A DNA stretch of 64,000 nt from the NCBI GenBank assembly GCA_022702935.2, contig JAKIML020000070.1, forward strand, positions 1-64,000. The letters run 5' to 3'. Below, piece after piece: positions 1-64,000 of the stretch; the first letter of the stretch is position 1, and the number at the start of each line of letters is the position of its first letter. Source of the DNA: Bacillota bacterium. Lineage in GTDB: Bacteria > Bacillota > Clostridia > DSM-8532. The notes beneath the pieces are model-generated. The model saw nothing but the letters and a program-made list of their open reading frames with translations, did no database searches and was not told the origin of the DNA. Both the position numbers and the translations under genes were made by a program.

Positions 1-482
1 TGAACGGGGCGATCTTCAACGGTGATGAGCTTGGAGTTTCTTTCAGCAATTCTCTTAAGCTCGTTCTCCACGTCCTCGTCAGTGACAACCACCTGGTCCT
101 TTTCAGCCGAAAGGCCCTTATACTCACCCAGCTCAACCTCGGGCTTCACGGTTACAGTAGCCGTAAAGATAAGGCTCTTGCCGCTTCCAATCTGTATAAT
201 GTCAATCTCAGGGCGATCGACGGGCTGAATATCATTTTCATCTATGGCCTTGTCATAGGCATCGGCACAGGCAAAATTAATGGCGTCCTCATAGAGCACC
301 TGTTCGCCATAATAGCGTTCTACAATAGCCCGGGGCGCCTTGCCCTTTCTGAAACCAGGCACATTAAATCTTGACTTGTTCTTGTTGAAAGCCCTGTCCA
401 TGCACTCCTGAAAAACCTCGGCAGCAACTTCGATCTCCAGCTTTACAACATTCTTTTCTACATTTTCAATCTTTACACTCAT
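1..482 (-). CDS. tig: Trigger factor, N-terminal part (cut by window edge)
   Basis: Ribosome-associated chaperone and peptidyl-prolyl isomerase that binds nascent chains at the exit tunnel. The visible 160 residues begin MSVKIENVEKN and contain the ribosome-binding signature GFRKGKAPR around residues 44-52, followed by the start of the domain linking to the PPIase (VELGEYKGL near residue 130). The ATG at 482 is preceded by AGGAGG at a good distance. The C-terminal PPIase and chaperone domains lie beyond base 1. A consensus-like sigma-A promoter sits about 107 bases upstream, so this gene starts its own transcript. Identification is secure from the signature and N-terminal length. Confidence 0.95.
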   Translation of the reverse strand, partial: MSVKIENVEKNVVKLEIEVAAEVFQECMDRAFNKNKSRFNVPGFRKGKAPRAIVERYYGEQVLYEDAINFACADAYDKAIDENDIQPVDRPEIDIIQIGSGKSLIFTATVTVKPEVELGEYKGLSAEKDQVVVTDEDVENELKRIAERNSKLITVEDRPV

Positions 483-588
483 GAGTTTATGTCCTCCTAA
501 ATTATGGTCCCGTACTTCTATTTAGTATTATTTATTGATATTTTCAGGGTGCAGAAAAGGCCTGCCCCATCAATCTATAAACCATTAG

Positions 589-617
589 ATTATATCATAG
601 CCGTTGAATCATGCCAA
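589..617 (-). promoter_or_regulatory. Sigma-A promoter for trigger factor
   Basis: On the minus strand there is TTGGCA at 617-612 and a perfect TATAAT at 594-589, separated by exactly 17 bases. It lies between the end of the phosphoesterase gene (640) and the trigger factor start (482), leaving a leader of roughly 100 bases. Confidence 0.7.
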
Positions 618-639
618 TAGCTAACGGTATAACCCTTTT

Positions 640-1338
640 CTAGCGCAGTTTTATGGGATCGAAGCCGATGAGATTACAGGAGATTAAATGATATTCGACC
701 TCATTGATGCACTCATCCAGCCATGCCTCATTAGCCTTCCCGTGGATATGTCCATAAATACATATTTTTACGCCAAACTCCTCCAAAAGCTGGCCGAAGG
801 CATTGGGCGCATGCTTTTGATCAAAGGGAGGGTAATGCAGCATGGCAATCATCTCGCCTCCGAGCTTTTTCCCTTGCTGCAGGGACAGCTTGAGCCGCTC
901 CAGTTCCCGGTTGAATATTTTCTTGTCCTCGGCCGTAAAATCCTCCTCATCGGGGGATTTCCAGCCCCGGGAGCCGCAAACTGTAAAGTCTCCCACCGTA
1001 ACGGCGTTATTGTGAAGCATGTGCAGGGTTTTATAGCCCTTAAGCTCAAAATGCTGGGAGAACTTGCTCATGGTGCTCCACCAGTAATCGTGATTCCCCT
1101 TGGATAGTATCTTATTCCCAGGCAGCGCCTCAATAAAGGCCAGATCCGGGTCGGCCTCCACAAGATCAATGCCCCATGAGATGTCGCCGGGTATGAGCAC
1201 CCAATCATCCTCTTTCACTTTTCGTTCCCAGTTTTCCCTGATACGTTGGGCATGATTCTCCCAGCGCCCTCCGAAAACATCCATGGGCTTATCGGTCCCA
1301 AAGGACAAATGTAAATCCGATATCGCATAAATGGCCAT
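640..1338 (-). CDS. Metallophosphoesterase (calcineurin-like)
   Basis: Cytosolic phosphohydrolase of the calcineurin-like superfamily; the substrate is unknown. The metal-binding motifs are all present in order: DLH near residue 8, GDISWG near 50, GNHDYWW near 84, H of LHYPP near 165, and GHIHG near 195. The start was taken at the ATG at 1338 rather than the longer frame to 1356, because GGAG lies 9 bases upstream and the fabZ gene ends at 1343. About 232 residues, normal for the single-domain family. It follows fabZ closely and is probably the last gene of the fabZ-containing transcript. Confidence 0.85.
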   Translation of the reverse strand: MAIYAISDLHLSFGTDKPMDVFGGRWENHAQRIRENWERKVKEDDWVLIPGDISWGIDLVEADPDLAFIEALPGNKILSKGNHDYWWSTMSKFSQHFELKGYKTLHMLHNNAVTVGDFTVCGSRGWKSPDEEDFTAEDKKIFNRELERLKLSLQQGKKLGGEMIAMLHYPPFDQKHAPNAFGQLLEEFGVKICIYGHIHGKANEAWLDECINEVEYHLISCNLIGFDPIKLR

Positions 1339-1342
1339 TGAA

Positions 1343-1837
1343 TTACTCCGTTGCATTCATGTCACTGCTGGGATCGACCATGGCAAAGCGAATCACGCCC
1401 TGGGCGGCAATGCTGCCATCTACTGAAGCCTTGACGGCAACCTTGCCCATGCCGCGGCGGAAGGCCAGAAACTCGGCCTCCAGAAAAAGAACGTCCCCGG
1501 GCACCACCTGGCGCCTGAACTTCATTTCCTCTATTCCCGTAAACAGACCCAATTTTCCCTTGTTCTCCTTGAGCAGCAAGCCCCCGGCACAGGCGCACTG
1601 GGCCAATGCCTCCACAATCATGACACCCGGCATGATGGGCTGTTCAGGGAAATGTCCCTGAAAATAGGGCTCGTTAAAGGTCACATTCTTAATGCCCGCC
1701 ACTTTCATCCCCGGCTCAATCTGCGTTAAGCCTTCGGGCGGAAGCAGAACAAGCTTATCCAGCATTAAAAAAGGATAGCGGTGGGGGAGAATTTTTTGGA
1801 TTTCTAAGGCCCCCAGCTCTGTTTTCGGTTGGTCCAC
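1343..1837 (-). CDS. fabZ: 3-hydroxyacyl-ACP dehydratase FabZ
   Basis: Dehydrates 3-hydroxyacyl-ACP to trans-2-enoyl-ACP in type II fatty acid elongation. The hot-dog fold signatures are clear: LPHRYPFLMLD near residue 17, HFPEQPIMPGVMIVEALAQ near residue 62 with the catalytic His, and the paired Glu in VEALAQ. At 164 residues it is slightly longer than the usual 140-150. It starts at GTG (1837) with AAGGAGGG 8 bases upstream. Unusually, no other fatty acid synthesis gene is next to it; neighbours are yebC (upstream) and a phosphoesterase (downstream), so it seems to be a stand-alone copy. Confidence 0.93.
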   Translation of the reverse strand: MDQPKTELGALEIQKILPHRYPFLMLDKLVLLPPEGLTQIEPGMKVAGIKNVTFNEPYFQGHFPEQPIMPGVMIVEALAQCACAGGLLLKENKGKLGLFTGIEEMKFRRQVVPGDVLFLEAEFLAFRRGMGKVAVKASVDGSIAAQGVIRFAMVDPSSDMNATE

Positions 1838-1851
1838 AGCATTAACCCTCC

Positions 1852-2580
1852 TTAATCCTGTTCCCAGTTATGCCATATATTCTGAACATCATCATGATCT
1901 TCTAAACGATCAATGAGCTTCTCCATGTTTTCAATGGCTTCGGCATCGGTGAGCCTGGTATAGGTTTGCGGAATCATGGTGATATCGGCTGACACAAACT
2001 CAAAGCCTTGCTTTTCCAGGGTCTCGCGGACAACCGTGAAGTCGGAAACCTCGGTGAGGATTTCATAGTATTCATCCTCCACAAGAAAATCCGATGCACC
2101 GGCGTCCAGGACTGCAATCATCATCTCGTCGTCATCCATGCCCGCCTTTTTCTCAATGATGATCTGCCCCTTCTTGTCAAACATGAAGGACACGCAGCCG
2201 GTGGTCCCCATATTGCCCCCGAATTTATCAAAGAAATGACGTATATCCCCGGCTGTTCTGTTACGGTTATCGGTCATAACCTCCACAATAACTGCAACAC
2301 CCCCGGGACCATAGCCCTCGTAATTGATGATCTCATAGTTGTCGGCGTTGCCTTCGCCCGCGGCCTTTTTAATGCTTCTCTGGATGGAGTCGTTGGGCAT
2401 ATTGTTGGACTTGGCCTTGGCAATCACGTCCCTGAGCTTCGAGTTGGATGTGGGATCGGGCCCGCCGCTCTTAACGGCCAGTGCAATTTCACGGCCCAAC
2501 TTGGTAAACAGCTTGCCCTTCTGGGCATCGGTTTTCTCCTTTTTGTGCTTAATATTGGCCCATTTGGAATGGCCTGACAT
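1852..2580 (-). CDS. yebC: YebC/PmpR-family protein (TACO1-like)
   Basis: Conserved bacterial protein of about 240 residues, long annotated as a DNA-binding regulator; later work on the family links it to translation of difficult proline stretches. The N-terminus [18 protein letters not shown] is the family hallmark and fixes the start at the ATG at 2580, with AAGGGG upstream, rather than the TTG two codons earlier. Three-domain length (242 residues) is normal, with the central [14 protein letters not shown] stretch near residue 117 also typical. It lies just upstream of fabZ, 14 bases apart. Confidence 0.93.
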
Positions 2581-2606
2581 AATCAAAACACCCCTTAAAT
2601 TTCTTT

Positions 2607-3263
2607 CTATTCGTCTTCTAATACTTTGCCTGATGGATCGAGCCTTACATTTTTATGTCCTATAACCTGGCTCCGGAGAGTACCGCCGGTGATTTCCCGA
2701 ATTTCTTTCTCCAGAAAGTCCCTGCGCTCCTTGGGTACATAGACGGTGAAGGTCACCTCCTCGGCATAATCCGCCCCGGCCAGGATGAACTTCTCATTGA
2801 GCAGCATATTCTGCAATCTTCCAGACAGATGATATTCTATCGGTATTTTCATCTCAAGGCAAGGCTTTACCCAGATCTCCTCTCCATTGTCCAGACTTCC
2901 GGCACAGGCCTTACCATAGGCCCTTACCAGACCGCCGGCCCCCAGCAGAATACCTCCAAAATACCGGGTTACTACCACCACCACATTGGTCAGCTCCCTT
3001 TTCCGGATGACCTCCAGCATGGGCAATCCCGCCGTTCCCTGGGGCTCCCCGTCATCGCTGTAGCGTTGGTACAGGGCACCATCCTCCACCGAATAGGCAT
3101 AGCAATTATGGGTGGCATCCCAGTGTTCCGCCTTGATGGATTGGATAAAATCAATGGCCTCCTGCTCGGTGGAGACGGGTCTGGCCCGCGCAATAAATCG
3201 GGAGCGTTTTTCCTCCAGAAGAAAATAGCCTTCGCTTCGTATGGTTTTATAGCTTTTCAACAT
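2607..3263 (-). CDS. YigZ/IMPACT-family protein
   Basis: YigZ-type protein with an N-terminal UPF0029/IMPACT domain and a C-terminal DUF1949-like domain; the biochemical role is not settled. The family signatures are visible: HNCYAY near residue 54, [13 protein letters not shown] near residue 70 and [18 protein letters not shown] near residue 100. 218 residues, normal length. It is followed 27 bases later by yebC, suggesting co-transcription of yigZ-yebC-fabZ-phosphoesterase. Start chosen at the ATG beginning MLKSYKTI, after which the first conserved residues follow directly. Confidence 0.88.
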
Positions 3264-3288
3264 CTACCCTCATTTAACAAAAATGCAT

Positions 3289-3318
3289 AAGAAAAAGGAT
3301 GACTTTGGGTCATCCTTC
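3289..3318 (-). terminator. Rho-independent terminator after the Nudix gene
   Basis: Nine-base perfect stem (AAGGATGAC with GTCATCCTT, 3295-3303 and 3309-3317) with a 5-base loop and, on the minus strand, a short T-run. It lies between the Nudix gene stop (3373) and the yigZ start (3263), which suggests yigZ has its own promoter. Confidence 0.75.
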
Positions 3319-3372
3319 ATTTTATCAGATTATTGAAAACTGTGCAAAACAGGCTAAAAGCTTTGCCCGTCC

Positions 3373-3804
3373 TTAAAACTCCGGAACCGTTCCCTTCTTT
3401 TCGCAGAGCTTTTTATAGGACTGGAGCACCAAGGATTTGTCCTGGCTGTAGGTGATCATTTCAAGGGCTTCAGGAATGGCGAAAAAGCCGGCCTGCTTGA
3501 ACTTCTCAGGCTCGGAAATGGTGTAGGTATCCTCCTGGGTCTCCATGATGTACCAGGCTATACGATTGCAGACAGGCATCTGGCGCGTCACCGAGTAAAA
3601 CTCATAATAGGTTCTACCGGCCTGCTCCACAATGGTTCCCTTGATACCGGCCTCCTCGTATACTCTGCGGAGGGCAGCATCCTGAGGACGTTCTTCGGTT
3701 TTTATTAACCCCTTTGGCATGACCCACTCATTTTTCTCATTGAGCAGGAGAAACACCTTCTGTTTATAGAAGACCACGCCACCGGCACAATCTCGTAGAA
3801 GCAT
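3373..3804 (-). CDS. Nudix hydrolase with an altered Nudix box
   Basis: Hydrolyses a nucleoside diphosphate linked to another moiety; substrate unknown. A Nudix box is visible around residues 32-54, from the Gly of GLIKTEE to YEEAGI. The expected REUxEE core reads RRVYEE, so the first catalytic Glu is replaced by Arg while the last two metal-binding Glu remain. 143 residues, normal for a small single-domain Nudix protein. The start at 3804 has GGGAG 7 bases upstream. Upstream lies a small unrecognised gene; downstream is a strong terminator. Whether the protein is fully active cannot be told from sequence. Confidence 0.85.
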   Translation of the reverse strand: MLLRDCAGGVVFYKQKVFLLLNEKNEWVMPKGLIKTEERPQDAALRRVYEEAGIKGTIVEQAGRTYYEFYSVTRQMPVCNRIAWYIMETQEDTYTISEPEKFKQAGFFAIPEALEMITYSQDKSLVLQSYKKLCEKKGTVPEF

Positions 3805-4013
3805 TGCTTAACTCCCTTCCATCTCCTTTGGTGCAGCACTGATTGCACGACAGGCTATTTCTTTGCACAAAAAAAGGCACTGTTATGTATTTATGAAAAA
3901 TCATTGCTTCAAACTCGTGCCCCCAGCTCATATCATATGAACTGATTGAAAATATATCTAAAAGGAGGAACAAGATCATTGGTATGTTAATTATTTACCA
4001 AAGAAACAGATTC

Positions 4014-4214
4014 TTAAAACAAATTTTTTAAAATATCCTTTTTCAGGTTGGTGGATTCCGGCATCATTCCATATTCATTACAGAATGATGCCGCTATCCG
4101 TGCATTAACTTCATCCATATGATCGGGCAGAACCTGTGATGAGTAGCGCTCAATAACCTTAATATCCTGCAGAGAAAGCTTGCTGCGGTTCTCCGTGTTC
4201 CATTTGGTATTCAT
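4014..4214 (-). CDS. Small hypothetical protein (66 residues)
   Basis: Not recognised. The ATG at 4214 has GGGGTG about 7 bases upstream, a better start than the in-frame ATG at 4223. The product is soluble, begins MNTKWNTENRSK and contains a segment VNARIAASFCNEYGMMPE; no signal peptide or membrane segment is evident. It lies between hpf (which ends at 4366) and the Nudix gene, on the same strand. Length and ribosome binding site support a real gene, but no family resemblance was found. Confidence 0.45.
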   Translation of the reverse strand: MNTKWNTENRSKLSLQDIKVIERYSSQVLPDHMDEVNARIAASFCNEYGMMPESTNLKKDILKNLF

Positions 4215-4365
4215 TGGCCACACCCCATTACACCATACTTAAAAATTCTTTTGGACAAAATCCAAACTACAACATCTTATGCAGGGCACAAGCAGTATAG
4301 TAGACAAATCTTCAACAAGATGCGGCGCTTAAGGTTACTGCTCATCAAGGTTCAACCAATCAATT

Positions 4366-4896
4366 TTAAGCCTCGGGCTCTATTAAACCGTAATGGCCGT
4401 CCTTTCTCTTGTAGACCACATTGACCATCTCGGTTTCGGAATTAATAAAGACAAAGAAGCTATGGCCCAGAAGGTTCATCTGGAGAATGGCTTCCTCCAC
4501 ATTCATGGGCTTTAAGGGGAACCGCTTGGTCTTTACAACCCCATAGTCCTCATCCTCATCAATATTCTCCTGGATATCAAAGTTCTCGGGAACAAAGGCC
4601 TCCTGGTGGATCTTTCTGCCCAGCTTGGTCTTGTGCTTTCTGATTTGTCTTTCAAGCTTTTCGACGACCAGATCTATGGCCGCATACATATCACTACTCT
4701 CTTCCTCGGCACGGATGATGGTTCCGCTGGAATAGATGGCAGCTTCAAAACTGGAACGATCCTTTTCAACCTTAAAGGTTAAAACGGCTTCGGCTTCAGG
4801 CTTAAAGAATTTATCAAACTTTCCTATTTTCTTTTCTGCCTTTTCTTGCATAGCCTTTGTGACACTGATATTCTTGCCTTTGACGATGAACTTCAT
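4366..4896 (-). CDS. hpf: Long-form ribosome hibernation-promoting factor
   Basis: Long HPF pairs 70S ribosomes into inactive 100S dimers in stationary phase. The N-terminal S30AE domain spans residues 1-100 (MKFIVKGKNISVTKAMQEK, ending KHKTKLGRK), and the C-terminal dimerisation domain lies around 115-175 (VVKTKRFPLKPMNVEEAI, LGHSFFVFIN). 176 residues, the normal long form. The ATG at 4896 has AGAGGGG 8 bases upstream; the longer frame to 4917 has no such support. In B. subtilis hpf follows fliT in the flagellar cluster; here it is about 12 kb away. A cluster of DnaA boxes lies directly upstream. Confidence 0.93.
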   Translation of the reverse strand: MKFIVKGKNISVTKAMQEKAEKKIGKFDKFFKPEAEAVLTFKVEKDRSSFEAAIYSSGTIIRAEEESSDMYAAIDLVVEKLERQIRKHKTKLGRKIHQEAFVPENFDIQENIDEDEDYGVVKTKRFPLKPMNVEEAILQMNLLGHSFFVFINSETEMVNVVYKRKDGHYGLIEPEA

Positions 4897-4976
4897 AGAA
4901 ACAACCCCTCTCAACAAAGGAATTTAGGTTTTGTATTTTGATATTACCCATATAAATCCTTTCTCAACCAATGAAG

Positions 4977-5051
4977 TTATCCACAGAACAGCGAGACATC
5001 CTTCCACAGGGTGGGGTAAAGTGTGGATAATTTTGTGGATAATGTGGAAAA
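4977..5051. promoter_or_regulatory. Cluster of four DnaA boxes upstream of hpf
   Basis: Within 75 bases there are three perfect TTATCCACA boxes: 4977-4985 on the plus strand, and 5022-5030 and 5034-5042 on the minus strand. A fourth, TTTTCCACA, lies at 5043-5051 on the minus strand, directly abutting the third. All are intergenic, upstream of hpf and just past the terminator of the CAP-protein gene. Such clusters are known elsewhere as DnaA titration or regulatory sites; the role here is inference. No dnaA or dnaN gene is nearby, so an origin is unlikely. Confidence 0.75.
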
Positions 5052-5091
5052 CCCGCACCACAAAAGGGTAATTTCCCTTTCATGATGCGGG
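5048..5091 (-). terminator. Terminator after the SH3-CAP protein gene
   Basis: On the minus strand a 17-pair stem (5091-5075 with 5068-5052, all paired if G-U is allowed) with a 6-base loop is followed by TTTT. It lies 34 bases after the stop at 5126. The T-run overlaps the last DnaA box. Confidence 0.85.
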
Positions 5092-5125
5092 TGACTTACG
5101 CATTGCCTGGCTTTTAGACTGGGGA

Positions 5126-5929
5126 TTATTTGCGTATAAACATCTGGACGAAGATATAACCGTATTTATTGCTCTTGTAGATACCAATACCGGTTGCGTT
5201 GTAATTGCCGTTAAGAATGTTGGCGCGATGACCTTCGGAATTCATCCATGAGGTGACGGCGCCCTGAATGGTGGAGTTTCCTGCAATGTTTTCCGCAGCC
5301 GACTTAAAGGTGATGCCGAATTGTCTCATCATATCAAAGGGAGAGCCATAGGTGGGCGAATAATGTGAGAAGTAATTGTTCTGCACCATATCCTTGGCCT
5401 TAAGCCTTGCCACATTCATGAGCTCGGCATCGGCTTGAAGGGGTGCCAGGTTATGATTGGCTCTTTCCTTGTTGATAAGATCCAGAAGGGTTCTTTCCTC
5501 CTGACTTAAATCCCCGCTGGGCTGCTGAGGGGTTGTCGAGGGTGATGGATTGGGGTTGGGATTAGGATTGGGGTTTGCCGGTGCATTGCCTGAAGGGGCT
5601 GGCGTAGCGGTTGTCTTGGGCAAATTGGCGGGATTAGCCAGATAGGCTTTGTATACGCAACCTACCATGCCGGTATCGGGATCAAACACCGCATACCAGT
5701 CGCCGATTTGGGCCAAAACATTTACCCACTTGTTCTTTTTGAAGACACCGATAATGTCATTGTTCATTGAAGGACCGTTACGAAGATTCAACTCGTTTGC
5801 GGTCACTACTCCACTGATGAAATTGACTCTTTCAAAGGTCTGAGCAGCTTCGGCCGTACTGCCCTTAAGGCTGACAAGGGTCAGCGCAAAGAAAACCACA
5901 AGTGACGCAGCCAAAATACGTCTTTTCAT
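5126..5929 (-). CDS. Secreted SH3b-CAP domain protein (YkwD-like)
   Basis: Exported protein of 267 residues. A signal peptide spans residues 1-28 (ending AEAA). A bacterial SH3 domain follows around 40-97 (NELNLRNGPS, GDWYAVF), then a Pro-Asn rich linker with repeated NP pairs near 115-135, and a C-terminal CAP/SCP domain from about 145 to the end with HYSPTYGSPFDMM, AENIAGN and GHRANILNGNY motifs. Proteins with this architecture are common in spore-forming Firmicutes and some occur in spore or cell-wall layers; the molecular function is unknown. AGGGAG lies just upstream of the ATG. It is a single-gene unit bounded by terminators. Confidence 0.9.
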   Translation of the reverse strand: MKRRILAASLVVFFALTLVSLKGSTAEAAQTFERVNFISGVVTANELNLRNGPSMNNDIIGVFKKNKWVNVLAQIGDWYAVFDPDTGMVGCVYKAYLANPANLPKTTATPAPSGNAPANPNPNPNPNPSPSTTPQQPSGDLSQEERTLLDLINKERANHNLAPLQADAELMNVARLKAKDMVQNNYFSHYSPTYGSPFDMMRQFGITFKSAAENIAGNSTIQGAVTSWMNSEGHRANILNGNYNATGIGIYKSNKYGYIFVQMFIRK

Positions 5930-5998
5930 ACTCTCCCTCCAATGTCTGAATTTGATTTCTTACGTAGTATTCTCTTTTTTGTCAGGAATTATTTGATG

Positions 5999-6034
5999 AA
6001 AAAAAGACAACACGTTCCTTTCGGTAGTGTTGCC
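5999..6034 (-). terminator. Terminator after hslO
   Basis: Minus-strand hairpin with an 8-pair stem (GGCAACAC with GTGTTGTC, one G-T pair) and a run of seven T. It follows the hslO stop at 6076 by about 40 bases. Confidence 0.85.
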
Positions 6035-6075
6035 TTATTATGTGATTTTATAAGTTATGGCACAACTTTTTCTTG

Positions 6076-6987
6076 CTATGCTTCCTCGTTATCTTCCTCA
6101 GTGTCGGTCTGGACCGCCACATTCAGCAGACTCATAAGCTCGTTTCTGGAAAAATGGTATTTCTTGTTGCAGAAATGGCATACCAGCTCGGCGCCCTTTT
6201 CGTCACCGGCGATTTCTTCAAGATCCTTTTTCCCGATGCTAATCAGATTCCGCTCCATCCTCTCCCTGGAGCAGTTGCACTGATAACTCACTGGGCAGGT
6301 ATCAAAGAGCTCCACAGTCCCATCGGGGAAAATGCTCTTGATAATATCCTCAGGGGTCTTCCCCTGGTGAATGAGGGTGGTAATGGGCAGTAAACCGGCA
6401 ATGCCCTTCTCCACAATATCAATGACCTCATCCTTGGCATCGGGCATGAGCTGAAGGAAATAGCCTCCTGCAGCCTCCACCTTGCCCCCTGCCCCAATGA
6501 GCACGCCAAGATTCATGACCGTGGGCGTTTGCTCGGAGTAGGCGTAGTAATAGGTCAAATCCTCGGCAATCTCGCCCGATACCAGATCAACATAGCCGAT
6601 ATAGGGCTCCTTGAGGCCAATGTCCTTAATCACATTCAGGCGGCCCGCTCCCACGGCAGAACGGATATCAAACTTGCCCATATCATTTAAGGGAACATCA
6701 AAATGAGGATTATAGGCATAGCCCTTAACCCCTGCGTTGGCATCGGTCACCACAACCAAGCCGCCAATGGGGCCGTCTCCCTTAATCTGAATGGTTATGG
6801 AATGCTTGTCGCTTTTCAGGGTCTGGCTCATCAGGGCTGCCCCTGTAAGAAGCCTTCCCAGCGCCACAGTGGGCGTGGGATACATCTGATGAAGTTCCCG
6901 TGCCTTATCCACAGTCCCTGTGGTGATGGCTGCGTAGATTCGTACCTGACCCGACAGGGCCATGGCCTTGGCTATATAGTCCTGCAA
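6076..6987 (-). CDS. hslO: Redox-regulated chaperone Hsp33
   Basis: Cytosolic holdase chaperone activated by oxidation. The four zinc-binding cysteines that act as the redox switch are present near the C-terminus: CNC at about residue 237-239 and CHFC at about 270-273. The N-terminal substrate-binding domain is normal (GRLLTGAALMSQTLK near residue 43, KGDGPIGG near 68). 303 residues, typical. The start is a TTG at 6987 with AAAGGAG 9 bases upstream; no ATG fits. It follows the phospholipase C-like gene by 6 bases, so the two are probably co-transcribed. Confidence 0.95.
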   Translation of the reverse strand: MQDYIAKAMALSGQVRIYAAITTGTVDKARELHQMYPTPTVALGRLLTGAALMSQTLKSDKHSITIQIKGDGPIGGLVVVTDANAGVKGYAYNPHFDVPLNDMGKFDIRSAVGAGRLNVIKDIGLKEPYIGYVDLVSGEIAEDLTYYYAYSEQTPTVMNLGVLIGAGGKVEAAGGYFLQLMPDAKDEVIDIVEKGIAGLLPITTLIHQGKTPEDIIKSIFPDGTVELFDTCPVSYQCNCSRERMERNLISIGKKDLEEIAGDEKGAELVCHFCNKKYHFSRNELMSLLNVAVQTDTEEDNEEA

Positions 6988-6993
6988 TGAAAT

Positions 6994-7947
6994 TCACTCC
7001 TTTGCTTCATAAACACAGGGTATCCCTGTATCATAGCTTAAATCCGGGAAGAGATCCTCGATGTCCTCTCCTTTGAACAACCGCGCGAACAGGGTGTTCA
7101 GGTGAATGGCCGCCGTATCGGCAGCCTCTGAAAGAATCTCATCCACCGAGGCATTCCATGCCTCTCCTGTAAAAGGATTGGTCCAGGTCCGCCTTTTTCT
7201 GTTGGCCCAGTCAATGGTGGGGTCATTAACCTCCTGATAGGGGGCCTTGGGCGGCTTGACGCCCCCTCCTGTCAGGCCGTCAATCCAGGAAATCATGGCC
7301 TTTTTCCATCCCCTGGGATCATAGAGCAAGTCATGGCCCCGATATACGTCAATCAATATGTTATTGAGCTCTCTTTCCTCGGCTTCTATACCATAAAGCT
7401 CTGAAAAAGCCGAAGAAAGAAATTCGGCAATGGTTTTGGGCCAATGTCGGCCAATATCAATGAGCTTTCTGGTCTTAACCCGATAGGCCGAGACCCCTTT
7501 GATTTCCTTCCAGAGAAGGACATCCAGGGACATCTCCACCTGCTGATGGGTGGCCTGGCGGGGCGTTCCGTCCATGCCCCATATCCAGTGATCGGTTGCC
7601 CAATACACATAGGGGTGGAGCATGCGATCCAGGGTGAAATGGCAGATGTATCCGGAAAGATAAATGGCCAGATCCATCCAGCCCTTATCATAGGACACAT
7701 TCTTAAGCCTTTTGAAGCCATGATACAAAAAGGCACCGGTATGCTGCCGATGCTGTACATGACCCAGTCCCGTCAAAGGCCCTTTTCCCGACAGGGGAAG
7801 CACCTTATAGAAAAATAAGGGATCCGGGCCCTGGGCACCCAGATAATAAAGAGCGCGTTTGTGCATAACGCCCTCGAGTATTCTTCGACTTTCCAGTCTC
7901 TCCATGACGCTGTCGGCCAGGAGAATATGCGTTAAGAAATCAGCCAT
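6994..7947 (-). CDS. Zinc-dependent phospholipase C-like protein
   Basis: Belongs to the zinc-dependent phospholipase C/S1-P1 nuclease-like family found in many clostridia. Metal-ligand histidines are in place: H7 in ADFLTHILLAD, HVQHRQHTG near residue 66, HFTLDRMLHPYVYW near 104. 317 residues with no signal peptide, which differs from secreted alpha-toxin-type enzymes and points to an intracellular role. Substrate unknown. The ATG at 7947 has GAGGAA upstream. It lies between wecB and hslO on the same strand with short gaps. Confidence 0.8.
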   Translation of the reverse strand: MADFLTHILLADSVMERLESRRILEGVMHKRALYYLGAQGPDPLFFYKVLPLSGKGPLTGLGHVQHRQHTGAFLYHGFKRLKNVSYDKGWMDLAIYLSGYICHFTLDRMLHPYVYWATDHWIWGMDGTPRQATHQQVEMSLDVLLWKEIKGVSAYRVKTRKLIDIGRHWPKTIAEFLSSAFSELYGIEAEERELNNILIDVYRGHDLLYDPRGWKKAMISWIDGLTGGGVKPPKAPYQEVNDPTIDWANRKRRTWTNPFTGEAWNASVDEILSEAADTAAIHLNTLFARLFKGEDIEDLFPDLSYDTGIPCVYEAKE

Positions 7948-7958
7948 AGATTCCTCAT

Positions 7959-9116
7959 TTAAGCGTCAGCCTCAAATTCCCGGGGTCTTTCCTGGGATAA
8001 TCCGAAATAATGAAGCAGGGCTTCAACAATACGTCGGGAAGCCTTTCCATCCCCATAGGGATTGACAGCCCTGGCCATTTTCAGGTATTCCTCATCCGAC
8101 TCAAAAAGCAGCCTGGCCGATTGATAAATGGACGCCTCCATAATTCCGGCAAGCTTGACTGTACCGGCTTTAACAGCTTCGGGCCGCTCGGTTTCCTTCC
8201 GTAAGACAAGTACGGGCTTGCCCAGGGAGGGAGCTTCCTCCTGCAATCCTCCCGAATCGGTCATAATGAGGTAGGAGCGTGCCATGAGGTTATGCATATC
8301 CTGAACATCCAGGGGCTCAATCAGATGGATTTTCTGATGCTGGCCCAAAATTCTTCCGGCCGTCTCCCGAACCACCGGATTCAAATGGACGGGATAGACA
8401 ATTTCGGCATCGGGGATATCATCGGCCAATCTGCGCAATGCCCTGAAAATATTCTCAAAAGGCTCACCCAGGTTTTCCCGGCGATGGGCTGTCACCGTGA
8501 TGACGCGTTTGTTCTCAAAGCTATAGGACGCTAAAAAGCTGTCCTTAAAGCGGTAATCCTCCCTTACCGTATCGGAAAGGGCATCAATCACCGTATTGCC
8601 AGTCACATAAATAGTATGTACCGGAACATTTTCTTTCAACAGGTTTTCCTTGTTGGTTCTGGTGGGCGCAAAATGAAGGTCGGCAATAGCCCCCGTCAGC
8701 CTTCGGTTCATCTCCTCGGGGTAGGGGGAGTACTTGTCATAGGTTCTTAAGCCCGCCTCCACATGCCCAACCCTGACCTTGGCATAAAAGGCCGCCAGGG
8801 AAGCCGCAAAGGTGGTGGTGGTATCCCCATGAACCAGGACCACATCGGGCTTAAAATCATGATACACATCATAAAGTCCTTCGGTGGCCCGTGTGGTGAT
8901 ATCCACAAGGGTCTGCCGATCCTGCATAATATTGAGATCATAATGGGGCTTGATATGGAAGATATCAAGCACCTGATCCAGCATCTGCCGGTGCTGGGCC
9001 GTAACACAGACCCTGGAATCTATATAATCGCACTGTTTAAGGGCTTTAACCAGAGGGGCCATTTTTATTGCTTCAGGTCTGGTACCAAAGACCGTTAATA
9101 CCTTTATTGCTTGCAT
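7959..9116 (-). CDS. wecB: Non-hydrolysing UDP-GlcNAc 2-epimerase
   Basis: Interconverts UDP-GlcNAc and UDP-ManNAc, supplying ManNAc for cell-wall polymers. Family signatures are visible: FGTRPEAIKMAPL at residues 10-22, VHGDTTT near 95, HVEAGLRT near 118, PYPEEMNRR near 131, TAHRRENLG near 210 and TDSGGLQEEA near 287. 385 residues, normal. GGGAG precedes the ATG. It directly follows the TagO/WecA-type gene, so the pair supplies the lipid-linked GlcNAc and the ManNAc donor needed to start a teichoic acid-like or other surface polymer. Confidence 0.95.
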   Translation of the reverse strand: MQAIKVLTVFGTRPEAIKMAPLVKALKQCDYIDSRVCVTAQHRQMLDQVLDIFHIKPHYDLNIMQDRQTLVDITTRATEGLYDVYHDFKPDVVLVHGDTTTTFAASLAAFYAKVRVGHVEAGLRTYDKYSPYPEEMNRRLTGAIADLHFAPTRTNKENLLKENVPVHTIYVTGNTVIDALSDTVREDYRFKDSFLASYSFENKRVITVTAHRRENLGEPFENIFRALRRLADDIPDAEIVYPVHLNPVVRETAGRILGQHQKIHLIEPLDVQDMHNLMARSYLIMTDSGGLQEEAPSLGKPVLVLRKETERPEAVKAGTVKLAGIMEASIYQSARLLFESDEEYLKMARAVNPYGDGKASRRIVEALLHYFGLSQERPREFEADA

Positions 9117-9137
9117 GCTACACTCCCGATTCGCAAT

Positions 9138-10379
9138 TTAGGACTGGGTGGACTGCTGCGCGTCCTCGGCCCCTGGGGCGGTGTCGGGCTGAGCCTGCTC
9201 CAGGGTTTGCTTTTTACCGGTTGCAGCCTCCTGTTGAGCCTCCGAAAGCTCAAAGGCATTGGCTGCCTCGGTCTGGCGAACCCGCTTTTCAGGATCAGGA
9301 ACCGCCATCTCGCTTAAGTTACGGGCTCCCGTTATACCAAACATGACAAGGATGATCAAAAGGATTAAGGAAGGCAGAAGTCCTTTATCCACCAGAACAA
9401 TGGAAAAGAGGCCCAGGGCACCGCTGACAATATACAGGATGACCACCGACATTCTGTGGCTGATGCCCATGTCCAGAAGCCGATGATGAATATGACCCCT
9501 GTCGGCCTCCCCAATAGGCCTTCCGCCTGCAATTCTGCGGATAATGGCAAAGGCCGTGTCAAAGATGGGAAGTCCCAGTACCAGAATGGGAATGGCAATG
9601 GACAAGGCTGTAACCGACTTCATGGTGCCTTCAATGGAAAGGATGGCCAGCACAAAGCCCAAAAAGGTTGAGCCCGTATCCCCCATAAAGATCTTGGCGG
9701 GGTTAAAGTTATAGGGCAGGAATCCGAATACGGCACCCACCAGTGAAACCGCAATGATGGCCACATCATCCTGCTTGCGGATGACGGCCACAATATAAAG
9801 GGAAATGGCTGCAATGCCCGATACACCGGCAGCCAGACCATCCAGGCCGTCAATAAGGTTAATGGCATTGGTAATGCCCACAATCCAGAGCACCGAAACC
9901 ACAAAGGCCAGAATGTCACCCAAAATATACATCATATTGGGATGGGTGGCCACTGTGGCCTGGAAGGGCTTGGAGATGGCAACAATCCTGGTGCCTGTGG
10001 CAACCACAATAATGGCCGCCAGAAGCTGAATCGGGAATTTGACCCTTGCCCGCAAAGGCCTGATATCATCAATGATGCCAAGCACAATGATAATGAGTAC
10101 ACCCAATATCATACCCAGGGCTTTGGGCTGTGAGAGATAGGATAAAAACTCCTTGGAGTCTCTGACTGAAAAGCTGTAAACCACTGCAATGAGAAATCCC
10201 ACAATGATAGCCAGACCGCCCATCAGGGCCATGGGCTTTTTGTGCACCCGCCTGTTATCCTTGGGTACATTGATGGCACCCGAATTAAAGGCTATTCTCC
10301 TGGCAACAGGGGTCGCAAAAAAAGCGACAATCAAAGCTACCGCACAAGCCACCAAGTGATGATATTCTATGATAATCAT
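9138..10379 (-). CDS. Undecaprenyl-phosphate GlcNAc-1-P transferase (TagO/WecA type)
   Basis: Polytopic membrane enzyme of the MraY/WecA family that transfers GlcNAc-1-P to undecaprenyl phosphate. About ten hydrophobic segments are evident. Conserved cytoplasmic motifs include DDIRPL near residue 104, NAINLIDGLDGLAAG near 171, the catalytic FMGDTGS near 230, and the C-terminal cytoplasmic HIHHRLLDMG loop near 298. It has a hydrophilic tail of about 55 residues rich in Gln, Glu and Ala that is not part of the catalytic core. GAGGTG lies upstream of the ATG. It is followed by wecB and preceded 2 bases away by the dCMP deaminase gene. Confidence 0.9.
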   Translation of the reverse strand: MIIIEYHHLVACAVALIVAFFATPVARRIAFNSGAINVPKDNRRVHKKPMALMGGLAIIVGFLIAVVYSFSVRDSKEFLSYLSQPKALGMILGVLIIIVLGIIDDIRPLRARVKFPIQLLAAIIVVATGTRIVAISKPFQATVATHPNMMYILGDILAFVVSVLWIVGITNAINLIDGLDGLAAGVSGIAAISLYIVAVIRKQDDVAIIAVSLVGAVFGFLPYNFNPAKIFMGDTGSTFLGFVLAILSIEGTMKSVTALSIAIPILVLGLPIFDTAFAIIRRIAGGRPIGEADRGHIHHRLLDMGISHRMSVVILYIVSGALGLFSIVLVDKGLLPSLILLIILVMFGITGARNLSEMAVPDPEKRVRQTEAANAFELSEAQQEAATGKKQTLEQAQPDTAPGAEDAQQSTQS

Positions 10380-10381
10380 GC

Positions 10382-10864
10382 TTACACCTCGGATCCACTA
10401 AAGAAGCTCCCCTCAATCTGAGGACCCTCATACTTGAGGACACGAACCCCGGCTTCCTTGAGAAGCTCCATAGCCAGCTCATCCGGGTAGTCTCCTCTGA
10501 AAACAATCTTTGTAATTCCGGCGTTAATGGCTAATTTTGCGCAGAGCACACAGGGCTGGGTGGTTACATAGAGGGTACCATCCTTGACGCTTATGCCCGA
10601 GTAGGCCGCCTGGGCGATGGCATTTTGCTCAGCATGGGTGGCTCTGCAAATTTCATGGCGTTGTCCCGAGGGTACCTTGAGCTCCTCCCGGATACAACCT
10701 AAGTCCAGACAATGCTTGCAGCCTACTGGTGCACCATTATAGCCTGTAGCCAGAATACGTTTATCCTTCACGATCAAGGCCCCTACCTGCCTGCGCAGAC
10801 AGGTAGAGCGCGTCTTAACCAACTCGACAATACTCATAAAGTATTCATCCCAAGACGGACGCAT
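10382..10864 (-). CDS. dCMP deaminase (ComEB family)
   Basis: Zinc enzyme converting dCMP to dUMP for thymidylate synthesis. The catalytic HAEQNAI motif is near residue 80 and the PCVLC zinc motif near 105. The N-terminal MRPSWDEYFMSIVELV matches the family start, so the ATG at 10864, with GGGGG 7 bases upstream, is preferred over the ATG at 10882 that has no ribosome binding site. About 160 residues, normal. It follows upp and precedes the TagO-type gene, forming a tight minus-strand run. Confidence 0.9.
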   Translation of the reverse strand: MRPSWDEYFMSIVELVKTRSTCLRRQVGALIVKDKRILATGYNGAPVGCKHCLDLGCIREELKVPSGQRHEICRATHAEQNAIAQAAYSGISVKDGTLYVTTQPCVLCAKLAINAGITKIVFRGDYPDELAMELLKEAGVRVLKYEGPQIEGSFFSGSEV

Positions 10865-10899
10865 ACAAGGACCCCCATTCATCTTTTAACGGCACTTTC

Positions 10900-11529
10900 C
10901 TATTTTGTACCGAAAAGTCTGTCCCCCGCATCTCCCAGACCGGGAACAATGTATCCGATATCATTTAAGCATTCATCCACGGCTGCACAATAGATGCCAA
11001 CATCGGGATGCTCGGAGTTGAGTCTTTCAACACCCTGCTTTGAAGCTATGAGGCAGACAAACTTAATATTCTTGGCACCATAACGCTTTAAGAACTTGAC
11101 AGCGTCACAGGCCGAACCACCGGTAGCCAGCATGGGATCAAGCACCACCACATCGCGCTCGCTGATGTCCTCGGGCAGCTTGCAGTAGTATTCCACCGGT
11201 TCTAAGGTATCATGATCTCGGTATAACCCGATATGTCCCACTCTTGCCATGGGAACAAGCTTCAGCATACCGTCAACCATGCCCAGACCTGCTCTCAGAA
11301 TGGGAACGAAGGCCAGCTTTTTCCCTGAGATAATCTTGGTTTTTGCCAACCCCACCGGTGTCTCAATCTCAACTTCCTTCAAAGGAATGTCCCGGGTCAC
11401 CTCATAGCCCATCAGCATGGCAATCTCGGACACCAGTTCACGAAATTCCTTGCTGCTGGTGTTCTTATCCCGAAGAAGCGACACCTTGTGCTGAATTAGT
11501 GGGTGATCAAAAACAAAAACTCCGCTCAT
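10900..11529 (-). CDS. upp: Uracil phosphoribosyltransferase
   Basis: Salvage enzyme making UMP from uracil and PRPP. The PRPP-binding loop is visible as [11 protein letters not shown] near residue 132-142, and the C-terminal uracil-binding region [16 protein letters not shown] closes the protein. 209 residues, the standard size. GGGAGGG precedes the ATG. The order tsaC-ywlE-rpiB-upp recalls the B. subtilis ywlC-ywlE-ywlF-...-upp region, though glyA is absent here. Confidence 0.97.
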
Positions 11530-11550
11530 TATAAAAGCCCTCCCGATTTG

Positions 11551-12003
11551 TCATTTTAAATATTCATTTTCTATTTTGGTAATGGCGTCAATGCGCCGCT
11601 GATGCCTTTCGTCATGGGAAAATTCAGTCCCCAGCCAGGTGTCCACAATGGCATGGGCCAGTTTCTCCCCGACAATAAAGGCGCCCAGAGCCAAGACATT
11701 GGTATCGTTATGTTCCCTTGTCAGTCTGGCTGATAGTAAATCACTGCAAAGTGCCGCCCGAATTCCCCTGACCTTATTGGCCGCAATGGATATGCCTATT
11801 CCGGTGGAGCAAATCAGTATGCCTCTCTCGCATTCCTGCTTGCTCACGGCCAATGCTGCTTTTAAAGCAAAGGTCGGGTAATCCACCGAGCTCTCATCGT
11901 AGGTTCCATAGTCCACGACCTCATGACCCTGTTCTATGAGATGTGCTTTAATACTCTCTTTGAGTCTGTATCCGCCGTGGTCACTTCCCAAAGCTATTTT
12001 CAA
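11551..12003 (-). CDS. rpiB: Ribose-5-phosphate isomerase B
   Basis: Interconverts ribose 5-phosphate and ribulose 5-phosphate. Conserved LGSDHGGYRLKE at the N-terminus and ICSTGIGISIAANKVRGIRAAL near residue 64 (split signature with the catalytic Cys) identify RpiB/LacAB. The start is taken as TTG at 12003, giving the canonical MKIALGSDHGG, because AAGGAAG lies 6 bases upstream; the ATG codons at 12024 and 12027 have no ribosome binding site. About 150 residues, normal. It lies between a protein phosphatase gene and upp. Confidence 0.93.
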   Translation of the reverse strand: MKIALGSDHGGYRLKESIKAHLIEQGHEVVDYGTYDESSVDYPTFALKAALAVSKQECERGILICSTGIGISIAANKVRGIRAALCSDLLSARLTREHNDTNVLALGAFIVGEKLAHAIVDTWLGTEFSHDERHQRRIDAITKIENEYLK

Positions 12004-12054
12004 GACACTCTTCCTTTCTTTCATCATTGATTTTATAGTAATCGTACCCCAATG

Positions 12055-12534
12055 TCAAAACGAAATATCCTGGGTCTTAAGTTTTTCAAACAGATCCAGA
12101 ATACAGGCTTCAATATCATAGGAGCAATCCTTGTAGACTTCTTCACCAAAGCCAAAGGGATCGATGATGTCGGCATTCTCGCCCTGTGCATATTCCTTGA
12201 GGGTAAAGACCTTATCCGCGCCTTCGGGATAGATATCCAGGATCATTTCCTTATGATGCCGGGTCATGGTCAATATGAGCCAGCTCCCCCGGATATCCTG
12301 AATGTCCAGAACCCTGGCTCTGTGGGATTTTAAGCTGATGCCAAACTCCTGCTCCATGACGGCTCTGGCCTCCTGGCTTGCCGGATCTCCTTCAAAGGCA
12401 TAAACACCGGCTGAGGCCCCCTCGAAGGACGCCTTAAGCTCCTCCCTTTCGTTGAGCATATGGTTGAAAAACGCCTCGGCCATGGGACTTCGGCAGGTAT
12501 TGCCGGTACAGACAAAGGTTATCCTTTTTTTCAT
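12055..12534 (-). CDS. YwlE-type low molecular weight protein phosphatase
   Basis: Low molecular weight phosphatase with the P-loop CTGNTCRS near residue 8. In this subfamily the Thr following CTGN marks protein-arginine phosphatases such as B. subtilis YwlE, whereas tyrosine phosphatases usually have Ile or Leu there; the arginine specificity is an inference. The general-acid region reads IIDPFGFGEEVY near residue 128. The ATG at 12534 has AAAGGA 9 bases upstream and is preferred to 12552, which overlaps the tsaC stop. No McsB kinase gene is in the window. Confidence 0.85.
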   Translation of the reverse strand: MKKRITFVCTGNTCRSPMAEAFFNHMLNEREELKASFEGASAGVYAFEGDPASQEARAVMEQEFGISLKSHRARVLDIQDIRGSWLILTMTRHHKEMILDIYPEGADKVFTLKEYAQGENADIIDPFGFGEEVYKDCSYDIEACILDLFEKLKTQDISF

Positions 12535-12548
12535 GGCTTTATATCCTT

Positions 12549-13583
12549 TCATATATCAATGATTTTTCCTGAAGCTGCTTTTTTTAAACGGTTCATCACT
12601 GCCTGGCCAATGCCTTCCTCCTGGAAGGCTTCCGAGTAGATGATATCCACATCGGTTTCATCAAAGCCTCTGAGGGCCTGGTATAGGCCTGCTGCCAGGG
12701 ACGAGGGCTCCTTTATTGAGCCTGCGGGAATGACAACGGGGGCGTTATACCGTTCCCTGTTTTCAGCACAGGTGAGTACACCCGCCTTGAGACCCTGCTC
12801 CTGCTTTTCCCGGACCAGAGCATTGATTTTCTCTGTCACCTTCCCAGTTTCGCCCCGGACAATCACCAGTTCTGCCCTTGGGGAATAATGGCGGTATTTC
12901 ATACCGGGAGATCGGGGCTTCTGATCCTTGCTGACCTCCAGAACTGTATCAGCGGCGATGGGACCTATGACGGCCTCCAGCATTTCGCGGGTAACCCCAC
13001 CGGGCCTTAAGATCATGGGCACAGGCACGGTGATATCCAGCACGGTGGACTCGACCCCTACCGTACAGGGACCGCCGTCGATGATATATTCAATACGCCC
13101 ATTAAGGTCCTCGGCCACATGGCTGGCTGTGGTGGGACTGGGTCTGCCTGAGCGATTGGCACTGGGCGCGGCAACGCTGACCCGGGCCTCCCGAATCAGT
13201 CTTAACGCCATGGGGTTTTGGGGCATGCGTATGGCTACGGTGTCCAGGCCTGCAGTAATAGCGTCGGGCACCCTTGGAGACTTTTTAAAGACCAGGGTCA
13301 GAGGACCCGGCCAAAAGGCCTCCATCAAAACCCTTGCCTGGGGAGGAATTTCACGAACCAGCTCGGATAGTTGTGAGAACTCCGCAATATGCACAATCAA
13401 CGGATTGTCGGAAGGCCTTCCCTTGGCTTCAAAAACGCGTTTCACCGCCGCCGTATTCAGGGCATCGGCCCCCAGACCGTAAACCGTCTCGGTAGGAAAA
13501 GCCACCAATTGTCCGCTTCTTAAGCCTTCCGCCGCTTGCTTAAGCCCCTGCTCATCATCGGCGTGTATAATTCTCGTCATCAT
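12549..13583 (-). CDS. tsaC: L-threonylcarbamoyladenylate synthase (Sua5 type)
   Basis: Makes threonylcarbamoyl-AMP for the t6A modification of tRNAs reading ANN codons. The N-terminal YrdC domain has PTETVYGLGADA near residue 30, KGRPSDNPLIVHI near 54, and APSANRSGRPSPT near 138. The extra C-terminal Sua5 domain (about residues 215-340) makes this the long Sua5 form; 344 residues is typical. The next gene, a YwlE-like phosphatase, follows directly, as in B. subtilis. Confidence 0.95.
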   Translation of the reverse strand: MMTRIIHADDEQGLKQAAEGLRSGQLVAFPTETVYGLGADALNTAAVKRVFEAKGRPSDNPLIVHIAEFSQLSELVREIPPQARVLMEAFWPGPLTLVFKKSPRVPDAITAGLDTVAIRMPQNPMALRLIREARVSVAAPSANRSGRPSPTTASHVAEDLNGRIEYIIDGGPCTVGVESTVLDITVPVPMILRPGGVTREMLEAVIGPIAADTVLEVSKDQKPRSPGMKYRHYSPRAELVIVRGETGKVTEKINALVREKQEQGLKAGVLTCAENRERYNAPVVIPAGSIKEPSSLAAGLYQALRGFDETDVDIIYSEAFQEEGIGQAVMNRLKKAASGKIIDI

Positions 13584-13851
13584 TCGTCCACCTATTGAAG
13601 TTTAACTGTTCACAAAAATTGGCTGTTATGTTGTAAACATTCTTATTATAACAGAAAAAATATAAACATTAAGGGCGGACATGGAATTCTATCCATGAAC
13701 CCGTACCCTTCCCGGTTCTTTTTTGCTATGGATAGGTTTTTCCGGGCTTGCTGGTTCTTGATTCCGTTATTATCTTGTACTAGAATAAAATCAGTTAGAC
13801 GATCATCAAATAATCATTTTCAAAGAACGCTTAGCATTTATGGAGGCATGT
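13584..13851. other. Divergent intergenic region with operator-like and nested inverted repeats
   Basis: This 268-base stretch separates tsaC (minus) from an ArsR-type regulator (plus). It holds an inverted repeat CTGTTAT (13623-13629) and ATAACAG (13648-13654) that overlaps a minus-strand TATAAT (13650-13645). It also holds a compound hairpin: outer arms CTATCCAT (13689-13696) and ATGGATAG (13728-13735) enclose an inner hairpin at 13697-13718 that is followed by six T. The inner hairpin resembles a terminator on the plus strand. No gene was seen here. Confidence 0.5.
13758..13786 (+). promoter_or_regulatory. Candidate sigma-A promoter of the ArsR-type gene
   Basis: TTGATT at 13758-13763 and TAGAAT at 13781-13786 are separated by 17 bases, 65 bases before the ATG at 13852. 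One or two mismatches per hexamer; plausible but unproven. Confidence 0.45.
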
Positions 13852-14880
13852 ATGATAGACATACAGGGTCAACTGGATCCCCTCTTTGAAATCATGGGCT
13901 TGCTCTATGTAAGCTGCAATCTTGATGCGGTCAAGCAGGAGATGAAGGCGGGCCTCTCCGATTTTGGGCTTGAGGCTGAAGCATTTTATGCCCAAAATCT
14001 CACGATATTCGATGAATATGTTCAGGCCTTCATGAACAACCGGGAAGGCAGCCCGGAAGATTTGACATTATTTAAAGGAAAGGACTTTACCTGCTTCGTC
14101 ATACTCCTTGCCTTACTGGCAGAAAACAGAAGCTGGCTCGCCTCAACCAAAGCGCTCACCAATGAAGAGATTAGAGCACAGCTTATCCGAGCCTGCAGAG
14201 AGGTCATTGACGACTTGGCCGACTCCCCCAATCCCGAATCCCTGGAGGACATCATTGGCTTATTGGAGGCCATTGGTCTTGAGGATAACAGCAAGTGGCT
14301 GCTGCTTCTTATGATGCAGCAGCCCAAAAAGCATGTCGCTCGATTAGTTGACATTGTTAACGCCAATGCAAAGGCCTATGAAAAAGCCCTAAGCAGTGTA
14401 TCAAAGCCACTGGGAAGGCTTATGCAGCAGTATGATCAATGGATGCGCAATCAGGATGATCAGACCTTTTTTGAGCTTAAGCGCAAGGTGTCCACCAATA
14501 CCGCCATCCATCCTACCCTGGTCTATCCAATATCGCAGATAATCCTGGAATCAAGCTGCTATTACGGCCTTCTTTGCGCCAAGGCCCTGAGCAAGGAGAA
14601 ATCCCTCGTTCAGGAAAAGGAACTGCTGCTGATGAAGCTTAAGGCCTTAAGCGACAGGAGCAAGCTGGAGATTCTCACCTCCTTAAAGGTCAGTCCCAAA
14701 TACAATCTGGAGATAGCTCAGCAATTAGGGCTGACAGCGGCCACCATGTCCCATCATATGGGTGTTTTGCTGAACTGCGGATTTGTGGGCATTGAAAAAA
14801 AGGAGGGCAAGGTCTACTATCACCTGGAAAAGGATAATCTCAAAGCTATGATCGAAGTGCTTGAGAAGATATTGCTTTAA
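13852..14880 (+). CDS. ArsR-type HTH regulator with a large N-terminal domain
   Basis: Transcription regulator of 342 residues. The last 80 residues form an ArsR-like winged helix: KLKALSDRSKLEILTSL, then a recognition helix region AQQLGLTAATMSHHM and a wing GFVGIEKKEGKVYYHL. The first 260 residues are alpha-helical and not recognised; they probably bind an effector. The usual cysteine metal sites of ArsR proteins are absent from the HTH. GGAGG lies 5 bases before the ATG at 13852, favouring this over the ATG at 13840. The next gene, on the same strand, is a broken ABC exporter with its own promoter, so the regulator may once have controlled it. Confidence 0.8.
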   Translation: MIDIQGQLDPLFEIMGLLYVSCNLDAVKQEMKAGLSDFGLEAEAFYAQNLTIFDEYVQAFMNNREGSPEDLTLFKGKDFTCFVILLALLAENRSWLASTKALTNEEIRAQLIRACREVIDDLADSPNPESLEDIIGLLEAIGLEDNSKWLLLLMMQQPKKHVARLVDIVNANAKAYEKALSSVSKPLGRLMQQYDQWMRNQDDQTFFELKRKVSTNTAIHPTLVYPISQIILESSCYYGLLCAKALSKEKSLVQEKELLLMKLKALSDRSKLEILTSLKVSPKYNLEIAQQLGLTAATMSHHMGVLLNCGFVGIEKKEGKVYYHLEKDNLKAMIEVLEKILL

Positions 14881-14894
14881 TACTCAGCGAAAGC

Positions 14895-14919
14895 ATCCCG
14901 GTTCTGCCGGGATTTTTTA
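14895..14919 (+). terminator. Terminator after the ArsR-type gene
   Basis: Seven-pair stem ATCCCGG with CCGGGAT, 5-base loop, then six T. It begins 15 bases after the stop codon. Confidence 0.9.
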
Positions 14920-14950
14920 TGTCATAATGTTAGATATACTTCTAATACAG

Positions 14951-14979
14951 TTGACAGTTTACTAATTTTAGTATATTAT
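14951..14979 (+). promoter_or_regulatory. Strong sigma-A promoter of the broken ABC exporter gene
   Basis: Perfect TTGACA (14951-14956), 17-base spacer and TATTAT (14974-14979), 45 bases before the start codon. The promoter is intact although the gene it serves is not. Confidence 0.8.
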
Positions 14980-15024
14980 ATATTTCGTTCCATTAGATGT
15001 CTGTCTAATTTTGTGAGGTGGGTT

Positions 15025-16427
15025 ATGAAAAAATACCTTATGAAAAGCAAGCTCTTGCTGGCTGTTACCTTGCTACTCAACGTCATCCATGCCGTGGCGG
15101 CCGTATTTATAGCAAGATTCCTTCAGCAGATCATTGATGCGGCCATGAATGGTGATATGTCTGCATTTCTCAGGGTCCTTGTCACTTCTGTTATCTATCT
15201 TGTCCTATTGGGGTGTCTGAGCTATGCCTACTCCTTGAGCAGTAAAAAACTGATCCGAAATCTGACCATCATGCTGCGGCAAAAAGCCTTTCAGGGCATA
15301 CTCCGCAGAAACACCCCCGACTTTGGCAGTGTGAATACCTCGGACTACATCTCAGCCTTCACTAATGATATCAACTTAATTGAAGCAAACTATATCGCGC
15401 CTTTGCTGCTGATAGTGCAGTACGGAGTGATTTTCATTGTCTCTCTCATCCTGCTTTTTGAGATTAACCCGCTGATCACTTTAATCCTTGCAGGTTGTGT
15501 CATTTTCATGCTCCTGATTCCCGGCCTTTTGGGAAAGTCCCTGCAGACAAGGCAGGATATGCTCTCGAAGCAATTATCCCTGTTTACTAGAAAGCTGTTG
15601 AAAATGTGCCCAAAATCGGAAGCATTAAGCCCGTCATTGATCGCATCAACCAGTTTGCTGAATATACTGATACATCCTTTGCCGGAAGCTTGACGCCTTC
15701 CTTTGAAAACAATATTGAAATCCGTGATCTGGCCTTTTCCTATGAGGCCGATCGTCCCGTTCTTGCCAATACCAATATCGTCTTACATAAGAACAAGAAA
15801 TACGCCATTGTGGGACAGAGCGGATGCGGCAAATCAACACTTGTCAGGCTCCTGTGCGGAAACTATCCGCTCTATGACGGAAGTATTCTATACGACGGCA
15901 CTGAACTTAAGGCGCTTGACATTGATAAGCTGCAGAGCATGATCTCCGTAATCCATCAGAATATCTATATGTTTGACGACAGTATCCAGCAGAACATTGA
16001 ACTCTGCAATACCTTCAGCCAGGAAGAAATGGAAGGTGCGCTTAAAGCAAGCGGTGTTTTGCAATTCCTTGACAAGATGCCCCATGGCATAAAGTCACAG
16101 GTGGGAGAAAACGGGGCAAATCTCTCGGGCGGGCAGCGCCAGCGCATTGCCGTGGCAAGAGCGCTGATCCGCAAGAAGCCCATTCTCATACTGGATGAGG
16201 GTACATCCTCCGTTGACAGGCAGACGGCTTACGATATTGAAAGCAGGCTGCTTAATATGAACAACCTCACCCTGATTACCATTACCCATCATCTTAATGA
16301 AGAGCTGTTGAGCCGCTATGATCAGATTATCTACATGGAAAACGGCACCATTTTGGAGACAGGTCGTTTCGAGGAGTTGCTCTTAAGACAGGCCAGGTTT
16401 TTTGAATTCTATAACCTTAAGAAATGA
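15025..16427 (+). pseudogene. ABC exporter (fused TMD-ATPase), broken by internal deletion and frameshift
   Basis: One ABC exporter half-transporter gene now split in two frames. The first frame (15025-15693) encodes a normal N-terminal membrane domain with four hydrophobic segments, through the cytoplasmic loop TRQDMLSKQLSLFT, then turns to unrelated sequence. The second frame (opens 15606, ends 16427) begins in the linker VPKIGSIKPVIDRINQF and runs through a complete ATPase domain: Walker A GQSGCGKST, signature LSGGQRQR, Walker B ILILDEGTSS, H-loop ITHH. The segment with the fifth and sixth membrane helices, roughly 100 residues, is missing at about 15595-15606. Ribosome binding site GAGGTGG precedes the ATG at 15025. 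A separate functional ATPase fragment is possible but unlikely. Confidence 0.8.
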
Positions 16428-16440
16428 TTGGCTTAAAACT

Positions 16441-16475
16441 TAAAAGGGGCAGAGCTCCTGCTCTACCCCTTCTTA
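16441..16475 (-). terminator. Terminator shared by converging transcripts
   Basis: Ten-base arms AGGGGCAGAG (16445-16454) and CTCTACCCCT (16461-16470) around a 6-base loop. Pairing is complete on the minus strand (one G-T pair) and is followed there by TTTTAAG. The stop codon of the minus-strand YvyF-like gene (16463-16465) lies inside the stem. Confidence 0.7.
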
Positions 16476-16882
16476 TCTTTATTATCTCTGAATCGTATGC
16501 CTTTGGTTGTATGCTCTGCCGATTTTATGTAGGCGCTTTTGACGGCACCCTCTTCCTTATGCCGAAGGGCTTGCCCCTCCTTATAGCAGCCATCACAGAA
16601 TCTGCCGCTGTTAATGGCCTTGCCGCAAAGCTCACACTTGATAAAGCCCTTATTGTCCCCCACAATCTCAAGGCGCTCCTCCTTGAGATAGCGTTTAATG
16701 GATTTCAAATCCACATTAAGGTCACGCATCACTTCATTGGTGCTGGCACCCGGATGAAGGCTCAGGTACTCCTTAATTCTGGCAAATTCCTGCTCCTCAA
16801 TGGGAAAGCACCGGGGGCAGACAGCCTCAAAGGCTACTTTTTCAAAATATCTGTGACATCTGGCACATTCTATAGTCGCCAT
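16463..16882 (-). CDS. YvyF-like flagellar-operon zinc-ribbon protein (second copy)
   Basis: Paralogue of the YvyF-type protein encoded at 28238-28666. It has an N-terminal CxxC pair (CARC at residue 6, CPRC near 22), a central HTH-like segment (HPGASTNEVMRDLNVDLKSI) and a second zinc ribbon (CELCGKAINSGRFCDGC near 83-99). 139 residues. The family (flagellar operon protein) is thought to regulate late flagellar genes, but its mechanism is not established. It is last in the fliD-fliS-fliT transcript. The stop codon is embedded in a terminator stem. Confidence 0.8.
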   Translation of the reverse strand: MATIECARCHRYFEKVAFEAVCPRCFPIEEQEFARIKEYLSLHPGASTNEVMRDLNVDLKSIKRYLKEERLEIVGDNKGFIKCELCGKAINSGRFCDGCYKEGQALRHKEEGAVKSAYIKSAEHTTKGIRFRDNKDKKG

Positions 16883-16894
16883 GGAGCCTCCCCT

Positions 16895-17374
16895 TTACTT
16901 CTTGGTATCAAAAAAGTACGATGGTGTATTGTTGTTGACGGGCTTATAAGCCCCCCTTACACGCTTAAAGTTCTCGGCCTGTTTGATCTTATCCCTGGTG
17001 TCCTGCATCTCGGCCTTGACCAAAGCGATGTTCTCATCCTCAAGCTCCTTGATCTCTCCAAGGAGTTGATGGATTTGGCTTACAACCTCCTTGAGCTCTT
17101 TCACACCGGGGAGATGGTGCTTGGGCAGCTCCTCCAGGGAGGACAGGGACAGACTGCTTTTGAGTCTGTCGGTAAGCAGAGCAAACTGCTCATCAAGCTT
17201 GTCCACCGCATCCATCCGCAGTTGCTTCTCATCGAGCAGGGTTTGCATATCGTCCAATCTATCGGAGGTAAGCGCATCCCTCTCGCTGCGGGTATACAGA
17301 AGTATCTCCCTGATCAGTTCAAGCTTTTTGAGGCTTATTTCATTCAGTTTCTGAACAATTTCAGCAGCTTCCAT
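16895..17374 (-). CDS. FliT/FlgN-type flagellar export chaperone
   Basis: A 159-residue all-helical protein with heptad-like stretches (residues 1-70 and 90-140), as in the FlgN/FliT chaperone family that escorts hook-associated proteins or FliD to the export gate. The C-terminal tail (KPVNNNTPSYFFDTKK) resembles tails of clostridial FlgN-family proteins. Its place right after fliS matches fliT of B. subtilis, so FliD is the likely client; that is inference from position. A second chaperone gene of the family lies next to flgK (27171-27677). Confidence 0.7.
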   Translation of the reverse strand: MEAAEIVQKLNEISLKKLELIREILLYTRSERDALTSDRLDDMQTLLDEKQLRMDAVDKLDEQFALLTDRLKSSLSLSSLEELPKHHLPGVKELKEVVSQIHQLLGEIKELEDENIALVKAEMQDTRDKIKQAENFKRVRGAYKPVNNNTPSYFFDTKK

Positions 17375-17386
17375 ATTTACGTCCTA

Positions 17387-17791
17387 TCAGAGTGAAGCCA
17401 CTTCGGGTCTCTTGGCCTGAACCTTGGCAGCCTTCATGGCCTGCTCCCAGGTGTCCCTCAGGACCTTGGCAAAACTCAGGACCTCCTCCAGAATGCTTTT
17501 ATCCTTGGCAATATTAGCCTCCACCAGTCTGTTGAGAAGATAATCGTAAATGGCATAAAGACTTTTAGACACCTCGAATTGCATGTCCAGGGTATTCATG
17601 AACTCCTTGATGATGTCCTGTGCCCTGATGATATTATTATGCGCATCCTGAACATTATGCTTGTCAATGCAGTCAATGCCCCGCATGATAAACTTGACCA
17701 AGCCGTTATAGAGCATCAGAGTAAGCTCTTCAGGGCTGGATGTGTTAATGGTGTTTTCCTTGTACTGGTTATATGCATTATATGCAATCAT
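17387..17791 (-). CDS. fliS: Flagellin export chaperone FliS
   Basis: Binds the C-terminus of flagellin in the cytoplasm and prevents premature assembly. The conserved N-terminus NAYNQYKENTI with SSPEELTLMLYNGLVKF identifies FliS, and the helical bundle continues to the end. 134 residues from the ATG at 17791, which has GGGAGG upstream; the longer frame to 17833 is not needed. Follows fliD by 57 bases. Confidence 0.95.
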   Translation of the reverse strand: MIAYNAYNQYKENTINTSSPEELTLMLYNGLVKFIMRGIDCIDKHNVQDAHNNIIRAQDIIKEFMNTLDMQFEVSKSLYAIYDYLLNRLVEANIAKDKSILEEVLSFAKVLRDTWEQAMKAAKVQAKRPEVASL

Positions 17792-17848
17792 GAATAAACC
17801 TCCCGCTACACTGGTGGTATATAAACTTAGCACGCAGCCGCCTTATGA

Positions 17849-19771
17849 TTATGCGCCGCCCCCAAATTGACTGAGGATCCACGAACTTTGCTGATTCATT
17901 TTGTTAAGCATGGTTTCCAGGGCTGAGAATTTGCTGTAATAACTCTCTTCCTTCTTAGCAAGCTTTGCAACCAGGTCATCAATTCTGTCGTCATAGTCCT
18001 CCAACTCGTAAGAAAGAAGATTTTTTGTGTTGGTCAGATCGTTCTCAATGCCGGCCTTCTCCAGGAGTGTGCCCTTATAGCCCTTGGCATTTCGCACCGT
18101 TGATATATTATCTTCAATGATGCTGGCCAGTCTTCTCAGTACCCCGGACTGCTTGTGATAGGCCTGCTTCTCCTCGGATGTAAAATCTCTGGAATAGGTG
18201 GGATACTGGGAGGATGTGCCGTTAAGCAGCTTTGTCACTTCATCGGGATTGTTGGTCAGCGCGTTTCTCAGCTTATCCTCATCCAGATAGAGCTTGCCGT
18301 TGTCGCTATAGGACTTGGATTCAATGCCTATGTCCTTAAGACTGATATTCACACCCTCCACCTTTTCATAGAGGGCCTTTCTCATGGCAAGGGTGATCTG
18401 CTGAAGAATACTGTCATTGCGAAGGATGCCGGTCTTGGCCTTCTTTTCCCATTTCTCAATGTCATCCTCCTTCATCGCTTCCTTCTGGGCGTCGGTGAGG
18501 GGCAGATAATTCCTGTCATACTTTTCATTCACCAAACCATTGATGGAATCGATGAGCTTATTGTACTCTTCAACAAAGGTTTTGATATTATTGACCACTG
18601 AGTCAATATCCTGCTCCACCGTCAGGGTTTCTCCGGTAGAGGATGCTGCATGGGCCTTTTTCAATGAATAGGTAATCCCGTTGACTGTAAAGTTGTTGGA
18701 GCTTCTGACAATGGTTTCCCCATCGATCTGTACCACAGCATCCTTACCCGCAGTGATTGAACCTAGGCCGAGGGCCGCCAACAGATTGGAGCCGTCAAGA
18801 TCCTCCAGCTTAAGAGTATCGCCGGTGCCTGTTTGCTTGGCGGCCAGCGTGATCTTATCGGTGATTTCATCATAGCTGATGGTCACATTGGCTTCAGCAC
18901 TGTTATTAATGGTATCAAAAACCTTCTGCAGCGAATCGGTTTCGCTGAAGGAAAAGGTCTTATTGTTGATAGTGAAGCTGTAGTTGCCGTCGGCATCCTT
19001 TGTCAAAGGTATATTCAGCGAATCTTCAAGGGACGCCAGGGTGCCCTTTATATTGATTCGATTGGAGACACCATTATTAAGCCCAAGATTCTCCAGAACC
19101 CCTGAGGAACCTGAGGCTTCATTGAGGGTCACCTTTGTGGCGCCGTTGGCAGTATCCAAGGTAAACTGATATTTATTAAGATCTTCATTAAGAGTGAGAT
19201 TGACCTGTACCTTTCCGCTGCCAAAGGCCTTGTTGAGCGCATCCTGGAGCTTTGTGGCCAATTCGGTTTCACTGGCATAGTTTTCAAGCGTAATCTCTTT
19301 GGAGACACCATCCAATGTAACAAGGATATTCTTATCGGCCAACTGGGTATTCTCAATGGTTCCCGTAATGGCCTTGCTCACCTTGCCCGCACTGACACTC
19401 CTGGCCGCCTCGGCGACCTGAACCACCTTCACATTCTGTGAGCCCAGATTGGCATTGGCGGCAGCGGTGGCTGTAAGGTATTCGCTGCTGCTGGTTTTAA
19501 CGGTTTTTACTTTTATGGAATTCTCGGACAAAAGATAGGAGGATCTGTTGACAATATCAAAGAACTTGCTTTTAAAGCCCATGAGGGATGTGCTTACACT
19601 CCGATAGGCTTCCTGCTTCCATTGTACGAGGGTCTTCCTTTGCTTTAGTGTATCCAGCGGTAGTCTTTCCACCTGCATGAGCTGTTCAATGATGGACTCA
19701 GTATCCAGGCCGGAAAGACCCGTAAGCCTTAGCTTGGACGTAAAGCTCGAAGTACCGGAAATTGGATTCAT
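17849..19771 (-). CDS. fliD: Flagellar filament cap protein FliD (hook-associated protein 2)
   Basis: Forms the pentameric cap that folds flagellin subunits at the filament tip. N-terminal region (RLTGLSGLDTESIIEQLMQVERLP) and C-terminal region (LEDYDDRIDDLVAKLAKKEESYYSKFSALETMLNKMNQQSSWI) are typical and contain the coiled-coil ends. 640 residues, longer than the usual 450-550, with the extra length in the surface-exposed middle (Thr-, Asn- and Lys-rich repeats of flagellin hook IN motif type). Starts at ATG 19771 with GAGAAGG upstream. Lies 4 bases after flaG. Confidence 0.95.
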   Translation of the reverse strand: MNPISGTSSFTSKLRLTGLSGLDTESIIEQLMQVERLPLDTLKQRKTLVQWKQEAYRSVSTSLMGFKSKFFDIVNRSSYLLSENSIKVKTVKTSSSEYLTATAAANANLGSQNVKVVQVAEAARSVSAGKVSKAITGTIENTQLADKNILVTLDGVSKEITLENYASETELATKLQDALNKAFGSGKVQVNLTLNEDLNKYQFTLDTANGATKVTLNEASGSSGVLENLGLNNGVSNRINIKGTLASLEDSLNIPLTKDADGNYSFTINNKTFSFSETDSLQKVFDTINNSAEANVTISYDEITDKITLAAKQTGTGDTLKLEDLDGSNLLAALGLGSITAGKDAVVQIDGETIVRSSNNFTVNGITYSLKKAHAASSTGETLTVEQDIDSVVNNIKTFVEEYNKLIDSINGLVNEKYDRNYLPLTDAQKEAMKEDDIEKWEKKAKTGILRNDSILQQITLAMRKALYEKVEGVNISLKDIGIESKSYSDNGKLYLDEDKLRNALTNNPDEVTKLLNGTSSQYPTYSRDFTSEEKQAYHKQSGVLRRLASIIEDNISTVRNAKGYKGTLLEKAGIENDLTNTKNLLSYELEDYDDRIDDLVAKLAKKEESYYSKFSALETMLNKMNQQSSWILSQFGGGA

Positions 19772-19775
19772 ACAT

Positions 19776-20129
19776 TCACCTTCTCTCGTCTACCAATAAG
19801 CCCGCTTGTTCCAGCATGCTGGCAAACATGTCCAGAATCTTTTCAGAAGGTATTTCTCTTACCACTTCTTTTGTTTCGGTATCCACGATTCTGACAATGA
19901 TCTCATTAGTCTTTTCATGGATCTTAAATTCAAGGGATCTCCCCTGAATCTGCATTGCTTTATTGGCCTTTTCGACAGCTTTCTGGATAAAGGCCGCACT
20001 CACGTTGGGAAGGGGATTGTCCTGCTCTTCGGGTACACTTTTCCTTGCTATGTCGGCCTTCCCCAGTCCCTGACTATTTACCACATTCATGGTGGTTCTT
20101 AACGTTGCATCCATGCCTTCAATTTTCAT
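19776..20129 (-). CDS. flaG: FlaG family protein
   Basis: Small protein associated with filament length control. The C-terminal half carries the FlaG domain: LEFKIHEKTNEIIVRIVDTE and EVVREIPSEKILDM. 117 residues from the ATG at 20129, which has AAGGAGGG 9 bases upstream; the longer frame to 20174 would begin inside the promoter. It is the first gene of the flaG-fliD-fliS-fliT-yvyF run and is preceded by a sigma-D promoter. Confidence 0.9.
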   Translation of the reverse strand: MKIEGMDATLRTTMNVVNSQGLGKADIARKSVPEEQDNPLPNVSAAFIQKAVEKANKAMQIQGRSLEFKIHEKTNEIIVRIVDTETKEVVREIPSEKILDMFASMLEQAGLLVDERR

Positions 20130-20164
20130 TTGATAGATCCCTCCTTGAATCTTGTCTACTATAA

Positions 20165-20191
20165 ACATCGGCATATTCTAAAGAAAATTTA
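20165..20191 (-). promoter_or_regulatory. Sigma-D (sigma-28) promoter of flaG-fliD-fliS
   Basis: Minus strand: TAAA at 20191-20188, 15-base spacer, GCCGATGT at 20172-20165. This matches the sigma-D consensus TAAA-N15-GCCGATAT at 11 of 12 positions. Confidence 0.85.
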
Positions 20192-20235
20192 GCCGAGAGT
20201 TTTTTTGTAAAAAAAATGATTTTTTTGTTTAGGGC

Positions 20236-20262
20236 TAAAGTATGTTGGTAAAAAACCGATAT
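20236..20262 (+). promoter_or_regulatory. Sigma-D (sigma-28) promoter of flagellin
   Basis: Plus strand: TAAA at 20236-20239, 15-base spacer, ACCGATAT at 20255-20262, 11 of 12 positions of the sigma-D consensus. Transcription would begin near 20269, giving a leader of about 125 bases. It is divergent from the flaG promoter, 45 bases away. Confidence 0.85.
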
Positions 20263-20349
20263 AAGTAACAGGAAGCTTCATTCCCTCGGTAAGGCGCCAA
20301 AGGGGGATGGGCTTACAACCAAGGTCCCGGTGAATAGGGACAATAATAC

Positions 20350-20385
20350 GGGAGAAAGGATTCTCCCCATAAAAATCAAGGAGGA
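20350..20385 (+). promoter_or_regulatory. Candidate CsrA-binding leader of flagellin mRNA
   Basis: A perfect 7-pair hairpin (GGGAGAA at 20350-20356, TTCTCCC at 20361-20367) presents AGGA in a 4-base loop. The second GGA is in the Shine-Dalgarno AAGGAGG (20378-20384), 22 bases further on. One GGA in a loop and one at the ribosome binding site is the arrangement by which CsrA represses hag in B. subtilis. csrA and fliW are encoded nearby. Confidence 0.7.
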
Positions 20386-20392
20386 TGATTTT

Positions 20393-21529
20393 ATGAGAAT
20401 CAATCACAACATTTCAGCTCTTAACACTTATCGTCAGTTAACCCTGAACAACACCAACGGTTCCAAGTCTTTGGAGAAGCTGTCTTCTGGTTACAGAATC
20501 AACCGTGCCGGTGACGACGCTGCTGGTCTTGCCATCAGTGAAAAGATGAGAGGCCAGATCAGAGGTCTCGATATGGCTCAGAAGAATGCTCAGGACGGTA
20601 TTTCCTTGATTCAGACCGCTGAAGGTGCTCTGAATGAGACTCACAGCATTCTGCAGAGAATGAGAGAGCTGGCTGTTCAGTCTGCCAACGACACCAACAC
20701 CGATGACGATCGCGCTGAGCTCCAGAAGGAAGTTGATCAGTTGATCGGCGAGTTGGATCGTATCGCCAACCAGACCCAGTTCAACACCAAGAATCTGCTG
20801 AAGGGTGACTTCGCTCTTGGTATTGACACGGATACCACTGTATCCGATTTATTGGCTGTAGGTGCCTTTGAGTCCCTTACCTTCTCCGGCCTGACAGCAG
20901 AAGAGTGGGAAATCGCAGACAATACCGGTGCTGATGGAACCCTGACATTAACAGGTGCAACCTCTGGTACAGTTCTGGTTTCCAATGTTGTAGCCGCTGA
21001 CGGTACCGCACAAACCATCCGTTTTGGCGGACCTAATGGTGAAAGCGTAACCATCAAGGTCAACAATGCTTTTGCTGCTGGTGACTTGGATGGAACGAAG
21101 TTTAAAGTAACCGGGGACGGAACTCTGAAATTCCACATTGGTTCCAATGCCAACCAGACCATTGATGTTGCCATCGACGACATGAGAGTTACCGGCGGTA
21201 CCACCACTGCAATTACCGCTCTTGGCAGCGTGGATATCACAACCCAGGCCGATGCTGAAACCGCCATCACCACCATTGATGAGGCTATTAAGAAGGTTTC
21301 CAGCACCCGTGCCAGCCTTGGTGCTTACCAGAACAGACTGGAACACACCATCAACAACCTGGGTACCTCTTCTGAGAACCTGACCGCTGCTGAAAGCCGT
21401 ATCCGTGACGTTGATATGGCTAAGGAAATGATGGAGTTCACCAAGAACAACATCCTTACCCAGGCCGCTCAGGCTATGCTGGCTCAGGCCAATCAGCAGC
21501 CCCAGGGCGTACTGCAGCTCCTCAGATAA
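20393..21529 (+). CDS. hag: Flagellin
   Basis: Filament subunit of 378 residues. The conserved N-terminal D0/D1 region begins MRINHNISALNTYRQL and includes SSGYRINRAGDDAAGLAISEKMR; the C-terminal D1/D0 ends with SRIRDVDMAKEMMEFTKNNIL and QANQQPQGVLQLL. The middle (about residues 145-285) is a Thr/Gly/Ala-rich variable domain with IGSNANQTIDVAI marking re-entry to D1. The ATG at 20393 has AAGGAGG 8 bases upstream. Codon choice is visibly more uniform than in neighbours, as expected for an abundant protein. Single-gene unit with its own sigma-D promoter and terminator. Confidence 0.97.
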   Translation: MRINHNISALNTYRQLTLNNTNGSKSLEKLSSGYRINRAGDDAAGLAISEKMRGQIRGLDMAQKNAQDGISLIQTAEGALNETHSILQRMRELAVQSANDTNTDDDRAELQKEVDQLIGELDRIANQTQFNTKNLLKGDFALGIDTDTTVSDLLAVGAFESLTFSGLTAEEWEIADNTGADGTLTLTGATSGTVLVSNVVAADGTAQTIRFGGPNGESVTIKVNNAFAAGDLDGTKFKVTGDGTLKFHIGSNANQTIDVAIDDMRVTGGTTTAITALGSVDITTQADAETAITTIDEAIKKVSSTRASLGAYQNRLEHTINNLGTSSENLTAAESRIRDVDMAKEMMEFTKNNILTQAAQAMLAQANQQPQGVLQLLR

Positions 21530-21551
21530 TCAGTCTGAACATACTGACGAT

Positions 21552-21585
21552 CAGCCGGAAGTTCATCTTCCGGCTTTTCTTTTGT
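21552..21585 (+). terminator. Terminator after flagellin
   Basis: Eight-pair stem GCCGGAAG with CTTCCGGC, 5-base loop, then TTTTCTTTT; 24 bases after the stop. Confidence 0.92.
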
Positions 21586-21604
21586 TCTTTCAATAGTGGC
21601 TATT

Positions 21605-21640
21605 AAAAAAGATGCACTTTTTTGAAGTGCATCTTTTCTT
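21605..21640 (-). terminator. Terminator after csrA
   Basis: Thirteen-base arms (21607-21619 and 21625-21637) with a 5-base loop and T-runs on both sides; on the minus strand six T follow. It ends the flg-fliW-csrA transcript and may also back up the flagellin terminator. Confidence 0.85.
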
Positions 21641-21703
21641 CTGGGCAATATAAAAAGCTCCAAGTTTTTACCTTGAAGCCTTCAGCCTGATCCTAAAATA
21701 GGC

Positions 21704-21946
21704 TTATGCCTCTCCTTTATTTTTGGTAAACATATCATTGAGGGCCTGGATGTCGGTTTCCTTACCCGCTGCAGCAGAGAGGTTCTCCTTGCGGATCTCC
21801 TCATAGATCTCCTTGCGGTGTATGGTTACGCTCTTTGGGGCATTGATGCCGATGCGTACCTGGTCACCCTGAATATCTATTATGGAAAGCTCGATATCCT
21901 GCCCAATCATCAGGGCCTGACCCTTTTTTCTTGTCAAAACGAGCAT
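21704..21946 (-). CDS. csrA: Translational regulator CsrA
   Basis: Dimeric RNA-binding protein that occludes ribosome binding sites at GGA motifs. Canonical N-terminus MLVLTRKKGQALMIG and core VRIGINAPKSVTIHRKEIYEEI. About 80 residues, slightly longer than the usual 60-75 owing to an acidic-hydrophilic tail. The ATG at 21946 has AAGGAG 9 bases upstream and yields the canonical start; the ATG at 21955 does not. In Firmicutes it represses flagellin translation and is antagonised by FliW, encoded immediately upstream. Confidence 0.96.
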   Translation of the reverse strand: MLVLTRKKGQALMIGQDIELSIIDIQGDQVRIGINAPKSVTIHRKEIYEEIRKENLSAAAGKETDIQALNDMFTKNKGEA

Positions 21947-21976
21947 GGTATCCACTCCTTTGCCCCAACGGGCTCA

Positions 21977-22405
21977 TCAATTGGTATTGAGATAATAGCG
22001 CAGAGGGAGATCTTCGTTCTTCTGTATGACCTGTTTCCCCAGCTTTTTCTCCACATTAATTAAAAGCGGAGCCTTTAAATTCACCCTGATCTCCTTAGGG
22101 TTGTCGGGTATGACCACGATGGCCAGGGTCAATACCGTGTTGGGATCGGTGATGCCCAAAAGCTGAACGTCCTCATCCTCAACATCCACACCATAATTAT
22201 CATAAACCATAAACGGGTCGGTGACAACAAAGCACAGCCTGGGATCATCAATGCTTTGAAGCCAGAAGAAGGGTGTCTTATTATCACCATATCCGATAAG
22301 TGTAAACTTTTTATTGTCTTCAAAGCCGGGGATTCCCTCAGGAAATACAATGAAGTCTGCTTCATCAACATCAATAACCCCGAAATGGGCGGTATCCAAC
22401 TTCAT
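21977..22405 (-). CDS. fliW: Flagellar assembly factor FliW
   Basis: Binds either flagellin or CsrA, coupling flagellin secretion to its translation. Typical features are FPEGIPGFEDNKKFTLI near residue 21, FFWLQSIDDPRLCFVVTDP near 46 and the C-terminal VNLKAPLLINVEKKLGKQVI near 108. 142 residues. AAGGAGG precedes the ATG. The gene lies between flgL and csrA as in B. subtilis. Confidence 0.95.
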   Translation of the reverse strand: MKLDTAHFGVIDVDEADFIVFPEGIPGFEDNKKFTLIGYGDNKTPFFWLQSIDDPRLCFVVTDPFMVYDNYGVDVEDEDVQLLGITDPNTVLTLAIVVIPDNPKEIRVNLKAPLLINVEKKLGKQVIQKNEDLPLRYYLNTN

Positions 22406-22427
22406 GGAATAGTCCTCCTTATATATG

Positions 22428-23339
22428 TTATCTCAGGAAATCAACCAAAGAAGGCTGTATAACCCGGGCTCCGGTGGACAGGGATGCCTTGTAGACATTT
22501 TCCTCGTTCATCAGGTTCATAATGGCTTCTGCTATATCCACATCCTCATTCTTGCTCATCAGACGGGTAAAGTTTACATTGTCGTCATCCAGACGATTGG
22601 CGGTAAGCTCCACACGATTCATTCGTGCACCCAAGCCGGCTCTGACACGCAAAAGGTTGTTCATCTGCTCATCCAAATTCTCTACAAGGCCCGAAACTGC
22701 AGCGTTGTCTCCGCTTTGCATGGCCGCGATAATCTGATCAAAGGTATCCACAAAGCTGCTCTTTGTGGTGCCTCCGGTGGCGGGTGCACCGCTGTTGAAC
22801 AGGTCGCTTCCGGGAACGTTCACATTGATGTCATCCCCAATGCCTATCTCAAACTTGATCTGCTCACTGTTGGCCACATCAATATTGAAGGTGCCATCCT
22901 TGTTCAGAAGGGGCTTGTCGGTTTTATAGCCCGAGAAGATATAGCGTCCCGCATAGGTGGCATTGCCCAGGTTGATAAGTTGATCCCTCAACTGAGCTGC
23001 CTCTTCCTTAATCTTTTCCATATCCTCAGTGGTATTGGTTCCGTTGGCGGCTTGTACGGTGATTTCCCGCATACGCTGAACCACCTCGGTAATCTGATTC
23101 ATGGTGGCTTCGGTGATTTCCATCCAGTTGGTGGCATCATCGGTATTCCTTTTATATTGCTGAATCTCAGCCACATCGGTACGAAGCTTCAAGGACTTGG
23201 AGGCCACAATGGGATCGTCCGAAGGGAGGCTGATCTTCTTACCCGTCGCCAACTGCTCCTGATATTTGGCCGTTCTGGTCAAATTGTTGGACAGGCTCAA
23301 CATCATGTTATTTATCAGCATATTATTGGTAATTCTCAT
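22428..23339 (-). CDS. flgL: Hook-filament junction protein FlgL (hook-associated protein 3)
   Basis: Forms the second junction ring between hook and filament. Flagellin-like N-terminus (MRITNNMLINNMMLSLSNN) and C-terminus (ANIAKDK-free helical end AEAIMNLMNEENVYKASLSTGARV). 303 residues, normal size. AAGGAGG lies upstream of the ATG at 23339. It follows flgK by 14 bases. Confidence 0.95.
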   Translation of the reverse strand: MRITNNMLINNMMLSLSNNLTRTAKYQEQLATGKKISLPSDDPIVASKSLKLRTDVAEIQQYKRNTDDATNWMEITEATMNQITEVVQRMREITVQAANGTNTTEDMEKIKEEAAQLRDQLINLGNATYAGRYIFSGYKTDKPLLNKDGTFNIDVANSEQIKFEIGIGDDINVNVPGSDLFNSGAPATGGTTKSSFVDTFDQIIAAMQSGDNAAVSGLVENLDEQMNNLLRVRAGLGARMNRVELTANRLDDDNVNFTRLMSKNEDVDIAEAIMNLMNEENVYKASLSTGARVIQPSLVDFLR

Positions 23340-23353
23340 AAATCCTTACCTCC

Positions 23354-25027
23354 TTAGATTCCCATACGATTTATCAGAATATCCAGCACATCGCCGTAGG
23401 TCTGGATCATCTTGGCCGAAGCGCCATAGATCTGATAATACTTGACCAGATTGGTCATTTCCTCGTTGAGGGAAACCCCTGAAATGGATTGTCTCCGGTT
23501 TATAATCTGATTGGTGATGCCCTCCTGGACGCTGAGGTACTGTTCATATTGCTGTCCATCAACACCCATGGTGGAAATCAGGGTCTTGATGAAGTCCTCG
23601 GGCGTACCTTCCTTGAACATATAGGTGTTATGACGCATTTTCATAAGGTTTGCGAGAACCTCATTGTTTCCCACCTGGCCGGCAACCGAGGAGGCCGAGA
23701 TATTATTGCTGGGATTGTCCTCCACATCAAAGCTGATGGAGAAGTTCCGGGCATTGATCAGCCGATAGCCTGCAACCAGCCGCTCATCATAAGGGGTGGA
23801 AGGATCATCGGTGATACCCTGCTTGGCGGCATAGGCCAGAACCTCATTGAGGAAGGCATTGCTGTCCATGGGTTTTCCGTCAGAGCCCAGCATGGTGAAG
23901 AAGCGGATGCCCGACTCGGGGTCCCCATCCACTGAATTAAGCTTGTAGCCGTTGACATGGCCGACGGTTTTATCAAATTCACCGTCACCGTTGGTGTCCA
24001 TAATACCCTCATTGAAGGACATGGCAAACATCCAAACAAACTCATTCATTTTTCTCTGATAATAGGGAATGCCCTTGCATTCGGGACTGGGTTGTCTGTT
24101 CAGCCCCGGAACACCGTCATTGCCGTCCCGCATATCCAGATAGCCTTTTAATTCCCCGGACTTTACATTAAGCTTATTGCCATCCTCCCAGGATACCTCA
24201 TAGAGATGGTTGATATCCTCGGCATTAAGGTTTTCCTTACGGCTCTCACATTTTAAGTGGACCACATCGGCATGATCTACCAGAGCCTTGCCGCTGATGG
24301 TAACCATAAAACGTTTTTCAGGTTCCCCGTTGGGAAGCTTCAAGCCTGTCTCCACTTCATAGGCGCTGCAGTTCACAAGCTGGGAGAGCTGATCCACAAG
24401 ATGCCCCCGGCGATCCCTCAGATCATTGGCTTTATTGCCCATGATCTCGTAGTTATAGATTTGAAGGTTCAAATCCCGGATCTGATCGGCCAGCGTATTG
24501 ATTTGCTCCACCTTGGAGTAGACCATATTGTTAAGGTCCTCCTGCAGCTTATCAAAGTGTTTGGCCACACTGTTAAAGTACTTGGCAACGGCTACCCCCT
24601 TCTCCATAACCATGGCTCTGGTCGCGTGGCTGGAGGGATCGGTGGAAAGCTGCTGCAAGGCACTGTAGAACTCATTGATTATCTTGGTATACCCATTGTC
24701 GCTGGGTTCATTGTATATGGTCTGCATATCCTCGATGATGGTGGCCTTAACAGTCCATTCACCGAGATATTTGGCTTCACTCCAATATTTTTCATCCAGG
24801 TATTGATCCCTTACCCGGTCCACACTGATGACATCCGAACCCATACCCAGCATGCCCGCGCCGCTGGCCACCAAAAGGGGTCGTGCTGCCACCTGATTGA
24901 CAACCTGCCTGGAATAGCCCGGTGTGTTGGTATTATCCACGTTATGGCTGACATTGGCCATACCGCGCTGTGAGGAGTACAGGCCCCGCAGGGCTATCTC
25001 CATGCCCATAAAGGTGGTATTATTCAT
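23354..25027 (-). CDS. flgK: Hook-associated protein FlgK (canonical copy)
   Basis: First junction protein between hook and filament. N-terminal rod/hook signature (GLYSSQRGMANVSHNVDNTNTPGYSRQ) and C-terminal helices (VSLNEEMTNLVKYYQIYGASAKMIQTYGDVLDILI) are clear. 557 residues, normal. AGGTG precedes the ATG at 25027. The Asn of the usual HNIANANTPGY motif is present in variant form. A second, larger FlgK-type gene is immediately upstream, separated by 77 bases. Confidence 0.95.
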   Translation of the reverse strand: MNNTTFMGMEIALRGLYSSQRGMANVSHNVDNTNTPGYSRQVVNQVAARPLLVASGAGMLGMGSDVISVDRVRDQYLDEKYWSEAKYLGEWTVKATIIEDMQTIYNEPSDNGYTKIINEFYSALQQLSTDPSSHATRAMVMEKGVAVAKYFNSVAKHFDKLQEDLNNMVYSKVEQINTLADQIRDLNLQIYNYEIMGNKANDLRDRRGHLVDQLSQLVNCSAYEVETGLKLPNGEPEKRFMVTISGKALVDHADVVHLKCESRKENLNAEDINHLYEVSWEDGNKLNVKSGELKGYLDMRDGNDGVPGLNRQPSPECKGIPYYQRKMNEFVWMFAMSFNEGIMDTNGDGEFDKTVGHVNGYKLNSVDGDPESGIRFFTMLGSDGKPMDSNAFLNEVLAYAAKQGITDDPSTPYDERLVAGYRLINARNFSISFDVEDNPSNNISASSVAGQVGNNEVLANLMKMRHNTYMFKEGTPEDFIKTLISTMGVDGQQYEQYLSVQEGITNQIINRRQSISGVSLNEEMTNLVKYYQIYGASAKMIQTYGDVLDILINRMGI

Positions 25028-25104
25028 ATTTTCACCTAGCCTTTCGGTTAGTCATTCCTCTGTTTTCTTTTCTTGCGTACCCTCAGCGCTTAAATTAACT
25101 TAGC

Positions 25105-27153
25105 TTAAGCGCCCAATCTGAAGATGATGGTTTCAAGCATCTGGTTAACCACGTCGATAACCTTGGAATTAGCATTATAGGCGTATTTAAACTTGATCAT
25201 ATTGGTCATTTCCTCATCCAGGGAGACCCCCATAATGCTCTGGCGCATGGCATCGGCCTGCTGAACCAGAAGCTGATAGCTTTCCATCATGCCCGCGGCC
25301 TCATTGCCCTTGTTGCCCACATCCATAATGAGGTTCTGATAATAGGTATCCAGACTCAAGACCTTATTATTTCCGGTCATAAGCTCGGCATTGCGCAGGT
25401 TGGCAATGGCCAGGGCAATGGTATTGTCCCCGTTGGCATCTATGGTGGATGCGGCGATATAGTTCACATCCTTTAAGGCGTCGTTCACCTTAATATTGCC
25501 CATCTGAATGGGCATGGTAGAATTAGCGGCCTCAAAGAAGAGGCCCCCGTCCGCGCCCGTCAGGGTTTTCCCCGACAGATGCAGATAGTTGATTTCCCTT
25601 GCCATAATATTGATAAGCGCATTCAACTGCCGTTTCACCGAGGAGATGATGTTCAGGTTGTCGGGTACGGTGGACATTTTCATGTTCACATCCCCGTTGA
25701 TGTCCTTGGAGATTTGCTCCATCAGCCCTTTGTAGTCGGCAGTTCCGATATCATAGAGCTTACCGCCTGTCTGTTCGGCAAAAAAGCCCCAGCCTGCCTC
25801 GCCCGCATTGCCCTGATCATGATAGATGGGGTTGGTGGCGATGGAAACCGTCATACCAAGCTTCTTCAGGGTATTGAGATATTGGGTCGTATCATCACTG
25901 TCGGTGGTGGTCTCATCCCCATCAAGGCTCTCATTGGTAAAGACCATCAAGTATTTATTCACATCTTTGCCGTAGCTGTTGCTGTTGACGGCATTGATAA
26001 CATCGGCAAAATTATTGCTGTTGCCCGCATCGGGGGTATCGGGAATGGCACTGCACAGGGCAGCGGCATCCCTGCCGTAATTCACATTGGTCACAGCCCC
26101 CGACCCGCCAAAGAGAACCAGCCTCAGATTATAGTTGAGGCCTCTTTTTTCAAGATCCTTGGCCAGAGCCTCCACCTGATCCTTAACATTGGCCAGATAG
26201 GACGCACTGGTATCGGAGATATCCACGGCAATGGTCACATCGGCCGTGGTATTGGGAGAGCCATTGTCATAGCTGTCCTTGGCGCCATTGACCTCGCCCC
26301 TGGCCTCCAACAGGCCCTTGATAATCCCCTGGCCTACGTCAATATCAATATTTCCGTTGGGATCATACAGCTTGGGCGTATAGAAATGGGAATACTCCCC
26401 GTTGGGCTCAGCCACAAGGTTGGTGGATCTGCCCTTGCTGACTAAGTAATAGCCATCCAGAAGCACATCCATGCTCCCCTCCTGGGTATACCAGGTCTCG
26501 CACTTCACGAGCTTGGAAAGCTGGTCCACCAGATAATTTCTCTGATCCAGATAGTCGTTGGGCGAGTTGCCCGCTGCCACTGCACTCATGATATCCACAT
26601 TGAGTTTGGCAATCTTCTGGGTGATGGTATTGACCTCATCGATTTTAAGTTTAATTTCGTTGTTCAGATCACTCTGAAGCTTATCGATCTGGCTTCCCAC
26701 ATGATTGAGGTAATTGGCCAGAGAATCGGCCCGCTGCTTAACAAGGGCACGAATGGTGAGGCTCTCAGGGGCCTTGCTGAGCTCCTGGAAGGAATCCCAG
26801 AAGTTATTCATAGCCACCTGGAAGCCCTGCTTCATGGGCTCCCCTAAAATGCTCTCCAAATCGGTAACGGCCTTGTACCGGCTTTCCCAATAACCCAGGG
26901 CATTGCTCTCAGTCCGGAATATATTATCGTTAAAGATATGGCGGATCTGGCGGATTTCCTGGACATCACAGCCCATCTCCACCACCCAGTTATTGCCGTA
27001 ACTGCGTGTTGCAGCAGAGGCCATAATGGCACTTTGGCGTGAGAATCCGGGAGTTCCCAGGTTGGAAACATTATGACCGGTAACCTCCAGCGCCTTCTGG
27101 TTGGCAAATAAGCCTGACAACGCCGTATCCAATCCAAAAAAACTGATGGACAT
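25105..27153 (-). CDS. FlgK-type hook-associated protein with inserted vWA-like domain
   Basis: A 682-residue FlgK paralogue. Residues 1-290 are FlgK-like (TGHNVSNLGTPGFSRQ near 25; helical core; GIIKGLLEARGEVNG near 276), and residues 500-682 resume FlgK (INIMAREINYLHLSG; VSLDEEMTNMIKFKYAYNANSKVIDVVNQMLETII). Between them, about residues 304-485, is an alpha/beta domain resembling von Willebrand factor A: TIAVDISDTS gives a partial MIDAS (D311, S313, Thr at the fifth position), then LRLVLFGG and YLMVFTNES strands, with Asn where the metal-binding Asp of the third loop is expected. AGGAGG lies upstream of the ATG. It precedes normal flgK, so the cell may build a junction with two FlgK types or a modified one. 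Confidence 0.85.
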   Translation of the reverse strand: MSISFFGLDTALSGLFANQKALEVTGHNVSNLGTPGFSRQSAIMASAATRSYGNNWVVEMGCDVQEIRQIRHIFNDNIFRTESNALGYWESRYKAVTDLESILGEPMKQGFQVAMNNFWDSFQELSKAPESLTIRALVKQRADSLANYLNHVGSQIDKLQSDLNNEIKLKIDEVNTITQKIAKLNVDIMSAVAAGNSPNDYLDQRNYLVDQLSKLVKCETWYTQEGSMDVLLDGYYLVSKGRSTNLVAEPNGEYSHFYTPKLYDPNGNIDIDVGQGIIKGLLEARGEVNGAKDSYDNGSPNTTADVTIAVDISDTSASYLANVKDQVEALAKDLEKRGLNYNLRLVLFGGSGAVTNVNYGRDAAALCSAIPDTPDAGNSNNFADVINAVNSNSYGKDVNKYLMVFTNESLDGDETTTDSDDTTQYLNTLKKLGMTVSIATNPIYHDQGNAGEAGWGFFAEQTGGKLYDIGTADYKGLMEQISKDINGDVNMKMSTVPDNLNIISSVKRQLNALINIMAREINYLHLSGKTLTGADGGLFFEAANSTMPIQMGNIKVNDALKDVNYIAASTIDANGDNTIALAIANLRNAELMTGNNKVLSLDTYYQNLIMDVGNKGNEAAGMMESYQLLVQQADAMRQSIMGVSLDEEMTNMIKFKYAYNANSKVIDVVNQMLETIIFRLGA

Positions 27154-27170
27154 ACCCTTCCTCCTAACCC

Positions 27171-27677
27171 TTAATACTTAAGGTCCAGCATGCTGCGTTT
27201 GGTGTTCTGCGATAATTCCTGCCCGGTTTTCCCATAGAGCGGTACCGAAGGCTGTGGAGAGGAAATAAGCTGTATGCTGAAATCCAAGGTCTCCATAGCA
27301 TTCTCTATGAGCCTTTGATTATAGCTGTTCTGGACAGCAAGCTTTTGAATGAGCGGATTGAGCTTTAACCGCACTTCCTCCAGAGCCTTTTTATAGGGCT
27401 CCTCAACATAATCCTTCAGCTTCTCCAGGGTAAGGGTTTTATAATCAAGCTGGGCTGCTTCGCATATCTGCGACAGAAGCTGCTCCCGCACCTGGTTAAG
27501 CTTTAAGGTCTGCTCAGCGGCCTTTTTCTCTTCCTCATTAATGGCCATGAGCTGTTCTATATCATTCTTAATCAGGCAATCGGTCTTCCTCACTGCCAGC
27601 TTCAGGATGCCTGAATAGGTCTTGTATTCGTATTGCAGGGCCTTTATCAGGTTTTCTATCAATTTGGTTTCTATCAT
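27171..27677 (-). CDS. flgN: FlgN family flagellar export chaperone
   Basis: Chaperone for FlgK and FlgL. A 168-residue helical protein beginning MIETKLIENLIKALQYEYKTYSGIL, with a long helical hairpin (residues 1-120) and a C-terminal tail (LYGKTGQELSQNTKRSMLDLKY) of the kind that folds on client binding. The ATG at 27677 has GGGAGG upstream; the longer frame to 27731 runs into a promoter. Located between flgM and the FlgK-type genes, as in B. subtilis. Confidence 0.85.
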   Translation of the reverse strand: MIETKLIENLIKALQYEYKTYSGILKLAVRKTDCLIKNDIEQLMAINEEEKKAAEQTLKLNQVREQLLSQICEAAQLDYKTLTLEKLKDYVEEPYKKALEEVRLKLNPLIQKLAVQNSYNQRLIENAMETLDFSIQLISSPQPSVPLYGKTGQELSQNTKRSMLDLKY

Positions 27678-27721
27678 GGTCTTCCTCCCTTGTGGGGACG
27701 TCAATATAATCCTCACCCTAT

Positions 27722-27748
27722 TTATCGGCATGAATTAAAAACGGGATA
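27722..27748 (-). promoter_or_regulatory. Candidate sigma-D promoter before flgN
   Basis: A perfect sigma-D -10 element GCCGATAA on the minus strand (27729-27722), 45 bases before the flgN start. Fifteen bases upstream the -35 reads TATC rather than TAAA, so the match is incomplete. It follows directly on the flgM terminator, which makes a new start here sensible. Confidence 0.5.
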
Positions 27749-27772
27749 ACCCTTTTGGATTATCCCGTTTTT
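27735..27772 (-). terminator. Terminator after flgM
   Basis: Twelve-base perfect arms AAAACGGGATAA (27737-27748) and TTATCCCGTTTT (27760-27771) with an 11-base loop; T-rich on both sides. It lies 20 bases after the flgM stop and separates flgM from flgN. Confidence 0.85.
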
Positions 27773-27792
27773 CTACCTTCTGCTATAACTTC

Positions 27793-28071
27793 CTACAGAT
27801 TAAGTGTCTTAATCATTTTGTCGGCTATATCGCTGGATGAAACTGAGTAATTTCCATTTTCCATTTTTTGCAGAATCTCATTAACCCTATCTTCACGGAT
27901 ATCAGGAACCTGTCTTAATGCTTTCATAACAACATTAAAATCCTTAGCCGCTCCCGAAATGGTTAATTCATCCTTTTTCGAAGCAACCTTTCCCAATTTT
28001 GAGGTTCTGTCAACCTTATTTGTGCTGCCATAGATACCGGATACCTTGGGAATATTTCCCCAAATCTTCAT
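27793..28071 (-). CDS. flgM: Anti-sigma-28 factor FlgM
   Basis: Binds and holds sigma-D inactive until the hook is complete. 92 residues with the family C-terminal pattern: DELTISGAAKDFNVVMKALRQ, then IREDRVNEILQKMENGNYSVSSSDIADKMI. The ATG at 28071 has AGGAGAGGG upstream. A candidate sigma-D promoter upstream would give the usual feedback loop. Confidence 0.93.
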   Translation of the reverse strand: MKIWGNIPKVSGIYGSTNKVDRTSKLGKVASKKDELTISGAAKDFNVVMKALRQVPDIREDRVNEILQKMENGNYSVSSSDIADKMIKTLNL

Positions 28072-28164
28072 GTTTAATCCCTCTCCTAATAGTTCACATT
28101 CGCTGGAAGCTTACAGCAGATTAATCTTTTGTGAAGTGTCAGGATCTCTTACCTGTCGTTTTAT

Positions 28165-28191
28165 ATATCGTCAGGATTCTTTGGGCGCTTA
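28165..28191 (-). promoter_or_regulatory. Candidate sigma-D promoter of flgM
   Basis: Minus strand TAAG (28191-28188), 15-base spacer, GACGATAT (28172-28165). 10 of 12 positions match the sigma-D consensus. About 95 bases before the flgM start. Confidence 0.55.
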
Positions 28192-28237
28192 ACAGGCTTC
28201 AGAAATTTCCCAAGAATAAATTTACCAGTTTCTCTCC

Positions 28238-28666
28238 TTATTTATCTTTACGTTCTCCATGCAAATAGCGCAGCCCCACGTTGTCCTTATCTCTGCTGAC
28301 CTCGCTTCTCAGGACATCGTTGAGACTTCTTCCCGCATTGAGCATATCCCTTGCAAGGCGCTTCGAACACTCAATGCAGAAGCGGCCGCTTCTGATTCTG
28401 ACACCGCAGTTTTCGCATTGCAGGGTTATGGGGCTCTCGTCGGAAACCTCCAGCCTGCCTTCTCGTAAAAAGCGGTAGATCAAGGTTGTGGGTACTTCAG
28501 TCGCAGCGGATACCTCCTGAATGGTGGCTCCCGGGTAATCCTTAACAAAGCGTCTTACCTTTTCATAGTCCTCTTCCTCACGCTTTTTACATTCATCGCA
28601 GATCTGAGGCCCTAAGACATACATGAAAATCTTCTTACACCTTTTGCAGTTCCTGACTTCCGGCAT
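28238..28666 (-). CDS. yvyF: YvyF-type flagellar-operon zinc-ribbon protein (first copy)
   Basis: Conserved protein found between comF and flgM in Firmicutes. It has an N-terminal CKRCK/CDEC zinc site (near residues 7-27), a central HTH-like part (YPGATIQEVSAATEVPTTLIYRFL) and a second zinc ribbon (CENCGVRIRSGRFCIEC near 82-98). About 142 residues from the ATG at 28666, which has GGGGGAT upstream. Thought to be regulatory; mechanism unproven. A paralogue lies at the other end of the flagellar cluster (16463-16882). Confidence 0.85.
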   Translation of the reverse strand: MPEVRNCKRCKKIFMYVLGPQICDECKKREEEDYEKVRRFVKDYPGATIQEVSAATEVPTTLIYRFLREGRLEVSDESPITLQCENCGVRIRSGRFCIECSKRLARDMLNAGRSLNDVLRSEVSRDKDNVGLRYLHGERKDK

Positions 28667-28715
28667 AAAGTATCCCCCATTCAATATAATAACATATCAT
28701 ACATATTCTATATCG

Positions 28716-29408
28716 TCATTTTTCGACGATTGCTATAACCGCTGCATAAACAAAAGCCGCTCCCTTTTCATAGAGTATTTTAGCACAGAGATTGAGGGTC
28801 GTTCCAGTCGTTGACACATCATCTATCAACAATATATTCTTACCCGCTATAGCAGTATCATTAACCACATCAAAGGCACCCTCCAGATTCATAAGCCGCT
28901 CCTCGCGCTTAAGGCTGCTCTGGGGCCTGGTATAGCGGGTCTTTATCAAGAGATCCGAATATACGGGGATTTTCAAATGCCTGGACAGGCTTAGAGCCAT
29001 AAGCTCTGATTGGTTATAGCCTCTCTCCCGCTTCTTTCTCCTATGCATGGGCACCGGCAGAATCATATCCCAATCAGGCAAATAGGAAACCTTGTCCATT
29101 TCCTCATAAAGGAGATAGCCAAAGGTTTCGGACAATCTGGGCTGATGATTGAATTTCATGGCGTGAATGGCCGAGTCCAAGCCTTCATCATAATAATAGG
29201 CGGCAAAGAGCTGATGGATATAGGGCATGGACGGCATTTTCACAAACCCCTTCTCACAGCGGGGCAAAAGGGTATGGCAGCTTTCGCACAGCATGAGGGA
29301 AGCCTCTTCCCTTAAGAGGCTGTCACATATCATGCACTTGGCCGGGTAGACCAGGCGTATCACTCTTTCCAACAGAGAGGGTGGCTCAAGCCTGACTTCC
29401 TGTTTCAC
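28716..29408 (-). CDS. comFC: ComF-family phosphoribosyltransferase-like protein
   Basis: Competence-associated ComFC/GntX-type protein. N-terminal zinc ribbon (CMICD near residue 25, CESC near 41), then a phosphoribosyltransferase fold with a PRPP loop ILLIDDVSTTGTT near 198-210. 230 residues, normal. Starts at GTG (29408) with AGGAGCG upstream. The gene overlaps the end of recD2 by 23 bases, so the two are co-transcribed. Required for DNA uptake in competent Firmicutes; whether this organism is competent is not shown. Confidence 0.9.
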   Translation of the reverse strand: MKQEVRLEPPSLLERVIRLVYPAKCMICDSLLREEASLMLCESCHTLLPRCEKGFVKMPSMPYIHQLFAAYYYDEGLDSAIHAMKFNHQPRLSETFGYLLYEEMDKVSYLPDWDMILPVPMHRRKKRERGYNQSELMALSLSRHLKIPVYSDLLIKTRYTRPQSSLKREERLMNLEGAFDVVNDTAIAGKNILLIDDVSTTGTTLNLCAKILYEKGAAFVYAAVIAIVEK

Positions 29409-31605
29409 ACAAACGCTCCTTCAAACCGGAAAAACGTTCTTTTTCATTGATATTCCGTATCATTTCCTCCATGGTGGTGGGGCTGCCCACCAGCACCACC
29501 AGCTTTTTGGCCCTTGTGACCGCAGTATACAGAAGATTTCTGCAGGTCAAAGCCTTGGGAACCCCGTACAGGGGAATAATCACCGCGGGGAATTCACTGC
29601 CCTGGCTTTTATGAACAGTGATGGCATAGGCATGCTCCAGGTTGTCCAGTTGATCAAAGCGATACTCACAGGTCCGCTGGTCGTCAAAGCGAACAGTGAG
29701 AAGCTCGGATTTCATATCAATATCAATAATCAGTCCCAAATCCCCGTTATAGACCCCCAGGCCTTCAATCCAATCACCCTTTTCATCGGTGAGCACCCAG
29801 GGAAGGGTATAATCGTTTCGGATTTGCATGACCCTATCCCCCAGGCGGAAGGTTACACCGCCTGCCTCTTTTTGAGGCATCCCCTCTTTATAGGGATTAA
29901 GCCTGTCCTGAAGAAGGGCATTGAGATGGGCGACCCCCACGTCCCCCTTGCGCATGGGGGAAAGCACCTGGATGTCCTTAAAGGGATCCAGTCCAAAACG
30001 CTCGGGAATGATGGAATGGCAGAGATCCACCACACATCCGGCCACCTCGTCGCTGCCCAGCTTCTGTATAAAAAAGAAATCGCCTTCTTCCTGATTGATG
30101 GCCGGAATGAGCCCCTGATTGATAAGGTGGGCATTGGTGATGATCAGGCTTTGCTCGGACTGCCGGAATATGGTTTCCAGCTTTACTACAGGGAAACAGC
30201 CGCTGTCAATGATATCGGCCAGAACCTTACCCGGCCCCACCGAGGGAAGCTGGTCCGCATCCCCCACCAGTATCAGGCGGGCATTGGGCGGAAAGGCCTT
30301 TAACAGGGCATGGAGCAGAAGGATATCTATCATGGAGGCCTCGTCAATGATGATGACATCACTGGTTAAGGGGTTGTCCTCGTCACGCATGAAATGAGGC
30401 TTTTCATTGTCTTCAATACTATAGCCCACTTCCAGAAGCCGATGAATGGTCTTGGCTTCATACCCCGAGGTCTCGCTGATCCGTTTGGCGGCTCTGCCCG
30501 TGGGTGCGGCAAGAATCACCGAATAGCCCTTGGCCTCAAAGATATGAATCAGGCTTTTGATGATGGTGGTCTTACCCGTTCCGGGACCGCCCGTAATGAC
30601 TGAAACACCCTGGGACAGGGCGCACTTGACGGCTTTCTTCTGGATGGCGTCCATGATAATCCTGTGGCTTGCCTCATACTCGGCCAAAAGCCTGTCACAG
30701 TCCTTGAACCAGGATTCTTCCCGCTCCTGGTTAAGGGCCCATAGTTTTCTGGTACAATAGCGCTCAGCCTCAATCAGTTCCTGGGTATAGATTCTGTCCG
30801 GGTATTGCCGCTCGGCATAAATTCTCCCTTCCAGCATCAGGGCATCCAGCGCATCCAGAAGAAGCTCCTGGGAAGCCCGTGTCAGCTTCATCCCTTTTTT
30901 GACAAGTTCCTCCCTGAGGGTATAGGAATGGCCGTTGAGCATGGATGCGTTTAAGAGAAAGAGCAATGCGGTCTTGAGCCTTTCCTTGTAAAAGGGCTCA
31001 AAGCCCAGGGAAAAAGCAATCCGGTCACAGATTTGAAAGCTTAAGCCGATATCCGGCTCGGCAAGCCGATAGGGATTGCGTCTGATCTCCGATTCGGCCA
31101 GGGGCCCGAAGATCTTCCATATCTTCGACGCATAGGCTGCTGAAACCCCGTAATGCTGCACGAGCATGACCACGCCGCGCATATTCTCATGCTCCATGAA
31201 GGCCTGTCCAAACATAAGGGCCTTTTCGGGCGTGATCCCCTTGATTTCGGCAAGGCGGTAGGGCTCATTTTTCATAATCTCAAAGGTCTGCTCTCCAAAG
31301 GTTTCCACAATTTTCTCAGCCGTGGAAGGGCCAAGTCCTTTAATAAAGCCCCCGGCCAGATACTCCTTCATCTCCTCCTCACGGGTAGGAATCCGCCGCT
31401 GGCAGGAAACCACACGAAACTGGCGGCCATATTCGGCATGCTGGACAAACTCACCCGTGGCTTCCAGATTTTCACCCACGGCCAGCAGGGGCATAATCCC
31501 CACCAGCGTAACCACTTTCTGCCCCGATTTAAGATCACACACCGTATAGCCGTTCTTTTCATTGGTATAGCGTATGGATTTGATGACGCCGATGATTGTA
31601 TCCAC
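29386..31605 (-). CDS. recD2: RecD2-type 5'-3' DNA helicase
   Basis: Superfamily 1B helicase of the RecD2 type, acting without RecBC. An N-terminal OB-like domain and helix-hairpin-helix region (about residues 1-190) precede the motor: Walker A GGPGTGKTT near 338, Walker B IIDEASM near 418, GDADQLPSVGPG near 445, and C-terminal HKSQGSEF near 670. The start is taken as GTG at 31605 (MDTIIGVIKSIRY), with AAGGTGG 5 bases upstream, instead of the TTG at 31626. 739 residues, typical. Roles in mismatch repair and replication fork maintenance are known for B. subtilis RecD2. Confidence 0.94.
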   Translation of the reverse strand: MDTIIGVIKSIRYTNEKNGYTVCDLKSGQKVVTLVGIMPLLAVGENLEATGEFVQHAEYGRQFRVVSCQRRIPTREEEMKEYLAGGFIKGLGPSTAEKIVETFGEQTFEIMKNEPYRLAEIKGITPEKALMFGQAFMEHENMRGVVMLVQHYGVSAAYASKIWKIFGPLAESEIRRNPYRLAEPDIGLSFQICDRIAFSLGFEPFYKERLKTALLFLLNASMLNGHSYTLREELVKKGMKLTRASQELLLDALDALMLEGRIYAERQYPDRIYTQELIEAERYCTRKLWALNQEREESWFKDCDRLLAEYEASHRIIMDAIQKKAVKCALSQGVSVITGGPGTGKTTIIKSLIHIFEAKGYSVILAAPTGRAAKRISETSGYEAKTIHRLLEVGYSIEDNEKPHFMRDEDNPLTSDVIIIDEASMIDILLLHALLKAFPPNARLILVGDADQLPSVGPGKVLADIIDSGCFPVVKLETIFRQSEQSLIITNAHLINQGLIPAINQEEGDFFFIQKLGSDEVAGCVVDLCHSIIPERFGLDPFKDIQVLSPMRKGDVGVAHLNALLQDRLNPYKEGMPQKEAGGVTFRLGDRVMQIRNDYTLPWVLTDEKGDWIEGLGVYNGDLGLIIDIDMKSELLTVRFDDQRTCEYRFDQLDNLEHAYAITVHKSQGSEFPAVIIPLYGVPKALTCRNLLYTAVTRAKKLVVLVGSPTTMEEMIRNINEKERFSGLKERLCETGSQA

Positions 31606-31633
31606 TCTTCCACCTTGAGAAAGCAAACCGCTT

Positions 31634-31975
31634 CTATTCCTTCTCTGTTATCATACAATAGGACAAAGCGTCAGGCAACACTTCAAGGGGATACTGCCTC
31701 CCCAGCTCCTCAATCATACGCTGGGTTTCGGGATGATGGGCCGATGAAACAATATAGACCTTTCCGTCGGTCCCGAGCCTTCGGGGAATCTCATCCAAAA
31801 AGATGAGACGGATAATGCCTTCAAGTTTTGATTCAGAATTTTCGGGTATATATATAATGAGCTTGATATCTGAATCCATGGGTTTATTTCTATGGTCGCA
31901 CAAGAAATACCTGATGGTGGATGACACACCAATAAACGCAAAGATAGACAAGATGGTCAGTACTAAAGCCTCCAT
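31634..31975 (-). CDS. Small membrane-anchored hypothetical protein
   Basis: Not recognised. 113 residues with one N-terminal membrane segment (MEALVLTILSIFAFIGVSSTI) followed by a soluble domain of about 80 residues (LIIYIPENSESKLEGIIRLIFLDE, GKVYIVSSAHHPETQ) that suggests a small alpha/beta fold. The ATG at 31975 has GGAG upstream; the frame to 31999 lacks one. It ends 28 bases before recD2 and is probably first in that transcript. Divergent from the HD-GYP gene. Confidence 0.6.
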   Translation of the reverse strand: MEALVLTILSIFAFIGVSSTIRYFLCDHRNKPMDSDIKLIIYIPENSESKLEGIIRLIFLDEIPRRLGTDGKVYIVSSAHHPETQRMIEELGRQYPLEVLPDALSYCMITEKE

Positions 31976-32063
31976 AGTCAGCGCTCCTATGCCAGACAAA
32001 ACCTTTAGTGCTTAAATCATCATATGAGTTTAGTTCACATTCTGTTAAGGGTGGAGGGTCACT

Positions 32064-33116
32064 ATGCTGAAACTGGCGCTGAGTGAAGTGATGCCGGGTA
32101 TGAAGCTCGCTCAGGACGTGGTGCTGGATGATGGGAGAATCCTTCTTTTGAAGGGTTTCACCATTAAGCCTCGTTACATTCAAAAGCTCGAAGCCTACAA
32201 GGTCCCCTACATCTATGTGGATGAGGGCTTCTTTGCCTCTGAGGAAGTCAATGAAGAGCGCATTTATGAGGACGCCTTCCATACCATCAAGGAGATTATG
32301 GAAGGTATCCGCATGGACGAACATGTGGATGTGGATACGCTGAAGCAGACCGTCAATGATATGGTTCAGCACATCATGAATGACGACATGATCTTTATGA
32401 CCCTCACCGGCATCCGGGATATCGATAATTACACCTTCCTGCATTGCGTGGATGTTTGCATCTACTCGGTCATCACGGCGAAGGTCATGAACCTGAGCGA
32501 GGATGACATCCATGAAATTGGCCTGGCGGCCATACTCCATGATATTGGAAAATGTAAAACACCCCTCTCCATTCTCAATAAGCCGGGCAAACTCACTCCT
32601 GATGAGTTTGAGGTCATGAAACGGCATACCCTCAAGGGTATGGAAATTGTCAATCAGCTTCCCGGTCTCAATCCGCGCATTGCCAAGATTGTCTGCCAGC
32701 ATCATGAGAAATGGGATGGCACCGGTTATCCCTTTGGACTGAAATCCTTCGACATCGAGTTGGCCGCGCGCATTATCAGCATTGCCGATGTCTATGACGC
32801 CTTAACCGCTAACCGGGTCTACCGCAAGCGCTTTATGCCCCATGAGGCCGCCGAGTATCTTATGGCCCAGAATGAGACCCAGTTTGATCCCAAGGTCATG
32901 AAGTATTTCATTGACAGCATTGCCGTATATCCTCAGGATGTTATTGTTCTTCTCAATACCGGAGAAATCGCCCGGGTTCTGCCCTGCCGGGGCATCCGGT
33001 CCATGCGGCCCGTGGTATCGGTCATTACCCGCAAGGACGGACCGCCCATTCTGGAGCCTTACGAAATCGATTTGCGGAGCAATCCCACCGTGTTTGTTGT
33101 GGATATTATAAGCTGA
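32064..33116 (+). CDS. HD-GYP domain protein (putative cyclic-di-GMP phosphodiesterase)
   Basis: 350-residue cytosolic protein with an N-terminal helical region typical of clostridial HD-GYP proteins (DVVLDDGRILLLKGFTI near residue 18) and a C-terminal HD-GYP domain: HDIGK at 159-163, HHEKWDGTGYP at 213-223. Members hydrolyse c-di-GMP or cGAMP, so this may adjust the switch between motility and attachment. There is no recognisable receiver or sensor domain. GGTGGAGGG precedes the ATG. It is one of few plus-strand genes and stands alone, with a terminator shared with metK. Confidence 0.85.
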   Translation: MLKLALSEVMPGMKLAQDVVLDDGRILLLKGFTIKPRYIQKLEAYKVPYIYVDEGFFASEEVNEERIYEDAFHTIKEIMEGIRMDEHVDVDTLKQTVNDMVQHIMNDDMIFMTLTGIRDIDNYTFLHCVDVCIYSVITAKVMNLSEDDIHEIGLAAILHDIGKCKTPLSILNKPGKLTPDEFEVMKRHTLKGMEIVNQLPGLNPRIAKIVCQHHEKWDGTGYPFGLKSFDIELAARIISIADVYDALTANRVYRKRFMPHEAAEYLMAQNETQFDPKVMKYFIDSIAVYPQDVIVLLNTGEIARVLPCRGIRSMRPVVSVITRKDGPPILEPYEIDLRSNPTVFVVDIIS

Positions 33117-33160
33117 AAAAAGGGACAGCGCTTTAAAACCAAAGCATCGTCCCTTTTCTT
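33116..33160. terminator. Bidirectional terminator between the HD-GYP gene and metK
   Basis: Arms AAAAGGGAC (33117-33125) and GTCCCTTTT (33149-33157) with an inner GCTTT/AAAGC pairing. T-runs occur on both strands, so it can end both converging transcripts. Confidence 0.8.
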
Positions 33161-33170
33161 GTTTCATGAA

Positions 33171-34355
33171 TTAAAGACCGGCTTCTTTCTTAAGAAGATC
33201 CACCTTGTCCAACCTCTCCCAGGTGAAGTCGGGATCATTTCTTCCGAAATGGCCGTAAGCGGCTGTTTTTCTGTATATGGGCCTTCTTAAATCCAGCATC
33301 CTGATAATGCCTGCGGGCCTCAAATCAAAGAGCTTGGTGACAATTTTGGAGATTTGATCATCGGGGATCTTTCCGGTGCCAAAGGTATCAATAAGCACCG
33401 ATACAGGATGGGCAACACCTATGGCATAGGCAAGCTGAACCTCAACCTTGTCGGCAATACCCGCCGCCACAATGTTCTTGGCCACATAACGGGCAGCGTA
33501 GGCGGCTGAACGGTCTACCTTGGTAGGATCCTTGCCCGAGAAGGCACCGCCGCCGTGGCGACCCATTCCGCCATAGGTGTCCACAATGATCTTACGGCCT
33601 GTAAGTCCTGAGTCCCCCTGGGGCCCGCCAATCACAAAGCGCCCCGTAGGATTGATAAAGTATTTGGTTTGGTCATCCAAAAGTTCTGCAGGAATGACGG
33701 GCTTGATCACATGCTCAATCATATCCCGCTCAATCTGGTCATGCTCCACTTCAGGCCCGTGCTGAGTGGAGATAACAATGGTGTCCACGCGTACGGGTTT
33801 GTCCCCCTCGTATTCCACCGTCACCTGGCTCTTGCCGTCGGGACGCAGATAGTCCAGGATACCCTGCTTGCGTACAAAGGCAAGCCGCTGTGTCAGCTTA
33901 TGGGCCAGAGAGATGGGCATGGGCATGTACTCGGGAGTTTCGTTGCAGGCAAAGCCAAACATCATACCCTGGTCCCCTGCGCCAATGGCCTCAATCTCAT
34001 CGTCCATGGCCTTTTTCTTATGCTCCAGGGCTTCATCAACTCCCATGGCAATATCGGCCGACTGCTCGTCAATGGAGGTGATAACGGCACAGGTATCGCA
34101 GTCAAAACCGAACTTGGCTCTGTCGTAGCCAATCTCACGGATGGTCTGCCGGACGATCTTGGGAATATCCACATAGCAATTGGTGGTGATTTCTCCCATG
34201 ACCAGCACCATACCGGTGGTCACGGCAGTCTCACAGGCCACACGGGCCATGGGGTCCTGCTCCAGTATGGCATCCAGCACACTGTCGGAAATATTGTCAC
34301 AAATCTTATCGGGATGTCCCTCGGTAACTGACTCAGAAGTAAATAATCTTCTCAT
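33171..34355 (-). CDS. metK: S-adenosylmethionine synthetase
   Basis: Makes SAM from methionine and ATP. Signatures: [12 protein letters not shown] near residue 14, [12 protein letters not shown] near 125, and [19 protein letters not shown] near 265. 394 residues, standard. AAAGGAG precedes the ATG. It is controlled by a SAM-I riboswitch in its leader, giving direct feedback from its product. Confidence 0.98.
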
Positions 34356-34428
34356 GGTTTTCTATCTCCTTTCCTTGGGTGCAATAAGCCCCATTGAGAA
34401 TTGTTTTCAGTATATTTGCCTATATAAC

Positions 34429-34573
34429 AAAAAAATCTCTTCCGAGAAGAGATCCATGTTCATTCTCCTCATCTGCCAGGATTCAATCCTGTGGGAATTA
34501 GCACCATTGCTCCTTAGAGCCGGTTGCCGGGTATCATAGGGCCCAGTCCCTCCACCTCTCTTGATAAGGTCAC
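34429..34573 (-). promoter_or_regulatory. SAM-I (S-box) riboswitch with terminator before metK
   Basis: On the minus strand the leader starts CTTATCAAGAGAGGTGGAGGG (about 34570-34548), has the conserved GGCAACC (34528-34522) and GGTGCTAATTCC (near 34505), and ends in a terminator hairpin ATCTCTTC-CGA-GAAGAGAT (34453-34435) followed by seven T. This is the standard S-box arrangement: SAM binding favours the terminator and lowers metK expression. Confidence 0.93.
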
Positions 34574-34625
34574 TATTCAATTACTAGATGAATGATAACA
34601 TACCAAAATTTAAACGTCAAGCACG

Positions 34626-34655
34626 TTGACAAATTGTAAAAGCTGTAAATATAAT
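34626..34655 (+). promoter_or_regulatory. Sigma-A promoter of the small cysteine-rich protein gene
   Basis: Perfect TTGACA (34626-34631) and perfect TATAAT (34650-34655) with an 18-base spacer, 38 bases before the ATG. Confidence 0.8.
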
Positions 34656-34692
34656 TGATTATAGTAAAAAAACAGCAAGGGGAGAGTCCGTC

Positions 34693-35097
34693 ATGAGTAA
34701 AATAAAGGATACCGCACTAGATAGCTTCCAATACGCTGTATCAGAGCTTTTGGTTCGGAATAAAAGCATACTGGATGAGATGACTAAGCTTGAGGATTCC
34801 AACGCACGCATCAACAGAACCCTCTCCAAGGCAGTCACCCAATGTGGATGCATTAAAATCAATGCCTGCAAGCAGGATTATCCCGAAAGCATGGACTTCG
34901 AGACCATTAAGAAGGCCATGCGCTCCCATTTGGAAGGTTCCTTGTGTCCGAGCTGCCGTGACTTGCTGGAGAAGGACATTGGCCGTCATCTATTCTATCT
35001 GACGTCTCTATGCAATAATCTGGATCTTAATCTTTACGATATCATCATCAAAGAGCTGGATCGGCTGAATCTTTTGGGCAAGTACAGTCTGAGATAA
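34693..35097 (+). CDS. Conserved clostridial cysteine-containing protein of unknown function
   Basis: 134 residues. N-terminal helix with NKSILDEMTKLEDSNARINRTLSKAVTQCGC, then cysteines C51, C53, C59, C85 and C88 (TQCGCIKIN, CPSCRD), which could bind zinc. It resembles small clostridial proteins that I recall being labelled DUF1573 or MazG-like; I cannot confirm the family. A perfect promoter and AAGGGGAGA ribosome binding site support expression. It converges on disA, whose gene ends 6 bases away. Confidence 0.65.
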   Translation: MSKIKDTALDSFQYAVSELLVRNKSILDEMTKLEDSNARINRTLSKAVTQCGCIKINACKQDYPESMDFETIKKAMRSHLEGSLCPSCRDLLEKDIGRHLFYLTSLCNNLDLNLYDIIIKELDRLNLLGKYSLR

Positions 35098-35103
35098 AAT
35101 GCC

Positions 35104-36159
35104 TTAATCCATAACCATACGTTCCTTGATGCGCTTGAGGCCAAGATTAATACTCTTGGCCCTTTGTGTTCCTATACCCTCCACACAGTCCAGCACCTCC
35201 ACAGAGGCTGCCATCAGGCCGTTAATATTATTAAAGTTCTTTACCAGCTTGCATTGCACCGACTTGGGAATTCTGGATATCTTGGACAGGGCTCTGTAAC
35301 CCCGCGGTGTCACAATGGTTTCATAGGAAATGGCATTGGGATCATACCCCAGAATACGCAGAATGATCTCATAATCGGCCAGTTCATCGTCATTTAACGT
35401 ATGGAGCTCCTCCTGAACCTCGGTGGCGTGTTTGGTGCAGTTGGCCTCCAGATAGTCCTCAATCACATAGAGCTCCTCATCCTCCAGATTGGTCAAAAGC
35501 TCCTCAAGCTGGATGCTGACCAACCTTCCCTCCACCCCCAGCTCACAGATGGTAGTGCGGATCTCGTCGGCAATGCGCAAGGAGATTTCAGCCCGGACAA
35601 TGACATTAATAACATCCTGAAGCCTGGCCAGATCATTGAATTCAAGGCTGGTCAGCTTATCAAGCTCCCGGCTGAGCACCTTCTTGTTCTTTTCCATGGT
35701 CTGCAGGGCGTTGTTGGCATGAGCCATAATCTCCGAGGTAGAACGCAGTATGTACTTATGCTCTCCTTTATAGAGGGAAATCACATTCCGCCGCTGGGAA
35801 ATACAGATGACCAATTCCCCGGTCTGGCGGGCCGTACGCTCGGCAGCCTTGTGCCTGGTTCCCGTCTCGCCGGTCTGGATAAGGGGATTGGGGATTAAAA
35901 GTGTATTGGCCAGAAGAATACGCTTAAGATCACGGCTGACAATAATGGCACCGTCCATTTTTGACAGCTCGTAGAGATAGGCAGGGAGAAACTCGCTGTC
36001 TATACGGAAGCCCCCGTCAATGAGGCAGGTCAGCTTTGCAGGATCGGCCACCACAATTAATGCGCCCGTCCCCGAGCGTATGATATGATCCAGTCCCTCT
36101 CTGAGCAGTGTCCCCGGTGCGGTCATTTTGATGATCTCCAGCATTTCTTTATCTGGCAT
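35104..36159 (-). CDS. disA: DNA integrity scanning protein DisA (diadenylate cyclase)
   Basis: Octameric c-di-AMP synthase that scans DNA and halts at branched structures. The N-terminal DAC domain has DGA at residues 69-71 and GTRHKAAER near 100-108; the usual RHR motif reads RHK here. The linker is helical and the C-terminal HhH domain (CVEGIGTQRAKSINLGL) binds DNA. 351 residues, normal. GAGGTG precedes the ATG. Follows radA by 34 bases, a conserved Firmicute pairing. Confidence 0.95.
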   Translation of the reverse strand: MPDKEMLEIIKMTAPGTLLREGLDHIIRSGTGALIVVADPAKLTCLIDGGFRIDSEFLPAYLYELSKMDGAIIVSRDLKRILLANTLLIPNPLIQTGETGTRHKAAERTARQTGELVICISQRRNVISLYKGEHKYILRSTSEIMAHANNALQTMEKNKKVLSRELDKLTSLEFNDLARLQDVINVIVRAEISLRIADEIRTTICELGVEGRLVSIQLEELLTNLEDEELYVIEDYLEANCTKHATEVQEELHTLNDDELADYEIILRILGYDPNAISYETIVTPRGYRALSKISRIPKSVQCKLVKNFNNINGLMAASVEVLDCVEGIGTQRAKSINLGLKRIKERMVMD

Positions 36160-36193
36160 AAAAAATCACCTCAAAAAGGCACAAAGGCTTATT

Positions 36194-37552
36194 TTATTCT
36201 AAAGCTGCTTCTAAAGCCTGTTCTACAGTTCCTACAGTGATGATCTCCATGTTTTTTAATAAGTCCTGTGATACATTTTTACCCAGTTTCGGCACGATGC
36301 AACGCTTAAATCCTAAGCGATGGCTCTCAGTAATGCGCTTGTCCATCTGACTGACCGACCGTACCTCGCCTGTCAAGCCCACTTCACCGAAAATGACCGT
36401 TGACGCATCAATGGGCTTGTTTTTAAAACTGGACGCAATGGCCAGTATGACGCCCAAATCGGCGGCGGGCTCGTCCAGCTTAAACCCGCCCGTCACGTTA
36501 AGATAGGCATCAAAGGCATGGAGCTGCATGCCCACCTTTTTCTCAAGGACGGCCATGAGCATGGACAAACGGTTATAGTCCATTCCTGTGGCCTGTCTCC
36601 GGGGCATACCAAAGCTGGTGGGACACACCAATGCCTGGACCTCGGCCAGCATGGGGCGGGTTCCCTCCATGAGACCCACCACGGCCGAGCCTGCCTGATC
36701 CCGGCTGCGCCCCTCCAGCATCATGGTGGAGGGATTGGTTACATCCATCAGGCCCTGGCCGCTCATTTCAAAAACACCAATCTCGTTGGTGGAGCCAAAA
36801 CGGTTTTTTACTGCCCGCAGCACACGGAAGTCCTGATGGCGCTCTCCTTCAAAATAGAGGACGGTATCCACCATATGCTCAAGCACCCTGGGCCCGGCTA
36901 AAGCGCCTTCCTTGGTCACATGGCCCACCACAAACACAGTAATGCCGTTCTTTTTGGAAATGCGCAAAAGCTGCCCCGTCACATCCCGGACCTGACTGAC
37001 GCTGCCGGGAGCGGAGGACAGCTTTTCGGTATAGACGGTTTGAATAGAGTCGATGACCACAAACTCGGGCTTTTCCTTTTCAATGACGCCCTCGATACGC
37101 TCGAAAGAGGTCTCGGAGACCATAAGCACATTGGGGTGCACAGCGCCCAGTCTGTCGGCCCGCATCCTGATCTGTCCCACCGATTCCTCGCCCGAGACAT
37201 AGAGCACCCGCTTGCTTTGAGCGATTTTGGCACAGGTCTGCAGGATCAGGGTGGATTTCCCAATGCCCGGATCACCGCCTACAAGAATGAGGGAGGCAGG
37301 AACAAGTCCGCCCCCCAAAACACGATCCAGTTCTTGACTGCCGGTGACCAGCCTTTGGGCCTCATGAACCTCAATCTCTGTCAGCGAGACCACCGGCGGC
37401 AAGGAGAGGCTCCCCCCCTTAGTCGGGGAAACATCCTCCACAGCTTCTTCAACCAAGGTATTCCATTTTAAGCAGGAGGGGCACTTGCCCATCCAGCCGG
37501 CACTTTCATAACCACACTCAACACAGACATATTTACTGCGGAGCTTTGACAT
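36194..37552 (-). CDS. radA: DNA repair protein RadA
   Basis: RecA-like ATPase that drives branch migration in recombination. N-terminal zinc finger (CVECG near 10, CPSC near 25), Walker A GGDPGIGKST near 93, RadA-specific KNRFGSTNEIGVF near 253, and a C-terminal Lon protease-like domain (TGGFKLDEPAADLGVILAIASS near 345). 452 residues, normal. AAGGAG precedes the ATG. In the same transcript as disA. Confidence 0.96.
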   Translation of the reverse strand: MSKLRSKYVCVECGYESAGWMGKCPSCLKWNTLVEEAVEDVSPTKGGSLSLPPVVSLTEIEVHEAQRLVTGSQELDRVLGGGLVPASLILVGGDPGIGKSTLILQTCAKIAQSKRVLYVSGEESVGQIRMRADRLGAVHPNVLMVSETSFERIEGVIEKEKPEFVVIDSIQTVYTEKLSSAPGSVSQVRDVTGQLLRISKKNGITVFVVGHVTKEGALAGPRVLEHMVDTVLYFEGERHQDFRVLRAVKNRFGSTNEIGVFEMSGQGLMDVTNPSTMMLEGRSRDQAGSAVVGLMEGTRPMLAEVQALVCPTSFGMPRRQATGMDYNRLSMLMAVLEKKVGMQLHAFDAYLNVTGGFKLDEPAADLGVILAIASSFKNKPIDASTVIFGEVGLTGEVRSVSQMDKRITESHRLGFKRCIVPKLGKNVSQDLLKNMEIITVGTVEQALEAALE

Positions 37553-37636
37553 GTCAGCCTACTCCTTATCCAATAGTACCTTATCAGGATATTACATACC
37601 CATTTTTATCCAATGTAAAACTCCGGAGAGATAAAA

Positions 37637-39025
37637 TTACAGCTTCTTCCACTTAACACCCTGGGGTGTATCCATCAGTTCGATGCCCATGGCCTTAAGC
37701 TTATCGCGGATCTCGTCGGCCAATTTCCAGTTCTTTTCCTTGCGGGCCTGTTGTCTTTGCGCTATGAGCTGTTCTATTTCAGCATCCAGTTCAACCGATT
37801 CCTCTTTTTTGGGTTCAGCCGTCGCTATACCCAAACCGAAGATACTGTCCATCTTAACCAGAAGTTCATAGATCTGACTGGACTTTTCGGGATACCGAAC
37901 CAGGGTCCAGGCCACCCCCAGAGCCTTGGGGATATTAAGATCGTCATTAATGGCTTCTTCAAAATCAGCCTGGAATCCGTCCAGAATATTCTGAGCAATC
38001 TGGGCCGTACCCGTCTTATGGCTTAAGGCCCCTTCCATAAAGCGGTCAAAGGAAACCTGTGAAGCCTGCATGACCTCCCAGGTAAAGTTCAGCTTGTTCC
38101 TGTAATGGGCATTTAAGCACATAAAGCGGAAGGCAAGCGGATTAAAGCCTTTCTCTTTCAAATCGGCAATGGTATAGGTATTGCCAAGGCTCTTGGACAT
38201 CTTGCCGTTGTTGACCATCATAAACTCGCCATGGAGCCAGTAATTGACGGCGGGTTTGCCCAGCAGGGCTTCCGATTGGGCAATTTCATTCTCGTGGTGC
38301 ACGGGAATATGATCCACACCGCCAGTATGGATATCGAAATGATCGCCCAGGTATTTGCGGCCCATGGCCGAGCATTCAATATGCCATCCGGGGTAACCCA
38401 TGCCCCAGGGGCTTTCCCATTGCATGATGTGTTCCTTGGGCGCCTTCTTCCAGAGGGCAAAGTCAGCAGGATGACGTTTCTCCTCATTGACCTCCACGCG
38501 GGCTCCCGCCATTTGATCCTCCAGATTCAGGCGGGACAGTTTTCCGTATTCTTCGAACTTGGAAATATCAAAATAGATGCCGTCGCTGGTCTCATAGGCA
38601 TAGCCCTTCTCCAGAAGGCCCTCTACAAAAGCAATCATCTCTTTGATATGATCGGTGGCCTTGGGAATGATCTCGGGCTTCTCAATATGAAGGGCGGCAA
38701 TATCCTTTAAGAAGACATTGGTATAGAACTCGGCAATCTCCCAGGGGGTTTTCTTTTGCTCCCTGGCGCCCTTAACCATCTTATCCTCGCCCTCGTCCTC
38801 GTCGGAAACCAGATGTCCCACATCGGTGATGTTCATTACATGGACCAAAGAATAGTCATTGTACTTAAGGACCTTTCTTAAGATGTCCATGAACACATAG
38901 GTCCTCAGATTTCCGATATGGGCATAGTTGTAAACGGTGGGCCCGCAGGAATAGAGGCGTACCGTCCCCGGAGTGATGGGGATGAATTCTTCCTTTTGAC
39001 GGGTTAATGTATTATAAAGCTTCAT
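37637..39025 (-). CDS. cysS: Cysteinyl-tRNA synthetase
   Basis: Class I aminoacyl-tRNA synthetase. HIGH-type motif AHIGNLRTY near residue 35, KMSKSLGN near 264, and zinc-site residues including CGPTVYN near 28 and WHIECSAM near 205. 462 residues from the ATG at 39025, which has TAGGAGAG upstream and gives the canonical MKLYNTLTRQKEEF start; the frame to 39067 is not needed. It directly follows cysE. Confidence 0.97.
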   Translation of the reverse strand: MKLYNTLTRQKEEFIPITPGTVRLYSCGPTVYNYAHIGNLRTYVFMDILRKVLKYNDYSLVHVMNITDVGHLVSDEDEGEDKMVKGAREQKKTPWEIAEFYTNVFLKDIAALHIEKPEIIPKATDHIKEMIAFVEGLLEKGYAYETSDGIYFDISKFEEYGKLSRLNLEDQMAGARVEVNEEKRHPADFALWKKAPKEHIMQWESPWGMGYPGWHIECSAMGRKYLGDHFDIHTGGVDHIPVHHENEIAQSEALLGKPAVNYWLHGEFMMVNNGKMSKSLGNTYTIADLKEKGFNPLAFRFMCLNAHYRNKLNFTWEVMQASQVSFDRFMEGALSHKTGTAQIAQNILDGFQADFEEAINDDLNIPKALGVAWTLVRYPEKSSQIYELLVKMDSIFGLGIATAEPKKEESVELDAEIEQLIAQRQQARKEKNWKLADEIRDKLKAMGIELMDTPQGVKWKKL

Positions 39026-39035
39026 ATTCTCTCTC

Positions 39036-39740
39036 CTATTCTTTCGAGGAATTCTTCTCATTGTCACAGGGTATGTTCATCCTGCTTTTCATATCGTTAA
39101 AGAGCTTCTCGTAGTTCTCCAGCGCTTCCTTCATTTTTTCCATTTCGCCCCTGAGCTTGCAGAACTCCTGGGAAACAGGGTCGGGGATATGAATCTGATC
39201 CAGCTCATAGCTTTCACGGATCTTGGCACCCCCGCGCTTAACGGCTCGTCCGGGCACACCCACCACTGTGGTATCGGGCTCCACCTCGTTAAGCACCACT
39301 GCATTGGCACCAATCTTGGCATTGTCCCCCACCTTGAAGGGGCCTAAAATCTTGGCGCCGGCACTGATGAGCACATTGTTGCCGATGGTGGGATGTCGTT
39401 TTCCTTTATCCTTACCCGTTCCGCCCAGGGTGACGCCATGATAAATGGTGCAGTAATCGCCAACCTCGGCGGTTTCACCGATAACGACCCCCATGCCGTG
39501 ATCAATAAAGAGACACTTGCCAATCTTGGCTCCGGGGTGAATCTCTATACCGGTTCTGTGTCTCGCCCACTGAGAAATGGCACGCGCAATGAAATACATC
39601 CCATGCTTATGGAACCAATGGGCTTTACGGTACATGCGTATGGCTTTATACCCGGGATACTGAAAAATAACCTGCCATACACTTCGGGCTGCAGGATCCC
39701 GTTCTGCGATTGATTTTGCTTCCTCGTACCATCTAAACAT
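39036..39740 (-). CDS. cysE: Serine O-acetyltransferase
   Basis: Makes O-acetylserine, the precursor of cysteine. Left-handed beta-helix hexapeptide repeats (IHPGAKIGKCLFIDHGMGVVIGET from residue 66; GVTLGGTG near 101) and VPGRAVKRGG near 162. 234 residues. The C-terminal tail is longer and more charged than in short forms. AGGGTGG precedes the ATG. It is followed by cysS, linking cysteine synthesis to its charging on tRNA. Confidence 0.95.
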   Translation of the reverse strand: MFRWYEEAKSIAERDPAARSVWQVIFQYPGYKAIRMYRKAHWFHKHGMYFIARAISQWARHRTGIEIHPGAKIGKCLFIDHGMGVVIGETAEVGDYCTIYHGVTLGGTGKDKGKRHPTIGNNVLISAGAKILGPFKVGDNAKIGANAVVLNEVEPDTTVVGVPGRAVKRGGAKIRESYELDQIHIPDPVSQEFCKLRGEMEKMKEALENYEKLFNDMKSRMNIPCDNEKNSSKE

Positions 39741-39876
39741 TGCGTTCCACCCTAACGATGAAGTAGTTTACACATAATTATACACATTATATGCCCTTCT
39801 AGGAAGTCGTGATTTAACTTATTCCATTATATACGGCGAAAGATACTAAAATCCTCGCCCATAAGCAAAATGGCGC

Positions 39877-39910
39877 AAAAAAGGGGCAAGCCCTAGAAGA
39901 ATGCCCCTTT
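39877..39910 (-). terminator. Terminator after coaW
   Basis: Nine-pair perfect stem (39910-39902 with 39888-39880), 13-base loop and six T on the minus strand, starting 5 bases after the coaW stop. Confidence 0.88.
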
Positions 39911-39914
39911 GATT

Positions 39915-40754
39915 TTATATTGCTTTTGCATGATTTCCATTTATGGATACCAGTGTTGCTCCCGCTGCCGTGGCATACTCGGCATGGGGCGGGATTTGAT
40001 AGCGCACCTTAAACAGCCCGGACATGGCATCAAAGATGCCCTTGCCCTGAGGAACATTGGTCAGGTTCCCCGTAAGTACCACATCACTGACTTTCTCATT
40101 GCGCGCCGCAAAAGCAGCCAGTGTGCCAATGGTCTGGAAGACCAGATTGATGATGCCCAGCGCCACATCGGCCTTGGTGGCCAGGTCCTGCATCTTCCCG
40201 AAATTTGAGGCCGTTGTCTCAGGGGGAAGATTGACAAGCTCATCATGGGTGATGTCTGCAATGCTCAGGTCAATATGGCTGAGATCCCCGCCATTGGCCG
40301 TTTCGATGATATCATCAAAATTTCGGATATTCAGCATTCTGTTGGACAGCCCCAGTAGGGTTCCTCCGCCAACACCGGTTCCACCCAGATGAACGGCATG
40401 ATCACCCTCGGCATAGACATAGGCCGTGCCTGTACCCATACTGACTATCACAGCTTTGGACAGACTGCTTAAGAAAAGTCCGCCAAGGCCTATGGCCAGG
40501 AATTCATCCACCTTGTAGGTGGGAATGCCGAAGATTTTGTCATTGATAAAGGACGACCCCACACCCGTCATCATGATCCTGTCCACATGGGACAACTGCA
40601 GCCCATTCTCGGTCAGAAACCGTCCCAGGGCCCCATAGACCGAGGATACGGGATCGGTGGCCTTAACCAGGAAGGGGCTGAAAAGCTTGCCTTCCGAAAA
40701 GCCAACAATCTTGGTGGTGCTGCCGCCTATATCAATCCCTATGACTCTGCTCAT
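39915..40754 (-). CDS. coaW: Type II pantothenate kinase
   Basis: Phosphorylates pantothenate, the first step to coenzyme A; type II enzymes resemble eukaryotic PanK and belong to the ASKHA fold. Phosphate motif GIDIGGSTTKIVGF at residues 6-19, VSMGTGTAYV near 104, and GGTGVGGGTLLGLS near 123. 279 residues, normal for bacterial CoaW. Adjacent to a PanT-like transporter subunit, so the pair takes up and traps pantothenate. AAAGGGGG precedes the ATG. Confidence 0.92.
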   Translation of the reverse strand: MSRVIGIDIGGSTTKIVGFSEGKLFSPFLVKATDPVSSVYGALGRFLTENGLQLSHVDRIMMTGVGSSFINDKIFGIPTYKVDEFLAIGLGGLFLSSLSKAVIVSMGTGTAYVYAEGDHAVHLGGTGVGGGTLLGLSNRMLNIRNFDDIIETANGGDLSHIDLSIADITHDELVNLPPETTASNFGKMQDLATKADVALGIINLVFQTIGTLAAFAARNEKVSDVVLTGNLTNVPQGKGIFDAMSGLFKVRYQIPPHAEYATAAGATLVSINGNHAKAI

Positions 40755-40787
40755 TTTGATGTTCCCCCTTTATGGCCGACCGCCTCT

Positions 40788-41420
40788 TTATGCGCGCTTG
40801 CGTATCTTTCCAACGGCCAGAACCACGGGAACAGAAATCAATGCTGCCAAAAGCGCCTCAGCAATAATATTGGTAAGGACACTGCCGAAAATAAGGGCCA
40901 GGGCACTGGTTACCACAAGGGTTTGACCCGATTGCTTTGCCGACTCAACCATGGCCTGCACATACTGTTCCGCATAGAGAACATAAATCATGCCCAAAAC
41001 ACCAATGGTATTGGTGAAGGTGCCGGCCAATGCGCCGATAACAGTCGAAACACTTTTATTATCAATTAACTTCTTGATGCCTATAAAGACGTAATAAGCC
41101 ACAATGCCAATCAGGATACGCGGAAATACCGAAACCAGAGGATTTAAGAAGAACACGGCTGTGGGCATGCCCGCAAATATGGTGGCTGCGGTATACAAGC
41201 TGGACAGACCAAAGATCAGCCCCACAAAAGCGCCTACCAGGGGTCCTTCCAAAATAGCTGCAATGATGACGGGAATATGCATGGTGGTGATGGTGATGGC
41301 TCCTAAGGGAATATAGCCCAACCAGGGAACCAGGCTCAAAAGAATGGCAATGGCTGATAAGATGCCTGCTACGGCAATGGTTCTCGTACTCAGACGAGAC
41401 TTTGTGATGACTTTTTCCAT
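40788..41420 (-). CDS. ECF transporter S component, probably pantothenate (PanT-like)
   Basis: Membrane substrate-binding subunit of an energy-coupling factor transporter; the shared ATPase and T components are not in this window. 210 residues with about six hydrophobic segments, basic N-terminal region (KSRLSTRTIAVAGILSAIAI) and AITITTMHIPVIIAAILEGP, a pattern typical of S components. Substrate is inferred from the next gene, coaW, 33 bases downstream. GGAGGTAA precedes the ATG. Confidence 0.8.
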   Translation of the reverse strand: MEKVITKSRLSTRTIAVAGILSAIAILLSLVPWLGYIPLGAITITTMHIPVIIAAILEGPLVGAFVGLIFGLSSLYTAATIFAGMPTAVFFLNPLVSVFPRILIGIVAYYVFIGIKKLIDNKSVSTVIGALAGTFTNTIGVLGMIYVLYAEQYVQAMVESAKQSGQTLVVTSALALIFGSVLTNIIAEALLAALISVPVVLAVGKIRKRA

Positions 41421-41718
41421 TGTGTTACCTCCGTTCTCACTCCCTGCACGAGGGATATAAGTCGAATGATAATATAGAATATAGAAATAATGTGTCCGGT
41501 TTTATCTAGAAATACCGGCAAAAATAATCATATCAAAAAAGAAATCACCCTTCAATCACACAAAATGCCATATTAATCCATTGGCCCGGGAAAATTTTAA
41601 GCAATCCTCACAGGAGGAGCACCTTCCGACCAATTTTCCGCAAAGGATGGAATACTTCATATTTCTTGCGTGAAACTTATGCAATTATGTTAAGATAAAG
41701 ATAGTAAACAAGTAATGG
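41421..41718. other. Divergent intergenic region
   Basis: About 300 bases between panT-like (minus) and the lipid kinase (plus). It is AT-rich and contains a weak inverted repeat CCGGT/ACCGG near 41498-41519, and no promoter with good matches on either strand. No riboswitch motif or gene was recognised. Confidence 0.5.
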
Positions 41719-42624
41719 GTGATATTTTTGCATCATGTATTTATAGTGAATCCCACAGCCGGCAAGGGCAGGACCCTGCAAATGGCTGAGAAAATACAGG
41801 CTGCCTTTAAAAACAGCTCCGACAGCTATGAAATCAAGATAACCGAACGGCCCGGTCATGGTGAAGTGCTGGCCAGGGAGGCCGCCCAAAGCCTGAAGCA
41901 TCTGCGCGTTTATTCAGTGGGCGGCGATGGAACCCTCAATGAGGTGGTTAACGGGCTTGCCGGAACGGGTGTCGAGTTAGGCATTATCCCCTGTGGTTCG
42001 GGGAATGATACCGTACGCTCCCTTTACGCCGAGACCGATCCGGTCCGGCTTATAGAGCTTCTTCCCGACGCGCCTTCCGAGATGGTGGACTTAGGGAAGA
42101 TCAACAGCAGATACTTTCTCAATATTGCCTCCATCGGCTTTGATGCGGAGGTTGTTCTAAAAAGCCGGCTGTTTCGCCGCTTCCCGCTGGTCTCGGGCTC
42201 CATGGCCTATATTTTAGGGGTATTGGCCACCTTGATACGGCTGAAAAAGTACAGGCTTCGGATCACCTATAAGGATCTGCACCAAAAGGAAAAGGATGTG
42301 CTCCTGGCCATTTTCGCCAACGGCTCCTTTTATGGCGGGGGCATGAAATCTGCGCCCCGGGCTAAAATGAACGATGGGCTTCTGGATTTTTATGAGGTGG
42401 AAGCGGTGCCCCGCAGAACCATCTTTCGCTTCTTCCCGCGCTTTAAAAAAGGTGAGCATGAGAGCATGAAGGAGGTCACCCTCTATCGGGGGACCCAGGT
42501 GGTCATTGAAAGCGACACGCCCTTCCCCATGAATATGGATGGGGAGATCACCATGGAAAGCCGTGTTGCCATTGAAATCCTTCCTCATGCTTTCAAAATC
42601 ATCGTTCCGCAGCGTCCGAACTGA
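41719..42624 (+). CDS. YegS/BmrU-type lipid (diacylglycerol) kinase
   Basis: DAG kinase catalytic family. NPTAGKGR near residue 11, GGDGTLNEVVNGL near 69, PCGSGNDTVRSL near 91. 301 residues, typical of DgkB/YegS enzymes that recycle diacylglycerol or phosphorylate sphingoid-type lipids. The frame opens at GTG 41719 without a clear ribosome binding site; the TTG at 41728, with GGGTGAT upstream, would give MHHVFIVNPTAGKG and is an equally likely start. Its end overlaps the converging cysQ gene by 26 bases. Confidence 0.88.
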   Translation: MIFLHHVFIVNPTAGKGRTLQMAEKIQAAFKNSSDSYEIKITERPGHGEVLAREAAQSLKHLRVYSVGGDGTLNEVVNGLAGTGVELGIIPCGSGNDTVRSLYAETDPVRLIELLPDAPSEMVDLGKINSRYFLNIASIGFDAEVVLKSRLFRRFPLVSGSMAYILGVLATLIRLKKYRLRITYKDLHQKEKDVLLAIFANGSFYGGGMKSAPRAKMNDGLLDFYEVEAVPRRTIFRFFPRFKKGEHESMKEVTLYRGTQVVIESDTPFPMNMDGEITMESRVAIEILPHAFKIIVPQRPN

Positions 42625-43408
42625 GGAAGCTTAAATCCAAACGATTCTCCTCGCGATTGATGATGAAAAATCCGGTGGGGTTCTCAGGATTGGGCTTGTT
42701 ATACCGAAATTCATTGCCGTTAAGCCCTGAGAACAGCCCCCCTGCTTCCAGTGCAATGATCTCCATGGCTGCCGTATCCCATTCCATTGTGCGGCCAAAG
42801 CGATAATAGACCTCCACATCGCCCCTTGCCAGAAGGCAGCCCTTATAGGCACTTCCCGCAATAAGCACTTGCTTAATACCATTATGCTCTATGAGCCTGT
42901 CCATTTCAGGCGCATAATAAGAACGGCTTTTTGCCAGGCGGATATCTCCCACGCGTTCAGAAACCCTGAGGCGTTCTGTTCGTCCCTGGATGACCGAATA
43001 GGCTCCCAGGCCCTTGCCCCCATAGTAGATTTCATCAAGCACCGGTACATAAATCACCCCGAGGATGGGCCTGCCCTCCTCCACCAGGGCTATATTGACG
43101 GTGAATTCTCCGTTCCGCTTGATGAACTCCTTGGTGCCGTCCAGGGGATCCACTACAAAGCATAGGCGCGATGCCAGGCGCTTAGGATCATCGGCTGATT
43201 CCTCGGCCAGCACGGGAATGTCCGGATACCAGCCCATAAGGCCTTGGACGATCAACGCATTGGCGCTTCGATCGGCCTCGGTGACCGGGGACTGATCCTC
43301 CTTGTATTCTACCGCGATAGCGGAGGTATAGTGCTTGAGAATTTCCTTTCCGGCTTCCCTGGCCAATTCTGTCATTATCTTAAGTATCTCGTTTTTATCC
43401 AGTGCCAT
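42599..43408 (-). CDS. cysQ: 3'(2'),5'-bisphosphate nucleotidase CysQ
   Basis: Inositol monophosphatase-superfamily enzyme that degrades pAp from sulfate assimilation or acyl-carrier protein turnover. Metal motif DPLDGTKEFIKRNGEFTVNIAL near residue 87, EESADD near 68, WDTAAMEIIALEAGG near 212. 269 residues. GAGGTG precedes the ATG. Convergent with, and overlapping the end of, the lipid kinase gene. Confidence 0.9.
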   Translation of the reverse strand: MALDKNEILKIMTELAREAGKEILKHYTSAIAVEYKEDQSPVTEADRSANALIVQGLMGWYPDIPVLAEESADDPKRLASRLCFVVDPLDGTKEFIKRNGEFTVNIALVEEGRPILGVIYVPVLDEIYYGGKGLGAYSVIQGRTERLRVSERVGDIRLAKSRSYYAPEMDRLIEHNGIKQVLIAGSAYKGCLLARGDVEVYYRFGRTMEWDTAAMEIIALEAGGLFSGLNGNEFRYNKPNPENPTGFFIINREENRLDLSFLSSDAAER

Positions 43409-43424
43409 GATTCACCTCTTAGGC

Positions 43425-43709
43425 TTAGATCAATCTCACATAAGTCTTTTTGTTCTGGCCCATGACAACCCTATAGGCTTCCCTCACGGGACATCCGTAG
43501 GCCAGGCTTGTTTTGACCACCTGGTCCAAATACTCCTCGGGGAAGAGCAGGCAATAGCCACAGCCCGTTTTTGTCACCTTGCACGGGGTTGAAATCACCT
43601 GAAAAACCAGGCCTCGTTGTTCAAAAACACGACATATTCTATAGGCATAATTGCCCGAATCATAAAGCGCAATACAGTCCACAGCATACACCCAACTATT
43701 TATTATCAT
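43425..43709 (-). CDS. DUF3343-like small protein (putative Se/S carrier family)
   Basis: About 95 residues with the look of the DUF3343 family: CIALYDSGNYAYRICRVFEQRGLVFQVISTPCKVTKTGCGYCLLF, where the Cys-Gly-Cys region matches the family's conserved cysteines. Members are proposed sulfur or selenium carriers; function is unproven. The start is uncertain: the ATG at 43709 has no ribosome binding site, and GTG at 43682 (GGGTG upstream, giving MDCIALYDSG) may be the true one. It lies 16 bases upstream of cysQ. Confidence 0.65.
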   Translation of the reverse strand: MIINSWVYAVDCIALYDSGNYAYRICRVFEQRGLVFQVISTPCKVTKTGCGYCLLFPEEYLDQVVKTSLAYGCPVREAYRVVMGQNKKTYVRLI

Positions 43710-43862
43710 AGTATATGCTATTCTCAGAGTCAGCCCCATGCCACAAAAAAGCATGCCCTTTTGTAAAAATCTTTTGTCCTTCCAAGTCTTTTTTGCATGA
43801 ATCCTGTGTGATTTTTAACAATCAGCGCAGATTATGCAGACCGATAAGGCCGGAGATATTCC

Positions 43863-43892
43863 TTGACAGCCTCAAAAGTCCTATCGTATAAT
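43863..43892 (+). promoter_or_regulatory. Sigma-A promoter of tRNA-Arg
   Basis: Perfect TTGACA (43863-43868) and perfect TATAAT (43887-43892) with an 18-base spacer, 15 bases before the tRNA. Confidence 0.85.
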
Positions 43893-43907
43893 AATTGATG
43901 CACTTAT

Positions 43908-43984
43908 GCGCCCGTAGCTCAGCAGGATAGAGCACAAGTTTCCTAAACTTGGTGTCGCACGTTCGATTCGTGTCGGGCGTACCA
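43908..43984 (+). tRNA. tRNA-Arg (anticodon CCU)
   Basis: A 77-base cloverleaf: acceptor GCGCCCG with CGGGCGT (first pair G-T), D-arm GCTC...GAGC, anticodon stem CAAGT/ACTTG with loop TTCCTAA giving anticodon CCU, T-arm GCACG-TTCGATT-CGTGT, and an encoded 3' CCA. It reads AGG codons. The gene is a complete transcription unit with its own promoter and terminator. Confidence 0.95.
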
Positions 43985-44018
43985 AAAAAGAGGGGAAGTA
44001 TTCGCCCCTCTTTTTTTT
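43985..44018 (+). terminator. Terminator after tRNA-Arg
   Basis: GAGGGG/CCCCTC stem extended by A-T pairs, 9-base loop, followed by eight T; starts at the tRNA 3' end. Confidence 0.93.
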
Positions 44019-44092
44019 ACCCTTCATTTCCATTCCAACGGGTCACCCTTCCGCCTCCGGCAGGCCCCCCAAGGTCATAAAATATTAAGCCA

Positions 44093-44536
44093 TTATTTCA
44101 TATAGTATGTATAGCCGCGCTTGGCATCCCCATCAAATCCAAGGCTCTCGTAAAACTTATGGGCCTCGGCCCGATGACTGCTGCTGAGCAGTATCACCTT
44201 ATAGCAATTCTTCTCCTTGGCATAATCAAGCAGAAGCTCCATGGTTTCACGTCCAAAGCCGCGGCGTCGGGCTGAGGGATGGGTGACCACATTCTCAATG
44301 ACAGCATAGGGACGCCCCGAACGGGTCAGGTTAGGAACGATGGTTATATTGCTGGTGGCCACAAGCCGTCCGTTCTCCTCGGCAACGGCATAGCGATAGA
44401 GCTCTGGATTGCTCATAATATGATCCCAAACTGTTTTTAGGTGGTCCAAAGAAGCCAGGGTATCATCAGGAATCAAAACCTCATAGAGATCCATAATTCC
44501 TTCCAGGTCATCATAACGTGCAAATCGCGCACACAT
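44093..44536 (-). CDS. GNAT-family N-acetyltransferase
   Basis: 147-residue GNAT fold protein. The acetyl-CoA loop is visible as VVTHPSARRRGFGRETMELLLDYA near residue 86-109, followed by the C-terminal HKFYESLGF motif near 126. The acceptor substrate is unknown. GGAGGG precedes the ATG. It follows an ABC exporter permease gene by 15 bases and may be in that transcript. Confidence 0.85.
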   Translation of the reverse strand: MCARFARYDDLEGIMDLYEVLIPDDTLASLDHLKTVWDHIMSNPELYRYAVAEENGRLVATSNITIVPNLTRSGRPYAVIENVVTHPSARRRGFGRETMELLLDYAKEKNCYKVILLSSSHRAEAHKFYESLGFDGDAKRGYTYYMK

Positions 44537-44551
44537 GGATTTTCCCTCCTG

Positions 44552-46117
44552 TCAGCCGGCCGATTCCAGATTATTGAGAATACCGGCAGAGAACATGAAG
44601 AAGGTTAAGGCAAGAATAAAGCTCCAGCCGCCCATGGTAAGTATGAGCAGTAATTGGAGTTCAGTCATGGCATAGACGAACACACCAGCGACGATACCGG
44701 GCACCAGAAGCAGCAATGAAGCAATAATCTTGATAAAGACCAGCATGTTCTTGCTGTGAACCCACCCGAACAGCCGTCGATTCAATACATCGTTATAGAC
44801 AAACACAGCACCAAAGGATGTATAGGAGAAGATACAGGCCAGAACCGTCGCCACATCACCTTTGAACAGAATCCCCGCCGAAATGAAAAGCACGCATCCG
44901 TCGGCCAGGTTTTTAAGATGCTCGGATAATGTTACATAGAAAAGTTTCTGGAAAGGTGAGGCAGGAATTAAAAAGATATAGGGCTTCTCCATCTCATTGA
45001 CAAGTCTGCCCTGAATCTGAAAGAGCATCAGCAAATACACACTGAAACACAGAACCACAAACAGTCCCATCTCCCCTATTTCATCAGGCATAACGAACCT
45101 GAAGACCAGGGAGGCTATAATGGTGATCAGGGACATTCTATCCAGGAATAAGAACAGGGAGGTTTTCCGGAGCTCCAGCAGGTTCTTGGAAAAGATGGCC
45201 CGGGCACCTTCACCCTTCAGCCCCTGCTTCACATTCTCCTTGACCTTGAGGTTGAAGGTCATGTTACGGCCCTCACGTTTGGCCTTATAGGCCGCCTCCA
45301 CAAACTCCACGCCCTCCAGAACATCCTCGTAAAAATCAAGGTTGGCACGGTAGAGGGTAATGGCTGAACCTAAAATGAGCAGCAGCATGCCAATGGCCCC
45401 CACATAGAATTCGGTGGTTAAGGGTCCCACGGCAGCAGCCCCAATGGAGCCCGTCCACCCAATAACAGGGAAATAGCGGGCCACAGGATGGTTAAAGACC
45501 CTGTCCATGGCTGAAACAAAATCCCTTGTTTGCACCACACTGAGAAGAAACAGCAGGGCAACAACCACCGCACCAATATCAAATATGCGTTTCAGCAGCT
45601 TTTTACGGGATTTCTCCTTTGAAGACCAGGAGTAGATGACCATGCCCAGCAAGGGATAGGCCAGGGTATAAGCCACCACGGCCAGCAGAATAACCCCCAC
45701 ACCATGGGCTTCCATCTTGAAATTGTTTCTGAGATTCGGGATCTGGCACATGGCCAAAAACATCATGAAGAAGGTTCCGCCAATCTGCTTGATAAAGCCG
45801 TAAAGCAGCACATGGTTGGGCTTAATGGGCGCCGTAAAAAGCAGATTGACATCACTCATGCGGAAAAAGGTACTCCCTTTATCAATGCCCAGCTTCAGAG
45901 ACGTATAATAGAGCACAGTGAACACCAATATCATAATGCTCTTGAATAGCTGGGGGTTACCGTTTCTTACCATACCGCTGGGCATGAAGGAAGCAACAAT
46001 GATAAAGACAATGAATACAAGGATAAAAATATAGCCTATCAGCACCAGGGGTTTTTTAGCAGCACCCTTTATCAGATTCTTAAGGGACTTTCTCAACAGA
46101 TAAAATACGGAGCTCAT
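44552..46117 (-). CDS. ABC exporter permease (ABC-2-like)
   Basis: 521-residue polytopic membrane protein with roughly 12-14 hydrophobic segments. The central cytoplasmic region (about 255-310, LDFYEDVLEGVEFVEAAYKAKREG) separates two membrane halves, as in the putative ABC exporter family common in Firmicutes. It overlaps the ATPase gene by 4 bases (ATGA), so the two form one transporter. Substrate unknown. GGAGGAG precedes the ATG. Confidence 0.8.
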   Translation of the reverse strand: MSSVFYLLRKSLKNLIKGAAKKPLVLIGYIFILVFIVFIIVASFMPSGMVRNGNPQLFKSIMILVFTVLYYTSLKLGIDKGSTFFRMSDVNLLFTAPIKPNHVLLYGFIKQIGGTFFMMFLAMCQIPNLRNNFKMEAHGVGVILLAVVAYTLAYPLLGMVIYSWSSKEKSRKKLLKRIFDIGAVVVALLFLLSVVQTRDFVSAMDRVFNHPVARYFPVIGWTGSIGAAAVGPLTTEFYVGAIGMLLLILGSAITLYRANLDFYEDVLEGVEFVEAAYKAKREGRNMTFNLKVKENVKQGLKGEGARAIFSKNLLELRKTSLFLFLDRMSLITIIASLVFRFVMPDEIGEMGLFVVLCFSVYLLMLFQIQGRLVNEMEKPYIFLIPASPFQKLFYVTLSEHLKNLADGCVLFISAGILFKGDVATVLACIFSYTSFGAVFVYNDVLNRRLFGWVHSKNMLVFIKIIASLLLLVPGIVAGVFVYAMTELQLLLILTMGGWSFILALTFFMFSAGILNNLESAG

Positions 46118-46830
46118 GCACTCTCCTCCTCTTTTTCGGGTTCAGTAACCGAGAAGAAGATCTTTTCAAGGGATTCGCCGCTGGCTGTCATTTCATCCCT
46201 TGTCCGGTTGTAGACAATCTCGCCCTTGTTCATGATGAGCACCTTATCCCATACCTCATCGATGGAGTCAATGATATGGGTACTGATTAACACTGCGCAG
46301 CCCCTGTTCTTCAGCTCAACAAATATCTCTTTAAGCTCCTTGATGGCCTTTGGGTCCAGACCAATCATGGGCTCGTCAAACATGATCATTTTGGGGTCCG
46401 TAATCAGGCCACAGCAGATGGAAACCTTCTGCTGCATACCCTTGGACAGCTCCTTGCCTACCTTTTTCTTCTTGTCATCCATGTCAAAACGGGTCAGGAG
46501 AGCATTGGCTTGATCCTCCCAATCCTTAAGGCCGTAGGCGCGGGCAACAAACTCCAGATGCTCCCAAACCGTAAGGGATTCATAGAGTGCAGGCGTTTCA
46601 GGAATGTATCCAAAGGCCTTTTTTGCCTCAATACTCTTGTTCTCTTTCCCTGCAATCTCAATCTTTCCCTCAAAGCGCAAAAGCCCGGCAATTGACTTAA
46701 TGGTGGTGCTTTTTCCGGCACCATTGGGTCCTAACAGAACCCCGATCTCACCAGCGTTGACCTCAAATGAAGCCTTGTTGACAGCTAAGACCTTCTCATA
46801 CTTTTTTGATAAATTCTTAACCTTTAACAT
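46114..46830 (-). CDS. ABC transporter ATPase
   Basis: 238-residue ATPase with Walker A GPNGAGKST near residue 34, Q-loop-equivalent GYIPETPALYE near 74, a variant signature ELSKGMQQKVS near 127 (LSKGM in place of LSGGQ, usual for ABC-2 exporters), Walker B MIMFDEPMIGLD near 148 and switch His in STHI near 183. It pairs with the permease that follows. AGGGAA upstream of the ATG. Confidence 0.93.
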   Translation of the reverse strand: MLKVKNLSKKYEKVLAVNKASFEVNAGEIGVLLGPNGAGKSTTIKSIAGLLRFEGKIEIAGKENKSIEAKKAFGYIPETPALYESLTVWEHLEFVARAYGLKDWEDQANALLTRFDMDDKKKKVGKELSKGMQQKVSICCGLITDPKMIMFDEPMIGLDPKAIKELKEIFVELKNRGCAVLISTHIIDSIDEVWDKVLIMNKGEIVYNRTRDEMTASGESLEKIFFSVTEPEKEEESA

Positions 46831-46896
46831 TTTTTCCCTCCATATTAGATCTTAATATTGTCTGCCAAAGGATGAAGTACAACGGGTGCATCTGGA

Positions 46897-46926
46897 CAAA
46901 AAAGTGGGGCCTAGATTATGCCCCAC
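46897..46926 (-). terminator. Terminator at the end of the SEC-C protein gene
   Basis: Seven-pair stem GTGGGGC/GCCCCAC (46926-46920 and 46910-46904) with six T on the minus strand. The stop codon of the gene (46916-46918) is in the loop. Confidence 0.85.
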
Positions 46927-47410
46927 AACACTTCTTGTACTTTTTTCCACTGCCGCAGGGACAAGGATCGTTTCTTCCCACTTTATTGCTCACTGCACGA
47001 TGATCTTCGTTGTATTTCTTTCTTATAGCAGCGCGTTCTTCAACAGTGAGCAGGGGCTCCCATTCCTTCAATTCATAAAGCCAATTGGCTTTAGCCTTGA
47101 GCATATTGTAGTAGAGCTTGTCAAGCACAATATTGGCCTTGATTTCGCTCTCCTCGGTCAGGGATTCCAGATCCAGCTCTGTTTCAAGACTGGTATTAAT
47201 GCCATCCAGGAAGCCCATGAAGGTGAGGTTATCCATATCATAGGTTTTTGCAAGATCCTCCAATTTGCCCTCCAGCGCGGTGGAGCCTGAGGAAAGAATG
47301 GCCTTATAGGCATCGGTTTCCTTACTCAGATAATTATTGAAGAACTTTTGGGTTTCCGGACTGTTTCCCTGACTCTCAAGCTTTTTCTGCCATTGACTAT
47401 AAAGGCTCAT
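46916..47410 (-). CDS. SEC-C zinc-motif protein
   Basis: 164 residues; the C-terminal 20 form a SEC-C metal-binding motif ([18 protein letters not shown]) like that of SecA, while the rest is helical and not recognised. Proteins of this kind are frequent in clostridia, function unknown. The ATG at 47410 has AGGAG about 10 bases upstream and is preferred to 47434. It lies downstream of argS, and its stop codon is within its own terminator. Confidence 0.8.
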
Positions 47411-47466
47411 GGGTAATAATCTCCTCTCATACATACATTTTAAAGACCTTAAAGTCTGCTGTAATT

Positions 47467-49161
47467 CTACATTTTTTCAGGAGCCTGAATGCTGATAAGC
47501 TCCAACACATTGCGAATGACAATACGGGTGCAGTCCACCAGTATGAGGCGGGCCATCATCAGCTCTTCCTCTTCGCCCCTGACACGACATGCGTTATAGA
47601 AGCTGTGGAAGGTTGAAGCTACTTCCAGAACATAACGGGTTAAGCGGCTGGGCTCCAGGGTTTTGGCAGCCAGTGTAACCTCTTCGGGATACTCGGCAAG
47701 CTTCCTGATAAGCTCCTCTTCCTCTTTCTCCTGCAACAGGGCCAGGTTCACCTTATCAACCGGTCTGGGTGTTACCCCCTCCTCGGCAAGCTTTCTTAAA
47801 ATGCTGCAGATTCGGGCATGGGCATATTGAACATAGAACACCGGGTTTTCATTGGACTGCTTAACGGCAAGATCCAGATCGAAATCCAAATGGCTGCCCG
47901 AGGTCTTCAGATTAAAGAAGAAACGGACGGCATCACGGCCCACCTCTTCAATGAGATCGCCCAAAGAGATGGCCTTTCCTGTACGCTTGGACATACGGGC
48001 TATCTCGCCGTTGCGGTAGAGGCGGACAAGCTGGAACAGTACCACCTCAAGCTTGTCCTTTTCAATGCCGAAGGGCACCATGGCAGCCTTCATACGGGCC
48101 ACATGGCCATGGTGGTCGGCCCCCCACAGATTAATAGCCCAGTCAAAGCCGCGGGTAATGAATTTATTCCGGTGATAGGCAATATCGGCGGCCATATAGG
48201 TGGGTACACCGTTGTTGCGGACAAGCACCTCATCCTTTTCAAGGCCCAGCTTTTCGCCATTGAGCCAGATGGCCCCATCCTTTTCAACGGTATAGCCGCT
48301 CTGTCTTAAAAACTCCACGGTCTCGGCAACAGCGCCGCTGTCATGCAGGGACTTTTCCGAGAACCAGACATCGTATTCAATGCCATAGGAGGCCAGGGCC
48401 TCACGGATTCTTTGAATATTGATGGGAAGGGCATAGTCCACAAGGGTCTGGCGTCTTTCATCGGGTGTTTTGGAAAGCAGCGCGTCCCCGTGAATCTCAA
48501 TATAGTTCTTCACATGCTCAATAATGTCCTCGCCATGGTAGCCATCCTCGGGGAAGGGCACCTGATCCTCGCCCATGAAGTGCTGCAGGTAGCGTGCCTC
48601 CAGGGACAGACCGAAGCGTTCAATCTGGTTGCCCGCATCGTTGATATAGAATTCACGGGTCACATCATAGCCCGCTTTTTCCAGTACAGCGGCAATACAG
48701 TCGCCCAGGGCACCGCCGCGGGCATTGCCCATATGGAGGGGACCTGTGGGATTGGCACTGACAAACTCCACATTGACTTTCTTACCCTTGCCCAGATCCA
48801 CCTCACCATAGCGCTCCTGCCGCTCCTGAATGAGATGAAGGGCATCAAAGAGCCAATTCTTGCTCAGATAGAAGTTGATAAATCCGGGTCCGGCAATTTC
48901 AGCCCTGTCAATATAGGTGCCGGAGAGATTGAGCTCGGGAACTAAAATCTCGGCGGTCTTCCGGGGCGGAAGCTTAGCCTGCTTGGAGACCTGCATGGCC
49001 ACATTGGTGGAAAAATCTCCAAAGCCCCTTTCACGGGGTACCTCAACAACAATGTCGGGAAGTTCAATCGCGGGCAAAAGCCCGTTTTGCTCACAGGATG
49101 CAAAAGCCTCCCTGGTAACTGTGCGGATTTGCTCCCGTATCTTCTCAAAGATATTGTTCAT
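47467..49161 (-). CDS. argS: Arginyl-tRNA synthetase
   Basis: Class I synthetase with N-terminal Add-1 domain (residues 1-100), HIGH-type motif [13 protein letters not shown] near 137 (HMGN), KMSKS-type MSKRTGKA near 388, and a C-terminal DALR anticodon-binding domain (about 440-564; ending [19 protein letters not shown]). 564 residues, normal. AAGGATGG lies upstream of the ATG. Follows a DUF1934 gene. Confidence 0.97.
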
Positions 49162-49194
49162 TCCAAAAATCCATCCTTTGTTTTAAAGATTGAT

Positions 49195-49623
49195 TTAATT
49201 CTTGACCTCGCTGACACTGACATCCAGAATATTTCTGCCACCGTAGGCTCGATTGTACTCCAGAATATAGTCCACTTTAATCTTTCCGCCTGATTCGTTC
49301 AGATCCACATTAACCTTCTTGGTGGTGATGCCCAGCATCACACTGCCGTATTGTGTGTTGTAATCGGTCAGGTGGGTTTTGCCCTCCTCAAAAAGCATCA
49401 TGGAATCCACATTCCCCTGTCGGATCAGGGTCACTGAATCCCGGCTGACCTTGAGAGTGGTGGTTGTTCCATCCAATCCGGTGATTTGGCTTTCCTGGTA
49501 TTGCACGATGTACTCATCATTGATGCGGCTTAAGGTGCCCTCGGTGACAAAGCTCATTTTGTCGCTTTCTCCGGCTGTGCCGTCGATGACACTGTTGACT
49601 GTAATAAGAACCTGTTTCTCCAC
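49195..49623 (-). CDS. DUF1934 (YwiB-like) beta-barrel protein
   Basis: 142-residue small protein of the DUF1934 family, lipocalin-like beta-barrel. Family pattern: VTEGTLSRINDEYIVQYQES, then GNVDSMMLFEEGK and TYNTQYGSV-like YNTQYGSVMLGITTKK. Starts at GTG (49623) with AAAGGAAA upstream. Its position next to argS is conserved in Firmicutes (ywiB-argS in B. subtilis). Function unknown. Confidence 0.85.
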   Translation of the reverse strand: MEKQVLITVNSVIDGTAGESDKMSFVTEGTLSRINDEYIVQYQESQITGLDGTTTTLKVSRDSVTLIRQGNVDSMMLFEEGKTHLTDYNTQYGSVMLGITTKKVNVDLNESGGKIKVDYILEYNRAYGGRNILDVSVSEVKN

Positions 49624-49626
49624 GCG

Positions 49627-50757
49627 TTATTTCCTTTCATATGAGCGTAATGTATTTTCATGCTTTTCAAAGGCCAATTCGATAAGCCTGGTAATCAGCT
49701 CCGAATACGGGATGCCGCTGGCCTCCCAGAGCTTGGAATACATGCTGATGCTGGTAAAGCCGGGCATGGTATTGATTTCGTTTAAGATAACGCGGTTGGT
49801 CTTTCTCTCTACAAAGAAATCCACCCGGGACAATCCTGAGCAGCCCAGGGCCTTGAAGGCCTTAATGGCGTAATCTCGCACTTGCTCAATAATGTGCTCA
49901 TCCAGCTTTGCTGGGATTATTGTTTCCGATTTTCCATCCAGGTATTTGGCATTGTAATCATAAAACTCATTGCAGGGAATGATTTCGCCCACAGTGGAGG
50001 CCATGGGGTTTTCGTTGCCCAGTACGGCACATTCTACCTCCCGCCCGTCAATGAACTCCTCAATGAGAATCTTGTTGTCATACTCGGCGGCAGTGCGGAG
50101 GGCTCCCTCCAAGTCCTCGGGCTTTGAAACCTTGCTGACGCCCACCGAGGAACCCGCATTGGCAGGCTTAACAAAGCAGGGCCATCCAAGCTTTTCGTTC
50201 ACCTGGTTAACAAGATAATCTATGGAGCCTGTAATCTCATTTCTCATGACCTTGATGTAATTGGCCTGGGGGATGCCCGCATTCTGGAAGACCAGTTTGG
50301 AGAACTCCTTGTCCATGCCGGCGGCCGAAGCTAAGATATTGCACCCTACATAGGGGATATTGGCCAATTGAAGCAGGCCCTGAACCGATCCATCCTCTCC
50401 GTTGGGCCCGTGGAGGACGGGGAAAACCACATCGGCTGACTGCTTGTTGCCTTCCTGGTCATAATAGCTGATTAAGTCCATACAAGTTGCGGGGCCGGAC
50501 TGGATGGTCTTTGGGCTCTTGTTTCTATCCTCCAGAAGCTTTGCTCTGGCCTTTTCCTCCCACTCACCGCTGCCAATGAGGCGGATGTCTCCGTCGTACT
50601 TTATCCATTCACCCTGCCTGGTGATGCCGATGGTTTGTATATCAAAACGATCTTTATCAATATTTTCAAGGACGCATTGGGCTGAAATTCTTGAGACCTC
50701 ATGCTCCGAGGACTGACCTCCGAAAAGCACGGCCACCCTTATTTTACGATTGCTCAT
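49627..50757 (-). CDS. ddl: D-alanine-D-alanine ligase
   Basis: ATP-grasp enzyme making D-Ala-D-Ala for peptidoglycan. N-terminal VAVLFGGQSSEHEVS near residue 7, HGPNGEDGSVQGLLQL near 120, KPANAGSSVGVSKV near 197, EINTMPGFTSISMYSKLWEASGI near 330. The Tyr that favours D-Ala in the active site region (YNAKYLDGKSETIIP) is kept, so D-Lac specificity is unlikely. 376 residues. GGAGGA precedes the ATG. Confidence 0.95.
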   Translation of the reverse strand: MSNRKIRVAVLFGGQSSEHEVSRISAQCVLENIDKDRFDIQTIGITRQGEWIKYDGDIRLIGSGEWEEKARAKLLEDRNKSPKTIQSGPATCMDLISYYDQEGNKQSADVVFPVLHGPNGEDGSVQGLLQLANIPYVGCNILASAAGMDKEFSKLVFQNAGIPQANYIKVMRNEITGSIDYLVNQVNEKLGWPCFVKPANAGSSVGVSKVSKPEDLEGALRTAAEYDNKILIEEFIDGREVECAVLGNENPMASTVGEIIPCNEFYDYNAKYLDGKSETIIPAKLDEHIIEQVRDYAIKAFKALGCSGLSRVDFFVERKTNRVILNEINTMPGFTSISMYSKLWEASGIPYSELITRLIELAFEKHENTLRSYERK

Positions 50758-50779
50758 CCTATCCTCCTACAACGGTATC

Positions 50780-50804
50780 AAGGGGAGCTTTGACTGCTCC
50801 CCTT
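50780..50804. other. Perfect intergenic hairpin without a minus-strand T-run
   Basis: Nine-base arms AAGGGGAGC (50780-50788) and GCTCCCCTT (50796-50804) with a 7-base loop, between the GerMN lipoprotein stop (50861) and the ddl start (50757). On the minus strand it is followed by GATACC rather than T, so it may protect or attenuate the mRNA rather than end it. Confidence 0.5.
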
Positions 50805-50860
50805 TAAAAATGCTTTTTTATCAAACATCTTCCAATAAATTATACATGATAACCCCATCA

Positions 50861-51553
50861 TTATTCAAGCGGGTCTTCGCCCTCTTCACCCGAAAGCTGA
50901 AGGGTCTCAGCATCGGTCTCTTCAACGGGAGCCAAAACGCTGTCCTCAGGAAGAGCCAGGCCCACTTCCTTATTGACCACTGCATCATTACGCGGGAAGT
51001 CGGAGTCAAGGGTCACCTTATCCTTGAAGGTCTTGGTGGTTTTTCCGTTGACGATGATCTTTACCCTTTCAATATCCTTAAGCTCGGTTAAGGTATTGGC
51101 AATGGAATAAATGGTCAGCTCGGCCAGCTCCTTGCCGCCGGGATGGTTATCAATGAACTCTTTGGTAAAGTCAACGGTGGCCGTTCTTCCCTCAATGGCC
51201 ACGGGGGCTCTTAAGGCGGTTCCCTCGGGAATGACCGATTTCAACCCCTTGGACTTAGGGCCTGCAATAAGCTCCTTCACCATAAGCGACGCTAGTGCAG
51301 CCGTGCCCTTTTTAGCCTCCTTAATATCCACATAGCGTATCTCCTTGACCAGCTTGGTCTGCTGCTCATCCGCAAAATAAAGGATCACCGGAACCTTTTC
51401 ATTAAGTACGGCAGCCTCCTCTTCATCAATTGTCAAGCTGCTGGCGGGAGTGAGATCCTCAACCACTGGTCTCAAGTCTGATTGTTTATTGCCACAGGAC
51501 CACAATACGAGCACCAGAGCTATCAACAGGGCTATTACTTTCATCCTTTTCAT
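50861..51553 (-). CDS. GerMN-domain lipoprotein
   Basis: 230 residues. An N-terminal signal (MKRMKVIALLIALVLVLWSC) ends in a lipobox-like LWSC, with Trp unusual at -2. A GerMN domain follows (about 75-180: GTAALASLMVKELIAGPKSKGLKSVIPEGT, ATVDFTKEFIDN, TIYSIANTLTELKDI). In B. subtilis GerM this domain acts in spore formation and germination; here the role is inferred only from family. The ATG at 51553 is spaced 6-7 bases from AGAGGTG; ATG at 51556 is an alternative. The acidic tail is rich in Glu and Asp. Confidence 0.82.
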   Translation of the reverse strand: MKRMKVIALLIALVLVLWSCGNKQSDLRPVVEDLTPASSLTIDEEEAAVLNEKVPVILYFADEQQTKLVKEIRYVDIKEAKKGTAALASLMVKELIAGPKSKGLKSVIPEGTALRAPVAIEGRTATVDFTKEFIDNHPGGKELAELTIYSIANTLTELKDIERVKIIVNGKTTKTFKDKVTLDSDFPRNDAVVNKEVGLALPEDSVLAPVEETDAETLQLSGEEGEDPLE

Positions 51554-51716
51554 CATGCACACCTCTTGTCTGAATCCATTTTTATGTCTATGATTGGTGC
51601 CCATCATTTATTCTTGTTTTCATGTCCACTTTACAAAGTGGGAAACTCACAGTAAGATATTACAGGATGTGTAAATAATACCTTATATATGTATAATCGA
51701 AAGAGAGGTTATAGCT

Positions 51717-51932
51717 GTGCAAATACGGTTGAGTCCTTCCAAAATGAAGGAACTGATGAAAAGACAATGTCAGGGGAACTATAATCGGTTCAGTCGGGAG
51801 CTGGGCGTGGACCCCGCGCATTTGCATCGTTTTCTCAATACCGGTGTGGGCGGGGGCAAGAAGCTGATATTTTCGTTGATGGACTATTGTGAAAGAAATA
51901 ACCTTAATTACAAAAATTACTTGGATCTCTAG
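51717..51932 (+). CDS. Small HTH-like protein (71 residues)
   Basis: 71 residues, starting at GTG with GAGAGG upstream. The middle NYNRFSRELGVDPAHLHRFL looks like a helix-turn-helix of the XRE type, but the domain is short and lacks the full five helices. It is on the plus strand, with a TATAAT at about 51690 but no clear -35. It stands alone, between a lipoprotein gene (divergent) and the long intergenic region. Identity beyond an HTH-like fold is not known. Confidence 0.6.
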   Translation: MQIRLSPSKMKELMKRQCQGNYNRFSRELGVDPAHLHRFLNTGVGGGKKLIFSLMDYCERNNLNYKNYLDL

Positions 51933-52269
51933 GTAAGTTTAATGCAGTTTTACCCCATCATAATGTACGAAAGGGAAAAACACGGCAAGACGTATTTTTG
52001 TAGTATTTTATACTTATAAAGTGGTATACCTTCGGGATATAATAAACACAACGAAGCAAACAACGCAGCAAACCCAGCAGTAAAACACTTAGTTTTGATT
52101 AAGTAAAAAATGCCGCACAAAATAAAGTAGTCATTTGCCCCTTTTACCCCCTTTTTCGCTCCTTATGGAGCGGTAAACTAATTAATTTTATCATAGATTC
52201 CTCCTTTAAATGAGAAAAAACGGGATTTGCCCGTTTTTTTCTCATTTTCAGCCCTTTTTAAGGTTCTAT
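51933..52269. other. 337-base intergenic region with repeats and tiny reading frames
   Basis: No recognisable gene. It contains a 12-base tandem repeat (CAACGAAGCAAA at 52049-52060, CAACGCAGCAAA at 52061-52072) and a hairpin CGCTCC-TTAT-GGAGCG near 52157-52172. On the minus strand there are two tiny frames with good ribosome binding sites: 52194-52144 (16 residues, AAGGAGG upstream) and 52134-52099 (11 residues, AGGGG upstream). The trxB-like terminator is at its upper end. Confidence 0.5.
52208..52247 (-). terminator. Terminator after the thioredoxin reductase-like gene
   Basis: Long stem, about 17 pairs with one bulge (52208-52224 with 52230-52247), a CGGG/CCCG base next to a 5-base loop, and flanking A/T runs. 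It lies 23 bases after the stop at 52270 and works in either direction. Confidence 0.85.
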
Positions 52270-53160
52270 TCATGACACAGCGGTCTTCATTCTTCTTACA
52301 GCTTCAACCATCTGGCGGGAAGCAAGGGCTCCCTGGCCTACGGCCACAGAAACCTGCTTGAAGATTCCCGTACAGTCCCCGGCAGCATAAAGTCCGGGGA
52401 TATTGGTCTCCATTTTGTCATTGACCTTGATGGATCTTCCCTCCATGGCAATACCCAACTTTAAGGCAAAGCTGGTGGAGGAGGCGCTTCCAAAGGCCAC
52501 AAACAGCCCCTGCAGGCTTTCGGTGCTGCCATCCTCAAAGGTGAGGCCGCTTAACACATCGTCGCCCGCCAGTTCCTTGATCTTTGAGGAATTGACTTTA
52601 AAGGACTTAAGCATTTGCTGGCTCTTTTCGGTAAGATCCAGGGGCATGCCGTTGGTATACAAGGTTACATCCCTGGTAAAGGGGATGAGCTCTGCGGCCT
52701 CATGAACGGCATAGTCGGTAAAGCCCAGCACCCCCACCTTTTTATTGCGGTAAAAGAAACCGTCACAGGTGGTGCAATAGCTTATTCCTTTGCCTTCAAA
52801 CTGCTCCAGCCTTTTAATGGGAGCCTTGACGGGCGGGGAGCCTGTGGCCAGAAGGACAGTTCTCGCCTCATAGACCGCTCCCGTGCAAATGACCTTAAAA
52901 TGATCCTCTTTCTGGATGTCAATGACCTCGTCCTCGACGAACTCTACCCCCAGTCTGCGGCACTGGCTTTCTCCTGCGTCCAACAGCTCACGGCCCGAAA
53001 GGGGTTCCTTAAAGCCATAGTAATTCTCAATTCTGTCGGCCTTGAGCAAGGCGCTCTTATTCTGTCCCACCACCAGGGTTTTCAAATTGGCTCTTATGGT
53101 ATAAACGGCACAGGATAGACCTGCCGGACCTTTTCCAATAATCAGCGCATCATAAAGCAT
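52270..53160 (-). CDS. Thioredoxin reductase-like flavoprotein lacking NADPH motifs
   Basis: 296 residues with the thioredoxin reductase fold. FAD site GKGPAG at 9-14, active-site disulfide CTTCD at 129-133, and C-terminal FAD motif YAAGDCTGIFKQVSVAVGQG near 258. The NADPH-binding GGGDSA is replaced by GFTDYA (146-151), and the HRR motif that binds the 2'-phosphate is missing (VTLYTNGMP instead). This is the pattern of ferredoxin-dependent flavin thioredoxin reductases described in clostridia; that assignment is inference. No thioredoxin gene is next to it. GAGGTG precedes the ATG. Confidence 0.85.
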   Translation of the reverse strand: MLYDALIIGKGPAGLSCAVYTIRANLKTLVVGQNKSALLKADRIENYYGFKEPLSGRELLDAGESQCRRLGVEFVEDEVIDIQKEDHFKVICTGAVYEARTVLLATGSPPVKAPIKRLEQFEGKGISYCTTCDGFFYRNKKVGVLGFTDYAVHEAAELIPFTRDVTLYTNGMPLDLTEKSQQMLKSFKVNSSKIKELAGDDVLSGLTFEDGSTESLQGLFVAFGSASSTSFALKLGIAMEGRSIKVNDKMETNIPGLYAAGDCTGIFKQVSVAVGQGALASRQMVEAVRRMKTAVS

Positions 53161-53295
53161 TAAAAAACACCTCGAATTCCTCTCTTATAATCTTACCCAC
53201 TCCCGGAGATTTGTAAAGCGGGAATGTTAAACTTGCGAAGGTTCTGGAGAAACATGTTATAATGATGATAAATTTCATGCTTTCGAGGTGTTTGA

Positions 53296-54321
53296 ATGGC
53301 TGTTTCCATACGCGATGTGGCAAAGGCCGCAGGGGTCTCCATCTCCACGGTATCCAAGGTGATACACGATGCCCCCACCATTTCGGAGAAAACCAAGAAC
53401 CGTGTCAAAAAGGTTATGGAGGATCTTAGCTATTATCCCAACATCATTGCCAGAAGCTTTGCGCAGCAAAGTTCCTATACCATCGGCCTTATCATGAGTC
53501 TCCAAAGAGAGGACGCTTTCTTAAACCCCTATATTTACGAAATACTGGGGGGAATTGAGGAAGTGGCCCAAAAATACGGCTACTCCCTTTCCCTTATTAA
53601 TATGAATACTGTACTTAAGAATCCCAACGAGTTGGAAAGGCTCATGGTACAAAAAAGAGTGGACGGCCTTTTAGTTCATCTTGCCGGCTTTACTCCCGAG
53701 CTTAATGCCATCATTGAACGAAACAGCTTTCCCTGTGTTTTCATTGGAAAGCCTCAAATCAAGAGCCCCTGCCTCTATGTGGATATAGACAATATCAAGG
53801 CAGGGGAATTGGCCACCCGGCACTTAATCTCCAAGGGCGCCAAACGGATTGCCTTCATGGGTCAGAATATCCGGGCCAGCCTGACCAATATGCGCTTCTC
53901 GGGCTATCAGAAGGCTCTGAAGGATCATGGTCTTCCCTTTGTGGAACAGTATGTGAGTGACGTGGACGATGATTTTGATAAGATCCCCGCGCTCTGCGAA
54001 AGCCTCTTTTCGGGTGCTCAGGGTGGTCCGGAAAACCCAGACGGCCTGGTTTTTAACAGCAATTTTGTGGCCTTTTATGCCCTGAAAGCCCTTCAGAAAA
54101 TGCAGATCGCCATCCCCCGGGGCTTAAAGCTCATCACCTTCGACAACTATCCCTTTGCCCCCTATACCTCGCCTTCCTTAAGCGTTGTGGATATCGACGT
54201 GTTCGAGCTGGGGGTCCAATCCTGCAACCTGCTTCTGGATTGTCTGAAAAAGGAAACAGAGCCCCAGCCCATCATCCTTTCACCCACGGTGATTGAGAGG
54301 GAGTCGTCCCGGCAGGCATAA
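53296..54321 (+). CDS. LacI-family transcriptional regulator
   Basis: 341 residues. N-terminal LacI HTH (SIRDVAKAAGVSISTVSKVIHDAPTISEKTKNRV) with a hinge region, then a periplasmic-binding-protein-like domain (YTIGLIMSLQ near 62; GLVFNSNFVAFYALKAL; LKLITFDNYPFAPYTSPSLSVVDIDV near 278). The ligand is probably a sugar but cannot be named. GAGGTG precedes the ATG, and TATAAT lies 30-35 bases before it. No metabolic operon is adjacent, so the target is elsewhere or outside the window. Confidence 0.9.
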   Translation: MAVSIRDVAKAAGVSISTVSKVIHDAPTISEKTKNRVKKVMEDLSYYPNIIARSFAQQSSYTIGLIMSLQREDAFLNPYIYEILGGIEEVAQKYGYSLSLINMNTVLKNPNELERLMVQKRVDGLLVHLAGFTPELNAIIERNSFPCVFIGKPQIKSPCLYVDIDNIKAGELATRHLISKGAKRIAFMGQNIRASLTNMRFSGYQKALKDHGLPFVEQYVSDVDDDFDKIPALCESLFSGAQGGPENPDGLVFNSNFVAFYALKALQKMQIAIPRGLKLITFDNYPFAPYTSPSLSVVDIDVFELGVQSCNLLLDCLKKETEPQPIILSPTVIERESSRQA

Positions 54322-54462
54322 CCACTGTGGCACAGCTTTAAGCCGCTGCCATGGTTTCAGCCATAGCCAATGATCAAAAAATATCCCCCCAAATGTTGGA
54401 TTGCCAATCCTTCTTTGGGTTCATGCATTCTCCGGCCGTATTTTATCTCCATCCCCTGTAAT
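54322..54462. other. Convergent intergenic region
   Basis: About 140 bases between the LacI-type gene and the Tad-like operon end. An inverted repeat CCGGCCGTA (54432-54440) and TACGGCCGG (54464-54472) overlaps the stop of the last Tad-like gene. It has no T-run, so it is not a clear terminator. Confidence 0.45.
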
Positions 54463-55461
54463 TTACGGCCGGCAGTGGGTACAGGGATAATAGCCGTTTT
54501 GGGCCGCTTCATAGGCGTCGGTGAAATAGATCAGGGTATCGGATAAAAAGGTCGGATCCGTACTTATTACAGAATCAAAGTATTCACAGTCGGTTCGGCA
54601 ATACCAGAGACGGCTCTGATAGCTATAGCCCATCAAGGGCTCCTTTCTGATGATCCTGGCCCCACCCAGGGCATAGTGCTCATAGCGCCTTCCCATTAGG
54701 ACGGGAAAGCCCTGTGCAAAGGCCAGCATACCCTCATCGGTGAGTGCCCGCCTCCAATCGGCCTCATCAATGGCAGGAAAGTGAAAGCTGATAGAAAGGC
54801 TTCGTTGAAAGGCCCATTGATCATATTGGGCCATGTAATTCTCCATGGAGTTCTCAATGGAGCTTCTTACGGCTGCCAGCCTGAGATTCTCAAACATCCG
54901 GGCATCATTAAAAAAAGGTATGAAGGAAGCCAATTCCTGATAGGTTCCCTCATAGAGCTTTTGGTCAATCCGGTCATAGGCATAGACCGTATCCCCCAGG
55001 GTATAGCGCATCACATACCGATCAAGGAGGGTCTCACCCACATAATGCGCCTGAGGAAACCAGCCGTGGGAGATCTGAGTTTGCCCGTCAGCGTTTTTAA
55101 AGGCATGTAATGCGTAAAGGGTATAGCCATCATGCTGGAGAAAGAGAAGCACCGGAACGCAGGCCTCCACCCTTGCCTTTTGGACGTCACTCTGGGCGTT
55201 GAAGGCCACATAGAGGCTGTCAAAAAAGGTTTGGACCGCCATGGTTCTGGATAGTTCCAAATCGGTGCTGGCACTATAGGAGAGCCCCTGGCTATATTGC
55301 GTCATGGTCTGGGCCGCGTCCATGATGGCATTATCCACCACGGTGTCATAGTAATCGCGGAGCTTTAAATCCTCCCTGACCAGTCGGGTCTGCTGGGACA
55401 TAATAAACAAAAAGGGACACATGATCAAAGCCGCAAGGATGGCAAGGCTAGTCAGCTTCAT
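54463..55461 (-). CDS. Single-pass membrane protein of the Tad-like locus (332 residues)
   Basis: Not recognised beyond its architecture. An N-terminal hydrophobic segment (SLAILAALIMCPFLFIMS) is followed by a long extracytoplasmic domain; there is no typical prepilin cleavage site (G/A before a Phe or Glu at +5). The domain begins with helical LKLRDYYDTVVDNAIMDAAQTMTQY, similar in style to TadE/TadF minor pilins, and ends with cysteines (CRTDC near 290; PCTHC at the C-terminus) that could form disulfides. Overlaps the preceding gene by 14 bases, so translation is likely coupled. Last gene of the operon. Confidence 0.7.
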   Translation of the reverse strand: MKLTSLAILAALIMCPFLFIMSQQTRLVREDLKLRDYYDTVVDNAIMDAAQTMTQYSQGLSYSASTDLELSRTMAVQTFFDSLYVAFNAQSDVQKARVEACVPVLLFLQHDGYTLYALHAFKNADGQTQISHGWFPQAHYVGETLLDRYVMRYTLGDTVYAYDRIDQKLYEGTYQELASFIPFFNDARMFENLRLAAVRSSIENSMENYMAQYDQWAFQRSLSISFHFPAIDEADWRRALTDEGMLAFAQGFPVLMGRRYEHYALGGARIIRKEPLMGYSYQSRLWYCRTDCEYFDSVISTDPTFLSDTLIYFTDAYEAAQNGYYPCTHCRP

Positions 55462-56002
55462 TTCTCACCATCCCCCCTGCGCGCACAAAAATGGTGGGTG
55501 TCTGGGAATCGGAAAACAGGATCATATCCCGTAAGGACGCCGCCATGGTCTTTCCCTTATTCCTGACCTCTACAAACAACAGGTCCCCTGCACTCATGAC
55601 ATAATACCGCCTTTTGTCAAGGGCTGACAGACCTGAGCCCGGCGGAAAAAGCACTTGAAGAATATCGGCTTCATGGGTGCCCCGTCGGATGATATCATAC
55701 TCCCCCGTGAAGGTAAGCACACCACCCATCTCCTTATATACAGGGATGACCGAACGATGGATATGGGAGATTTTAATCTCATAGAAATTGCCCGTGGCGT
55801 TCAACCGATCAAGGAATTCCGAGTACATATTGGGGGTGATATAGCCCGTATCCCTGCAGGCATCCACAAAGCGATTGCATTCGGCCAACACCACGCTGTA
55901 GGCAATATCGTCCTGCCTGTCCAGCAGGCTCATCATGGGTGCCAGGAAGAGCAGAAAGGCACAGAGAAGAAAGGCTAAAACCTTCCAAAGGACATTTTCC
56001 AT
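55448..56002 (-). CDS. Single-pass membrane protein of the Tad-like locus (184 residues)
   Basis: N-terminal membrane segment (VLWKVLAFLLCAFLLFLAPMMSLL) followed by an extracytoplasmic part with SVVLAECNRFVDACRDTGYITPNMYSEFLDRLNATGNFYEI, a pattern seen in clostridial Tad-locus minor pilin-like proteins, though I cannot name a family. AAGGAG precedes the ATG. It overlaps the next gene and shares its transcript. Probably a minor pilin or assembly component. Confidence 0.7.
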   Translation of the reverse strand: MENVLWKVLAFLLCAFLLFLAPMMSLLDRQDDIAYSVVLAECNRFVDACRDTGYITPNMYSEFLDRLNATGNFYEIKISHIHRSVIPVYKEMGGVLTFTGEYDIIRRGTHEADILQVLFPPGSGLSALDKRRYYVMSAGDLLFVEVRNKGKTMAASLRDMILFSDSQTPTIFVRAGGMVRNEAD

Positions 56003-56011
56003 AAAGACTCC

Positions 56012-56470
56012 TTAAGGACTACCGGTATAATTCAGCACAAGAACCCGCCCTTGATTATCGGTCTCATGGGTGCATTGAAAAACCGTCCCGGGGACAAGGC
56101 TTTCCAGGTCGACCTCCTCGGCCCTGATGCCATTGACCCGGATTTCCACCTGAATTGCATCAGTACCCATGGCGGCCGGTGTGGGAGAAAGATCATTAAA
56201 AACTTGGGATACGGCATAGAGGTCCGACAGCATCCGGGCCTCCTGTCGCTCCTTGGCCTTAAGAACCTGAAAAACCACTTCCTCATAGGTTACGCCCTGG
56301 CTCATGCCCACCTTTTCCAGGGAGACCAGCTTGTCCTCTTGAACCAGGTGCTCATGGCCTGCGATATAGCGCTGAAATTCCTCATAATGGCTGAAGAACA
56401 AGGACAGGGCTATGAGGCACAGTATAAGACCCGTTCCCAGGTATAACGCCTTTTCCAGATTTTTGTTCAT
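56012..56470 (-). CDS. Single-pass membrane protein of the Tad-like locus (152 residues)
   Basis: N-terminus NLEKALYLGTGLILCLIALSLFF is hydrophobic, and its NLxKAL start is shared with the upstream protein (56473-57051), suggesting the two are paralogues. The rest (about 115 residues) is hydrophilic and presumably outside the membrane. No prepilin peptidase site is evident. GGAA lies upstream of the ATG; the preceding gene ends 2 bases away. Confidence 0.7.
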   Translation of the reverse strand: MNKNLEKALYLGTGLILCLIALSLFFSHYEEFQRYIAGHEHLVQEDKLVSLEKVGMSQGVTYEEVVFQVLKAKERQEARMLSDLYAVSQVFNDLSPTPAAMGTDAIQVEIRVNGIRAEEVDLESLVPGTVFQCTHETDNQGRVLVLNYTGSP

Positions 56471-56472
56471 GG

Positions 56473-57051
56473 CTATTCCAATTGGGCAAAGATGATGCCC
56501 CGAATGACCTGATTGGTGTCATAAATCAGATGGGCCCTGAAATTCCCCGAGGGATTAATATAAAGGGACGGAAGATTGGGGTTCTCTGCATCCCTTCTTG
56601 CCGCATTCTGAACTGACTTGCTCACCGTGCTCAGCAGATTGCCGCTGCCGCCTGACAGGATGATGTTTCGGTCACTGACAGACAGGGACCCTGTTGTACT
56701 GGAGATATAGGCGTTGTAACTGGAAAGGCTCAAACCCGTATTGGTATCGGGGTTGAGATTGGTAGAACGTCCTGAGTTCTTGCCCAGAGGAGCAACAAAT
56801 ATAATGATTTCACCGCTTCTGTCCGTATAGTAATCCAGTGCGGCCAGCACATCCCCTCCGGTTACTTCCTTTCCATTGAACTTGCTGAATTCACTCTCCA
56901 GCATCCCCTGAGCCACCGAGCCAATACGCTCGTTGCCCGCAGCGGCCACATCCTTCATACCGCCAAAAATACTGAGGCCGATAGTGACCACGGCAATAAA
57001 AAGCAAGATGGAGACACCAATCCAAAGCGCTTTTGACAAATTGCCATCCAT
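56473..57051 (-). CDS. Pilin-like single-pass membrane protein of the Tad-like locus (192 residues)
   Basis: N-terminus NLSKALWIGVSILLFIAVVTIGLSIFGGM is hydrophobic, followed by a Ser/Asn/Gly-rich extracytoplasmic domain (GLSLSSYNAYISSTTGSLSVSDRNI). The shared NLxKAL start with the next gene suggests a common origin. Could be the main surface subunit. There is no Flp-type GxxxxE cleavage motif. GGAGGA precedes the ATG. Confidence 0.7.
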   Translation of the reverse strand: MDGNLSKALWIGVSILLFIAVVTIGLSIFGGMKDVAAAGNERIGSVAQGMLESEFSKFNGKEVTGGDVLAALDYYTDRSGEIIIFVAPLGKNSGRSTNLNPDTNTGLSLSSYNAYISSTTGSLSVSDRNIILSGGSGNLLSTVSKSVQNAARRDAENPNLPSLYINPSGNFRAHLIYDTNQVIRGIIFAQLE

Positions 57052-57096
57052 ATACTGATCCTCCTTTTCAGGTTGATAAAACTGGACTTTGAACCA

Positions 57097-59127
57097 CTAG
57101 AATTGTGAAAGCTGTTTATAAAAAGCCGAAAGGCTTTCCAAGCCCGTAACAATCATAGGAATAATCAGATAAAGCACCATTAAGGCATAGAGCGGAAGAA
57201 AGCCAATCATATTGCCCAAATTCTTTCGTTTCTCCACAATCCGCTCATTGCTCTCTTTTCGTGATTGGCTGTTGAAGGCCATCTCGTTTTCCAGCTCCTC
57301 AAAGGCCCTGGCCACCCCCAAGTCCTCACAGGCTAACTGAAGATTGTCCACAAGGCTGATAAAGGGCGGAAAAGCCACATCCTCCTTAAGCTCCTCCAAG
57401 GCCTTGGACTGTCCCGAACTGAAATTGGACAGGCATTTTTGCAGGGGGTCCTTAAAATGTACCGAAAAAGTCTCCATCCACTCCAAGATCTCCTCCACAT
57501 GTACACGATTCATATGCATGAGCATGAGAATAATGGTCTGGAACTGGGAGATCTCCTCCTCCATATCAATTTTGCGGACCCTGGCCAAAAACATCAGATT
57601 CCAGATTGGAATGGTATAACCCACACCAAAAAAGGCAAAGCAAATGATAAGATGCCACCACCAGAAGATATTGGATCGCAGGGCGTTGAGCTTGCCCCGG
57701 ATTCTTTCCACCGCGACCTTGGCCTCAGCACTGTCCAGAACGCCATTCTGACTCACCGCCTCATAAATCTCTGCTTCACTGGCGTCAGACCTGAGTTTTT
57801 CAATGACCATGCGATCAGCATCAGCAATAGCCTGGAGCTTGGCATATTCTTCCTCGGACAGTTTTCCTCCCAAAAAGCCCTGGGGCATTTGGGGCATGTA
57901 CAGGATGGCATGGCGGGAATAGGCATTGAGCCCCAGAATCAGCCCCAGACTCAGAAAGAAGCATGCCACACCATAGATAAGCCGTCGCGCACACAGGGTA
58001 TAGCAATTAAGCGGAGCCATGGCGCTCTTTATCAGCTCGGTAAGCCTGTTATATTCACGGGTGTACCCGGGAGGCACCAGGCGGTCAACCAGCCTGTAAA
58101 GTCCGGCCGAATAAAGCCTTTGCTCCAGCGTTTTGCCGCCTAATCCTCCCCTTGTCCCCTTCTCGAAGCACTGCAGCCTTCGCAGGGTCATATAGGCGCC
58201 TATGGTAATGATGAGGGTAAAGATGGCCAGAACAATGCCCAGTTTACTGGCATAAAAGCTTTCAAGGGGAGTAAAGCTTTCACAGGCCCAGTTCTTCAGA
58301 GGTTTTATGCAAAACAGCGGAACCAAAGCAATGAAATTAAGGCTTTTAAGGGCGTATTTGAGCTTCTCCCGTTTATAGATCTCAGCCTTGATCTCATTTC
58401 CTAAATAGGCCATACAGCGTACAAAGACCGAGCCCCCCTGAATCTGGGTATCCCCATATTCCTTGGTAATGTAGAGGATACCGGCCAGCATCTTAAGATA
58501 TTTGTTGGGTGCCGTTTCATAATAGCGCTCCAGCTCGGTCTCCATGTCCGAGGCGGTCAGTATATCATTGATCCGTTCGGCCTGGGTATAAATCTCAAAG
58601 CTTCCTTTTTGATTGAGCAAATCACAGGCTTCATAATTGGCATCCTCCACCGACTTCTGCTCATAGTATTTGTGGCGCAGGACCTCCAGATAGTAAACCT
58701 GCTGTTTAAGGAGCCTTGTTTGAAGGTTATGGATGAAGATCTCCACAGCGGTATCGCCAATGAAGGACAGAAGACCGGCAAAGAGGATGAACAAAAAGAT
58801 ATCTCTGGTGATGAACCAGAAGGCCATCAAAAGTCCAAGAAAGACGGACAATGTTATGATAAGCAGGCTCACAGCCCGCTTTCGCAGGACCTTTTCGTCC
58901 GAATCGCTATATACCTCCAGCCTTTTGCGTATTTTCAGGAGAAGACTGCGCAAAACGGGAATGTTCAGAATCTTGCCGTAGAGACTGATGGCCAGGGTCG
59001 AACCAAGACGGCTGTTGTCCTTAAGATTTCTTGCGGCGGACTGCTTTTTTGTCAGCCTGACAGCCAACAGGCACAGGAAAACGGCAAGGGTCAGGCACCC
59101 TATTCCTATCCATCCATATGCCTTCAT
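57097..59127 (-). CDS. Long TadB-TadC-like inner membrane platform protein
   Basis: 676 residues with about seven or eight hydrophobic segments: near 5-23, 86-124 (a pair), 260-275, 293-312, 383-405, 497-525 and 645-665. The C-terminal half has a type II secretion F-domain pattern (FQTIILMLMHMNRVHVEEILEWMETFSVHFKDPL; FEELENEMAF). The N-terminal half shows a comparable layout of two membrane segments, a cytoplasmic helical domain and two further segments. In most Tad loci TadB and TadC are separate, about 300 residues each, so this looks like a fusion or an unusually long single platform. GGTGGTG precedes the ATG; it directly follows the ATPase gene. Confidence 0.75.
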   Translation of the reverse strand: MKAYGWIGIGCLTLAVFLCLLAVRLTKKQSAARNLKDNSRLGSTLAISLYGKILNIPVLRSLLLKIRKRLEVYSDSDEKVLRKRAVSLLIITLSVFLGLLMAFWFITRDIFLFILFAGLLSFIGDTAVEIFIHNLQTRLLKQQVYYLEVLRHKYYEQKSVEDANYEACDLLNQKGSFEIYTQAERINDILTASDMETELERYYETAPNKYLKMLAGILYITKEYGDTQIQGGSVFVRCMAYLGNEIKAEIYKREKLKYALKSLNFIALVPLFCIKPLKNWACESFTPLESFYASKLGIVLAIFTLIITIGAYMTLRRLQCFEKGTRGGLGGKTLEQRLYSAGLYRLVDRLVPPGYTREYNRLTELIKSAMAPLNCYTLCARRLIYGVACFFLSLGLILGLNAYSRHAILYMPQMPQGFLGGKLSEEEYAKLQAIADADRMVIEKLRSDASEAEIYEAVSQNGVLDSAEAKVAVERIRGKLNALRSNIFWWWHLIICFAFFGVGYTIPIWNLMFLARVRKIDMEEEISQFQTIILMLMHMNRVHVEEILEWMETFSVHFKDPLQKCLSNFSSGQSKALEELKEDVAFPPFISLVDNLQLACEDLGVARAFEELENEMAFNSQSRKESNERIVEKRKNLGNMIGFLPLYALMVLYLIIPMIVTGLESLSAFYKQLSQF

Positions 59128-60990
59128 TCACACCACCTGCCTGCCAAAGAACTTTTCCAGATAGGCCTCAAAGGCTTTAGCATCGGTATGGGTCATGGCC
59201 TGCTTCATCTTTCGTACCCGCTCCTCACTGATGGGGTTCACCGCTACATAGCTGCCATCCTTAAATTCAATGATATTGCGGGTTTCAAAAGTCTTTCTGT
59301 CAGTCATGCGCCGATAGTATTCCGCCGAGGTCTCCATAAAGGAGGCAGCCCGCTCCGGGAGTGTGTCCTTATCAAGATAATCCGTAGGATAGGGAAGCTC
59401 GGGCGCGGGCACAATCTCAGTAATTCGTTCAATATAGCGCTTTCCCCGATAATCCCTGGTCAGGTGAATATCAAAATCCAGCACCGAAACCACCTGCTGC
59501 TCGGCAATCTTCTCATTGTTAAACATCTCGCACTTTAAAAGGGAGTTGCGCAAAGAATAGATGAGATCCCGGGTTGTCTTGGCATGATGGGTAAACAGTG
59601 TAAACAGGGAGGCCACCTGTGCCATTTGTATCATCCAGGCTGCAACAGGATCGGTGGCCACCTCACCGAGAATATTGACGCTTCCGTCGGTTTTCTTTTG
59701 GATATCCAGCCCCTGCTGCCCCGATATATTCTCTGTCTCCTTAAAGGTCAGAATGTTCCGGTGAGGATACAGACTTCTTAAGTTCAGCTCGAAGGCCATC
59801 TCCTGGATTCTTAAGGTCAGGGAGGCGTAAATATGCCCTATCATGGCCATGAGCAAAGTAGTTTTCCCGCTTCCCTGCTGTCCGGTAATGGCAGTAATCA
59901 TGCCGCCCTTGGCCAGGTATTTGATGAGGTTGACAGGCAGCTCAGCCTGAGGGTCCTGAATCAGCGTTTCCAGGGTGACATTCTTAATATGAAACTTTCG
60001 GACAAAGAAGGCCCAGGATTCCGAAAAAGGCGGGCGCACCACCAGAATACGGCTGCCATCCTTCATTTCGTTAACCCTGTACCCCGTATTCTCAGAAAGT
60101 TGACCGCCGCGGTTATACCGGTAGATAATTTGGCAGACTCTTCTCAGCTCCTGTTCATTTTCAAAGCCCAAAAAGTCCAGCTTTATGGATTTTCCTTTGA
60201 AGAATATCCAAACACTTTCATAATTTCGTTCCATGCGCCGAATCTTTTCCTGCAGTCCCTGAATGTTCTTGGCCATAAAATCATGTGTGATGCCCGACAC
60301 CCCCGCCGATACCCCGTCAATGTTCATATCCCGGATTTCATCAATGACACCCAGGCCCTTATATCGTTCATAGACAAGCTGGGTAATGATCTCAAGGCGT
60401 TCCTCCTTGGACAGGATAAAGCCTTCCTTCTCATAAATGGCATCAATCTCTTCCTTGGTGATAACAAAGGCCTGTTCATTCTCTGAAATGGGCTTAAGCT
60501 CGTCCAAATGGTAGGTCTCAATAAGATGGGTCAGGGCGTCAAAGCCATGGTCTTTTTTCAGCATGTGCAGGATAATGGCAAACTTATCTCTGGTGCTTAG
60601 AAGATACGGGTTGTGAAAGGGAATAATGCTGTTGATACGTTCACTGGGAATATAGGACAATAAAATATCATAGATAAAGGCTTTGACAAACTGCTTATCC
60701 TCAATGGAGCCATGCATGCAGCTTTTTAAAGCCTTTTTGAGCTCGGCACGCTTATTGGCCTGCTTCTTAAACTCCACTTCGTTGAGGCCCAGCTCATAGA
60801 GATTGGTTCGGGTAATAGCATTGATGCAGTCCTTGACATGCTCAATAAGACCGGGGACTGTGAACCTTTGCGGATCCTCCTCCTGCTCCCGATTTGATGG
60901 ATACCTTCTGGCCCTGAGAAAAAAGTACAGGAAGGTGACCAGGGCCAATATGATGATGAGAATAATGAGCAGATTCAAAAATGCTGGCAC
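59128..60990 (-). CDS. TadA/CpaF-type secretion ATPase with N-terminal membrane anchor
   Basis: 620-residue motor ATPase of the type II/IV secretion superfamily. Walker A GQQGSGKTT near residue 370, Walker B region NILGEVATDPVAAW near 436-450 and FTHHAKT near 464. Unusually, residues 5-25 (LNLLIILIIILALVTFLYFF) form a membrane segment; typical TadA proteins are cytosolic. Starts at GTG (60990), overlapping the stop of the preceding gene, with GAGGGGTG upstream at long spacing. Powers assembly through the TadB-TadC-like platform that follows. Confidence 0.85.
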   Translation of the reverse strand: MPAFLNLLIILIIILALVTFLYFFLRARRYPSNREQEEDPQRFTVPGLIEHVKDCINAITRTNLYELGLNEVEFKKQANKRAELKKALKSCMHGSIEDKQFVKAFIYDILLSYIPSERINSIIPFHNPYLLSTRDKFAIILHMLKKDHGFDALTHLIETYHLDELKPISENEQAFVITKEEIDAIYEKEGFILSKEERLEIITQLVYERYKGLGVIDEIRDMNIDGVSAGVSGITHDFMAKNIQGLQEKIRRMERNYESVWIFFKGKSIKLDFLGFENEQELRRVCQIIYRYNRGGQLSENTGYRVNEMKDGSRILVVRPPFSESWAFFVRKFHIKNVTLETLIQDPQAELPVNLIKYLAKGGMITAITGQQGSGKTTLLMAMIGHIYASLTLRIQEMAFELNLRSLYPHRNILTFKETENISGQQGLDIQKKTDGSVNILGEVATDPVAAWMIQMAQVASLFTLFTHHAKTTRDLIYSLRNSLLKCEMFNNEKIAEQQVVSVLDFDIHLTRDYRGKRYIERITEIVPAPELPYPTDYLDKDTLPERAASFMETSAEYYRRMTDRKTFETRNIIEFKDGSYVAVNPISEERVRKMKQAMTHTDAKAFEAYLEKFFGRQVV

Positions 60991-61794
60991 TTACTGCGCA
61001 CACCCCTCAAGCACAAAATCACATAATTGCCCCAGGCAGTCCAGAAACTCCCGCTCCTCTCCCCGCCGGGCATTATGGTAATAAGCCACGAAATCAAAGG
61101 CCCTGCCCTGATTGAGGGCATCGGCAAAACGCACATTATTAGGCAGTACAAACACAGACTTGGGATTCAGTCCGTAGCTTCGGGCGAGATTGCCCCTGGT
61201 GGCCGAAGCCTGTTTTTCGTATCGGGTCAGTACATAGGCACAGCGTTTCTCTTTAATCACCCGATTGTTCTCCATGAGACTTTGAAAATCATCCAGAAGA
61301 AACCGATTCTGGTTCATGCAAAAGACAATGATATCCGAGCCTTCAAGAATGCTTCGGCTCAATGTCTCTGTCAATCCGCTGTGCACATCAATAAGCACTA
61401 AATCATAGAACTGGCGGGCACTCTCAAAAATATCGAGCAAAAGTTCCTTGTCCTCATCACCGGGCCGCTCCTTCTTGGCGGTGCCCACCAGGATATCCAG
61501 TCGATGGTTCTTAAGCAGCGAATAAGTATAGTCGGTGATCATCTCAGGTCTCAGCCTTCCATTACGCACAAGCCGTACGAGGGCATCCATGCCTTGATTG
61601 CTGAAGCTGGGCAAGGTCTGTTCAAGCTGTCCCGTCTGCTTGAAAAAATAGCCCTCCAGAGCACTTCGCTCAAAATGGTTGTGCGCCACTAGGGTTTTGT
61701 AGGCGGTTTTTTGTGCTATCATGGAGGCCAGTGCTGCTGTGGTAGCACTGGTGGCAGCCTGGCCATGCATGTTGGACCAAAGCGCTATTTGCAT
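60991..61794 (-). CDS. TadZ/CpaE-like ParA-fold protein with no P-loop
   Basis: 267 residues with a ParA/MinD-like fold: IALWSNMHG..., then FYDLVLIDVHSGLTETLSRSILEGSDIIVFCMNQN near 128-162. Where an active enzyme has KGGxGKT, this has MHGQAATSATT, so ATP hydrolysis is unlikely. TadZ proteins place Tad machines at the cell pole and often have degenerate nucleotide sites. AAAGGATG precedes the ATG. Directly upstream of the TadA-like gene. Confidence 0.75.
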   Translation of the reverse strand: MQIALWSNMHGQAATSATTAALASMIAQKTAYKTLVAHNHFERSALEGYFFKQTGQLEQTLPSFSNQGMDALVRLVRNGRLRPEMITDYTYSLLKNHRLDILVGTAKKERPGDEDKELLLDIFESARQFYDLVLIDVHSGLTETLSRSILEGSDIIVFCMNQNRFLLDDFQSLMENNRVIKEKRCAYVLTRYEKQASATRGNLARSYGLNPKSVFVLPNNVRFADALNQGRAFDFVAYYHNARRGEEREFLDCLGQLCDFVLEGCAQ

Positions 61795-61795
61795 C

Positions 61796-62446
61796 CTATT
61801 TCATCCTTTCGGCCTTCTTGATAAGGCTTTTGATCACCTTGGCATCAAGCTGGAAAAGACGCTGAATCAACTCCCGAAGCGCTGCTTTATAGGATGGTGT
61901 CAGTGTTTTTATTAAAAGCCGGTCAGAAAACTGGGTTTCCAGCATGGCTGCCTGATTGGATTCCTCAAAGTACAAGGGATAGCTCTCCTCCAGCTTTGTG
62001 AAGCTTGGAACGCTTCTTTCCCAGAAGAGATCCAGATACCGTTTATTGACCTTGCTAAACTCCAACAGGTTTAAGTAGATGATCTTAATCTCCAGAGTGG
62101 GATGAACCCAGGAGAAAGCTCCCGCCAATTTTACACACTGCTCCAGATAATGGCGGGATGGTTCACAAAGGGCAACAGCTTGAAATCCCTCGGCAAGAGG
62201 AAGATATTCCTCCAGGTCAAGCAGGTTGTAATCCTCGGGCTTAAGCGCCTGATCCAGCCCCTCCTCCTTGTTGAATTGATGGATTTCAACACCGCAGTAA
62301 TCGTAGACCGTGTCAGTGATGTCCCCATAATGATAGGGAACTGTTGAAAATATCCGCGTCCTGTGATGTGCCATGAGAATCTTAGCCATGGTCAGGATGA
62401 AAAATCGCTTGGCTTCTGTACTTGTCCCTAAAAAAGCAATGGTCAT
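61796..62446 (-). CDS. Second TadZ-like protein with degenerate nucleotide site
   Basis: 216 residues from the ATG at 62446, which has AGGAGGA upstream; the frame to 62539 overlaps the preceding gene and is not needed. Begins MTIAFLGTSTEAKRFFIL, in the position of the ParA P-loop but without Lys-Thr. The rest is alpha/beta-like (NLLDLEEYLPLAEGFQAVALCEPSR) with no recognised domain. Lies between the SAF protein and the other TadZ-like gene, 1 base from the latter. Confidence 0.65.
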   Translation of the reverse strand: MTIAFLGTSTEAKRFFILTMAKILMAHHRTRIFSTVPYHYGDITDTVYDYCGVEIHQFNKEEGLDQALKPEDYNLLDLEEYLPLAEGFQAVALCEPSRHYLEQCVKLAGAFSWVHPTLEIKIIYLNLLEFSKVNKRYLDLFWERSVPSFTKLEESYPLYFEESNQAAMLETQFSDRLLIKTLTPSYKAALRELIQRLFQLDAKVIKSLIKKAERMK

Positions 62447-62456
62447 ACCCTTCCTC

Positions 62457-63434
62457 CTATAGTCTTCCATCCAAATCTCCGGCAACATAGGTCTGCTCAT
62501 TGCCAGAGTCCTGAGCGTTTTGCGCTGGGGCTGCGTCATTGGCAGGGGGAGGCGTCGGCGCTGTCGGTGTAATCACCGTGGTATCCTTTCCATAGACTCT
62601 GCGTAAGCCAAAGTTCTCCCTATCTTCGTTAATCTTTTCCTCCAGCATTCTTCTGTTTCTCATTTCAAGCTCTGTAATGGCTTTGGTGACTATATTGGGA
62701 TCCTGAAGGATGAGGTTCATGACCTCACTGTTGGTAGGGTAAGTGATAATGGCCTCCTTCTGAATATCAGGAGCTACATAGGGCAGGGCATAGAGATAGG
62801 CATTGTCAACGATGCTCGCGTCCACAATAGCGCTGGACATTCTTAAGATTTCCTCCTCATTGGCCTGAATCCACAGAATCCCCGGCTGATTGTCGATGGG
62901 TTTCTCCAGATCTGTAACCTGCTTCTTGGATAGAACGATATAGTCCATACCGTTGGGGAACATAATGCGGATGTCTATGTACTGCCGTGGTTCCAGCTTT
63001 TGTGGCAGATTTATCACCGTATACTCCATAAGTCTTAAGTCATCAGGGTAATTGCCCTGGTCATACAGAAGGGAATGGGTCACAGCCGTGGAGGTAGTGA
63101 CATCACACCGCAGAACCTTTCCTATAGCCTGTCCCAGATCCACCACTGCATCCTCAGGGATATAGATACTGCGGATCTCGGCAGGCATAAGGTCGCTGTC
63201 CGAAATGACCGTCCCCGACTTCAGTGCTTTGGAGGCAACATACACGATACCCGTCGGATTAGCCTCCAGATATGCTTCAATGGCCTTGGCCTCAATCTCG
63301 GATTTTTCCGACAGGGTTATCCATGTTCTTTCAGAGCCAAACAAGACGATGGCCGCCCCCAGGAGAACAACACAAAGCAGAATACCCAGAATAAAGCCCT
63401 TAAGTGTACGGTAACGCTGCGGACGAAGAATCAT
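62457..63434 (-). CDS. CpaB/RcpC-type SAF-domain protein
   Basis: 325 residues from the ATG at 63434, which has AAGGAGG upstream. One N-terminal membrane segment (GFILGILLCVVLLGAAIVLF), then a SAF domain around 60-125 (ASKALKSGTVISDSDLMPAEIRSIYIPEDAV; GKVLRCDVTTSTAV), a helical segment near 250, and a Pro/Ala-rich tail. CpaB proteins help form the secretion channel or wall passage in Tad systems. Follows a ParA-like gene, overlapping none. Confidence 0.8.
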   Translation of the reverse strand: MILRPQRYRTLKGFILGILLCVVLLGAAIVLFGSERTWITLSEKSEIEAKAIEAYLEANPTGIVYVASKALKSGTVISDSDLMPAEIRSIYIPEDAVVDLGQAIGKVLRCDVTTSTAVTHSLLYDQGNYPDDLRLMEYTVINLPQKLEPRQYIDIRIMFPNGMDYIVLSKKQVTDLEKPIDNQPGILWIQANEEEILRMSSAIVDASIVDNAYLYALPYVAPDIQKEAIITYPTNSEVMNLILQDPNIVTKAITELEMRNRRMLEEKINEDRENFGLRRVYGKDTTVITPTAPTPPPANDAAPAQNAQDSGNEQTYVAGDLDGRL

Positions 63435-63453
63435 GCTAGACCTCCTTGTATAC

Positions 63454-64000
63454 TCATAAACGTACATGATGCCCGTTATAGGCAAAGACCTGTTTCATAG
63501 CTTGTCGGATTTGATGCTCGTCCTCCCTGGACAGGGTGAAGGGTGTACGAAAGGATGGGAATAAAACCAAAGGCGTTATGGGAACAAACTGTTTGATGGT
63601 CAAGAACTCATGCTTATGCGCACCGTAGAGTACATACACCCATTCATCCCGGTTGAAGGATTCAAAGCGCTCCTGAAAGCTCAGAATACTATCCAGCTTC
63701 CAGGGGGCATTGGGGCATAAAATCATTTTAATGTTGCCATGATTCAATTCCCGAAGAAGCCTTTCATGCCTAAGCTCTCCTAAGTCAAGCAGGATGATGT
63801 CCAATCCCTTCTTAGACAGCATCCCGCTGTCCTGGACCTCGGTGAAAAAGGTAATTCCCTCGGCTTCAAAGAAGTCATCCCCCATGGTCTTAATCTTTCC
63901 GGCCTGATGCAAGGCATCTTTCAGCCGATTAAGATCCCCGCTGGGATTGACTTCAGCCAGGGCCGTGCGATAGCCCTGCCGTTTGAAGAATAAAGCCAGC
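63454..64000 (-). CDS. ParA/CpaE-like protein (cut by window edge)
   Basis: The visible 182 residues are the C-terminal part of a ParA-fold protein: FFKRQGYRTALAEVNPSGDLNRL then LDIILLDLGELRHERLLRE and DEWVYVLYG. The region holding any P-loop lies beyond base 64000, so activity cannot be judged. The frame remains open to the edge. It is the first visible gene of the Tad-like operon. Confidence 0.7.
   Translation of the reverse strand, partial: LALFFKRQGYRTALAEVNPSGDLNRLKDALHQAGKIKTMGDDFFEAEGITFFTEVQDSGMLSKKGLDIILLDLGELRHERLLRELNHGNIKMILCPNAPWKLDSILSFQERFESFNRDEWVYVLYGAHKHEFLTIKQFVPITPLVLFPSFRTPFTLSREDEHQIRQAMKQVFAYNGHHVRL

Follow-up and report, generated by a model that had tools for sequence, protein, structure and literature searches.

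The window (the whole stretch of 64,000 nucleotides that was analyzed) comes from a relative of Thermoclostridium caenicola and carries flagellar genes in the order flgM-flgN-flgK1-flgK2-flgL-fliW-csrA around the open reading frame at 25105 to 27153. The labels flgM, flgN, fliW, and csrA are ones that we assume from position. The flgK1 gene begins with an ATG at 27153 on the minus strand, with GGAGGAAGGGT upstream of the start, and its stop codon lies at 25105 to 25107. The features of the locus are as follows.

25105 to 27153, minus strand: flgK1, FlgK with a predicted vWA domain, 682 amino acids (TIGR02492, 294.9 bits; FlgK_D1; Flg_bbr_C)
26299 to 27153, minus strand: FlgK N-terminal core, residues 1 to 285, comprising D0, D1a helices, D1b, and the first turns of helix alpha-6 (Pfam/NCBIfam, AlphaFold model, match to Salmonella and Campylobacter FlgK)
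26251 to 26298, minus strand: conserved linker, residues 286 to 301, GEVNGAKDSYDNGSPN (conservation; same linker without vWA in FlgK1 of group f22)
25672 to 26250, minus strand: predicted vWA domain, residues 302 to 494 (AlphaFold, Foldseek, VIA Z score of 18.9, PF00092 in orthologues)
26209 to 26223, minus strand: remnant MIDAS motif D311-x-S313-x-T315 (residue counts in 36 FlgK1 sequences)
25108 to 25671, minus strand: return linker (495 to 501), remaining helix alpha-6/7, D2, and C-terminal D1a/D0 core, residues 495 to 682 (domain matches, AlphaFold, VIA)
23354 to 25027, minus strand: flgK2, ordinary FlgK paralogue without vWA, 557 amino acids (TIGR02492, 290.6 bits; AlphaFold model without the vWA order of elements; separate clade)
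27171 to 27731, minus strand: flgN-like chaperone gene upstream of flgK1 (by position and length only)
27793 to 28071, minus strand: flgM-like gene (by position and length only)
22428 to 23339, minus strand: flgL, second hook-filament junction gene (Flagellin_N and Flagellin_C matches; operon position after flgK2)

The TIGR02492 match to FlgK1 was full length and exceeded the cutoff of 170.75 bits, and the Pfam/NCBIfam search placed FlgK_D1 at residues 97 to 295 and Flg_bbr_C at residues 641 to 677. The D0/D1a/D1b core of the FlgK1 model aligned with Salmonella and Burkholderia FlgK at VIA-align Z scores of 31 to 34 (Salmonella, 34), and a small separate D2 was still present in the AlphaFold model at about residues 527 to 600. 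These matches bore out the complete N- and C-terminal FlgK core described in an earlier note on this DNA, and the ordinary flgK that the note had placed beside it was likewise found: the adjacent flgK2 was the sole other FlgK gene detected when the host genome was searched. A single FlgE was found in that genome, and both FlgK copies would therefore serve one hook type. Two small, Cys-rich, paralogue-like open reading frames on the minus strand (16463 to 16882 and 28238 to 28684, 139 and 148 amino acids) flank the flagellar cluster and are possibly YvyF-like.

Structure and position of the FlgK1 insert

The core of FlgK1 was interrupted at residues 286 to 501 by a linker and a predicted vWA domain (about 302 to 494), so that the insert comes to about 215 extra residues and the earlier figure of about 180 was too short. 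The AlphaFold2 model, made with 34 sequences, had a mean pLDDT of 84.7 and at residues 303 to 494 showed the strand and helix order typical of vWA domains, with block pLDDT values mostly between 80 and 91. A Foldseek search with this model ranked FlgK chains at the top, followed by vWA proteins (LapA vWFA, BatB, TFIIH p44, Ku, integrins, and vWF A1), and SpaC was also present among the structural matches. When aligned by VIA-align, model residues 301 to 490 (approximately) matched TFIIH p44 with a Z score of 18.9 and an rmsd of 2.6 over 174 residues, Rpn10 and integrin I domains gave Z scores of about 16.6 to 17.7, and with other matches included the range was about 16 to 18. Pfam VWA (PF00092) gave no match to the window FlgK1 protein at an E value of ≤1, and a profile of the insert alignment found nothing among PDB sequences at an E value of ≤0.1; the vWA homology thus rests on the fold and on Pfam matches in orthologues. 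PF00092 matched 11 of 25 FlgK1 orthologues, the best at 38.5 bits over 171 of 174 model positions, and the inserts of L087 (38.5 bits), L104 (33.2), and L090 (30.0) exceeded its cutoff of 23.8. Taken from these models and matches, the insert is almost certainly a vWA domain. The vWA-like fold suspected in the earlier note was thereby upheld, and the structure prediction that it had proposed as a check gave, within full-length FlgK1, a Rossmann-like alpha/beta fold of the vWA type. That the insert might instead be an enlarged form of the normal FlgK D2/D3 beta-domain, which would suit both the frequency of large D2/D3 domains in FlgK (PMC5691160) and the missing Pfam VWA match of the window protein, is ruled out as extremely improbable by the alpha/beta vWA fold that AlphaFold, Foldseek, and VIA all gave at residues 301 to 494, by the orthologues that exceed the PF00092 cutoff, and by the small separate D2 that FlgK1 retains. 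No enzyme family matched the insert in the Pfam search of the window protein and its orthologues, nor was a catalytic domain of the flagellinolysin type found there.

In the AlphaFold model, helix alpha-6 runs from residue 277 to 285, gives way to the insert, and resumes at 502 to 526. The insert therefore splits helix alpha-6 of D1a directly after D1b and outside D2/D3, beginning after the residue equivalent to about position 287 of Salmonella FlgK, and does not occupy a normally short FlgK loop as had been supposed. In Campylobacter FlgK, the segment that follows D1b (Gln291 to Ser339) is a helix divided by a 14-residue insert (Gly300 to Gly313), and the same helix is unbroken in Salmonella and Burkholderia FlgK (PMC5691160). 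From these descriptions, we infer that the two insertion sites are equivalent. The FlgK2 model also had a short break at the corresponding place. In solved FlgK structures, the outer face of the ring is formed by D1b and D2 (PMC5691160; PMC12221982), with D1b on the hook side (PMC5691160); because of this arrangement, it is reasonable to infer that the vWA domain is displayed at the hook-filament junction.

Conservation of the insert and its history in Clostridia

Conservation and MIDAS residues were assessed over 36 FlgK1 sequences. The linker (residues 287 to 301) had a mean of 3.44 bits and helix alpha-6 a mean of 3.69 bits, compared with 2.33 bits for the vWA domain, the lowest of all regions, which indicated that the attachment is constrained. 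Three vWA residues (D311, W455, and G464) were invariant. The window FlgK1 has the motif D-x-S-x-T, lacks the MIDAS Thr, and has Asn where the second Asp would be; the FlgK1 vWA domains thus depart from the canonical MIDAS set of D-x-S-x-S, Thr, and Asp in three loops. Asp311 was found in all 36 sequences, Ser313 in 32, and Ser or Thr at position 315 in 16; loop 2 had no Thr consensus, and Asp at position 407 (the second Asp) occurred in 7/36. With the Thr and the second Asp mostly absent, classical MIDAS metal binding is unlikely to be general in the FlgK1 vWA, judging from residue identities. Asp311 and Ser313 are still conserved, and some metal binding may occur. Of the partial MIDAS proposed earlier (D311, S313, and Thr), the degenerate state and the first two residues were retained in this comparison, and the MIDAS Thr was not.

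The insert profile matched 29 of the 33 genomes sampled from the order, some of them partially and one (G010) only in flanking residues, and further matches to the insert were found in family-level groups f24, f26, f54, f64, f76, f80, and f87 of the class. In the tree, FlgK1 and FlgK2 formed separate clades, both of them common to Clostridia without vWA, and the vWA-bearing FlgK1 proteins formed one clade (support, 100/100), as did the FlgK1 vWA domains themselves. Group f22, with two FlgK proteins and no vWA, branched ahead of the vWA clade in both halves of the tree. On the evidence of this tree, FlgK1 and FlgK2 are ancient paralogues. The FlgK1 vWA was gained once, in an ancestor from which nine or more family-level groups of Clostridia descend, with a few subsequent losses or truncations. 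A recent flgK duplication is ruled out by the separate clades. The phylogeny of both copies that the earlier note had called for therefore agreed with its order of events, duplication followed by domain gain, and moved the duplication back to an ancient date. The domain has been lost from FlgK1 in L180, where a stump is left, and in L112, which has no stump and is weakly placed; in L012 (377 to 2350, plus strand) and L172, part of the vWA core is deleted. The FlgK1 proteins of f22 carry the same linker (RGDVAGYKGSVENGS...) without vWA, which indicated either that the linker came first or that f22 lost the domain. In plasmid searches, neither query was covered to 80% by any FlgK, and hence no vWA-bearing FlgK was found there. 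Two observations concern individual members of these groups. The FlgK pair of L173 (contig C71 of G010, labeled as the same genus) grouped with family f22 on long branches and probably represents a foreign contig in the assembly. The FlgK2 proteins of f24 are enlarged to 703 to 714 amino acids (L170, 4419 to 6561; L171, 2907 to 5016; minus strand, 0-based on the reverse complement).

vWA domains in other flagellar axial proteins

A vWA domain at another site was found in FlgK of Peribacillus acanthi (L017:6001-8163:+, 721 amino acids), where VWA matched residues 380 to 554 of the D2 region at 50 bits with the motif D-N-T-G-S-M. Among 43 genomes of the P. acanthi family, the match covered the vWA only in L017, and three other matches were confined to the query's FlgK end. 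FlgK of a distant Bacillota genome, G715 (L157:139-2586:+, 816 amino acids), has a D2-region vWA that is 48% identical to that of P. acanthi and was not found in the other 12 genomes of the G715 order. In a third lineage, the vWA forms the hypervariable region of a flagellin (G453, L199:1072-2502:+, 477 amino acids; Flagellin_N, 3 to 136; VWA, 151 to 299; Flagellin_C, 392 to 475). The vWA domains of these three proteins carry a DxTxS MIDAS motif (D-N-T-G/S-S) and formed one clade (100/99) separate from the FlgK1 vWA domains. At least two entries of vWA into flagellar axial proteins have thus taken place. The patchy spread of the D2-site form among the sampled genomes suggests horizontal transfer; it may reflect a single gain with such transfer or repeated insertion. 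In every other case examined, the D2-type vWA profile had matched a surface or secreted protein and not a flagellar one. Separately, Syntrophomonas-type FlgK proteins of 841 to 846 amino acids (L035:676-3198:+ and L060:5992-8529:+) have several hundred extra residues that matched no Pfam family.

Discussion

Domain insertions are known in flagellins. A literature search found no paper on a FlgK with a vWA domain or on a vWA flagellin, and a protein-binding vWA built into the hook-filament junction would thus be without an earlier report that we could find; one article names both FlgK and vWA, for different organisms (PMC12008871). FlgK1 shares with FlgK (HAP1, TIGR02492) the whole core, the operon position, and the structure, but HAP1 lacks the approximately 215 extra residues with a vWA at helix alpha-6. 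Flagellinolysin likewise places a foreign globular domain in a flagellar axial protein, but there it is a metallopeptidase in flagellin, present in thousands of copies, whereas the vWA of FlgK1 is nonenzymatic and would be present in few (PMC5595980). Two consecutive, nonidentical flgK genes, as found here and in vWA-free f22, have been published for Roseburia/Eubacterium, with no vWA reported for those (PMC3720852); in FlgK1 of f22, the short linker is all that occupies the site. The D2-site FlgK proteins and the flagellin resemble FlgK1 in bearing vWA on an axial protein but differ in vWA subtype (DxTxS), site, and clade.

The vWA domains of TFIIH p44 and Rpn10 are protein-binding scaffolds; they share the fold of the insert and are its best structural matches, but they belong to cytosolic or nuclear complexes of unrelated context. 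FlgK1 would be a genuine hook-filament junction subunit with all FlgK core domains; presumably it has FlgN as its export partner and is added to the hook tip as any FlgK would be. Held on two short linkers at the broken helix alpha-6 beside D1b, the vWA would point outward from the junction, with one domain per FlgK1 subunit and up to 11 if the whole ring consisted of FlgK1. Our tentative preference, over an external ligand or mere decoration, is that this outward-facing domain is a largely metal-independent protein-binding module whose partner lies within the flagellum (neighboring FlgK1 or FlgK2, FlgE, or FlgL), which would build a collar round the junction. Counted in favor of this mechanism are the complete FlgK core together with the vWA fold, the alpha-6 site at which Campylobacter FlgK also bears an insert, the location of D1b and D2 on the outer face of the ring, the conserved and hence constrained attachment, the one gain with few losses, the many scaffold vWA domains (TFIIH p44 and Rpn10) among the closest structures, the single FlgE that puts both FlgK copies on one hook type, and the independent addition of vWA to FlgK and flagellin elsewhere. 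Against it, divergence is faster in the vWA than in the core, and the domain is incomplete or missing in L012, L172, L180, and L112, a pattern that fits relaxed constraint as well as binding. Modeling in Salmonella suggests a clash between stacked FlgK layers (PMC12221982); therefore, two layers seem less likely than a mixed ring of FlgK1 and FlgK2 or alternative rings.

Our second choice, and a less probable one, is that the vWA binds an extracellular ligand (a plant polymer, partner cell, sheath, or surface protein) and makes the flagellar base sticky. Such a role would accord with the vWA domains of the bacterial adhesins LapA and SpaC, both of them structural matches, with the rank of the vWA as the fastest-changing region of FlgK1, and with the independent insertions in FlgK and flagellin that carry a DxTxS MIDAS; however, at most 11 copies near the cell are poorly placed for adhesion compared with the filament, and the FlgK1 MIDAS is degenerate. 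It is quite improbable that the domain is a passive decoration, an old insertion tolerated at a permissive site because assembly is undisturbed: the faster divergence, the truncated copies, and the at least two losses would be expected of one, but nine or more family-level groups have retained the domain, and D311, W455, and G464 are invariant in it.

Beyond the internal-partner mechanism that we prefer for FlgK1, vWA might conceivably be a recurrent and partly horizontally shared module of axial proteins (FlgK at two sites and flagellin) that makes the junction or filament a protein-binding, possibly force-sensitive surface; we regard this broader proposal as rather doubtful. Closed genomes are among those with a vWA-bearing FlgK1, and the role of the vWA and of the ancient FlgK1/FlgK2 pair is thus open to deletion tests.

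Follow-up and report, generated by a model that had tools for sequence, protein, structure and literature searches.

A divergent Tad-like operon of Gram-positive bacteria with a fused platform protein and leaderless candidate subunits

Gene content of the cluster

The end of the window (the whole stretch of 64,000 nucleotides analysed here) carries a minus-strand cluster of tightly packed open reading frames. All of them were confirmed at the places given in an earlier sequence-only reading, which had described one compact run. The cluster extends beyond the window end at 64000, and the kinase gene that opens the operon lay outside the view of that reading. When complete, it comprises ten genes: a kinase-ParA fusion, a SAF/CpaB protein, two ParA-like proteins (z and Z), an ATPase, a TadB-TadC fusion, and the single-pass proteins s1 to s4.

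63454..64000 (-): gene 1, C-terminal part of a 477-aa protein that joins a Ser/Thr kinase to a ParA-like domain; the gene opens the operon and runs on to contig position 64887 (L008:3454-4887), its start lying outside the window
62457..63434 (-): gene 2, SAF-domain protein, CpaB/RcpC-like, one N-terminal membrane segment; longest open reading frame from 63485
61796..62446 (-): gene 3 (z), short ParA/MinD-like protein without P-loop
60991..61794 (-): gene 4 (Z), TadZ-like ParA-family protein, degenerate P-loop
59128..60990 (-): gene 5 (A), TadA/CpaF-type ATPase, 620 aa, N-terminal extension, intact Walker A
57097..59127 (-): gene 6 (BC), platform protein, TadB-TadC fusion, 676 aa
56473..57051 (-): gene 7 (s1), single-pass, NLSKAL start, modelled long N-terminal helix and alpha/beta head
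56012..56470 (-): gene 8 (s2), single-pass, NLEKAL start
55448..56002 (-): gene 9 (s3), single-pass, well conserved
54463..55461 (-): gene 10 (s4), single-pass, 332 aa, C-terminal Ada-like zinc module (residues 274-332)

The probable start of the SAF gene is 63434 and that of z is 62446, where its aligned relatives begin (the longest z reading frame starts from 62539). Promoter and terminator scans gave values close to those of shuffled sequence.

Motor, platform and associated proteins

The TadA-type ATPase of the sequence-only reading is borne out by an intact, invariant Walker A motif (GxxGxGKTT) and by profile comparison with solved structures, in which CpaF is the best match (E=2e-26), followed by VirB11 (6e-8) and FlaI (1e-7). 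On the TadA profile TIGR03819 it scores 38.6 bits, far under the curated cut-off of 373. In the phylogeny, the fused-type ATPases group together and are separated from the canonical TadA of Clostridia (SH-aLRT 100); the long branches call for caution. Split TadA genes in gut Clostridia, considered as possible pseudogenes, are instead +1 shifts at CGG.

The 676-aa platform protein is not recognised by Pfam. Its N-terminal half resembles the separate TadB, and its C-terminal half the separate TadC, of intermediate relatives (hhalign probability 97.4 and 97.5%), and one relative with a split platform has a T2SSF match just under the cut-off (E=7e-5). The resemblance to TadB/TadC had been seen correctly from the sequence, while the fusion itself had gone unrecognised. 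Both the assembly ATPase and the GspF/PilC/TadB-type platform expected of the type IV filament superfamily are present, as is the TadB and TadC paralogue pair of the Tad pilus, here as a single fused protein.

The SAF protein was likewise rightly taken as CpaB-type, with matches to Pfam SAF (E=8e-6) and, under the curated cut-off, to TIGR03177 CpaB (E=2e-5). Profiles against solved structures place z and Z among the ParA/MinD-type proteins, with weak best E-values of 0.004 and 8e-5. The claim of two TadZ-like proteins lacking a P-loop holds in that the P-loop lysines are absent from the alignments; the number of ParA-like domains is three, the third being fused to the kinase. A ParA fold is supported for all three, and solved TadZ is absent among the structure matches. 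The kinase of gene 1 matches a PknB-type profile (E=5e-44) and retains the RDLKPSN and DFG motifs, and its C-terminal domain resembles the other two ParA-like proteins.

The single-pass proteins s1 to s4

Both s1 and s2 carry the N-L-x-K-A-L start that had been noticed as common to two of the small proteins; the N-terminus of s1 reads MDGNLSKAL. We searched all four families for a class III (prepilin) signal with a pattern that detects the Flp, TadE and type IV pilins of control loci. It was found in none of 86 s3 and none of 20 s2 proteins, and the matches in s1 (3/158) and s4 (2/91) are all off-position. Assignment to ordinary TadE/TadF families, which the sequence-only reading had named as a refutation of its proposal, did not follow: s1 to s4 have no such match in Pfam, NCBIfam or PHROGs, and neither does any member of the s1, s3 and s4 alignments in a Pfam scan. 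The relatives' only Pfam resemblances are a weak DUF4320 for s3 (two relatives) and one weak DUF5411 for s4. By hhalign, s1, s3 and s4 show no relationship to one another.

Structure models of s1 and s4 consist of an N-terminal helix of 54-56 residues followed by a head domain, with residues 30-47 of the s1 helix poorly modelled. No solved structure is a credible match to the s1 model and no pilin appeared among the rows given a second look, which is no evidence of a new fold; the pilin-like layout of s1 is therefore read from helix length only. We consider s1 a candidate for the main subunit. In gut Clostridia several s1-type genes lie in tandem, as expected of structural subunits.

Both Foldseek (probability 0.99) and VIA (Z 6.7 over 49 residues) show a resemblance of the s4 C-terminus to the N-Ada/DNA complex; Ada_Zn_binding was matched in 10 of 30 s4 members. 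In s4 of Bacilli, the group whose copies are on conjugative elements, this zinc module is degenerate. Matches of the s4 model to inositol-monophosphatase-like structures, with Z under 8, were discounted as reflecting a common arrangement.

Supply of pilin and prepilin peptidase

Neither an Flp pilin nor a TadV prepilin peptidase is encoded in the operon or in about 12 kb of flanking sequence; past 64000, where the sequence-only reading had pointed for these genes, none occurs in the next 11.9 kb. Elsewhere, the host genome has a single Flp1-like gene (contig C101), one PilD-like peptidase in a type IV pilus locus, and a separate canonical TadA/TadB/TadC locus (contig C73). The only inspected relative with a peptidase beside the operon is G306, which also has a DUF6382-FHA gene there. 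A prepilin peptidase is present somewhere in 26 of the 30 carrier genomes tested, and since most carriers have one, processing could take place in trans. The other four, mostly drafts, are too weak to be used as proof that the system is independent of a peptidase.

Distribution and comparison with known systems

We found at least 554 relatives of the cluster. The core genes stand in the same order in 79 of the 85 loci compared from Clostridia and Bacilli, which places the cluster far beyond chance. The proposal of a clostridial variant of the Tad machine is partly supported: an operon that is Tad-like but divergent and compact, with surface subunits of its own, fits the results. It is not confined to Clostridia, as Bacilli, plasmids and conjugative elements also carry it. 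In Paenibacillaceae, Lysinibacillus and others it is found on conjugative elements or large plasmids, in Paenibacillus alongside relaxase, coupling protein and integrase genes, and these mobile copies are often accompanied by a giant secreted DUF5704 protein and by a protein of S-layer type. Copies of the window family are chromosomal, with no conjugation or DNA-transfer genes nearby. Carriers in culture include Thermoclostridium caenicola, Paenibacillus and Alkalihalophilus. A phage origin was rejected, with no relative in IMG/VR and canonical-level matches only in two phages.

With the Tad (type IVc, Flp) pilus the cluster shares the CpaF/TadA ATPase, TadB and TadC, the CpaB/RcpC SAF protein and, as a candidate, a TadZ-like ParA. 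Unlike Tad loci, it lacks an Flp pilin, TadV, TadE/TadF with a prepilin signal and a secretin, and has an ATPase of 520-680 aa on a separate branch, the kinase-ParA fusion and the fused platform. Split-platform relatives in Clostridia (G032, G056 and the f21 genomes) have the same order of SAF, TadZ, a long TadA and in some cases the kinase, with small single-pass proteins after them, but encode TadB and TadC as separate genes, and the f21 locus adjoins an Flp-bearing Tad locus. Gram-positive conjugative T4SS (Tn916/Tcp type; VirB4-VirD4 type) share elements with the operon in Bacilli; the operon itself contains no VirB4, VirB6 or coupling protein (VirB4 and coupling protein lie nearby only on Bacilli elements), and its ATPase is CpaF-type. 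Prepilin-less Gram-positive tad-like loci termed 'no Flp_2' have been described (Imam et al., 2011; PMC3244431); the tad-like loci named in that study include those of C. cellulolyticum, C. kluyveri and D. hafniense. Like the cluster, these are tad-like, occur in Clostridia and encode no protein with a prepilin signal, but they have tadV and a TadA near other clostridial TadA, whereas the cluster has no TadV and a distant TadA; the two are set apart by description. Our literature search found no description of this ten-gene system.

Possible functions

We lean, by a modest degree, toward a Tad-derived envelope machine of the type IV filament kind that works without pilin leader processing and builds a short adhesive surface structure from leaderless subunits. 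The motor and platform would extract s1, together with s2 and, in some lineages, further s1-type proteins encoded in tandem, from the membrane by their long, uncleaved N-terminal helices, and the extracted subunits would form a short fibre or pseudopilus. We infer that s1 to s4 contribute to such a fibre, s3 and s4 perhaps as minor subunits or at its tip; the s4 zinc module may contact a ligand. Where present, the kinase-ParA fusion could control where and when assembly occurs. In copies on plasmids and conjugative elements, the structure may act with the surface proteins SLH and DUF5704 to aid adhesion or contact between donor and recipient; copies of the window family are chromosomal with no conjugation genes nearby, so mating would be no part of their role. 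The broader idea that the machine polymerises uncleaved leaderless subunits and has been adopted repeatedly by Gram-positive plasmids and ICEs as a contact or adhesion apparatus is more tentative.

The association with surface proteins could also point to a Tad-derived secretion system for soluble or cell-wall proteins such as SLH and DUF5704, s1 to s4 being a short pseudopilus and no adhesin. In at least 20 of 30 Bacilli loci, large secreted DUF5704 and SLH/Cu-amine-oxidase-N proteins are encoded downstream of the operon; two Clostridia loci have such proteins next to or within it, and DUF5704 genomes are enriched in carriers (5/8 vs 27/293, P=2e-4, uncorrected for kinship). However, no DUF5704 match occurs in the window genome, and the DUF5704 proteins seen start with Sec-type signal sequences and so would not need the operon for their export; we regard this function as unlikely. 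Somewhat less probable still is an ordinary Tad pilus of which the operon is the assembly part only, Flp and prepilin peptidase being encoded elsewhere. The Flp1-like and PilD-like genes of the host and the many carriers with a peptidase fit such an arrangement, and in B. breve the peptidase gene does lie in another locus (PMC6916266). Yet the canonical Tad locus of the host would use those genes, s1 to s4 have no cleavage motif, neither Flp nor a peptidase accompanies the operon in the plasmid and ICE stretches inspected, and four of the 30 carrier genomes, mostly drafts, have no peptidase match. It appears improbable to us that the machine is a Tad-like device that takes up DNA or transfers it in conjugation, with the zinc module of s4 touching DNA. 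Such a role would accord with the Ada-like C-terminus, with the repeated presence of the operon on conjugative elements, and with the DNA uptake mediated by Tad pili in Micrococcus luteus (PMC6916266), but these elements have T4SS genes of their own, it is precisely their s4 that has the degenerate module, and DNA-transfer genes are missing near the window-family copies.

Implications

Among the steps regarded as defining type IV filaments is the cleavage of a leader by prepilin peptidase. A widespread and strictly conserved Tad-type motor and platform accompanied by leaderless candidate subunits would allow a direct test of this rule. To our knowledge, Gram-positive conjugative elements have no conjugative pili, and the presence of the operon on conjugative plasmids and ICEs suggests a route by which such elements may achieve cell contact.

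Layout and Gene Content of the Operon

The contig that holds the window (G000:C131:1-64000) is 75,871 bases long. Reading of its open reading frames places the Tad-like operon on the minus strand from contig position 64887, outside the window, to 54463, with the following genes:

Opening at contig 64887, minus strand: gene 1, 477 aa, N-terminal Ser/Thr kinase fused with a ParA-like domain
After the kinase gene, minus strand: gene 2, SAF/CpaB-like protein
After the SAF/CpaB-like gene, minus strand: genes 3 and 4 (z and Z), ParA-like proteins
After Z, minus strand: gene 5 (A), ATPase, 620 aa
After A, minus strand: gene 6 (BC), membrane protein, 676 aa
Last four, ending at 54463, minus strand: genes 7-10 (s1-s4), single-pass proteins

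The genes upstream of the kinase gene, beyond 64887, are unrelated to the operon, and neither a Flp pilin nor a prepilin peptidase was found in the operon or in the other 11.9 kb of the contig.

Elsewhere in the window, an exporter-type ABC transporter seemingly lies in two overlapping frames (15013-16427; 226 and 273 aa), possibly through a frameshift, and, of two FlgK-like hook-associated proteins in tandem, the second (25105-27153; 682 aa) seems to carry a von Willebrand factor A-like insert (ADVTIAVDISDTSASYL...).

Motor, Platform, Kinase and ParA-like Proteins

The ATPase retains its Walker A motif and has an N-terminal extension. Its score falls far short of the curated TadA cut-off; among solved structures, CpaF comes top (E=2e-26), ahead of VirB11 (6e-8) and FlaI (1e-7). 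BC is without a Pfam match, and TadB from a relative with separate TadB and TadC genes matches T2SSF slightly under the cut-off (E=7e-5). In profile comparisons, residues 68-302 of BC pair with the separate TadB of intermediate relatives (97.4%) and residues 356-621 with their separate TadC (97.5%), and we therefore read BC as a TadB-TadC fusion. Both z and Z are ParA/MinD-like proteins in which the P-loop lysines are absent, and each is related to the C-terminal tail of the kinase-ParA protein, whose PknB-type kinase domain (E=5e-44) retains RDLKPSN and DFG.

Distribution and Phylogeny

The ATPase is present in all 25 good genomes of the order DSM-8532. ATPase scores in the class are bimodal (about 105-145 bits for canonical TadA, at least 160 for the operon subfamily), and a scan of GTDB contigs gave at least 554 relatives, 80 of which were kept, including Thermoclostridium caenicola, Paenibacillus, Cohnella, Tumebacillus and many gut and rumen Clostridia. 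The order SAF-z-Z-A-BC-s1/s2-s3-s4 is entire in 79 of 85 long loci, and the kinase gene was found in 28 long loci.

In the ATPase tree, all fused-type sequences form one branch (SH-aLRT 100), canonical clostridial TadA stands apart (96), and split-platform forms fall between the two; the search was quick and several branches are long, which leaves the deep order uncertain. A canonical Tad locus often occurs in the same genomes (on contig C73 in the window genome), and in G020 and G029 it lies about 9 kb from the operon.

In locus L038 (G008:C157), the ATPase gene stops early next to a serine recombinase gene, as if interrupted by an inserted mobile element; a further piece lies on G008:C603. 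Downstream of the operon in G306 (L090:2022-4048) come genes for an A24 prepilin peptidase (E=1e-8), the only one seen adjoining an operon, and for a DUF6382-FHA protein (E=4e-29).

The Single-Pass Proteins s1-s4

An NLxKAL start is common to s1 and s2. None of the four proteins has a Pfam or NCBIfam assignment, save for a zinc module in s4 and weak DUF4320 and DUF5411 matches in a few relatives. This Ada-like module, with which s4 ends, was recognised in 10 of 30 members (best E=7e-5) and matches the N-Ada/DNA complex at a Foldseek probability of 0.99 (VIA Z 6.7, rmsd 1.5, 49 residues).

A class III signal was defined as [GAS], four uncharged residues, D/E and at least 12 uncharged residues. 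This pattern picks up Flp, TadE and T4P pilins in control loci; its matches in the operon families number 0/86 for s3, 0/20 for s2, 3/158 for s1 and 2/91 for s4, the few s1 and s4 matches falling beyond the point where the membrane segment begins, or in fragmentary sequences. The AlphaFold2 model of s1 (pLDDT 78) has a helix at 3-56 followed by an alpha/beta head, with residues 30-47 poorly modelled, and that of s4 (pLDDT 84) a helix at 2-57. As modelled, both would share the general layout of a pilin; no solved pilin matched s1, so the likeness is one of layout only.

Mobile Elements and Neighboring Surface Proteins

In some carriers the operon lies on conjugative elements. Its neighbors in both P. 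alginolyticus and P. athensensis are ParA/ParB genes and a conjugation set of relaxase (PF03432, E=2e-38), DUF3801/PcfB and coupling protein (PF02534, E=2e-56); P. athensensis also has an integrase (PF00589, E=2e-25). A second copy type adjoins TcpC- and VirB4-type genes. Genome G315 (Paenibacillus athensensis) has four ATPase matches, at least two beside conjugation genes of differing types. The ATPase matches 24 plasmid records at 80% cover or more (hosts Paenibacillus, Lysinibacillus, Alkalihalophilus, Thermobacillus, Butyrivibrio and others); s3 is present in 24 records. L. sphaericus has conjugative plasmids of the pBsph-like type (PMC13239906); we do not equate the L. sphaericus operon plasmid with pBsph.

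At least 20 of the 30 Bacilli loci have, directly after the operon, a gene for an SLH or Cu-amine-oxidase-N protein and one for a giant DUF5704 protein; such genes lie upstream of the kinase gene in L110, from the window's family, and between s1 and s2 in L118. DUF5704 is rarer than the operon (8 of 293 genomes of the class), and five of these eight genomes carry the operon (P=2e-4, kinship ignored). The window genome has no DUF5704, which is thus not a core part.

Apparent CGG Frameshifts in Gut and Rumen Clostridia

The codon CGG seemingly marks +1 frameshifts, read as glycine (C-GGN), in Clostridia from the gut and rumen (groups f56 and f37 and their relatives). Sites lie at L091:8824-9999 and 7977-8870, L092:8193-10152 and 10176-12255, and L093:8795-10730, with further cases in L154, L155, L168, L182 and L183. 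Across 42 loci, CGG occurs 38 times in 212,841 codons; 84% of these have a stop no more than 40 codons away (7-17% for eleven other codons), and the +1 frame is open for at least 50 codons at 23 of the 38 (at most about 2% for the same eleven). The glycines fall in the TadA Walker A and GEV motifs, an Era-like KH motif and a HAD-type GDxxND motif. CGG usage is normal in the window's family. The passages of PMC8629427 consulted make no mention of CGG frameshifting.

Relation to Known Systems and Possible Function

Gram-positive tad-like loci without prepilins have been described (PMC3244431); these have tadV and an ordinary TadA, whereas the operon has neither. In an extensive survey of type IV filaments, the generic model requires a major pilin (PMC6668835). 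We found no description of the operon architecture in the literature searched, which took in few subscription papers.

One main rival reading is a canonical Tad pilus with parts supplied in trans. Such processing is possible in principle, as the host has one detected peptidase, in a T4P locus, and one Flp1-like gene, on another contig; however, s1-s4 show no cleavage site. A search of the operon for Flp, TadV and class III pilins found none, and because of this we do not file it as a Tad pilus. The other main rivals are a device secreting surface proteins and one handling DNA.

The operon is instead a variant derived from Tad, and its mode of action is probably much like that of a Tad pilus. 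In such a machine, s1 and s2 would be assembled into a fibre with no leader being cleaved, s3 and s4 may be minor subunits, and the kinase would control assembly. The fibre may serve adhesion or mating contact.
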